Source of the DNA: a virus
Strand: one strand, 5' to 3'
DNA length: 27,496 nt
Virus record (IMG/VR): IMGVR_UViG_3300027777_000125
Location: 1 to 27,496 of that record
The notes beneath the pieces were generated by a model that was not told the origin of the DNA, did no database searches, and saw only the letters and a program-made list of their open reading frames with translations. Shown here piece after piece: positions 1 through 27,496 of the stretch (positions within the stretch are counted from its first letter, which is position 1; each line of letters begins with the position of its first letter). A program made the position numbers and the translations under genes.

Positions 1-1
1 G

Positions 2-127
2 AAAGGTATTTTCTTAAACGAACAACGTATCTTCGGTATCTGCACACTACGAGGAGATGATAATGAAAGCGTCGCTGCCCACCTTAAAAAGTCTGTTACT
101 AAACAACGTCGTCGAAATAAAGTTTAA
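2..127 (+). CDS. C-terminal end of an unidentified protein (partial)
   Basis: An open frame enters from the left edge and ends at TAA 125-127, giving the last 41 residues of a protein that begins outside the window. The tail is basic, ending in KQRRRNKV. The following gene starts inside it in another frame, the compact overlap usual in phage operons. I do not recognise the family. The main support is that the frame is open from the edge, has a protein-like composition and is followed by a tightly coupled gene. Confidence 0.5.
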   Translation, partial: KGIFLNEQRIFGICTLRGDDNESVAAHLKKSVTKQRRRNKV

Positions 128-440
128 TCGACGACGTCTAAAGCCAGGCGCTGGAGCTACAAGGCGAATGCTTTGTACGAATTCTCTTAACCTACTTAAC
201 AGTCCAGAAGGTAGACTTGCTTTAAACTATAAACGCGCTATTAATATGCCTAAGTTTGACCCCAATACAAAAGATCTTATTATTACTTGGGATATCTTTA
301 TGCAAGATTACCGATGTATCAATATGGTGGCTTGTGATTTAATTCAAGTTATACCAGCCAATAAAACATTTTGGAAATTCTTTAACGAAAAACTTGCCGG
401 GCTATCAGCTCCACAAAAGGTAAGTTTTATGAACTCATGA
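63..440 (+). CDS. Small SH3-barrel-like phage protein (DUF2693-like)
   Basis: 125 residues, function unknown. The N-terminal part (LLLNNVVEIKFNRRR, then R-R-M-L-C-T-N) and the later WDIFMQDYRCINM resemble the small SH3-like beta-barrel proteins (DUF2693 type) common in phages, with a V-x-V-x-F-x-K strand, an R-x-M-x-C-T strand and a W-D-...-R-x-I strand. An in-frame ATG also exists at 57. I prefer 63 because AGGAG at 51-55 lies 7 nt before it, one of the very few Shine-Dalgarno-like sequences in the window. The stop overlaps the next start in an ATGA junction (437-440), which supports this frame as real and translationally coupled. Family assignment is tentative. Confidence 0.6.
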   Translation: MKASLPTLKSLLLNNVVEIKFNRRRLKPGAGATRRMLCTNSLNLLNSPEGRLALNYKRAINMPKFDPNTKDLIITWDIFMQDYRCINMVACDLIQVIPANKTFWKFFNEKLAGLSAPQKVSFMNS

Positions 441-784
441 CATCTATAGAAGAAGTAGAACAAACTGTAAAGCCCTTTCACTTGTTAAAGGTATCTTTTA
501 CTGTTGACAACAAAGTTGTTAAACAGGGTAAGCTTCAACTCTTCTGCATTAAAGATTTCTTTTGTATCTTTACATTACTCGGTCTCGAGAAAGAAACAAA
601 AAAAGTATTATACGAGTTGCCCTACCCTTTCGCTATTTCAAGCACAGAGAACAGCATTGAATTTGATTATACGTTAGACGCTTTTTGTTTATCAAACGCT
701 TTAATTAGAGAACATACAAATAAAATTAAGCTACTTAAGACATCGAAATTTTTTAATAAAAAGGTAATTGCTAACTTTAGCTAA
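437..784 (+). CDS. Hypothetical protein
   Basis: 115 residues, not recognised. It starts at the ATG of an ATGA overlap with the preceding gene, so it is probably translated by coupling. The sequence alternates hydrophobic and charged stretches (VSFTVDNKVVKQGKLQLF, then IKDFFCIFTLLGL), consistent with a small beta-rich domain. No signal peptide and no convincing membrane segment are seen. It lies immediately upstream of the helicase, whose TATAAT box starts 7 nt after this stop codon. Confidence 0.6.
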   Translation: MTSIEEVEQTVKPFHLLKVSFTVDNKVVKQGKLQLFCIKDFFCIFTLLGLEKETKKVLYELPYPFAISSTENSIEFDYTLDAFCLSNALIREHTNKIKLLKTSKFFNKKVIANFS

Positions 785-790
785 GCAGCT

Positions 791-796
791 TATAAT
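791..796 (+). promoter_or_regulatory. TATAAT box, 6 nt before the helicase GTG
   Basis: TATAAT at 791-796 is followed by exactly six bases and then GTG at 803. The same TATAAT-N6-start arrangement precedes several other genes here (12333, 14049, 17723, 21025, 22035). A bacterial -10 element at this distance would place transcription initiation at or beside the start codon. It supports the GTG start of the helicase, which otherwise has no ribosome-binding site. No -35 element was recognised. Confidence 0.5.
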
Positions 797-802
797 TAAA
801 GT

Positions 803-2425
803 GTGCCTACAAGTTTTATATCTCAATTTCCAAGCGATTTCACTCCTAGCAAACTTCAAGTCAATCTTATCAATAAAATTGATAAGGCATTTAGTAGCGG
901 TAAAAAGTTTGTTGTATGCTGCGCACCAACCGGCTCTGGTAAGAGTTTTTTAGCCAAAACCCTTGCTAATACAAGCTCCTCACCAAGTGAGACTTTTGAG
1001 CAATTAATTCGTAGCTATGACGCTTACAAGGTAGACTTTGACGGTAATTATTCTTTTGAAAAGGAATGTAAGGATGAACCTGCATTTGGTACGTTTGCTC
1101 TAACCATTACAAAGTCATTACAGGATCAGTATCAAGATTTATTTAAAGGTACAGATTCCCTAAAAGGTAAGACAAATTATACCTGTGATGTTGATAAGAA
1201 CTATGATGCTGAATTAGCGCCATGCACGTTTGCTCCGACTCTACGTGATGGTTGCTGGGCAGAGAATAGGTGTCCATACTACAATGCACGTAACGAAGCG
1301 ATGCTATCACAGTTCGCTGTTCTTAACTATAAGATGTTTTTATCCCTTCCATCACATATTAAACAAAAGAACTTTTTAATATGTGACGAGGCATCCGAGC
1401 TTGAAGACGAGCTTATTCGTCAATTTTCAGCTGAAATTAGTTACGAGAAACTTAGTAATTATAATATACCTTATGACGTATTAGTGACCGATAATCGAGA
1501 TCGTGCGTATAACTGGACGAGTGCATTAATTGAAAATATTTCAAATGAGCTATCAGTCTTTATTAATAAGACGAATAAAAAGCTTATTACGCAAGCTGAA
1601 AAGATAAAATATCAATTTTTAAAAAATATGCACCGCTCTTTAACAATTATAAATTCACACTGGCAGGAATGCGAATTTGTAATTGATATTGATTCAAAGC
1701 GAGTAATTCTTACGCCTCTTCGCGCTCACTCTCTATCTAAGTATATTTTTAATCACGGTGAAAGAGTGGTTTTAATGTCAGCAACCATTATTGATCATAA
1801 GCATTTTGCAAAGTCTCTTGGTATAACTGATTACGAGTATATTGAGGTAGATAGTACATTTGAAGCTGCAAAATCACCAATTTATATTTCATCAAAATAT
1901 AAGCTCAATTATAAAACTCTAGCGAACTCTCTACCAGGGGTTTGTGAGCAAATTAAAACAATCATTGAGCATCATAAAAATGATAAAGGTATTATTCATA
2001 CACATTCTAATGACATTACTTCCTTTATTAGAGATAGAATTAAAAGTAATCGGTTACTCTGTAGAGATACAAATAGTACAAACGAGGACATCTTAAAGAT
2101 ACATACTGAAAGCAGTGATCCTACTGTACTCGTCTCGCCGTCCCTTGTGTATGGTATTGATCTTAAAGATGACCTAGCTAGATTTCAAATAATTGTTAAA
2201 CTACCTTTTCTACCGCTTTCGTCAAAGCGAATTAAGAAACTTTTTGAATTAGATAAGGATTGGTATGAAAATAAGATGCTAAACGCTGTCGTACAAGCTG
2301 CTGGCCGCGCGACACGTAATAAGGACGATTATTCAAGTACATATATCTTAGATGGTAATTTTATTAATACTGTGAAAAGAGCTAAGCCTAAGCTTCCAAA
2401 GTATTTTATCGAACGTATTCATTGA
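803..2425 (+). CDS. DinG/XPD-type superfamily 2 DNA helicase with Fe-S cluster
   Basis: 540 residues. Walker A APTGSGKS (41-48), a DEAS Walker B box (195-198), MSATI motif III (325-329) and a QAAGRATR motif VI (about 498-505) define an SF2 ATP-dependent helicase. Four cysteines between motifs I and II (C128, C141, C151, C157) match the 4Fe-4S domain of the Rad3/XPD/DinG family, which are 5'-to-3' DNA helicases. That distinguishes it from T4 UvsW, which lacks such a cluster. The GTG start is supported by the TATAAT box 6 nt upstream. It probably acts in phage replication or recombination, although it sits directly before the structural module. The helicase class is clear; the precise role is inference. 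Confidence 0.85.
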   Translation: MPTSFISQFPSDFTPSKLQVNLINKIDKAFSSGKKFVVCCAPTGSGKSFLAKTLANTSSSPSETFEQLIRSYDAYKVDFDGNYSFEKECKDEPAFGTFALTITKSLQDQYQDLFKGTDSLKGKTNYTCDVDKNYDAELAPCTFAPTLRDGCWAENRCPYYNARNEAMLSQFAVLNYKMFLSLPSHIKQKNFLICDEASELEDELIRQFSAEISYEKLSNYNIPYDVLVTDNRDRAYNWTSALIENISNELSVFINKTNKKLITQAEKIKYQFLKNMHRSLTIINSHWQECEFVIDIDSKRVILTPLRAHSLSKYIFNHGERVVLMSATIIDHKHFAKSLGITDYEYIEVDSTFEAAKSPIYISSKYKLNYKTLANSLPGVCEQIKTIIEHHKNDKGIIHTHSNDITSFIRDRIKSNRLLCRDTNSTNEDILKIHTESSDPTVLVSPSLVYGIDLKDDLARFQIIVKLPFLPLSSKRIKKLFELDKDWYENKMLNAVVQAAGRATRNKDDYSSTYILDGNFINTVKRAKPKLPKYFIERIH

Positions 2426-2431
2426 TAAATA
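2425..2431 (+). promoter_or_regulatory. Late-type promoter box ATAAATA
   Basis: ATAAATA overlaps the helicase stop codon and ends 6 nt before the GTG of the gp15-like gene. It resembles the T4 late consensus TATAAATA. The flanking bases (ATAAATATCTGTA) are shared with the box before the protease gene at 6643. Confidence 0.6.
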
Positions 2432-2437
2432 TCTGTA

Positions 2438-3268
2438 GTGAAGCTCCAGACTTATCATTTTGAAATTAAAGATCTTTTAACGCAGTTTGTAACGGCGTTT
2501 GATAATATTATTATTAATAGATATGATAATAATCGTATAGCTCAAAACAGGGTACAGGTTCGATATGTATATGCACCAAAACAACGTGTATTATATGATC
2601 TCGTTAACTTAGCACAAAATATTACTGTGCCAGTTGTTTCTGTTAGCATTAGCAATATCTCAAGAGATGAAGCACGTGTTTTTAATAAAATTAATGGTTA
2701 TTATTTTTCAAACGGTACTAGTGATCAGACGACAGGTAGTACATCAATTCACTATAATAGCCCGGTCCCTGTTAATATAACGGTTAATATGTCAATATTA
2801 ACTAAGTTTCAAACTGATATGGATCAGATTTTATCTAATTTTATACCATATAATAATCCTTATATTGTATTATCATGGAAAGTACCTCTTGATCTTTCGT
2901 CACAAGGATTCGCTATACCACAGGAAATTCGAAGTGAAGTGCTATGGAGTGGATCAGTAAATCTTAATTACCCTACCGATATCTCAGCAAACGAAAAATA
3001 CAAGATAGCCGGTGATACGTCATTTACTATTAAAGGCTGGTTATTTCCTGCATCGCAAGATCCAGTTGGTAATATATTTTATATTGATAGTAATTTTAAT
3101 GCTGTTGATGTACTGACATCTGTCAGTCAACTTACAGTAACAAACTTAAAATATCTTGATCCAAATCTTGTAACTGAAGTTGAAACAGTATCAACATACG
3201 CATTCCCACAGATAACACCGCCAATTACATACACAACATCAAATGCTAATGCAGATTTATATTTATAA
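2438..3268 (+). CDS. 15: Tail sheath stabilizer/completion protein, gp15-like
   Basis: 276 residues, close to T4 gp15 (272). The segment VNMSILTKFQTDMDQILSNF followed by IPYNNPYI closely parallels the T4 gp15 core as I recall it (IYELSIFTRYEDDMFQI, then LPYFQPHF), and a later strand FTIKGWLFPA matches T4 FEVNGWMYPP. In T4 a gp15 hexamer caps the tail tube and sheath and joins the tail to the neck. It starts with GTG, supported by the late-type box 6 nt upstream and an N terminus of gp15 style (HFEIKDLLTQFVTAFDNI). It is the first gene of the head/neck run, placed before the portal. Confidence 0.8.
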   Translation: MKLQTYHFEIKDLLTQFVTAFDNIIINRYDNNRIAQNRVQVRYVYAPKQRVLYDLVNLAQNITVPVVSVSISNISRDEARVFNKINGYYFSNGTSDQTTGSTSIHYNSPVPVNITVNMSILTKFQTDMDQILSNFIPYNNPYIVLSWKVPLDLSSQGFAIPQEIRSEVLWSGSVNLNYPTDISANEKYKIAGDTSFTIKGWLFPASQDPVGNIFYIDSNFNAVDVLTSVSQLTVTNLKYLDPNLVTEVETVSTYAFPQITPPITYTTSNANADLYL

Positions 3269-3281
3269 ATTTGATATTCTA

Positions 3282-3288
3282 CTAAATA
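3282..3288 (+). promoter_or_regulatory. Possible late-type box CTAAATA upstream of the portal gene
   Basis: CTAAATA ends 24 nt before the portal ATG, leaving a short leader instead of the 5-7 nt spacing seen elsewhere. The leader has no Shine-Dalgarno sequence. Confidence 0.4.
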
Positions 3289-3312
3289 CTCATTAAGTAA
3301 TCGTGTTGACCT

Positions 3313-5076
3313 ATGGTAGATTCTAATAGAGAAAGTACATTTGGAAGGGAGTTAATGAAGTATGTATCTTCTAAACTCCCTTATCAATCTTATGATATAA
3401 ACGATAAGATCAAAACTCTTAATCCAAAATATGAAAACTTTTTCGGTAAGGGTACTGATAGAATAGGTGCATTAATACGACAATCAGTTTCATCATCGAT
3501 TTCGATGACTGATGATCAGTACGCCAGTATTCTACAGAATAAAGATTATCATGATTTCATGTACGCAAATATACAGCCGGATAAAGGTCGCCGGCTTATG
3601 GATTACCGCGTCATGTCAGCATACTCAGAAGTTGCTGATGCTTTAGATGAGATTTGTGATGAGTTTGTCAATAAAGATGAGCATGGTGAAATAGTAAAAC
3701 TTAATTTTGTTGATTCAGGATTATCAGAATCACAAAAGGCAAAAATCAAAAAAGAATTTCAAAAGTATATTGGTTACTTTGATTTAGAGCATAAAGGATG
3801 GGAGTACGTTCGTCAGATGCTTGTTGACGCAGAAATTTATTGGGAACATATTATTCACAAAGATCATACTAAAGAAGGCATTCTTGGCGTAGTTTCAATT
3901 CCTTCAGATGTAATCGATCCTGTATTTGAAAATGTACAGAACATGATTGTAAAGGGCTACCTCTTAAGAAAGCCTATTTATGATGCTAAAAATCCTGGTA
4001 AGATTGCAAGAACAGAGCTTGTACCGATGGATATCAATCAAGTTACCTATGTTAACTCTGGTATTTGGAATGAAAATAAAAATCTAAGACTACCATTCAT
4101 TGAAAATGCAAGACGTGCCTATCGTCAATTAAGCTTAATCGAAGATTCAATTGTTATCTACCGCTTAGTACGGGCCCCAGAACGTCTTGTATTTAACGTT
4201 GATGTTGGTAATATGCCTCCACCAAAGGCTGAAGCTTACCTTCGTAAGCTTATGACCAACTATTGGTCAAAGCGGACGTATGATGCTAATCAAGGAGCTA
4301 CCGTACAAAAGTTTAATCCGCAATCCATGCTTGATAGCTTTTGGTTCGCTAAACGTGCAGGCTCTGAAGGTACATCGGTAACACAACTTGCCGGTGGTGC
4401 AAACCTCGGTGAGTTAACCGATCTTATGTACTTTGTAAAGAAGCTATATAAGTCTCTTAAGGTACCTTCAACGCGTCTTAATCCTGATGATCCCTATAAG
4501 GACGGTGCTGATATTTTACGTGAAGAGCTAAAATTCGCACGGTTCGTTATCCGTCAGCAACAACGCTTTGCTTCAGGCTTAAAAAACGGTTTCATTACAC
4601 ACCTTAAATTAAAAGGAATTTATAATGAGATGAAGCTCAAAGAGCCACACATCGATCTTACCTTTAATGTACCAACAAATTTCTACGAATTAAGGGAAAA
4701 TCAAAAGTTTCAACTTAAAGCTGAGAATTTTAATAGTATTACTCAGAGTGATTTTGTATCAAAAACATATGCTCAGAAAAAATATCTTGGTTGGTCAGAT
4801 TCTGAAGTTATGGCAAACCGTGAATTCTTACGTAAGGATAAAGAGCTTATGTGGGAATTGGCACAAATTGAAAATACTGGACCTGATTGGCGTGAAGCTG
4901 GTTCGCTTGCTGCACCTGGTGGTGGTGCACCTGTCGGGGGTGGCGCACCAGGTGGTGGAGGTACTCCTCCTGCTTTTGGACCAGCTCCAACTGGTGGTGA
5001 AGAAGCACCGCCTGAAGGGGGAGCCGCTCCTGAAGCTGGAGCTGCAGCTCCTGCCGCTGAGGCACCTCCTGCTTAA
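3313..5076 (+). CDS. 20: Portal vertex protein, gp20-like
   Basis: 587 residues (T4 gp20 has 524). Recognised by MDYRVMSAYSEVADALDEIC in the N-terminal third, by YRLVRAPERLVFNVDVGNMP, by the downstream KLMTNYWSKRTYDANQGATV, and by VPSTRLNPDDPYKDGADILR near residue 400, all typical of T4-like portals. Portals form the dodecameric DNA-entry ring at one capsid vertex, nucleate prohead assembly and bind the terminase and neck. The C-terminal 60 or so residues are an unusual Gly/Pro/Ala/Glu low-complexity tail beyond the T4 length (see findings). The gene is followed by gp13- and gp4-like genes, not directly by the prohead core genes as in T4. Confidence 0.93.
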   Translation: MVDSNRESTFGRELMKYVSSKLPYQSYDINDKIKTLNPKYENFFGKGTDRIGALIRQSVSSSISMTDDQYASILQNKDYHDFMYANIQPDKGRRLMDYRVMSAYSEVADALDEICDEFVNKDEHGEIVKLNFVDSGLSESQKAKIKKEFQKYIGYFDLEHKGWEYVRQMLVDAEIYWEHIIHKDHTKEGILGVVSIPSDVIDPVFENVQNMIVKGYLLRKPIYDAKNPGKIARTELVPMDINQVTYVNSGIWNENKNLRLPFIENARRAYRQLSLIEDSIVIYRLVRAPERLVFNVDVGNMPPPKAEAYLRKLMTNYWSKRTYDANQGATVQKFNPQSMLDSFWFAKRAGSEGTSVTQLAGGANLGELTDLMYFVKKLYKSLKVPSTRLNPDDPYKDGADILREELKFARFVIRQQQRFASGLKNGFITHLKLKGIYNEMKLKEPHIDLTFNVPTNFYELRENQKFQLKAENFNSITQSDFVSKTYAQKKYLGWSDSEVMANREFLRKDKELMWELAQIENTGPDWREAGSLAAPGGGAPVGGGAPGGGGTPPAFGPAPTGGEEAPPEGGAAPEAGAAAPAAEAPPA

Positions 5077-5082
5077 TAAATA
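5076..5082 (+). promoter_or_regulatory. Late-type promoter box ATAAATA
   Basis: ATAAATA directly follows the portal stop codon and ends 5 nt before the gp13-like ATG; no Shine-Dalgarno sequence is present. Confidence 0.6.
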
Positions 5083-5087
5083 ATGTT

Positions 5088-6170
5088 ATGGATTGTTCCG
5101 CCATAACACCGATATCTGCTTTTCAGAGCACAAACTTAACAAGTAGAATTAATACTTTTAGTAGACTAGGAGACCGTATTACACGAGCTCTTGGCGCGCC
5201 AATGGTTAATATTGAAATACATCAAGACCAGTTATTTGAATTTATATCACAAGCTTGTGAGTTGTTTACAAAATACGCTGGCTATACAGAAGAGTATTTG
5301 GTGTTTAATTCAAATTTATATGTTGACGGTGTTGGTATTAAGCTTGATGACTTGTTTAGTATAACACCCGAATTCTCACGTGTCAATCCTCCGATTGCAT
5401 CAACTGTCTATGCTGCGACTTCTACAATACCCGCTGGTGTGTTTAGTACATCTACGACTCTTTCAAGTTATTTTGGCACTGGTATTTTTCAAAATCAATT
5501 GTTAACAACAACAGATTATCTTAGCGTATTAAATTTTAATAGTACACTAACTCAATACTTCAATCAATCAACAACAAGTCAAATAAAAACAGTTAATAAT
5601 TTTGACTACGATACAATGGATTATAGAAAAGTTGTTGAAATTTATAATTTTGAAGAAGGTACATCCGATGGTGTTAATTCGCTATTCACAATTGAACAAA
5701 CTCTAGCACAACAAACATATTTTAGTTACGCAATGGGTAATTATGGTTTTGATCTTATTAGTTGGTATACGTTGAAAAACTGGCTCGAAGTAAGAGATAA
5801 GCTGTTAGCCACAAGACGTTCATTTACATTTGACCCTCGTACGCAAATTCTTAATTTCTATCCGCCACCGCACATCTCTGGCTCTAGTAGTCATTTCTGG
5901 GGAACAGTTGCTTGTTATGTAGAAAGACCTTTAAGAGATGTTATTAAAGAACCCTGGGTGTATCAATACGCTTTAGCTTTAACAAAGATTGCAATCGGTA
6001 ATGTAAGAGGAAAATACACTGGTACCACTCTATTCGGCGGTGGATCAATAAATGGATCTGATTTCAAATCAGAAGGACTTGAAGAGAAAAAAGCACTAGA
6101 AGATCAACTCTTTACCGGTGCATCTCCAGGCTTTGGAGATGCCATGCCTCCAATGTTCTTTATTGGATAA
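5088..6170 (+). CDS. 13: Neck protein, gp13-like
   Basis: 360 residues (T4 gp13 about 309). The N-terminal ITRALGAPMVNIEIHQDQLF matches the R-R-L-G-A-P-x-x-N-V-E-x-T-x-x-Q signature of T4 gp13. The C-terminal third (KEPWVYQYALALTKIAIGNV, a G-x-T-L-x-G-G-G turn and the final FFIG) matches the gp13 end with its W-x-x-x-Y-A-x-A-L helix. In T4 gp13 and gp14 form the neck that closes the filled head and accepts the tail. The insertion of about 50 residues relative to T4 falls in the Ser/Thr-rich middle. Its ATG follows a late-type box by 5 nt. Confidence 0.8.
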   Translation: MDCSAITPISAFQSTNLTSRINTFSRLGDRITRALGAPMVNIEIHQDQLFEFISQACELFTKYAGYTEEYLVFNSNLYVDGVGIKLDDLFSITPEFSRVNPPIASTVYAATSTIPAGVFSTSTTLSSYFGTGIFQNQLLTTTDYLSVLNFNSTLTQYFNQSTTSQIKTVNNFDYDTMDYRKVVEIYNFEEGTSDGVNSLFTIEQTLAQQTYFSYAMGNYGFDLISWYTLKNWLEVRDKLLATRRSFTFDPRTQILNFYPPPHISGSSSHFWGTVACYVERPLRDVIKEPWVYQYALALTKIAIGNVRGKYTGTTLFGGGSINGSDFKSEGLEEKKALEDQLFTGASPGFGDAMPPMFFIG

Positions 6171-6172
6171 TT

Positions 6173-6631
6173 ATGATCCCTCTTAACGGTAAGGGTAAGT
6201 TTAAGCAAGGCATCTTCAAACCAAAAAATCAAACAAAATATATTGGTAAAGAAAATCCTGTTTATAGGTCAGGTTGGGAATTAAAATTCTTTAGATGGTG
6301 TGATGACAATCCTAATGTTGTTGAGTGGGCATCAGAAGCTATAATAATACCTTATGTTAGTCCAATCGATCGTAAGGTACATCGTTATCATACTGACGGT
6401 GTTGTTGCTATAAAAGAGGGTAATATAATAAAAAAATATATTATTGAAATAAAGCCAAGTTCACAAACTATACTACCTGTAAAAGGTAGAAAGCGTATGT
6501 CGACAATGGTTTACGAAACCGCGCGCTACGCGCAAAATCAGGCAAAATGGGATGCTGCCAGAAAGTGGTGTCAGAAATATGGTTACAGCTTTTTAATTCT
6601 AACAGAAAAAGAATTAGGTATAGATAAATAA
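6173..6631 (+). CDS. 4: Head completion nuclease-fold protein, gp4-like
   Basis: 152 residues, about the length of T4 gp4. Diagnostic segments are KFKQGIFKPKNQTKYIG, YRSGWELKFF, NPNVVEWASE, IPYVSPIDRKVHRYHTDG and IEIKPS. E36, D75 and E92-x-K94 form a TnsA/PD-(D/E)XK-like nuclease constellation. In T4 gp4 is needed for head completion after packaging, probably trimming or holding DNA at the portal. It begins 2 nt after the gp13 stop codon and is probably translated by coupling. Confidence 0.85.
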   Translation: MIPLNGKGKFKQGIFKPKNQTKYIGKENPVYRSGWELKFFRWCDDNPNVVEWASEAIIIPYVSPIDRKVHRYHTDGVVAIKEGNIIKKYIIEIKPSSQTILPVKGRKRMSTMVYETARYAQNQAKWDAARKWCQKYGYSFLILTEKELGIDK

Positions 6632-6642
6632 CTATTCTGACA

Positions 6643-6649
6643 ATAAATA
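6643..6649 (+). promoter_or_regulatory. Late-type promoter box ATAAATA
   Basis: ATAAATA is followed by TCTGT and then ATG at 6655, a 5-nt gap. The extended sequence is nearly identical to the box at 2425. Confidence 0.6.
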
Positions 6650-6654
6650 TCTGT

Positions 6655-7317
6655 ATGTCACTTAGATTACTAGTTGAAACACCAGCTTCAGAAGAGCAAT
6701 TCGAATATATCGAAGAACAAAAAAACCTCAAAGGTCAATCTGTAATGAAAATTCGCGGCCCTTATATGGCTTGTGAAGAGGTTAATAAAAACAAAAGAAT
6801 CTATACAGAGTCAGACATGGAGCGTGAAGTAAATCGTTATGTTCAAGAAATGGTTATTCCAAAGCGCGCTTTAGGTGAATTAAATCACCCTGCTTCAGCT
6901 GAAGTTGATCTCGAAAGAGCCTGTCACATGGTGACATCTTTACGTAAGGATGGTAATATTATTATTGGTGAATCAATTGTTCTTTCAACACCAGTTGGTC
7001 AAATCGTCCGCTCTCTTATTAATGACGGTGTTAAGGTTGGTATGTCAAGCCGCGCCCTTGGTCAACTTGAAGAACAATCTGATGGTATTAATCGTGTTAA
7101 CGAAATGCGTCTTATTGCTGTTGATTGTGTAGCTGATCCGAGTTGTCCTAAGGCGTTTGTTAACGGTATTCTTGAATCAAAGCAGTATGTATTAGGTATG
7201 GATGGTAAGCTTGAAGAAGTTTACGAGTCGTTTGAAAAGAGTATTCGCGGTTTACCACGACATGATGTTGCTAGCTTCTTAAAAGAGCAGATTATGTCGT
7301 TTTTATCTAAACTCTAA
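6655..7317 (+). CDS. 21: Prohead core maturation protease, gp21-like
   Basis: 220 residues (T4 gp21 has 212). The sequence carries NKNKRIYTESDMEREVNRY, the catalytic-His motif GELNHP (H78), GMSSRALG with the nucleophile serine at 131 or 132, and VDCVADPS, which together identify the herpesvirus/T4-type serine protease family. T4 gp21 digests the internal scaffold and trims gp23 and internal proteins after (L/I)-x-E. The N terminus MSLRLLVE|T itself contains such a site, consistent with autoprocessing. It follows a late-type box by 5 nt and precedes the scaffold genes. Confidence 0.92.
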   Translation: MSLRLLVETPASEEQFEYIEEQKNLKGQSVMKIRGPYMACEEVNKNKRIYTESDMEREVNRYVQEMVIPKRALGELNHPASAEVDLERACHMVTSLRKDGNIIIGESIVLSTPVGQIVRSLINDGVKVGMSSRALGQLEEQSDGINRVNEMRLIAVDCVADPSCPKAFVNGILESKQYVLGMDGKLEEVYESFEKSIRGLPRHDVASFLKEQIMSFLSKL

Positions 7318-7318
7318 C

Positions 7319-7325
7319 ATAAATA
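7319..7325 (+). promoter_or_regulatory. Late-type promoter box ATAAATA
   Basis: ATAAATA directly after the protease stop codon, ending 6 nt before the ATG at 7332. Confidence 0.6.
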
Positions 7326-7331
7326 AAATAT

Positions 7332-7649
7332 ATGCCAATCGACCCTAAAGCATTATTAGACGCAAAGAAAAAAGTTCTCAAGCCAGAGGCTAATGGACAG
7401 GAAGCAAATCCTAATGATAAGGCTAATTTAAAAAAACTCAAACAACAAAAAGCTAAGGAAGAGCTCGACGCGGCTAATAAGGGTGTTGATGAAGATTCAG
7501 AAGAAGTAAAAAATGAATCAACAGATATTGCTAACTTTTTAAAGGCTATTTCGCAGAAAAATTACGCTCAGGCCGATAAGTATTTACAGGGTACAGTCGA
7601 AAGCAAACTTAAAACTGCCATTAGTAAAGCTATCCAAAATTCTAAATAA
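7332..7649 (+). CDS. 67: Prohead core protein, gp67-like
   Basis: 105 residues, highly charged and Lys/Glu/Asp/Ala-rich. The C-terminal segment FLKAISQKNYAQADKYLQGT resembles the short helix of T4 gp67 and related core proteins (an A-I-x-x-x-D-x-x-x-A-x-K pattern). In T4 gp67 is a minor prohead-core component that is degraded by gp21. Position between protease and main scaffold supports the role. The match is short, so the identity rests mainly on context and composition. Confidence 0.6.
   Translation: MPIDPKALLDAKKKVLKPEANGQEANPNDKANLKKLKQQKAKEELDAANKGVDEDSEEVKNESTDIANFLKAISQKNYAQADKYLQGTVESKLKTAISKAIQNSK
7642..7648 (+). promoter_or_regulatory. Late-type promoter box CTAAATA
   Basis: CTAAATA overlaps the TAA stop of the gp67-like gene and ends 6 nt before the scaffold ATG at 7655. 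Confidence 0.55.
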
Positions 7650-7654
7650 TTTAT

Positions 7655-8533
7655 ATGCAAAACAATATCTCCGAACTCCTCAAGGCCGCCACAAAGGACA
7701 TTCTTACTGAAGACGTTCTTAAGGAAATTGAATCAGCTTACGAAGCTTCTGTTGACGCTAAAGTAAGACTTCATGTTGAAAAAGCTCTTAATGAACAGGA
7801 TGAAGATTATGCTAAGAAGCTCGAGACTCTTTTAGAGGCTGTTGATACCGATCACGTCGCTAAGCTCAATAAAGTTGTAGCTGCTCTTGATGCAGATCGT
7901 GCTAATAAGCTCAAGGTTGTTATTGAAAAATATGAGACAGCTCTTACAACAGAAGCTGCTAATTTTAAAAATCAAATGATTGATCAGGTAAGCAATTACC
8001 TTGAAATTTATCTTGAAGAGAAGCTCCCAGTAGCTGATATTCAAGAAGCTGTCGACAATAAGCGTGCCGCAAACGTATTAAACGAAATGCGCAACATGCT
8101 TTCAGTTGACATGGCTCTCGCACAAGAGAGCATCCGTGATGCCGTTATTGACGGCAAAACAAGAATTGATGAAGCTGCCCAGCAGCTTGAAACCGCGAAT
8201 AAGCGGGTTGCCACATTGACCGAGCAACTAAACAATGTCAATGCGAGTTTAATTCTCGAGAAGAAAATTTCTTCTCTTGATGAGGACAAGAAGAAGTATA
8301 TGAAAAAAATGCTTGGTTCTAAGTCCGCAAAATTCATCGCAGAGAACTTTGATTATACACTTGGTCTTTTTGAAAAATCCGAAGAAGAGCGGTTCAACAA
8401 TCTTGTTACCGAAGCTAGGGAGGAGACAGTTACAGCAGCTGTTGATCGCCCAGTAATCGAGGAGTCCGTTGAGACTCCAGCAAGTGAAGATCGTACATTC
8501 AATCTTTACTTGAACGAGCTTCATAAGTACTAA
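7655..8533 (+). CDS. 22: Prohead core scaffold, gp22-like
   Basis: 292 residues, almost entirely alpha-helical and rich in Glu, Lys, Ala and Leu, with long coiled-coil stretches around residues 40-125 and 145-200. This fits T4 gp22 (269 residues), which forms the internal core that shapes the prohead and is then digested by gp21. Position directly before the major capsid gene, and the C-terminal N-L-Y-L-N-E-L-H-K-Y end, fit the family. Two minus-strand open frames inside it reflect its biased composition and were not called. Confidence 0.85.
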   Translation: MQNNISELLKAATKDILTEDVLKEIESAYEASVDAKVRLHVEKALNEQDEDYAKKLETLLEAVDTDHVAKLNKVVAALDADRANKLKVVIEKYETALTTEAANFKNQMIDQVSNYLEIYLEEKLPVADIQEAVDNKRAANVLNEMRNMLSVDMALAQESIRDAVIDGKTRIDEAAQQLETANKRVATLTEQLNNVNASLILEKKISSLDEDKKKYMKKMLGSKSAKFIAENFDYTLGLFEKSEEERFNNLVTEAREETVTAAVDRPVIEESVETPASEDRTFNLYLNELHKY

Positions 8534-8542
8534 GTTTTATTT

Positions 8543-8561
8543 TCTTCTAAAGAATAGAAGA
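8543..8561 (+). other. Small hairpin in the scaffold/capsid intergenic region
   Basis: TCTTCTA (8543-8549) pairs with TAGAAGA (8555-8561) around a 5-nt loop. It lies in the 96-nt gap between scaffold and major capsid genes. A weaker AGGG-TTTT-CCC(C)T hairpin follows at about 8571-8585. They could be a processing site or partial terminator that sets the scaffold:capsid ratio. There is no U tract, so a true terminator is not supported. Confidence 0.35.
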
Positions 8562-8629
8562 TTTATTGTTGAGGGTTTTCCCCTGAATAGATAATAAGGT
8601 CGACAAAAAGAAAGAAATTTTTTAAAACT

Positions 8630-10162
8630 ATGTCAAAATCAATCCGTCCTTCACAGTCCTACATCGATGAGAGAAGCGCAAAGACATTGCTTGAGAAGTG
8701 GAATCCAGTATTGGATTACACATCCAACAACGTTCGCGCGATTGAAGATGATCACACCCGTTTAAACACTGCTATCCTCCTTGAGAACCAAGAGAAGTGG
8801 TGCTTTGAGGCAAATAATTCCTCAAACGGCGGCGTTTTCGGTACCAACAATGGTACTGCAAACGGTGCATACGGCAACCAGTTCCCATCACAGAACGACA
8901 GTGCCTATGCATCAAGTGATGCTCGTCTTCCAAAGATCCTCATTCCGATGATCAGACGTACATTCCCTGAGCTTATCACTAACGAAATCGTTGGTGTTCA
9001 GCCTATGAGTGGTCCAGTCGGTCTTGCTTTTGCTCTCCGTTATAAGTACGAACCTACATCCCTTGGTTACGGTGGTGCATCAAACACCACAGGTCTCGAC
9101 GCTTCCGGTACTACACAGTACGCAGGTGGCGCCGCACTTTCAGCTAACCCTGAATTAGGTTATCAGTACCTCAACACAGCCTTCACCGGTGCATCTTCAC
9201 AGTATCTCTCCGGTGCAACAGGTTTCTTCCCAATGCAGCCACAAGATCAAGGTGTTGCAGCACTTCTCAGCCAGTTTGAGTTGTCCAGCAATATTCCTCA
9301 GATCGTTGTTTCATTCGAGAAGACAGCAGTTGAAGCCGGCACACGCCGTCTTGCAGCTCGTTGGTCCGTTGAGTTGGAACAGGATCTTAAGAACATGAAC
9401 GGTATCGATATCGATACTGAGCTCACAAACGCTATGTCGTATGAGCTTCAGGCCGAAATCGACCGTGAAATGATCATTCGTATGATCCAAACAGCCCTCA
9501 ATGCCGGTTTCGGCGTTGGGTTCTCTGTATGGAATCCTGCTTCAGCCGATGGTCGCTGGCTCGTTGAGCGTAATCGTGACTTCTATCAGAGACTCATCGT
9601 TGAGGCTAATCGTATTGCCGTACGTAACCGCCGTGGTTCCGCTAACTTCATTGTTGGTACACCTCGCGTTTGCGCTATCCTAGAGATGCTCCCTGAATTC
9701 CAGTGGGCACCTGTACAGGGTTCAGTCAATACACAGCCCGTCGGTGTTGCAAAAGTAGGCTCATTAGCTGGTCGCTTCAATGTTTACCGTGACACACGTA
9801 CAGAGGCTCAGTTCGAAGCAAACGCTGGTGGTAACTTCTCTGGTAACAACCAGGCAGGTTATAATACCAACTATGCTGGTGGCGGTTTCCCAACCGGCCA
9901 AACTCGTACTGCACGTCTCGACTACGCACTCCTTGGTTACAAGGGGCCTGAGTTCTATGACACTGGTATCATCTACTGTCCTTACATCCCTGTAATGGTT
10001 CAGCGTACCATTGGTCCTAACGATTTCTCACCACGTGTTGGTCTATTAACCCGTTATGGCGTTGTAGATAACATCTTCGGTGCGAATCTTTATTACCACG
10101 TCATCGTTCTTCAGGGTCTCAGTACAGCATTTACGCCTGCTACTCAGTCTGTTTACTTCTAA
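8630..10162 (+). CDS. 23: Major capsid protein, gp23-like
   Basis: 510 residues (T4 gp23 has 521). Hallmarks include the N-terminal LLEKWNPVLD and LENQEKW, PKILIPMIRRTFPELITNEI, VGVQPMSGPVGLAFALRYKY, the SVELEQDLKNMNGIDIDTEL region with its following L-x-x-E-I-D-R-E helix, and YKGPEFYDTGIIYCPYIPVM near the end. It builds the HK97-fold hexamers of the head. The prosegment is probably removed by gp21 near E60|A61, though P3 is Cys instead of Leu/Ile. Codon choice is visibly more C-ending than in its neighbours, as expected for the most abundant protein. The leader is longer than for other genes and A-rich, without a clear Shine-Dalgarno sequence. Confidence 0.96.
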   Translation: MSKSIRPSQSYIDERSAKTLLEKWNPVLDYTSNNVRAIEDDHTRLNTAILLENQEKWCFEANNSSNGGVFGTNNGTANGAYGNQFPSQNDSAYASSDARLPKILIPMIRRTFPELITNEIVGVQPMSGPVGLAFALRYKYEPTSLGYGGASNTTGLDASGTTQYAGGAALSANPELGYQYLNTAFTGASSQYLSGATGFFPMQPQDQGVAALLSQFELSSNIPQIVVSFEKTAVEAGTRRLAARWSVELEQDLKNMNGIDIDTELTNAMSYELQAEIDREMIIRMIQTALNAGFGVGFSVWNPASADGRWLVERNRDFYQRLIVEANRIAVRNRRGSANFIVGTPRVCAILEMLPEFQWAPVQGSVNTQPVGVAKVGSLAGRFNVYRDTRTEAQFEANAGGNFSGNNQAGYNTNYAGGGFPTGQTRTARLDYALLGYKGPEFYDTGIIYCPYIPVMVQRTIGPNDFSPRVGLLTRYGVVDNIFGANLYYHVIVLQGLSTAFTPATQSVYF

Positions 10163-10195
10163 GAAGTATAACGATCCGCAAAAGATCAATAAAGG

Positions 10196-10219
10196 AAACC
10201 CGGTCGAAAGACCGGGTTT
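10196..10219 (+). terminator. Rho-independent terminator after the major capsid gene
   Basis: A perfect stem AAACCCGGTC/GACCGGGTTT closed by a GAAA tetraloop is followed by TCCCTTTT. It lies 33 nt after the capsid stop codon. Flanking AAAGG and CCCTTT can extend the stem. It would separate the highly expressed capsid transcript from the next gene, which has its own late-type box. Confidence 0.9.
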
Positions 10220-10257
10220 TCCCTTTTATATTGTTGTAAAAAAAATTGTAGGAGCGA

Positions 10258-10264
10258 ATAAATA
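10258..10264 (+). promoter_or_regulatory. Late-type promoter box ATAAATA
   Basis: ATAAATA ends 7 nt before the ATG at 10272, downstream of the capsid-gene terminator, so the next gene appears to be transcribed independently. Confidence 0.55.
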
Positions 10265-10271
10265 ATAGTAT

Positions 10272-10790
10272 ATGGCATACGAATCCGTTCTTAATATCAC
10301 ACCAGCAATCTCAGCCGGTAAAGCTACATCAACCCTTTCATACGCTAACGGTTTTGATGGTGTTATCTACCTTCAGACAAGTGCAACAACACTAGGAGCT
10401 CAATACCCTGATCTTGTTGCTGTACTTAATTTTAATACTGATACTGCAGCAGCTTCACTTAGTGCTCTTAGTGCTTCCTCAGGTGGCGGTGCTATTACCC
10501 TTGCATTAAGTTCTACTTCTGCCAGTCTCTTAACACAAACATATTCAGGCGCTGTTATTAGTTCAAGCTTACCTGGTAACGGTACTACAGCTCAGCTCGG
10601 TCTTGCATTTACCGATGTAAACTTACGTACCACAGCCTTATATCTCTCAGCTAATAGTGTTAACAATAGTGTTGTCTTCGACGTTACAAAAACATCAACA
10701 TTAGATAACCCTTTCTATATCGTTAATACAGGTCCGCAGAACGTACGTACAACAAGCGGTCAAGCAAGACTTGTTTCTTACTTAGGTTAA
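10272..10790 (+). CDS. Putative capsid decoration or other abundant virion protein
   Basis: 172 residues, rich in Ser, Thr, Ala, Asn and Gly and low in charge, with a beta-rich pattern (AVLNFNTDTAAASLSALSAS; ITLALSSTSASLL; VVFDVTKTS). No family is recognised. It has no signal peptide or membrane segment. It stands alone between the capsid terminator and a second strong terminator, with its own late-type box. This suggests a separately controlled, abundant structural protein, such as a head decoration protein. That role is inference from position and composition only. Confidence 0.65.
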   Translation: MAYESVLNITPAISAGKATSTLSYANGFDGVIYLQTSATTLGAQYPDLVAVLNFNTDTAAASLSALSASSGGGAITLALSSTSASLLTQTYSGAVISSSLPGNGTTAQLGLAFTDVNLRTTALYLSANSVNNSVVFDVTKTSTLDNPFYIVNTGPQNVRTTSGQARLVSYLG

Positions 10791-10810
10791 TAGTTAATAC
10801 ATAAATAAAG

Positions 10811-10839
10811 AAAAAGCCCCGACTAAGTCGGGGCTTTTT
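10811..10839. terminator. Bidirectional terminator between convergent transcription units
   Basis: AAAAAGCCCCGAC pairs with GTCGGGGCTTTTT around a TAA loop. The A tract on one side and T tract on the other make it a terminator on both strands. It sits between the + strand virion gene (ends 10790) and the minus-strand queF (ends 10867), and so closes both the head module and the base-modification operon. Confidence 0.93.
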
Positions 10840-10866
10840 GTTTGTAACAACAACTAACGAACTAAA

Positions 10867-11784
10867 TTATTGACCCATTGCCTTCTCTGTATAATGATTA
10901 GTATCACCAAGAATATGCGGGAGGAGATGTCTACTACTAGCTCTAGTCGGATTAATATCTAACGAACCACGACGTGAATAAAGAAGCGTAACAACACAAT
11001 CTTGTACTTCTGCATGAGCCATAATACTTGTAAAAAGCTTCTCGGCACAAAATTCATGAAACTCATTAACCTCACGAAGAGCGACAATTTGTTTAAAGAG
11101 TGATTCAGGCTTTACACGCATGCCATTCTTTGTAATAATATGAATATAAGCAGCACCTGTATCCTTCTGCTTTGTATGACGGCAACGTGACCGTAAAGCG
11201 TTAGTAAAAAACTTATCACTAACCGAAGCATGATCTTCAGGATGAATTTTATAAAACTCTAAATGATCCTGCTGAGCTGAATAATCAGTAATTGTAATTT
11301 GCGACGCAGTATCAGCAAGCACAGTGTACAGGTCCTGATAGTCTCTTAGCGGAAAGAGACCTGAAGATTCTGATGGAAAGAATTTGACTTTGACAGGTTT
11401 ACCAATTGCATTAGTAAGGTCGGTAGTAATTTGATTCTCATAATTATAGATAGCCTCTTTTAACGTTTCACCCATCTTACACATATCAAAAGAGTTCATA
11501 TAAAGCTTAGCAGACTTTGACTCTACCATAAACTCTGAATCCGATGGATAAACAAACTTAATAGTACCAGCGACAGGATAACCGTTATTAAGAAGAAACG
11601 TAGCTTCATGACAATGCCATGTATCAAACCCTACAAATTCATCGCCATTAATACCCCACCCTTCACGGGCAAGAATTCTAGGCATAGGATTAAGAAGTGA
11701 CGGGTCAAACTGCTCTGTATAAATAGCATACGATGCAGATGAACCAAGAGTCTTAGAAGCAATATCAGTTAGGTTTGTTGACAT
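10867..11784 (-). CDS. queF: QueF: NADPH-dependent 7-cyano-7-deazaguanine (preQ0) reductase
   Basis: 305 residues, the bimodular (E. coli-type, 282-residue) form. The QueF signature ESKSAKLY is at 88-95, followed by MNSF. The catalytic cysteine is C201 with D208 seven residues later, the same spacing as E. coli C190 and D197. NEFHE (H243, E244) and YSRRGSLDINP complete the active-site and substrate motifs. The enzyme reduces the nitrile of preQ0 to the aminomethyl of preQ1. It is the last gene of a five-gene minus-strand operon and overlaps the kinase gene by 16 nt. Next to a DpdA-like gene it most likely supplies preQ1 for insertion into DNA; normal tRNA queuosine synthesis is the alternative. 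Confidence 0.93.
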   Translation of the reverse strand: MSTNLTDIASKTLGSSASYAIYTEQFDPSLLNPMPRILAREGWGINGDEFVGFDTWHCHEATFLLNNGYPVAGTIKFVYPSDSEFMVESKSAKLYMNSFDMCKMGETLKEAIYNYENQITTDLTNAIGKPVKVKFFPSESSGLFPLRDYQDLYTVLADTASQITITDYSAQQDHLEFYKIHPEDHASVSDKFFTNALRSRCRHTKQKDTGAAYIHIITKNGMRVKPESLFKQIVALREVNEFHEFCAEKLFTSIMAHAEVQDCVVTLLYSRRGSLDINPTRASSRHLLPHILGDTNHYTEKAMGQ

Positions 11785-12326
11785 AATACTAGTTTAATAG
11801 CTTCCATTCGTTCTTCAACTGTTCCTTTTAATCTGACCAATTTATTTTGTAATAAATCATTATACGAAACTATAGCTTGTTCAAACGTCTCTATCATTTT
11901 ATTTCTAAACTCTATATCAGTACTTCTTTCACCATCGTCAGCAAGAGCTACATCAGAAGGATCAGTATAAAAGATAACATCATACTGAGTAATAAGTCTC
12001 TTAAACACATTCTTAGTATAATCAAATACCCACTTTGGTACACTACCCTCTAGATGCAAATAACCTGTATAACACAAACCATCTAAGATACAACGATCAA
12101 GTATCACACTCTTCTCTCTATACCGCAATACATTTTCAATATGCTTATTAGTAATAAGACATTGAGTTAATCCTGTACCCTCCTCATTAATCGGTACATT
12201 AAATTCACGCTTTACTAATCTCGTTACCTCATCTACAAACTCAAATCGATCGCTATAAATCTCCTTACAAGCCTTTAGTAATGTAGTCTTACCTGAGCTC
12301 TGTACACCTGAAAAGCTAATAATCAT
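11769..12326 (-). CDS. P-loop nucleoside/nucleotide kinase-like ATPase
   Basis: 185 residues. The N terminus has FSGVQSSGKTT, a Walker A motif in the GxxxSGKT form used by kinases of the thymidylate-kinase/NadR-like (AAA_28) class. VILDRCILDG is a DRx-type acceptor region, and FYTDPSD with the later DDGERSTD fits the Walker B strand and lid. It is preceded by TATAAT with exactly six bases before ATG, so it may also be transcribed separately. In the base-modification operon it could phosphorylate a modified or precursor nucleoside, but DpdA acts on polymer DNA and needs no kinase. The substrate is therefore unknown. Confidence 0.7.
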   Translation of the reverse strand: MIISFSGVQSSGKTTLLKACKEIYSDRFEFVDEVTRLVKREFNVPINEEGTGLTQCLITNKHIENVLRYREKSVILDRCILDGLCYTGYLHLEGSVPKWVFDYTKNVFKRLITQYDVIFYTDPSDVALADDGERSTDIEFRNKMIETFEQAIVSYNDLLQNKLVRLKGTVEERMEAIKLVLCQQT

Positions 12327-12332
12327 ATAACT

Positions 12333-12338
12333 ATTATA
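12333..12338 (-). promoter_or_regulatory. TATAAT box, 6 nt before the kinase ATG
   Basis: On the minus strand TATAAT is followed by AGTTAT and the ATG at 12326. It falls just inside the short gap after the Nmad1 gene plus its first downstream bases, and may be an internal operon promoter. Confidence 0.45.
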
Positions 12339-12341
12339 TTA

Positions 12342-12689
12342 CTACTTCGCCCACTTGCCACGATTAACAATCTCAGCAATAATGCTATAAACGGAAATAT
12401 CAAGAAAAGCGTCAAAGACAGATTCGTTTGCCGACTCTAAACTATTCTTTCTAAGAACAAGATTAATCAAGCGTTGAAGTTTATCATTAAGTCGAACAAC
12501 AATAGCAGAGATCGATGCTTTCCTCTCCTCAGCTGTATTCAGTGAAGAACCTAATGAGATATTACCAGGTCCATAATCAAATTGTTTCTTACAAAAAGTA
12601 AGATAATGATCGTGCTGAATCTTTTTAAATTCAGCACAAGTGGCGGGATACTGGGTTTCAATTGCTGTTACTATTTTATCTATGCTCAT
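12342..12689 (-). CDS. DUF1599 / nucleotide-modification-associated domain 1 (Nmad1) protein
   Basis: 115 residues from the chosen ATG (MSIDK). The open frame extends to an ATG at 12725, but that would overlap the formyltransferase gene by 50 nt; the internal start reduces this to 14 nt. KQFDYGPGNI (D38, Y39, G40), a VRLNDKLQRLINL helix (R66, D69, K70, R73) and ESVFDAFLDISVYSII (E89, D93, D97, Y101) match the DUF1599/Nmad1 pattern of Asp- and Arg-rich helices. The family was named for its recurrence beside phage and bacterial DNA-base modification genes; its reaction is not known to me. The context here supports a role in nucleotide supply or base modification. Confidence 0.7.
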   Translation of the reverse strand: MSIDKIVTAIETQYPATCAEFKKIQHDHYLTFCKKQFDYGPGNISLGSSLNTAEERKASISAIVVRLNDKLQRLINLVLRKNSLESANESVFDAFLDISVYSIIAEIVNRGKWAK

Positions 12690-13233
12690 AAGTCTCAAAA
12701 AATTTGTACCACATAATACTCGCAAGCGAGTGTAATTGATCTATAACCTCTTCCTCATTTAGTCCAGGTATATTAATAGCATGTGATGATATAATTTCAC
12801 CCTCATCAACTTCAGGTATGACCCGATGTATAACAGCGCCAGCTGTTTTATGTCCTAATTGTACAGCACGAACCTGCGGATCCTTGCCTTTAAGCTCCGG
12901 GTATTCAGTTATAAGACCAGGATGAAGATTATAGATATTCTTATACTTCTTACAAATCTCTTTTGGTATTATTCTAAGATAACCATGCAATGTAATAAGA
13001 GGATTTTTATATGGCTTTAAGACTTTTTTATAATCCTTTAGCTCAGGATTCCTAGGCAATACATGCCACTTAAGACCAGCATCTTTTAATTCTTTAAGAT
13101 ACGGATTTAACCCTTCATCATTCTGTCTATTTGTAATAACAATAGCAGGTATCTTGTTTGTCTGGTAAATGATATTGCTTATTTCAGAGCCAGAGCGACT
13201 AAAAAAAGCTATCCAAGTTGTATCTATCGGCAT
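12676..13233 (-). CDS. Formyltransferase of the PurN/GART fold, putative preQ1-base formylase
   Basis: 185 residues, like single-domain PurN (about 212). SGSEISNII (14-22) corresponds to the PurN phosphate-loop region. LHGYLRIIP is the V-L-A-G-Y-M-R-I-L strand. The catalytic triad is present: N102 and H104 in YNLHPG, and D143 in EVDEGEII. It should therefore transfer formyl from 10-formyl-tetrahydrofolate to an amine. It overlaps dpdA by 10 nt and lies with queF. The primary amine of preQ1 is a natural acceptor, so formylation of preQ1 in DNA is more likely than purine synthesis. The acceptor is inference; the fold is well supported. Confidence 0.85.
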   Translation of the reverse strand: MPIDTTWIAFFSRSGSEISNIIYQTNKIPAIVITNRQNDEGLNPYLKELKDAGLKWHVLPRNPELKDYKKVLKPYKNPLITLHGYLRIIPKEICKKYKNIYNLHPGLITEYPELKGKDPQVRAVQLGHKTAGAVIHRVIPEVDEGEIISSHAINIPGLNEEEVIDQLHSLASIMWYKFFETYEHR

Positions 13234-14042
13234 AAAATCTTCTTAAACATTTTAGTATTATAATCTATAATATCCATCTCATCTTTTGTAACTTGATGAT
13301 CGATTAAATCTGCAAGCTTAGTTGATGGTTTAATAGGAAGACCATAATCAGCATCATACTGCATTCCATGTAATGCTGCGACAATTGGATTACTCGTATC
13401 ACAACTCACAATATTAAAGATATTATGACTTACATAATATCTAAACTCTCTAGCTAAAGAACATCCAAGAAGATGATGTGGCTTATCCCAATTCCAAATA
13501 CCCTTATCAATAAGCTGAGAGATAAAACGCTGACGACCTGAACACCATTTATCAAGCTTTGTATATCCTTCACCAGTAGACTCATAGTACGAAAAATCAA
13601 AACTAATAGCAATCATATCTGCATGATCAGACATAAATTTATAACAATCAATAAGCTCCTGCCAGGTCTTCCCCTGTACAGCGCCAATAGCTTTAGTAAA
13701 ACATGCATCCTTAATTTGTGTAATCTTATCCTCCGCAATCCAATTCACAAAACTACGTCTTGTTTCGTTACTATCTTCAAGAACATCAGGTACGATGAAC
13801 ATATTCGGCTTAAGATCAATAGCCGCTTTGAGAAACTTATCACTATCAAAAGCATGGCCGAGTTCAAAAATTGAATTATCTAAAAGTACCTCACGATTAT
13901 AAATTTCACGAGCCCTCTTAAAATACTCATAATATTTTGGATGCGATTCAAAGAGATGTACTAGTGCGTAATCAAAATCATTATAAAGCGTAGAGGTCTG
14001 AAGAATCGAGATAGGAGATTCGTGTGATACTTTAATTAGCAT
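13224..14042 (-). CDS. dpdA: DpdA-like DNA 7-deazaguanine transglycosylase
   Basis: 272 residues, a TIM-barrel TGT relative of phage DpdA type. LLDNSIFELG (D55) corresponds to the TGT TDSGGFQ strand, FIVPDVLED to the P-D substrate loop, GAVQGK (120-125) to GIVQGG, LLGCSL to the L-G-V-G strand and IVSCDTSNP (D215) to the segment carrying the TGT nucleophile. DpdA proteins swap guanine in DNA for a 7-deazaguanine base such as preQ0 or preQ1. It heads the minus-strand operon, overlaps the formyltransferase gene by 10 nt and has TATAAT six bases upstream. Compared with bacterial Tgt it lacks the C-terminal zinc-binding cysteines, as expected for phage DpdA. Confidence 0.8.
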   Translation of the reverse strand: MLIKVSHESPISILQTSTLYNDFDYALVHLFESHPKYYEYFKRAREIYNREVLLDNSIFELGHAFDSDKFLKAAIDLKPNMFIVPDVLEDSNETRRSFVNWIAEDKITQIKDACFTKAIGAVQGKTWQELIDCYKFMSDHADMIAISFDFSYYESTGEGYTKLDKWCSGRQRFISQLIDKGIWNWDKPHHLLGCSLAREFRYYVSHNIFNIVSCDTSNPIVAALHGMQYDADYGLPIKPSTKLADLIDHQVTKDEMDIIDYNTKMFKKILCR

Positions 14043-14048
14043 ATTTGA

Positions 14049-14054
14049 ATTATA
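14049..14054 (-). promoter_or_regulatory. TATAAT box, 6 nt before the dpdA ATG
   Basis: On the minus strand TATAAT is followed by TCAAAT and the ATG at 14042. It is the likely promoter of the whole modification operon, in a 36-nt divergent gap shared with the baseplate gene's box. Confidence 0.55.
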
Positions 14055-14057
14055 TGT

Positions 14058-14064
14058 GTAAATA
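14058..14064 (+). promoter_or_regulatory. Possible late-type box GTAAATA for the baseplate gene
   Basis: GTAAATA ends 14 nt before the ATG at 14079, a longer gap than the 5-7 nt seen for most other boxes. It is back-to-back with the dpdA TATAAT box. Confidence 0.4.
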
Positions 14065-14078
14065 ATGATATATCAAGT

Positions 14079-17006
14079 ATGGAATATCCAAAATATTTTG
14101 GCAATTACATGGGCATCGTTGTACAGAACAACGATCCACTATATCGTGGTAGAGTTAAGGTATTTGTTCCGCATATATCTCCTTCAGTATATAAAAATTG
14201 GATTGAAAACAGCGATCAAAAACCTGCTGTTGATAGAATTTTTAGATTTATTGGTACTAATGTAGGTAGTGATTTAACAAATATTTTAGAAGATTTAAAA
14301 TTAATACTTCCATGGGCTGAAATAGCGTCGCCTATTACAGGTGAATCTAGTTCCGGAAGATTTCATGCAGCATCAAAGAAAGCTACAACAAGTGATGGTA
14401 GCAATTTTACTTATTTGTTTAGTAGTAGCGCTGGATCTGAATCAAAATATAAACAAAACGCTGATAACATTGCTGAAAAACCAGGTCATATCTATGATAT
14501 GTCGACAGTTAACTTAAGTGACGCATTTAATAACCCACAATTGACAAACGTTAACAATGTCAATAAGCTAAGCTATAACTATACACCAGAGTGTTATAGT
14601 AATAGTGGCAAGGGATCATTTGCTGTACCAAATGTAGGCTCACATGTATGGGTATTTTTTAACGCCGGTGACCCATTACACCCTGTTGTATTCAGCGTAT
14701 CACATGGTGCATCAGAATGGAGTAGTATTTTTGACGCAGCAAAAGGTCAACCAGGCTTAGATTATCCCGGTGAATGGGAAAATAGTGCGATAAGTTCCAA
14801 TACAATTAATTCTGAAACATATCGTAACAAATATGTTATTAATCAAAAAGGCGGTACGATTGCTTTTGTTAATACTGATAATAGAGAAATTTTAAAACTC
14901 ACACACTACTCAGGCTCGTTTAAGGAATTTAATAATCAAGCTAATATTGAATTAGCTGCTAATAATGATCAGAAACTTGTATTAGGTGATATGTTTGAAA
15001 CCATTAGAGGCACGCGTAATGAGTTTACTCAACGTGACTTTGATTGTGTTATAGCAGGTGATCATTATCGTAAAGTCGGAGACTTAAATGTAGCTCTCTA
15101 TCAGAAATGGAAGTCATTAATGGATCCAATTGCTGATATTAAGCAGTTATTTGATATTCAGCGAACATCAGGCGCTGTTGACGATGTTACTAAATTAATA
15201 AAACTCAACGGTACGGGTCAAACAAAGTCTGGTAACCCTGCATTATGTCCAGTTTGCGCAGGTGGAGCTACAACAATGGCGATCAATAATTCATTCGCAC
15301 CTGGCTACAGAGTATATGCTAACGTTGGACATACAAGTGTTGTAAATGGTGATTCCGTTGGTACACAGAATTTATTCGGCCTACCACAATGGGGACGTGG
15401 TTCAGATATACCCGGTACAGGATTTGTTGGTAGCTTTCTTACCGGTCTTTTACAGGTGTTCGGAGCTAGTATACCAAAGGCAATTACAGCTAGTCTCCCT
15501 CTAATTGGCCACGATGGTTCAACTCTACAGAATAGACCAGGCTATCCTGCAGGGCATAATTGCCCGGCTTGCGGTGGTACAGGTATGAGTCCGAGCTCAT
15601 TTAATGGTGTGTGGTTACCTGAACCTAAGAAATTAACACTACCATTACAGCTAGCTACAGTTATACCTCAGCTTGCAAAAATTGAAGCTCAAATGGGTCA
15701 AGGTGGTTCTGAAATTATTGAAATTACCAAACACAAGGTTGAAACTATTGGCACGGTAATGAATGATTGGGGCGCTATAAGAGTTGATCCTAAAGGCAAA
15801 ATGGAACCGGCATATGTACAGGTACATCCAGGCGCTACGCTTACAATACGTAAGCCTTCACCTCTTATTGAACAAGTTCATGTAGATGATTTACCGGGTG
15901 GTACATATTCACTCAACGTCTGTAATAGATATAATGTTCTAGTAGGTGCTGGTGGTTTAAATCTCAAGTCCTACGGTGTTGTTAATGTATCTGGTGCTAT
16001 TACAAACATCGCTGGTGAGCAAGTAAATGTTGGTAGTGCTAACGAGGTTAACATTGATGGTGGTAAGCGCTTGTCTCTTGTAGGTGACATTGTACATATT
16101 AAACAGCGTAATAATGAGCAGATTGTACTCGATAGTGATGTTGGTATTACAGGAAAGTTAATCGTTAAGGGTGGTGTTTATATTGAGGGTAATCTAGCAG
16201 CACAAAGCACTGATACACCGCAACATAAAAAGCAAACCGATCCTATCGTAGTGTCAGGTAGTCCGACAGCAGATCAATGTACTGGAGTTAGTATGCCTGT
16301 TGATACTGCAGGACATGTAATAGATCCTATAACAAGAGAATTAACACCTTCATACGGTGCTGGTGTACCTGTTCATATGGGGTATACAGATCAAGGTAGA
16401 TATACTGGCTTTGTACCAAAAGCAACAATTACAGGCTTTATGCCTGTAACATTTACTGCTACTGTTGTAGGTTTAGTTGACTCAAACGGCGGTGCTGTTA
16501 CCGGTAAAGGTGTATTTACTGTACTCGGTGCTGTACCTACTCCAATGCCTAGTGCGCCAATTTTAACACCAACTGGCTTTTGCGTGGCAGGTACAGGTCC
16601 GATTGGTGTTACAGGTACATTACAACATACACCAGGTTACGTACCGCCAACCGTTCCTACAGCCTCGCCAGTGCCAATGGATATTACTTCGCAGGTTACT
16701 CTTCGCGGATTACCGCCTCTTGAAGTAGCAAAGTTAGTTGCAGCTGCGAAAGGTTCTGTACAAGGAGTTGGTGCTATACCATTCCCGGTTATGAATCTCG
16801 GTGTTGGTGCGCACGCTGATAGTCACGTTATGGCAAAGCACTCTCATAGTCATGATGAAGGTGAAGTTGGTTCGCACGCTGCCATACGTCAAATAGGTAT
16901 GGGTAGTATGGCAGCTCTTGAAAATGATGATTTCTCTGCTCCTAAGACGGTTAATTCACTCGGTACAAACCTAGTGTTACAAGCATTACAATTACCGACC
17001 TCTTAA
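14079..17006 (+). CDS. 5: Baseplate hub/central spike protein, gp5-like, without a lysozyme domain
   Basis: 975 residues. The start YFGNYMGIVVQNNDPLYRGR then VKVFVPHIS, with ILPWAEIASPITG and GSHVWVFFNAGDPLHPVVF, is the OB-fold of T4 gp5/VgrG proteins. INQKGGTIAFVNTDNREILK and ELAANNDQKLVLGD, then GTRNEFTQRDF, are beta-helix strands of the spike. I see no T4-lysozyme-like domain, which T4 gp5 carries between these parts. Two cysteine pairs (CPVC, and CPACGGTG of DnaJ zinc-finger style) lie about 110 residues apart in the middle, and the C terminus is His-rich (HADSHVMAKHSHSHDEGE). It probably forms the membrane-piercing needle. It is divergent from the dpdA operon and convergent with a 58-residue gene. 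Confidence 0.85.
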   Translation: MEYPKYFGNYMGIVVQNNDPLYRGRVKVFVPHISPSVYKNWIENSDQKPAVDRIFRFIGTNVGSDLTNILEDLKLILPWAEIASPITGESSSGRFHAASKKATTSDGSNFTYLFSSSAGSESKYKQNADNIAEKPGHIYDMSTVNLSDAFNNPQLTNVNNVNKLSYNYTPECYSNSGKGSFAVPNVGSHVWVFFNAGDPLHPVVFSVSHGASEWSSIFDAAKGQPGLDYPGEWENSAISSNTINSETYRNKYVINQKGGTIAFVNTDNREILKLTHYSGSFKEFNNQANIELAANNDQKLVLGDMFETIRGTRNEFTQRDFDCVIAGDHYRKVGDLNVALYQKWKSLMDPIADIKQLFDIQRTSGAVDDVTKLIKLNGTGQTKSGNPALCPVCAGGATTMAINNSFAPGYRVYANVGHTSVVNGDSVGTQNLFGLPQWGRGSDIPGTGFVGSFLTGLLQVFGASIPKAITASLPLIGHDGSTLQNRPGYPAGHNCPACGGTGMSPSSFNGVWLPEPKKLTLPLQLATVIPQLAKIEAQMGQGGSEIIEITKHKVETIGTVMNDWGAIRVDPKGKMEPAYVQVHPGATLTIRKPSPLIEQVHVDDLPGGTYSLNVCNRYNVLVGAGGLNLKSYGVVNVSGAITNIAGEQVNVGSANEVNIDGGKRLSLVGDIVHIKQRNNEQIVLDSDVGITGKLIVKGGVYIEGNLAAQSTDTPQHKKQTDPIVVSGSPTADQCTGVSMPVDTAGHVIDPITRELTPSYGAGVPVHMGYTDQGRYTGFVPKATITGFMPVTFTATVVGLVDSNGGAVTGKGVFTVLGAVPTPMPSAPILTPTGFCVAGTGPIGVTGTLQHTPGYVPPTVPTASPVPMDITSQVTLRGLPPLEVAKLVAAAKGSVQGVGAIPFPVMNLGVGAHADSHVMAKHSHSHDEGEVGSHAAIRQIGMGSMAALENDDFSAPKTVNSLGTNLVLQALQLPTS

Positions 17007-17168
17007 AGCTAAATATTCTTTTTTATGTATAAGCCAATCAAGAAACGCTTTTTCATAACCTACATCCTTCCCTACACGCTCAGACATATACCATTTATTT
17101 CGTAATATATGTTCTCTTTCTTCCATATACTTTCTATAGAGTAACGATTTCTCTATAGGGTAATCCAT
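16992..17168 (-). CDS. Small hypothetical protein (58 residues)
   Basis: A 58-residue open frame, MDYPIEKSLL to LALRGR. It is Lys/Arg/Glu-rich and helical, with a W-Y-M-S-E-R-V-G-K-D-V-G-Y-E-K-A-F-L-D-W-L run that looks like a conserved helical motif. The start is supported by TTAAATA ending 5 nt upstream, the same spacing as other late-type boxes. The stop lies 15 nt inside the 3' end of the convergent baseplate gene. It fills the otherwise empty interval 17007-17176. Function unknown. Confidence 0.65.
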   Translation of the reverse strand: MDYPIEKSLLYRKYMEEREHILRNKWYMSERVGKDVGYEKAFLDWLIHKKEYLALRGR

Positions 17169-17173
17169 ATAGA

Positions 17174-17180
17174 TATTTAA
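17174..17180 (-). promoter_or_regulatory. Late-type promoter box TTAAATA
   Basis: On the minus strand TTAAATA then TCTAT then ATG at 17168. It overlaps the stop codon of the upstream minus-strand gene. Confidence 0.5.
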
Positions 17181-17716
17181 TCAAATCTTGGATAAATTGA
17201 TTCGTTACAAAAAATGTATATGGTAAAACAACTAAAAGATTGAAAAAACGGGATACTATTATCAAAAGCATCATTATAGAGCTTTTCTAATGACCAATTT
17301 TCATTAGAAACTTTATTAATACAGCTACCGTCAATCGGGTAAACACCTTTACGAAGATAGGCATAGCTATCGTTACACGTTAAATTGAATTTTGTTAATA
17401 ATTTTTTATACTCATCAACATTAATATCACTCTTTAGTGACGTGTTGAGTGATTGTAATTGTTTAATTAAAGGTAATAGTTGTGCGTTAACTTGTAATTT
17501 TATACCTCTAAAGCAAACTGGCGACGCCTCTGAAGTTGGCAATAAATGAATTACGTCTTTTACTTTGTATTTTGACTTTATTTTAATTCTTTCCTGATCG
17601 TAGGAATTTTTTAATTGAAACCCAAATAGACAATACGGATATTCGTTTTCAGGTATTACATAAAAATTATCCAGCTGAAGCGGCTCAGCTATATTGTCTA
17701 CATCAACTAATGTCAT
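17177..17716 (-). CDS. Hypothetical protein
   Basis: 179 residues from MTLVDVDN. An ATG 18 nt further upstream (17734) is possible, but the inner ATG is preceded by TATAAT at exactly six bases, as in other genes here. The sequence has no family I recognise. It contains an RIKIKSKYKVKDVIHLLP strand/helix pair and a Cys- and Phe-rich end (PFFQSFSCFTIYIFC) that could be a short hydrophobic patch but is too polar-flanked for a certain membrane anchor. It is followed directly by the 58-residue gene. Confidence 0.6.
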   Translation of the reverse strand: MTLVDVDNIAEPLQLDNFYVIPENEYPYCLFGFQLKNSYDQERIKIKSKYKVKDVIHLLPTSEASPVCFRGIKLQVNAQLLPLIKQLQSLNTSLKSDINVDEYKKLLTKFNLTCNDSYAYLRKGVYPIDGSCINKVSNENWSLEKLYNDAFDNSIPFFQSFSCFTIYIFCNESIYPRFD

Positions 17717-17722
17717 ACTAGC

Positions 17723-17728
17723 ATTATA
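17723..17728 (-). promoter_or_regulatory. TATAAT box, 6 nt before the ATG at 17716
   Basis: The minus strand reads TATAAT-GCTAGT-ATG, nearly the same as the sequence before the phosphoribosyltransferase gene (TATAAT-GCTTGC-ATG). Confidence 0.45.
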
Positions 17729-17759
17729 TAACATTGCTGTTATAAATCTACTTTTTTTA

Positions 17760-18149
17760 CTAGTGAGCTGCTGCTATCAAGTGATTGATTAAAAGTGCAC
17801 CAAATGTTGTGACTGTTGCAATAGTCGCTGCAATTAGATTTGCTTTTAATTGATGTTTACCAGCAGTGTGTACTTTCTCTGTTTCGAACTCACGTGAGAT
17901 TTGATACGAGATATGATTAAAACGTTCATTTACAATTTCTGTAATATTATCAAACTTTAAAGACATCTCCGTCTCCATCGTCTTGAAGCTTGTATCTAAC
18001 TTATCCTCAAGTGATGTTAATCTATGCTCTATACTCGTAATTTGATTAACAATAGACGGTCGACCATTACCTTGATACACGGTTTTGTAGAGGTGTTCTA
18101 CTTCTAATTTTAAACTAGCTAATTCAGTTATTTTAGATGCAGCAGACAT
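17760..18149 (-). CDS. Coiled-coil protein with C-terminal membrane anchor (XhlA/holin-accessory-like)
   Basis: 129 residues. Residues 10-95 are a long helical/coiled-coil region (IEHRLTSLEDKLDTSFKTME then MSLKFDNITEIVNERF). Residues about 104-128 (LIAATIATVTTFGALLINHL) are a single transmembrane helix at the very C terminus. This architecture resembles XhlA-type haemolysin/holin-accessory proteins and other tail-anchored phage lysis or exclusion proteins. No lysis genes are adjacent, so lysis is only one option; an inner-membrane superinfection protein is another. Confidence 0.6.
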   Translation of the reverse strand: MSAASKITELASLKLEVEHLYKTVYQGNGRPSIVNQITSIEHRLTSLEDKLDTSFKTMETEMSLKFDNITEIVNERFNHISYQISREFETEKVHTAGKHQLKANLIAATIATVTTFGALLINHLIAAAH

Positions 18150-18169
18150 AAGACAATAAAAACTTACAA

Positions 18170-18403
18170 TTATTTAATCTGAAAAGAATAAGAAAGAATA
18201 CCCTTCGGTAAAGAATATACTTTACCCTGCATTTTTCCTTGATTATCTTTAACTACAACAGTTAACTTATCTTGTGTTATAACAGGTCCATTAACAATCT
18301 CTACATTACCGAGATTAATCTTATAACTTGTAATACCATTTGTTACATCGAATACAGATAACATATTTTTACCTGACGCAACAGCTGAATATATCTTTGC
18401 CAT
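18170..18403 (-). CDS. Small hypothetical protein (77 residues)
   Basis: 77 residues from MAKIYSAV. The frame stays open much further (to 18652), but that part lies opposite the fibre gene. The MAKIY ATG is preceded by ATAAATA with a 5-nt gap, the standard spacing here, so the short form is called. It appears beta-rich (NMLSVFDVTNGITSYKINLG; KLTVVVKDNQGKMQGKVYSL). Function unknown. Confidence 0.65.
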   Translation of the reverse strand: MAKIYSAVASGKNMLSVFDVTNGITSYKINLGNVEIVNGPVITQDKLTVVVKDNQGKMQGKVYSLPKGILSYSFQIK

Positions 18404-18408
18404 AATAG

Positions 18409-18415
18409 TATTTAT
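18409..18415 (-). promoter_or_regulatory. Late-type promoter box ATAAATA
   Basis: On the minus strand ATAAATA-CTATT-ATG. It decides the start of the 77-residue gene. Confidence 0.55.
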
Positions 18416-18442
18416 GAAGCTATGGTAATTTATGTTAATATG

Positions 18443-18449
18443 ATAAATA
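18443..18449 (+). promoter_or_regulatory. Late-type promoter box ATAAATA for the fibre gene
   Basis: ATAAATA ends 15 nt before the fibre ATG at 18465, so a very short leader is expected. Confidence 0.5.
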
Positions 18450-18464
18450 ATTTGGTATAACGAT

Positions 18465-20282
18465 ATGGCTAATAATATCACTAAGATCTTATTTCGACAG
18501 GGTACAAATGTACAAAGAATAAGTGCAACCTCTACAAATCCAAATCCTGGTGTTATTTTTAATGCTGGTGAACCTGCGTATACATACGATACGAAAAGAT
18601 TATTTGTCGGCGATGGTGTAACATATGGTGGTACACCTGTTGGTATAGTCAATTATGGCTCAATATTAGCACTCTCCGGTTCTTACTCAAATAGTAATCT
18701 TACACAAGCCGCTTATCAACTATTAAGCGCAGCTCTTGTAGGTGATCTCGTATATGATCAAGCCTCATCAACACTATACACACTCACAGCAGCAAGCTTT
18801 ACACCGAATCTTTCTAATCTTATACCTTATAATATTTCCGTAAAATTTAATACATCACAATTTACTAATCCTAGTAACACTCTAACTATTAAAACCGGTG
18901 GTGTAACGTCAACAGAAATTAACAGTACCGCATTAAATTCATCGCAAAATATTCTTACTGGTGGTAACGGCTCTCAAATTGGTTTACGACCAGGTAGTAT
19001 TGGTAATGCTTACATTGCTGTTGGACCGTCAAATAGTATTAAAGTTACAAACAGCACGGGTACGGCAATTCAAGATGTGCAAATAGCACCCGGTCAAGTA
19101 GTAGGCTATTCATCTGCTACTGGTGGTTCGTTTGGAGCCGTAACGCTTGCTGCAGGCACCGGTCTTACACTGAGTGCTAATCCAACAACATATCAATTTA
19201 ATTTTAGCAATCCTGGCTTGTTACCTGCAAGCGGTGGTATATTAACTGGTAATTTAAGTGCTACCGGTGGTGTGAAATTCATTACCTCTACATCACCTGT
19301 TAATCCTTACGATGTTGTAAATCTGACATTTTTACAATCTGCTACAGGAACAGGCTTACCAATCAATATTGCTGCGCTTGCGAATTACCTGCCATTATCT
19401 GGTAACAGTACATTAACAGGGCCGATTACTTCAAAGATTTCTGTATCGAATTCTGCACCTGCAATAACACTACAACAGGTAAACGGTACAGTATTACAGG
19501 TTCTCAATAACCTCAACGTATCGCAATTTAATCTCAACTACGACGGTAGTGTTAGTACAACTAGTACTGTTACAGCTAATAAAGTAATAGTACAAGCAGC
19601 GCCAGTCAATGCATACGATTTAACAAATAAGACATATACTGACGATAAATATATTCCTTTTACTGGTGGTAATTTAACTGGTAATTTAAATGCTCTTTCA
19701 CCATATAAGTTCACTACGAGTACAACACCTACAAACTCAAATGATGTTGTTAATCTAACGTACTTAAAGGCAGTAACAGCAGCTTTACCAACACCGGCCG
19801 GTGCTCAGGTTTTATCATTTAATCAAAATACAGCACAGCTTACAATATCTAATGGTAACACGGTTAGTCTTTCAGCTTTAAGCGGTAGCGGTGGAGGCGG
19901 ATCTGGTACAGTACTTACAGCATCTAATGCTGGTACAGGTACAGGTGTGTATTATAGCGGTGGTTCTACAACAAGTAATTTAGCGTTTAAATCTTTAAGC
20001 GCAGGTACAGGCATAAGCATTAGAGATAATAGTAGTGGTACTGTAACAGTTGATAATACAAACGCATTTAACCCAGTCTATACAGGATTAACTGGTAACG
20101 GTACAACAACTCTCTTTACCCTTAACGGCGGAACAACAACAAATGCTGCAGCTTATAGAGTAGATTTAAATGGTGTGTTACAAGCACCAACAGTCGATTA
20201 CACAATACCAACAGCAGGTAATATATCATTTACTAAAGCTCCATACACCGGTGCTGCGATAACAGTTGTTTCATACTTCTAA
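18465..20282 (+). CDS. Tail fibre/virion appendage protein with repeats
   Basis: 605 residues, Ser/Thr/Asn/Gly-rich. The N-terminal 60 residues (ITKILFRQGTNVQR, then GEPAYTYDTKRLFVGDGVTY) match the short beta domain with an L-F-x-G-D-G-x-T-x-G-G motif found at the start of many phage fibres and Mtd-like proteins. Two clear copies and one degenerate copy of a fibre repeat follow: GGILTGNLSATGGVKF plus NPYDVVNLTFL; GGNLTGNLNALSPYKF plus NSNDVVNLTYL; and NKVIVQAAPVNAYDLTNKTY. A flexible SGSGGGGSG stretch precedes the C-terminal domain. It probably contributes to host recognition. It is followed 5 nt later by the collar-domain gene. Confidence 0.8.
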   Translation: MANNITKILFRQGTNVQRISATSTNPNPGVIFNAGEPAYTYDTKRLFVGDGVTYGGTPVGIVNYGSILALSGSYSNSNLTQAAYQLLSAALVGDLVYDQASSTLYTLTAASFTPNLSNLIPYNISVKFNTSQFTNPSNTLTIKTGGVTSTEINSTALNSSQNILTGGNGSQIGLRPGSIGNAYIAVGPSNSIKVTNSTGTAIQDVQIAPGQVVGYSSATGGSFGAVTLAAGTGLTLSANPTTYQFNFSNPGLLPASGGILTGNLSATGGVKFITSTSPVNPYDVVNLTFLQSATGTGLPINIAALANYLPLSGNSTLTGPITSKISVSNSAPAITLQQVNGTVLQVLNNLNVSQFNLNYDGSVSTTSTVTANKVIVQAAPVNAYDLTNKTYTDDKYIPFTGGNLTGNLNALSPYKFTTSTTPTNSNDVVNLTYLKAVTAALPTPAGAQVLSFNQNTAQLTISNGNTVSLSALSGSGGGGSGTVLTASNAGTGTGVYYSGGSTTSNLAFKSLSAGTGISIRDNSSGTVTVDNTNAFNPVYTGLTGNGTTTLFTLNGGTTTNAAAYRVDLNGVLQAPTVDYTIPTAGNISFTKAPYTGAAITVVSYF

Positions 20283-20287
20283 TTATT

Positions 20288-21022
20288 ATGCCAACACATG
20301 TCACACAAGTTATTGATCAGGGAGTATATTTACCGAGAGGCCCTATTCTCGGTACTGATGCTGTTAATTTAGCTTACCTTACAAACTATGTTGATAGTCT
20401 TTCTGCTAATTACTTCGTACCTGTTGGTATGGTTGCCTTCTTTGCAACAACATATTCTAATGCTGCACCAACGGCTCCAGCGGGCTGGTTAAAAGCAAAC
20501 GGTGCATTGTTAAGTACAGCGACGTACGCTAATCTTTATAACGCTCTAAGATTACAAAACACTATACAAACGCCCTGGACTCAAGCTGGTGATACACCTG
20601 GCTATTTCCGTATACCAGATCTTCGTGGTGTTTTTGTACGTGGCTGGAACGATGGTTTGACAAACGTTGCAGCAGGTAATCCTGATACTAACCCCCCATC
20701 TGGTATTACTGATATTTCGTCTCATGATAATATCGGTAGAGCGTTTGGTTCATATCAAATAGACGTCTTTAGTAGCCACACTCATACAGCAACTGTTATA
20801 GATGGCGTAGATGGTAAGGGACACTCGCATGGATATTCGTTACCTGATTCCACCGGTTCTGGTACAGGTGATGCATATGCTTCGACGTATAAATCAGATC
20901 AGAAAGCGTATTATCGCTCTACAGCTATTGCGTTAGCGAATATAACAGTTACAAATTCAAATACCGGTGGCACTGAAACGCGCCCTTACAACGTTGCTTT
21001 ACTTGCCTGTATCAAGTACTAA
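20288..21022 (+). CDS. Tail collar domain fibre protein (gp12-like)
   Basis: 244 residues. A short fibre-like N terminus (DAVNLAYLTNYVDSLSANYF) leads into a phage tail-collar domain: VPVGMVAFFATT, APAGWLKANG, YFRIPDLRGVFVRGWNDG, the HTHT and HSH histidine pairs, and the terminal ETRPYNVALLACIKY. These are the signatures of T4 gp12-type collar domains, where His residues bind a metal in the trimer. It is most likely the receptor-binding short fibre or the fibre tip. It is co-transcribed with the preceding fibre gene, with a 5-nt gap. Confidence 0.88.
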   Translation: MPTHVTQVIDQGVYLPRGPILGTDAVNLAYLTNYVDSLSANYFVPVGMVAFFATTYSNAAPTAPAGWLKANGALLSTATYANLYNALRLQNTIQTPWTQAGDTPGYFRIPDLRGVFVRGWNDGLTNVAAGNPDTNPPSGITDISSHDNIGRAFGSYQIDVFSSHTHTATVIDGVDGKGHSHGYSLPDSTGSGTGDAYASTYKSDQKAYYRSTAIALANITVTNSNTGGTETRPYNVALLACIKY

Positions 21023-21024
21023 GA

Positions 21025-21030
21025 TATAAT
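21025..21030 (+). promoter_or_regulatory. TATAAT box, 6 nt before the ATG at 21037
   Basis: TATAAT-ATACCG-ATG directly after the collar-protein stop codon. Confidence 0.45.
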
Positions 21031-21036
21031 ATACCG

Positions 21037-21378
21037 ATGAAGGTATATAATTACGACAGAATAACAAAGACTTTCATTAACGAGGAATTTGCTGATGAAG
21101 ATCCCTTGATACCCGGTAGGTGGTTAGTACCTGCTCATGCTACCTTAAAAGCTCCGCCCAAGTTAAAAAAAAACGAGCTAGCTCAGTTTAATGAAGAAAG
21201 AGATGAATGGTGTATTATTAACATCACGCCAAGATATCAGGAGTTACGTGCAAGGGAGTATCCACCAATATATGATATTATCGACGGTATAGTAAAGAAT
21301 GATCAAGATCAAATTAATAAGTATATTGAACAGTGTAGAGCTGTAAAAGCTAAATACCCTAAACCAGATGAAATTTAA
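21037..21378 (+). CDS. Tail fibre assembly chaperone-like protein
   Basis: 113 residues. The pattern KVYNYDRITKTFINEEFADE, then PLIPGRWLVPAHATLKAPP and FNEERDEWCI, is the strand order of phage tail-fibre assembly (Tfa/DUF4376-like) proteins. The C-terminal RYQELRAREYPPIYDIIDGI and VKAKYPKPDE segment is also commonly attached to fibre chaperone-like proteins. Its position right after the fibre and collar genes supports a role in folding or tip attachment. Confidence 0.65.
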   Translation: MKVYNYDRITKTFINEEFADEDPLIPGRWLVPAHATLKAPPKLKKNELAQFNEERDEWCIINITPRYQELRAREYPPIYDIIDGIVKNDQDQINKYIEQCRAVKAKYPKPDEI

Positions 21379-21613
21379 TGATGAAATAAATCGACTATTA
21401 GAGGATTTTAATATCTCCCCGCAATATCAAAATGCCTCTAATAATGGCCCTGATATAGGCACAACAAGAGGTGATATTAACGGTTCATTTCCTTCTAAGC
21501 AAGAAAAGCTAAGCGGAAAAATCTTACCTACTAAAAAAGATATTAAAAAACTAAAACGTAAAAAATTTATTCCCAAGGAAAAACCACCCAGGATTCGTTT
21601 GGAAATTCGGTAA
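21368..21613 (+). CDS. Small basic hypothetical protein
   Basis: 81 residues. It overlaps the preceding gene by 11 nt and the convergent phosphoribosyltransferase gene by 47 nt. It has a Lys-rich C-terminal half (KKDIKKLKRKKFIPKEKPP). The N terminus MKFNDEINRLLE|D holds an L-x-E site near residue 12, like the capsid-targeting N termini discussed in the findings. A small basic protein of this kind could be packaged with DNA. This is inference; no family is recognised. Confidence 0.55.
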   Translation: MKFNDEINRLLEDFNISPQYQNASNNGPDIGTTRGDINGSFPSKQEKLSGKILPTKKDIKKLKRKKFIPKEKPPRIRLEIR

Positions 21614-22028
21614 CGTAATAGTCAGGTACAAACGTAGTATGTGGCTTGGTATAGAGAGTAGCAAACCTTAGATTGTTAAGGCCATAGTTTTCAATTAATT
21701 CGTGTTTAATGTACTCCAATGTACTACCACCATCTGAGATATCATCTACAACGAGCACTTTATGCTCACGGTGCTTTACTGTTAGGCTATAACCTGGCTC
21801 TTGAATTGAAATAATAAAGCCTGACTTTACATTTTTTTCATTATAGGTTTGTACAGAAAAATTATGTATAATCTTAACATCAAGACGATAGGCAAGAAGA
21901 GTACCAGGTATCATTCCACCTCTACCAATAGTCACAACAACATCAGGTATAAATTCATCTGCTCGAAGAAGTTCTTCTAGACATGTAACTCCATAAAAAA
22001 TATCTGACCACGACAGATCTTTGTTCAT
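21567..22028 (-). CDS. Purine phosphoribosyltransferase (Gpt/xanthine-guanine type)
   Basis: 153 residues, the length of E. coli Gpt (152). VVTIGRGGMIPGTLLAYRL is the substrate/hood strand and KVLVVDDISDGGSTL (90-104) is the PRPP-binding motif with the two acidic residues. The closing WVVFPWE is the end typical of xanthine-guanine phosphoribosyltransferases. It should convert a 6-oxopurine base plus PRPP to the nucleotide. It lies about 7.5 kb from the 7-deazaguanine operon; purine salvage for DNA synthesis is the simple role. The start is supported by TATAAT six bases upstream. Confidence 0.85.
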   Translation of the reverse strand: MNKDLSWSDIFYGVTCLEELLRADEFIPDVVVTIGRGGMIPGTLLAYRLDVKIIHNFSVQTYNEKNVKSGFIISIQEPGYSLTVKHREHKVLVVDDISDGGSTLEYIKHELIENYGLNNLRFATLYTKPHTTFVPDYYVTEFPNESWVVFPWE

Positions 22029-22030
22029 GC

Positions 22031-22051
22031 AAGCATTATAATATAATGCTT
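22031..22051. repeat. Perfect inverted repeat upstream of the phosphoribosyltransferase gene
   Basis: Arms AAGCATTATA and TATAATGCTT (10 bp each) around a single central A. It contains the TATAAT box (minus strand, 22035-22040) that lies 6 nt before the phosphoribosyltransferase ATG. It could be an operator overlapping the promoter. It lacks a T tract, so it is not a normal terminator of the upstream minus-strand gene. Confidence 0.5.
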
Positions 22052-22058
22052 TTAAAAA

Positions 22059-22385
22059 TCAATTACGTTTTAGATTGTATTTTGATAATACTTTTCTCAA
22101 CCGCGCACAATCTACAATAACGCTACCATGATCTGCTTTATGTGCACCCTTAGATATACTCTTTAACAAATTTAAAATATCCTTTGGTATATTTTTCTCT
22201 TCATTATCCTGACTTATACCCTGATCAACTGGCGCAATAGCTCCAGATGGTATATTTCCGCTAAAGCGATTTGTATTATTAGCCTGAGCTGGAAGTTTAG
22301 AGCCGGTTGACAATCCACTCAAGTCAGCGCGATCTTCATTTAGCTGTTTATAAGATTCGTAGATGGCATACATGTCATTAACCAT
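22059..22385 (-). CDS. Hypothetical protein with capsid-targeting-like N terminus
   Basis: 108 residues. The N terminus MVNDMYAIYE|S has an I-x-E|S site at residue 10, matching the length and cleavage consensus of T4 internal-head-protein targeting peptides (MKTYQEFIAE|A). The middle is disordered (Gly, Asn, Pro, Ser) and the C terminus is a basic helix (VIVDCARLRKVLSKYNLKRN). The start at 22385 is preferred over an inner ATG because CTAAATA ends 6 nt before it. Possible packaged protein; not recognised otherwise. Confidence 0.6.
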   Translation of the reverse strand: MVNDMYAIYESYKQLNEDRADLSGLSTGSKLPAQANNTNRFSGNIPSGAIAPVDQGISQDNEEKNIPKDILNLLKSISKGAHKADHGSVIVDCARLRKVLSKYNLKRN

Positions 22386-22391
22386 ATATAC

Positions 22392-22398
22392 TATTTAG
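22392..22398 (-). promoter_or_regulatory. Late-type promoter box CTAAATA
   Basis: On the minus strand CTAAATA-GTATAT-ATG (22385). It lies in the 16-nt divergent gap before the + strand zinc-ribbon gene. Confidence 0.55.
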
Positions 22399-22401
22399 TA
22401 A

Positions 22402-22662
22402 ATGAGTACAGAAAAACCGAAGAGAATTACTATAGAGGATATTAAAAAAGAAATTCAACTAACTTGGTTTTGGTACAAAGTATGTGAAGGATGCGATACA
22501 GTAGCCCTGTATGAAAATGTATTCTGTTCTAAATGTCGTGGCTATCACTTCAACGAAAATCGTAAGAGGGTAATTGACTCAATTGTTGAAAAGTATGAAG
22601 CTAAATTTAAGGCAAGTACTGACTTACAACTATCGGAGTATACCGATTCAAATGCTGACTAA
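22402..22662 (+). CDS. Small zinc-ribbon-like protein
   Basis: 86 residues. Two cysteine pairs, CEGC (28-31) and CSKC (42-45), separated by ten residues and followed by a His, form a zinc-ribbon-like knuckle. The rest is helical and charged, with an N-terminal TIEDIKKEIQLTWFWYKVCE segment. Role unknown; such proteins can be transcription modulators or structural zinc proteins. It is divergent from the 108-residue gene and its 3' end overlaps the convergent 70-residue gene by 56 nt. Confidence 0.65.
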   Translation: MSTEKPKRITIEDIKKEIQLTWFWYKVCEGCDTVALYENVFCSKCRGYHFNENRKRVIDSIVEKYEAKFKASTDLQLSEYTDSNAD

Positions 22663-22819
22663 GAAAGACAACCTTCTCCATTATATTCTTTTTTTCAGCT
22701 CCCTTTGTCTTTTTAGCCTTATCGTAAAGATCTAAAACCATATCTGAAGTGATTAGCGTTGAAGATCTTATTTCAACCTTTTGCGGCTGACCTTTTTTAT
22801 TGGTTGTTGTCATTGCCAT
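22607..22819 (-). CDS. Small hypothetical protein (about 70 residues)
   Basis: 70 residues from the first ATG (MAMTTTNKKG); a second ATG 6 nt later is equally possible. A TTAAATA box lies 3 nt before the first and 9 nt before the second ATG. The C-terminal half (MVLDLYDKAKKTKGAEKKNI then MEKVVFLSQHLNRY) looks like a real helical domain, and no other gene covers 22663-22819. The 56-nt tail overlap with the zinc-ribbon gene is somewhat large, so the call is moderate. Confidence 0.5.
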   Translation of the reverse strand: MAMTTTNKKGQPQKVEIRSSTLITSDMVLDLYDKAKKTKGAEKKNIMEKVVFLSQHLNRYTPIVVSQYLP

Positions 22820-22880
22820 AATTATTTAATCCTTTATTGGTATAGGTATTTTAAGCCTACACTGATAAAGTATCAAGCCC

Positions 22881-23204
22881 TTACTTATGGTCTTGCTTAT
22901 AGGCTTTATTAATTGTCTTTAACACACGACTAACAGCATCAGGACTTGCACATACTGAGTAAATGAATTGAAGAATCATATGAGCTGTATGATCAGCTTT
23001 ACGTACTGTATCAATAGGACAGAGACCAGGCTCAAGTCTAATCCAATCTTTAGTAGCAGGTTTTGTATCTTTTTTAGGCTCTTCATTAGCTACAGACGCC
23101 GGCATATTAGGCATAGTTTGTGACGTTGCAATACCCTTTCCAGGTATAATAGCATCGGTACTATTATACGCAATCTCGGCAATTATTCTCGAATCCTTAA
23201 GCAT
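22881..23204 (-). CDS. Hypothetical protein, possible capsid-targeted
   Basis: 107 residues. MLKDSRIIAE|I contains an I-x-E site at residue 10, weaker than its neighbours because Ile follows. A Pro/Ala/Lys-rich linker (EEPKKDTKPATKDW) joins to a C-terminal helical domain (HTAHMILQFIYSVCASPDAV). The ATG follows ATAAATA by 5 nt, part of the palindromic divergent promoter. Not recognised. Confidence 0.6.
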   Translation of the reverse strand: MLKDSRIIAEIAYNSTDAIIPGKGIATSQTMPNMPASVANEEPKKDTKPATKDWIRLEPGLCPIDTVRKADHTAHMILQFIYSVCASPDAVSRVLKTINKAYKQDHK

Positions 23205-23209
23205 AATAT

Positions 23210-23227
23210 TATTTATACGTATAAATA
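23210..23227. promoter_or_regulatory. Palindromic divergent late-type promoter
   Basis: TATTTATACGTATAAATA is an 18-bp perfect palindrome giving one TATAAATA box on each strand. The minus-strand box ends 5 nt before the ATG at 23204; the plus-strand box ends 10 nt before the ATG at 23238. Confidence 0.65.
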
Positions 23228-23237
23228 TCTATATACT

Positions 23238-24167
23238 ATGAATTTTAGAGAGTATCATGAATTATACGAGGCAGTCGAGAATGGATCCGAGCAATATAAT
23301 CAGGTAATAATCAAACATCTCGGTACTGATAGTGTACCAACACCATTTGGTAATTATAGACTCGGTGTTGATTTTACAGTTGATAAAAAAGACTTCAATA
23401 CCTTTAAGCTTCTATTTCCCGTTACACCGCCCAAGAAAGGTAAACCTGTTGAAAGTGATACAGCCGGTACAAAAGGATCCGGCAATGGCGAAATAGCTTT
23501 ATACTGGCTTTTATCAAAAAACCATACTGTACTTGATACACGTGGTAAGGATCTTCCTGATCTTACAGTTGATGGTCGTGGCTTAGAAGTAAAATCATAT
23601 AAGCTAGGTGCTGCATGGATACCATTAGGCAGATTTGAATCACAAGGTGAAAACCTTAAGCTTCTGTCAATTATATTTGGTATTCAAGTACTTCTTGGAA
23701 CAGTAAGCGAGACTACACGTAAAAAACGTAAGCAAGGTCCTCCTTCATTAATGTCATTCAGGCAGAATGAATTAATAGATGCTTTTAATACGATAAAAGA
23801 GTTTATAAACAATAAACAGCTTAGAGCCCTAGCACCGCAATTTGTTCCTATAAACACTCTTTATCAACAAATAGATTCAACAATAGCAGCTTTAGGATTA
23901 AACCCTAAGACATTTATAGCAGAAGACGGAGCAGCTACTGTTCTTAAATTATTCCTTACGGCAAAACTCGCTATTAAGCCTGGGTTCGGTGGTTATTTTG
24001 CTAATATAACAGAAGACGGTCACGCAGAATTTTATAATGTAAACAAAGACACCGTTATGAGCATAGATAACGGAACCATTATAAATGATGTATATGCAAG
24101 TAATGCTACTTTGTATATTAATATGGATATGTTTAAACGAGGAACCAGTTCCTCGGCACAACAATAA
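23238..24167 (+). CDS. PD-(D/E)XK nuclease-like protein with capsid-targeting-like N terminus
   Basis: 309 residues. The N terminus MNFREYHELYE|A closely resembles the T4 capsid-targeting peptide MKTYQEFIAE|A and ends in an L-x-E|A prohead-protease site. Residues 82-120 hold GNGEIALYWLL (E85), then LPDLTVDGRGLEVKSY with P107-D108 and E117-V-K119, the order of a PD-(D/E)XK nuclease core. The C-terminal half is not recognised. It is driven by the plus-strand side of the palindromic late promoter. It may be a nuclease packaged in the head and delivered with the DNA; a structural protein with a vestigial nuclease fold is the alternative. Confidence 0.65.
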   Translation: MNFREYHELYEAVENGSEQYNQVIIKHLGTDSVPTPFGNYRLGVDFTVDKKDFNTFKLLFPVTPPKKGKPVESDTAGTKGSGNGEIALYWLLSKNHTVLDTRGKDLPDLTVDGRGLEVKSYKLGAAWIPLGRFESQGENLKLLSIIFGIQVLLGTVSETTRKKRKQGPPSLMSFRQNELIDAFNTIKEFINNKQLRALAPQFVPINTLYQQIDSTIAALGLNPKTFIAEDGAATVLKLFLTAKLAIKPGFGGYFANITEDGHAEFYNVNKDTVMSIDNGTIINDVYASNATLYINMDMFKRGTSSSAQQ

Positions 24168-24275
24168 CGCGTTCCGTTCCTATTAAACATAGGGTTCCTC
24201 GGAACAAGGCACGTCTAGCACTACGGTTCCTAGGAACTTACCGGTGCTACCAATAATATAAAAGGAACAAGGAAC
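24139..24275. repeat. Cluster of GTTCC/GGAAC palindromes
   Basis: Short inverted repeats of the same core fill the convergent junction. GAGGAAC-CA-GTTCCTC is at 24139-24154. GTTCCGTTCC is at 24171-24180. GTTCCTCGGAAC is at 24194-24205. The perfect palindrome GTTCCTAGGAAC is at 24226-24237, flanked by TAGCAC (24216-24221) and GTGCTA (24244-24249). GGAACAAGGAAC is at 24264-24275. The elements can pair with each other in many ways. The 108-nt gap holds no gene. It has no T tract, so it is not a standard terminator; its role is unknown. Confidence 0.7.
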
Positions 24276-24539
24276 TTATGATTCCTGATAGCTTTGACTC
24301 TCGTCAGCTCCAGCTGACCATACAGAAGAAGCCCACTGATGGAAGTCTTCTTCCGACCAAGCTCCTTCTTTTACAGCATGATAAGCGTCCCAGAAAGGAT
24401 AGTTATCATAGCAAATATCTTTCTTTGCCTGATCGTACTCAGCTACTTCTTTAGGATCTGGTCCAAGTTCTTGCCCTGTATCTTCCTTTATTAAGACCCT
24501 ATTATAAGCTTCAAAAATGAAATTAATGTCTTTATTCAT
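24276..24539 (-). CDS. Small acidic protein with capsid-targeting-like N terminus
   Basis: 87 residues, acidic. MNKDINFIFE|A has an I-x-E|A site at residue 10, as in T4 internal head proteins. The mature part (PFWDAYHAVKEGAWSEEDFH) is helical with several Trp. It starts 5 nt after the stop codon of the 171-residue gene and is probably in the same operon. Function unknown. Confidence 0.65.
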   Translation of the reverse strand: MNKDINFIFEAYNRVLIKEDTGQELGPDPKEVAEYDQAKKDICYDNYPFWDAYHAVKEGAWSEEDFHQWASSVWSAGADESQSYQES

Positions 24540-24544
24540 ATATC

Positions 24545-25060
24545 TTAGCTCTTTATTGCGTTATCTTGACACTCCTCACACTCTCCGCAATCACATCCCT
24601 GGGCAGCCCATTTACAATGCTTTTCTTCAGCATTCTCTTCATCACTCTGTAAATATTTTACAACGTTCTTTTTTTGATCAGGTGTATGTGAGTAGTCCTG
24701 CTTTAGCATCCACTCTTCGCAATCCTCTTCTGTTGTTGAAGCAAGTGCATGCTTTACAGCAGCTTTAGCCTTCTCCGGATTATACTTGTCACCGTATTCA
24801 AGCTTAAGCTTGTGCATAATCACCGTAGCAGCTTCAGGCATATGTGATTTAGCCTTAGCCTTATACTCCTCGTCCTCATCACCTTGATCATCTCTATGTG
24901 AACGACCTGTGCGCTTGTCTGACCAACGGCCATTAGCATCACCTTGACGCTCTTCATCATCCCACCCAGACTCTTTAACAAGAGGCTCTTCTCTGTGGAA
25001 CTTATTTTTGTACATATTGTGATAGACTTCATCAATACGCTGATAATCTCTTAAACTCAT
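24545..25060 (-). CDS. Acidic Cys-rich protein with capsid-targeting-like N terminus
   Basis: 171 residues. MSLRDYQRIDE|V has an I-x-E site at residue 11. The middle is very hydrophilic (SDKRTGRSHRDDQGDEDEEY) and probably disordered. A helical part follows (KAKAAVKHALASTTEEDCEE). The C terminus holds a dense cysteine cluster (CKWAAQGCDCGECEEC) that could bind metal. The ATG follows TATAAATA by 6 nt. Not recognised. Confidence 0.65.
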   Translation of the reverse strand: MSLRDYQRIDEVYHNMYKNKFHREEPLVKESGWDDEERQGDANGRWSDKRTGRSHRDDQGDEDEEYKAKAKSHMPEAATVIMHKLKLEYGDKYNPEKAKAAVKHALASTTEEDCEEWMLKQDYSHTPDQKKNVVKYLQSDEENAEEKHCKWAAQGCDCGECEECQDNAIKS

Positions 25061-25066
25061 ATAGAT

Positions 25067-25073
25067 TATTTAT
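25067..25073 (-). promoter_or_regulatory. Late-type promoter box (T)ATAAATA
   Basis: On the minus strand TATAAATA-ATCTAT-ATG (25060), the full T4 late consensus. Confidence 0.6.
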
Positions 25074-25100
25074 ATTCTATATGGTAGTTTTATGTTATTT

Positions 25101-25745
25101 TTAAAAAGAATAGCCAAGTGTTGACTCTACACCATTACCCTGATAGTTCTGACCAAAAGCGGTGATATACCGTGCACCAAGATCGACATTCTTTGAAACC
25201 TTATAGGTTAGACCGAGCTTAAAGGTATTAACGAAGGTATCACCGTATTGTGAGTTAAGAGCACTACCTGGATCGTATCTTAAGAATGTACTCCATTTGT
25301 CGTTAATCTTACGTTCAAGCTTAGCCTGAGCTAGCCAATAACCTACATTTGGAGCTGAAGGCTGAGTATAGATGTAACCATCACCTAGGCCTCCACGTAA
25401 GCTAAACTCCCAATCCTTACTAAGAGACCAGGTATAACGTACCTTTAGCTCTGTATAACCGCCAGTCTGCTGATCAGGTCCTGTTGTACGCGTAGCTCCG
25501 GTCTCAGCTTCAACATCCCACCCGTTTTTAAAGTTAGCACCCATGGATAGTTGTTCAGAGTTATTCCATTGATACGGTCCCCATTGACCGTCAGTCTTTG
25601 TACGCTGATACATTCCTGTCCAATGCGGCTCGATATTAAATTCAATCGGCTCATTCGTAGATTGGAGTACGACGTTCTTTACGTCACCGGCATAAATTGT
25701 AACAGTAGTGACTAGTGTTAGTAGTGATATAAGGTACTTGTTCAT
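25101..25745 (-). CDS. Phage-encoded outer-membrane beta-barrel protein
   Basis: 214 residues. Residues 1-19 (MNKYLISLLTLVTTVTIYA) form a Sec signal peptide with a likely cut before GDV. The rest is a series of amphipathic strands rich in Trp, Tyr and Gly (WDVEAETGATR, YTELKVRYTWSL, WEFSLRGGLGDGY, WSTFLRYDPG, FVNTFKLGLTYKV, VDLGARYITAFG). The C-terminal residue is Phe (STLGYSF), the Bam recognition signal, so export to a Gram-negative outer membrane is expected. It resembles small oligosaccharide porins of KdgM style in organisation. It shares an ATGA overlap with the membrane-protein gene upstream. Confidence 0.8.
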   Translation of the reverse strand: MNKYLISLLTLVTTVTIYAGDVKNVVLQSTNEPIEFNIEPHWTGMYQRTKTDGQWGPYQWNNSEQLSMGANFKNGWDVEAETGATRTTGPDQQTGGYTELKVRYTWSLSKDWEFSLRGGLGDGYIYTQPSAPNVGYWLAQAKLERKINDKWSTFLRYDPGSALNSQYGDTFVNTFKLGLTYKVSKNVDLGARYITAFGQNYQGNGVESTLGYSF

Positions 25746-26821
25746 TTAATTAAAAAAGTAAAGATAGCTGCTGTAGAGAGTAAAAGCGACACCCAAATAC
25801 ATAGCGTACCGTAATATGTTCGAAGACTAGTTCCGAAGTATCTCTTACCAATGAGTACGCATTCATGAAGCGGGGAAATAAGATAACCGGCGTAATCCAA
25901 AGCAAAGAACCAAAGAAGGTATTCTTTTCCAAATATTGTACTCATTAATACTGTTAAAGCGGCGAACTTACCATCTGAACCCATACTATAGGAGGCGATA
26001 AAGGTAAGGATACTAATAAGACAGAAGCCACCAAGGGTATGCATGGATACACCCAGGCCCTTCACTGTATGCTCGATCCAATCATGGTGCTCCTGCATGT
26101 AATCAGATAGAAAGAACACGATACCTATAATCCAAAGAGTATTCCAATTAACATAACTATTGAGTTTCTTTATATTAAAGTTCCGGGTTAGAACAAGATA
26201 GTAGAGCATTAATGAGCCAAAGATAGAGAATACCGCTAGAGGTCCTTCTCCTCCTAGAAGAATATAACCAACAATAGCTAAAAGGAAGGGAACAACGTTC
26301 TTTAGAAAGGATCCTACATTAAAGCCCGGCCGGGCCTGGATCTGAACCTCTTCTTCTTTAACTCCGAACCAAATATAGGAGCCAATAAAGAGAAAGGATA
26401 CGGCAATTAACGGCCAGATCATTCCTAGCCAAGACAAATACCCTATACCGAAGGCAGCCATCGGTAAGATAACAGGCTTCTCCAAAGGTGACCACATATA
26501 GAAGTGATGGGTGGTGAGGAAGTCAACAATACCTAATTTCTTTCTAGATTCATTATTTGTACTTTCATGACCGATACAATTACAATTTGAGGTAGCAGTA
26601 TCGAGGATACCTGCAGATACCGTGGCCCGGCCCTCAATTGGAAGGATCCCGGAGACAAAAGACAATAGAGATATAACAACTCGATTACTTCTAAACTTTG
26701 ACTTCAAGTACCCGTAGATATCTTGGAATATACCATACTCCTTAATCGTTCCGGATACGACCATAATAGCTAGAAGAACAAAGAGATAGATCTCGTCTTC
26801 TAAATAAGACCAATTAATCAT
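25742..26821 (-). CDS. Polytopic inner-membrane protein, DUF401-like transporter
   Basis: 359 residues with about nine or ten hydrophobic segments (for example 11-28, 118-155, 172-190, 195-210, 228-245, 262-282, 300-320, 338-358). SGILPIEGRATVSAGILDT near residue 57 and ISPLHECVLIGKRYFGTSL near residue 312 recall the DUF401/ion-transporter superfamily pattern of a small-residue re-entrant loop and an S-P-x-H-x-C-x-x-x motif. A transporter is likely; the substrate is unknown. It overlaps the upstream coiled-coil gene by 8 nt and the downstream porin by 4 nt, so the three form one operon spanning both membranes. Confidence 0.7.
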   Translation of the reverse strand: MINWSYLEDEIYLFVLLAIMVVSGTIKEYGIFQDIYGYLKSKFRSNRVVISLLSFVSGILPIEGRATVSAGILDTATSNCNCIGHESTNNESRKKLGIVDFLTTHHFYMWSPLEKPVILPMAAFGIGYLSWLGMIWPLIAVSFLFIGSYIWFGVKEEEVQIQARPGFNVGSFLKNVVPFLLAIVGYILLGGEGPLAVFSIFGSLMLYYLVLTRNFNIKKLNSYVNWNTLWIIGIVFFLSDYMQEHHDWIEHTVKGLGVSMHTLGGFCLISILTFIASYSMGSDGKFAALTVLMSTIFGKEYLLWFFALDYAGYLISPLHECVLIGKRYFGTSLRTYYGTLCIWVSLLLSTAAIFTFLIK

Positions 26822-27086
26822 TTGAAGTCTCTTCTAGAACACCTTCAGAGATAGTAATATAGTTCATATTATAGGTACTGGTTAGTTCCTCTAATCTCTT
26901 ATTAAACGTAGTAGCACTAATCTTCTTATTCTGAAAGAGAAGACTTAAGTTCTCTAGATTCTCTCTATGATTCTCAACTAGAGTTCGAAGCTGATTCTGT
27001 CTCTGTACAGCTTCAGGTTTAATAGCCTGTTCATAGGCTTCCTTTAGATTACTAAATCTCTCTAATAGTTCTTCTTTACTCTTCAT
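26814..27086 (-). CDS. Small coiled-coil protein
   Basis: 90 residues, nearly all helical (KEELLERFSNLKEAYEQAIK; NQLRTLVENHRENLENLSLL), with no membrane segment. It is the first gene of the three-gene envelope operon. TATATT lies exactly 6 nt before the ATG (27093-27098), like the TATAAT boxes elsewhere. Function unknown; it may be a cytoplasmic partner of the membrane protein. Confidence 0.65.
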   Translation of the reverse strand: MKSKEELLERFSNLKEAYEQAIKPEAVQRQNQLRTLVENHRENLENLSLLFQNKKISATTFNKRLEELTSTYNMNYITISEGVLEETSND

Positions 27087-27183
27087 CGTATTAATATAAT
27101 ATATCAGGATCTTATAAAAACAAGGTTAAAAAAGCTTACCCTTCATGCCTTTAGAGCCCGGCCCGGCTTCAGTCCCCCCCCCT

Positions 27184-27300
27184 CTATTCCTGCTCAATCA
27201 CTACAGTACCTGAGACACTAATGAGTCTACCAGTCTGGTCATCCTGTTCAGGGTTCTCTTTACGCATTAGACGTTCAACAAAGCCATGATAGAATCTCAT
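27184..27300 (-). CDS. Small hypothetical protein (38 residues)
   Basis: 38 residues, MRFYHGFVERLM to TVVIEQE. The upstream minus-strand sequence TAAGTA-TCTATAT-ATG resembles the late-type boxes, and the gene lies 18 nt after the previous stop codon. The protein is charged and ends in a short beta-like segment (RLISVSGTVVIEQE). A run of nine G on the coding strand begins right after its stop codon. Too short to be certain. Confidence 0.4.
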   Translation of the reverse strand: MRFYHGFVERLMRKENPEQDDQTGRLISVSGTVVIEQE

Positions 27301-27318
27301 ATATAGATACTTAGCTAG

Positions 27319-27495
27319 TTACTCTCTAATAACAATCTGAATATCCACTTCAGCTATATCTTCCTGGTATTCATTACCAGCCCAGATAACAATCTTATCA
27401 ACGGCATAGACAGACATATCAGAGGTAGTAATAGTGACATCCCGGGTAAGTTGTTCTTCCGATAGCTGAGCTAGCTGTCGGAGTAATTGTCCGTA
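27319..27495 (-). CDS. C-terminal part of a hypothetical protein (partial at right edge)
   Basis: An open minus-strand frame runs in from the right edge and ends at the TAA 27319-27321, giving 58 residues. LLRQLAQLSEEQLTRDVTIT followed by YAVDKIVIWAGNEYQEDIAE, then VDIQIVI, resembles a widespread small family of the form L-x-x-L-x-E-x-x-L-x-x-D-V-T. I know the pattern but not a function. The beginning lies outside the window. Confidence 0.5.
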   Translation of the reverse strand, partial: YGQLLRQLAQLSEEQLTRDVTITTSDMSVYAVDKIVIWAGNEYQEDIAEVDIQIVIRE

Positions 27496-27496
27496 A

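Follow-up and report, generated by a model that had tools for sequence, protein, structure and literature searches.

A phage operon predicted to make formylated 7-deazaguanine DNA, with a possible guanine-recycling arm

Does the phage whose DNA is analysed here rebuild the guanines of its own genome? The question is raised by five minus-strand genes at positions 10867-14042 of the 27,496-nucleotide stretch under study (the window), which encode DpdA, a PurN-type formyltransferase, a small helical protein, a P-loop kinase and QueF. The original prediction placed this compact operon between head and baseplate genes, and its open reading frames, spacings and flanks were all reproduced. The flanks are the major head protein (8630-10162) and a T4-type baseplate hub (14079-17006). 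The spacings from dpdA to queF are an overlap of 10 nt, an overlap of 14 nt, a gap of 15 nt and an overlap of 16 nt if the ATG at 12689 is used for the third gene. The longest open reading frame of that gene starts with a TTG at 12725, which was rejected as the start codon in favour of the ATG at 12689 common to the homologues. The features discussed are as follows.

10867..11784, minus strand: bimodular QueF, 305 aa (Pfam, profile match, catalytic residues)
11769..12326, minus strand: P-loop kinase of the AAA_28 / thymidylate-kinase / NadR-kinase group, 185 aa (Pfam, profile matches)
12342..12689, minus strand: small all-alpha protein, 115 aa, tentatively Nmad1/DUF1599-related (conserved start, sub-cut-off DUF1599 match)
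12676..13233, minus strand: PurN-type formyltransferase, 185 aa (Pfam, profile match, triad)
13224..14042, minus strand: predicted short DpdA-type DNA guanine transglycosylase, 272 aa (AlphaFold2 model, Foldseek, annotated relatives)
21567..22028, minus strand: xanthine-guanine-type phosphoribosyltransferase, 153 aa (Pfam, best NCBIfam match)

Protein families, the fold, conserved catalytic residues, gene order and co-occurrence were computed. From these we infer the substrates, the order of the steps, the extent of replacement, the protection and the roles of the kinase, the phosphoribosyltransferase and the helical protein. The T4-type phage would make preQ0 via FolE-QueD-QueE-QueC, and QueF would reduce it to preQ1. 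The short DpdA would swap preQ1 for guanine in the phage DNA, and the PurN-like enzyme would formylate the aminomethyl group to give 2'-deoxy-7-(formylamino)methyl-7-deazaguanine. Replacement may reach most or all guanines; shielding from restriction would follow, and the formylated 7-deazaguanine DNA would probably act as an armour against restriction enzymes. The released guanine would most likely be returned to the GTP/dGTP pool by the kinase with the phosphoribosyltransferase. The whole scheme of preQ1 exchange, formylation and salvage is considered likely. Its core, the insertion of preQ1-derived bases by DpdA and their subsequent tailoring, had already been proposed in the original prediction and is well supported by the TGT/DpdA fold, the complete bimodular QueF, the preQ0 pathway of relatives and the cultured relatives with 7-deazaguanine DNA or the full gene set.

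The AlphaFold2 model of the 272-aa protein (pLDDT 92) found tRNA-guanine transglycosylases as its top five Foldseek matches (E 1.5e-7 to 2.5e-6) and the DpdA structure 7ui4 at rank 10. Judged by this model, the protein has the TGT-type TIM-barrel fold and is a member of the TGT/DpdA superfamily, in agreement with the family originally proposed for it. The two Asp residues noticed earlier at the TGT active-site positions, D55 and D215, are invariant across 21 homologues and also conserved in the phages immuto, CP220 and MaInes. Matched to TGT through motif, order and strand end, without superposition, they are expected to occupy the general-base and nucleophile positions. The motifs around them (FLDSGAF and SCDSS) are similar to those of phage 9g DpdA (LLDNSIF and SCDTS). 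The TGT-like fold is common to the window DpdA and the 9g and bacterial DpdA proteins of the dG+/dPreQ0 systems, although the latter show no significant sequence match to it and replace just part of dG. No relative of the protein was found among solved structures by sequence, profiles included, and comparing its profile with those of E. coli TGT and 9g DpdA gave nothing significant. The family call therefore rests on the fold, the motifs and the annotated relatives, to which the protein is 45% (immuto DpdA) and 44-45% (CP220/CPt10 homologues) identical; the latter value hints at possible membership in the DpdA3 subfamily. A cysteine cluster resembling the zinc site of tRNA TGT was not found in the 21 homologues, in which C133 is the sole invariant cysteine, and the protein was therefore not classed as a tRNA TGT. 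In CP220 and CPt10 (Firehammervirus), 100% of dG is replaced by dADG (PMC8306585). By analogy with these relatives, the window DpdA is predicted to exchange guanine in DNA, and the dG of the window phage may therefore be fully replaced, too.

QueF matches both Pfam modules (QueF_N 1.7e-23, QueF 1.7e-9), and its profile finds a solved bimodular QueF at 2.2e-69. The catalytic set listed in the original prediction was found complete: C201, D208, H243, E244 and E88-S89-K90 are unchanged in 16 homologues. The protein is thus a full-length bimodular QueF with a complete active site and ESK motif, and a predicted preQ0 to preQ1 reductase, scoring under the TIGR03138 equivalog cut-off (183 vs 293 bits). 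The preceding enzymes FolE, QueD and QueC, with a weak match for QueE, are carried by long contigs of close relatives; none of the FolE-QueD-QueE-QueC genes is in the 27 kb fragment, in which QueD was sought and is absent.

The formyltransferase belongs to Pfam Formyl_trans_N (6.9e-17), its profile matches a solved PurN (4.6e-16), and the Asn-His-Asp triad ascribed to it earlier (N102, H104, D143) is invariant in 20 homologues. By sequence it is a 10-formyl-THF formyltransferase of the PurN type with an intact triad, scoring far under the PurN equivalog cut-off (57 vs 150 bits) and sharing 43% identity with the immuto gene that adjoins dpdA. The gene context points to a preQ1 or dPreQ1 N-formyltransferase (the DpdN role). 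Formyl-preQ1 DNA (fdPreQ1) and the formyltransferase DpdN were reportedly described by Cui et al. 2023, whose DpdA3 system is said to have the same DpdA type, formyltransferase role and predicted end product as the window. To our knowledge, no kinase, helical protein or phosphoribosyltransferase was assigned in that system. The window QueF, formyltransferase and phosphoribosyltransferase share catalytic residues or best curated matches with bacterial QueF, PurN and xanthine phosphoribosyltransferase, but all three fall under the NCBIfam equivalog cut-offs, as diverged phage forms.

The five genes recur in this order in many phage contigs of IMG/VR, far above chance. Among 87 related loci with at least 4.5 kb of downstream sequence and DpdA proteins mutually <90% identical, 45 have the complete order. 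The formyltransferase gene lies directly between dpdA and the remaining genes in 65/87, whereas 18/87 have DpdA, kinase and QueF without it. The helical protein is absent in 41 of the loci, and the kinase adjoins DpdA in 85 of them, the distant CP220 and immuto included. A bacterial origin was rejected, with just four MAG contigs matched in a one-genome-per-species collection. The original view that the cassette is undescribed could not be upheld: the Flavobacterium phage immuto (vB_FspM_immuto 2-6A, 3-5A, 13-6C) likewise carries the annotated genes dpdA, formyltransferase, kinase and queF, four of the five in the same order, on one strand and with 32-45% protein identity. Only the helical protein, whose Nmad1-like gene is missing from the immuto cluster, looks undescribed. 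The immuto cluster is located beside replication genes and not between head and baseplate genes. It also has FolE, QueD and QueE near by, with a phosphoribosyltransferase between QueE and FolE, unlike the window fragment with its lack of preQ0 genes. In CP220/CPt10 the kinase directly follows DpdA as in the window, but neither QueF nor the formyltransferase is beside dpdA, a phosphoribosyltransferase homologue was searched for in CP220 and not detected, and the DNA ends up with the amide dADG (PMC8306585) instead of the formyl-preQ1 predicted here.

The kinase is assigned to Pfam AAA_28 (2.1e-13; 51.3 bits vs a cut-off of 27), and its profile also matches thymidylate kinase (3.9e-6), deoxynucleoside kinase and NadR kinase. 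With the P-loop residues G12-K13-T15 invariant among its homologues, it is a nucleotide-kinase-like protein of the thymidylate/AAA_28 type. Its matches among cultured phages come nearly all from DpdA-bearing phage groups. In CP220 it is retained beside DpdA even though QueF and the formyltransferase do not adjoin. The kinase accompanies DpdA whatever the side chain, a possibly new point, and it would serve the exchange and not the side chain. Strict linkage is ruled out by exceptions in both directions: two loci (L039/L043) have this DpdA type without a recognised kinase near by, and two others (L418/L425) have a kinase at the same site without this DpdA type. A metallophosphoesterase-kinase-QueF arrangement occupies the site in L431/L435.

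The phosphoribosyltransferase gene is located 7.5 kb from dpdA and had not been linked to the operon in the original prediction. The protein matches Pfam Pribosyltran (PF00156; 1.9e-20; 73 bits vs 26), residues D95-D96 are invariant in the family, and the best NCBIfam match is xanthine phosphoribosyltransferase (2.2e-22; 79 bits, under the equivalog cut-off of 138). Since this cut-off is not reached, the xanthine-guanine-type base is only its presumed substrate. The family was detected in 18/18 checked contigs bearing this DpdA type. Several unrelated cultured phages pair the enzyme with preQ0 genes, and in MaInes it is a neighbour of dNMP kinase, ribonucleotide reductase and FolE. In the lineage defined by the capsid, it is present in 16/23 records with DpdA and 0/16 without, with p = 6.5e-6 being overstated because many DpdA-negative records stop just past the capsid gene. 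The longer records gave 9/9 DpdA records of at least 30 kb against 0/4 negatives (p = 0.0014; 0/2 gives 0.018), the four negatives having been chosen post hoc for more sequence beyond the capsid, with one of only 16 kb and two (L424, L439) without a baseplate gene within 8 kb and hence not strictly matched; related contigs are, moreover, not independent of each other. The query of the record-level search was taken from phages with this DpdA, which biases the closest matches to such phages; in several long contigs with the phosphoribosyltransferase (e.g. 69, 67, 71, 47 kb) neither DpdA nor QueD was found. The co-occurrence with this DpdA is possibly new. The phosphoribosyltransferase and the kinase may recycle the guanine released by DpdA, and we tentatively suggest a dedicated recycling arm in 7-deazaguanine phages: the expelled guanine would be converted to GMP by the phosphoribosyltransferase, the kinase would phosphorylate it and GTP, the preQ0 precursor, would be refilled. 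Such a closed guanine loop would permit near-complete replacement. Salvage is opposed by the 7.5 kb that separate the window phosphoribosyltransferase gene from the operon, by the failure to detect a homologue in CP220 and by the relatives that have a kinase but not this DpdA type.

The kinase, the helical protein and the phosphoribosyltransferase could also be general nucleotide-metabolism genes of this phage lineage with no role in modification, a possible but doubtful reading. It is consistent with the kinase paralogue adjoining dUTPase and topoisomerase in the Campylobacter phage CC_R7, the loci that keep the kinase without this DpdA and the frequent absence of the helical protein, and hard to reconcile with the kinase in nearly all 87 loci, the near confinement of its cultured-phage matches to DpdA-bearing groups and the recurrent pairing of the phosphoribosyltransferase with preQ0 genes. 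The constant partnership of kinase and DpdA and the full replacement in CP220 would be explained as well if a 7-deazaguanine deoxynucleotide were already formed ahead of replication. Its source would be the transglycosylase, with a nucleotide as substrate, or the phosphoribosyltransferase, with the modified base as substrate; the kinase would then phosphorylate it and the polymerase would incorporate it. The MaInes neighbourhood fits this route, which we nevertheless regard as improbable. The 6-oxopurine phosphoribosyltransferases require the N7 atom that 7-deazaguanines lack, and a search of infected Campylobacter reportedly showed no dADG nucleotide pool. Moreover, DNA is regarded as the substrate of DpdA-type enzymes (PMC6884629).

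The end product may differ from that proposed if dPreQ1 DNA is final and the formyltransferase does other work, e.g. PurN-type purine synthesis during infection. PurN enzymes are its nearest solved relatives, PurN-like genes occur in phages, and the 18 loci without the gene make dPreQ1 a plausible end product in relatives; the overlap with dpdA, the prevailing position between dpdA and the other genes and the low score on the PurN equivalog nevertheless make this explanation unlikely for the window. That the tRNA of host or phage is modified via the queuosine pathway is very improbable. QueF and the products of the preQ0 genes do serve queuosine synthesis, and the top fold match is a tRNA-guanine transglycosylase, but the zinc-type cysteine cluster is missing, cultured DpdA relatives were found in phages with modified DNA and the queuosine pathway has no step for a formyltransferase.

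The DpdA type known from phages whose dG is completely replaced turns out to be widespread among environmental T4-type phages. The near-constant DpdA-kinase pair combined with interchangeable tailoring genes would make the end product predictable from gene content, queF alone predicting preQ1 and queF plus the formyltransferase predicting formyl-preQ1. The recycling arm, if true, would allow a large share of guanine to be swapped without draining the nucleotide pool and would give the kinase a testable job.

The third gene had originally been named Nmad1. The gene itself was confirmed, whereas the name is weak: the DUF1599 (Nmad1) match (E = 0.016-0.02; 16.0 bits) falls below the Pfam curated cut-off of 25; the weak match recurs in 16/22 family members. 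A role as a MazG-like dGTP hydrolase was rejected for want of fold support, with no MazG among the best fold matches listed. The model of residues 7-115 reached pLDDT 86.5, and the PDB fold search with this model, in which residues 1-6 are missing, gave no match at E <= 0.001. The protein is matched by phrog_1485, a family of unknown function, at 8e-12.

The window, an IMG/VR virus record, comes from a T4-type phage and has recognisable genes for portal, major head protein, tail sheath stabiliser and baseplate hub. Five packed minus-strand genes lie between the head gene and the baseplate hub; neighbours overlap by 10, 14 and 16 nt or, in one case, are 15 nt apart, exactly the layout and position of the original prediction.

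8630-10162, major head protein, one flank of the cassette
10867-11784, minus strand, QueF
11769-12326, minus strand, kinase
12342-12689, minus strand, small helical protein
12676-13233, minus strand, formyltransferase
13224-14042, minus strand, DpdA
14079-17006, baseplate hub, other flank of the cassette
21567-22028, same strand as the cassette, phosphoribosyltransferase of 153 aa (best curated match xanthine phosphoribosyltransferase, under the equivalog cut-off)

Judged from its sequences, this is a real and well-conserved cassette for a predicted 7-deazaguanine in DNA. A search of solved structures by sequence gave no match to the 272-aa DpdA; its predicted structure (pLDDT 92) was matched best by tRNA-guanine transglycosylases (TGT), with the DNA preQ0 insertase DpdA at rank 10, and its relative in Flavobacterium phage immuto is annotated as DpdA. 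The residues D55, D86, Q123 and D215 are conserved in the family and, by motif and order, appear to match the residues of TGT that act in catalysis and bind the base, which agrees with the placement of the D55/D215 pair proposed earlier. Unlike tRNA TGT, which has a cysteine cluster, the window DpdA lacks a conserved one. Matches among 50,697 phage records were confined to CP220-type Campylobacter phages, immuto and one weaker match. The family is large in viral contigs (at least 542 confirmed candidates), and only four MAG contigs matched in a bacterial and archaeal genome collection.

We compared 87 loci with DpdA proteins less than 90% identical to one another and at least 4.5 kb downstream. 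With L197 added to the counts, DpdA was accompanied by the kinase in 85 of them and by QueF in 83; 65 had the formyltransferase, 46 the helical protein, and 45 all five genes. QueF is bimodular with intact catalytic residues, and the N-H-D triad of the PurN-type formyltransferase is invariant. With the TGT/DpdA-like fold and the conserved gene order, this largely supports the proposal that the DNA would contain tailored, preQ1-derived bases. The name Nmad1 for the third gene is weak: the DUF1599/Nmad1 match of this small helical protein falls under the Pfam cut-off, and its model (six N-terminal residues missing) matched no solved fold. The cassette's supposed novelty was mostly not borne out, since immuto has dpdA, formyltransferase, kinase and queF in the same order, with FolE, QueD and QueE just upstream. 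The cassette is thus a variant of an already known type of system. In 2023, Cui et al. reportedly described formyl-preQ1 in DNA together with the formyltransferase DpdN, and a subfamily, DpdA3, that permits complete replacement.

Because QueD has no match within the 27,496-base window, we infer the preQ0 pathway of this phage from relatives with DpdA up to 93% identical. FolE, QueD and QueC were found in three long cassette-bearing contigs, where the QueE genes match weakly. In the most economical reading, FolE, QueD, QueE and QueC would produce preQ0, QueF would reduce it to preQ1, DpdA would exchange preQ1 into DNA, and N-formylation would take place on the free base or in DNA.

The kinase is a member of Pfam AAA_28, with thymidylate, deoxynucleoside and NadR-type kinases as distant relatives. 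In phages CP220 and CPt10, dADG replaces 100% of dG (PMC8306585). CP220 has dpdA followed by the kinase, with neither QueF nor the formyltransferase beside dpdA. No other gene accompanies DpdA as constantly as the kinase, and CP220 keeps it despite having a different side chain; the kinase therefore more likely serves base exchange than the side chain. Two loci with window-type DpdA (L039, L043) have no recognised kinase near by; in these and in L032 a phosphoribosyltransferase lies 3-4 kb downstream of dpdA. Campylobacter phage CC_R7 (L280), in which no match to window-type DpdA was detected, carries a paralogue of the kinase (4986-5522) beside topoisomerase II and dUTPase genes.

Base exchange must free one guanine per site, and its salvage to GMP and onward would be an obvious use for the phosphoribosyltransferase. 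The 6-oxopurine phosphoribosyltransferases depend on N7 of the base, so preQ1 would be spared. All 18 checked contigs with window-type DpdA contain a member of this enzyme family, and homologues in cultured phages are rare (7 and 15 of 50,697 records with two queries). Short or unannotated records aside, these form four groups: immuto, Cellulophaga phiST, Brevundimonas MaInes/StAshley and Synechococcus BUCT-ZZ01. FolE, QueD and QueE are annotated in all examined members (immuto, MaInes, BUCT-ZZ01, StAshley, phiST; phi13:1 was covered just around the phosphoribosyltransferase gene and phi19:2 left out). In MaInes, StAshley, immuto and BUCT-ZZ01 the gene is located within the preQ0 gene set or close by, and in phiST about 20 kb away. 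Remote relatives of the window DpdA occur in phiST, MaInes and StAshley (E 4e-15 to 4e-9); none was found in the 40 kb of BUCT-ZZ01 that the search covered, and a 12-kb stretch of the unannotated scaffold MT835497 showed no preQ0 gene. Several divergent contigs have QueD, QueE, the phosphoribosyltransferase and a relative of the kinase one after another. In six (L325, L326, L328, L330, L331, L344) the relative grouped with these genes is larger than the cassette kinase, and window-type DpdA is mostly absent from the stretch examined. However, no copy of the phosphoribosyltransferase was detected in CP220, the window gene and the operon are 7.5 kb apart, the gene occurs in some long contigs without DpdA or QueD, and the lineage control covered few contigs, was post hoc and is in part confounded by where contigs end, all of which count against salvage. 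We propose that the enzyme, paired with the cassette kinase, may recycle the guanine that DpdA releases, and this proposed pair is the new element worth testing.

At the head-baseplate site, DpdA, kinase and QueF occur without the formyltransferase in 18 of the 87 loci; other relatives have there just a kinase, or a set of metallophosphoesterase, kinase and QueF that lacks window-type DpdA. This variety makes the site look like a place where modification genes are exchanged. Two loci (L431, 9369-11588; L435, 8073-10296) with a calcineurin-like metallophosphoesterase, kinase and QueF and no recognised DpdA possibly carry a different modification or restriction-evasion set. Eight contigs (L382, L396, L413, L417, L421, L422, L423, L436) end within about 1.5 kb past the head gene, where the cassette would start; differences between strains, or DNA that is difficult at the cassette, may be the cause. 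The major head protein gene of L027 (13922-15442) is apparently in two pieces about 540 bases apart, for which an intron, insertion or frameshift might account.

Elsewhere in the window, three minus-strand ORFs without family matches (17177-18652) lie between the baseplate and tail-fibre genes. The plus-strand tail-fibre-like protein (18465-20282) weakly matches the major tropism determinant N-terminal domain (2.2e-5, just under the cut-off). At 25101-27086 on the minus strand, a membrane protein resembling DUF401/citrate transporters (Pfam 3.8e-12; phrog_14035 4e-72) is encoded beside an outer-membrane beta-barrel-like protein (1e-4), an unusual find in a phage.
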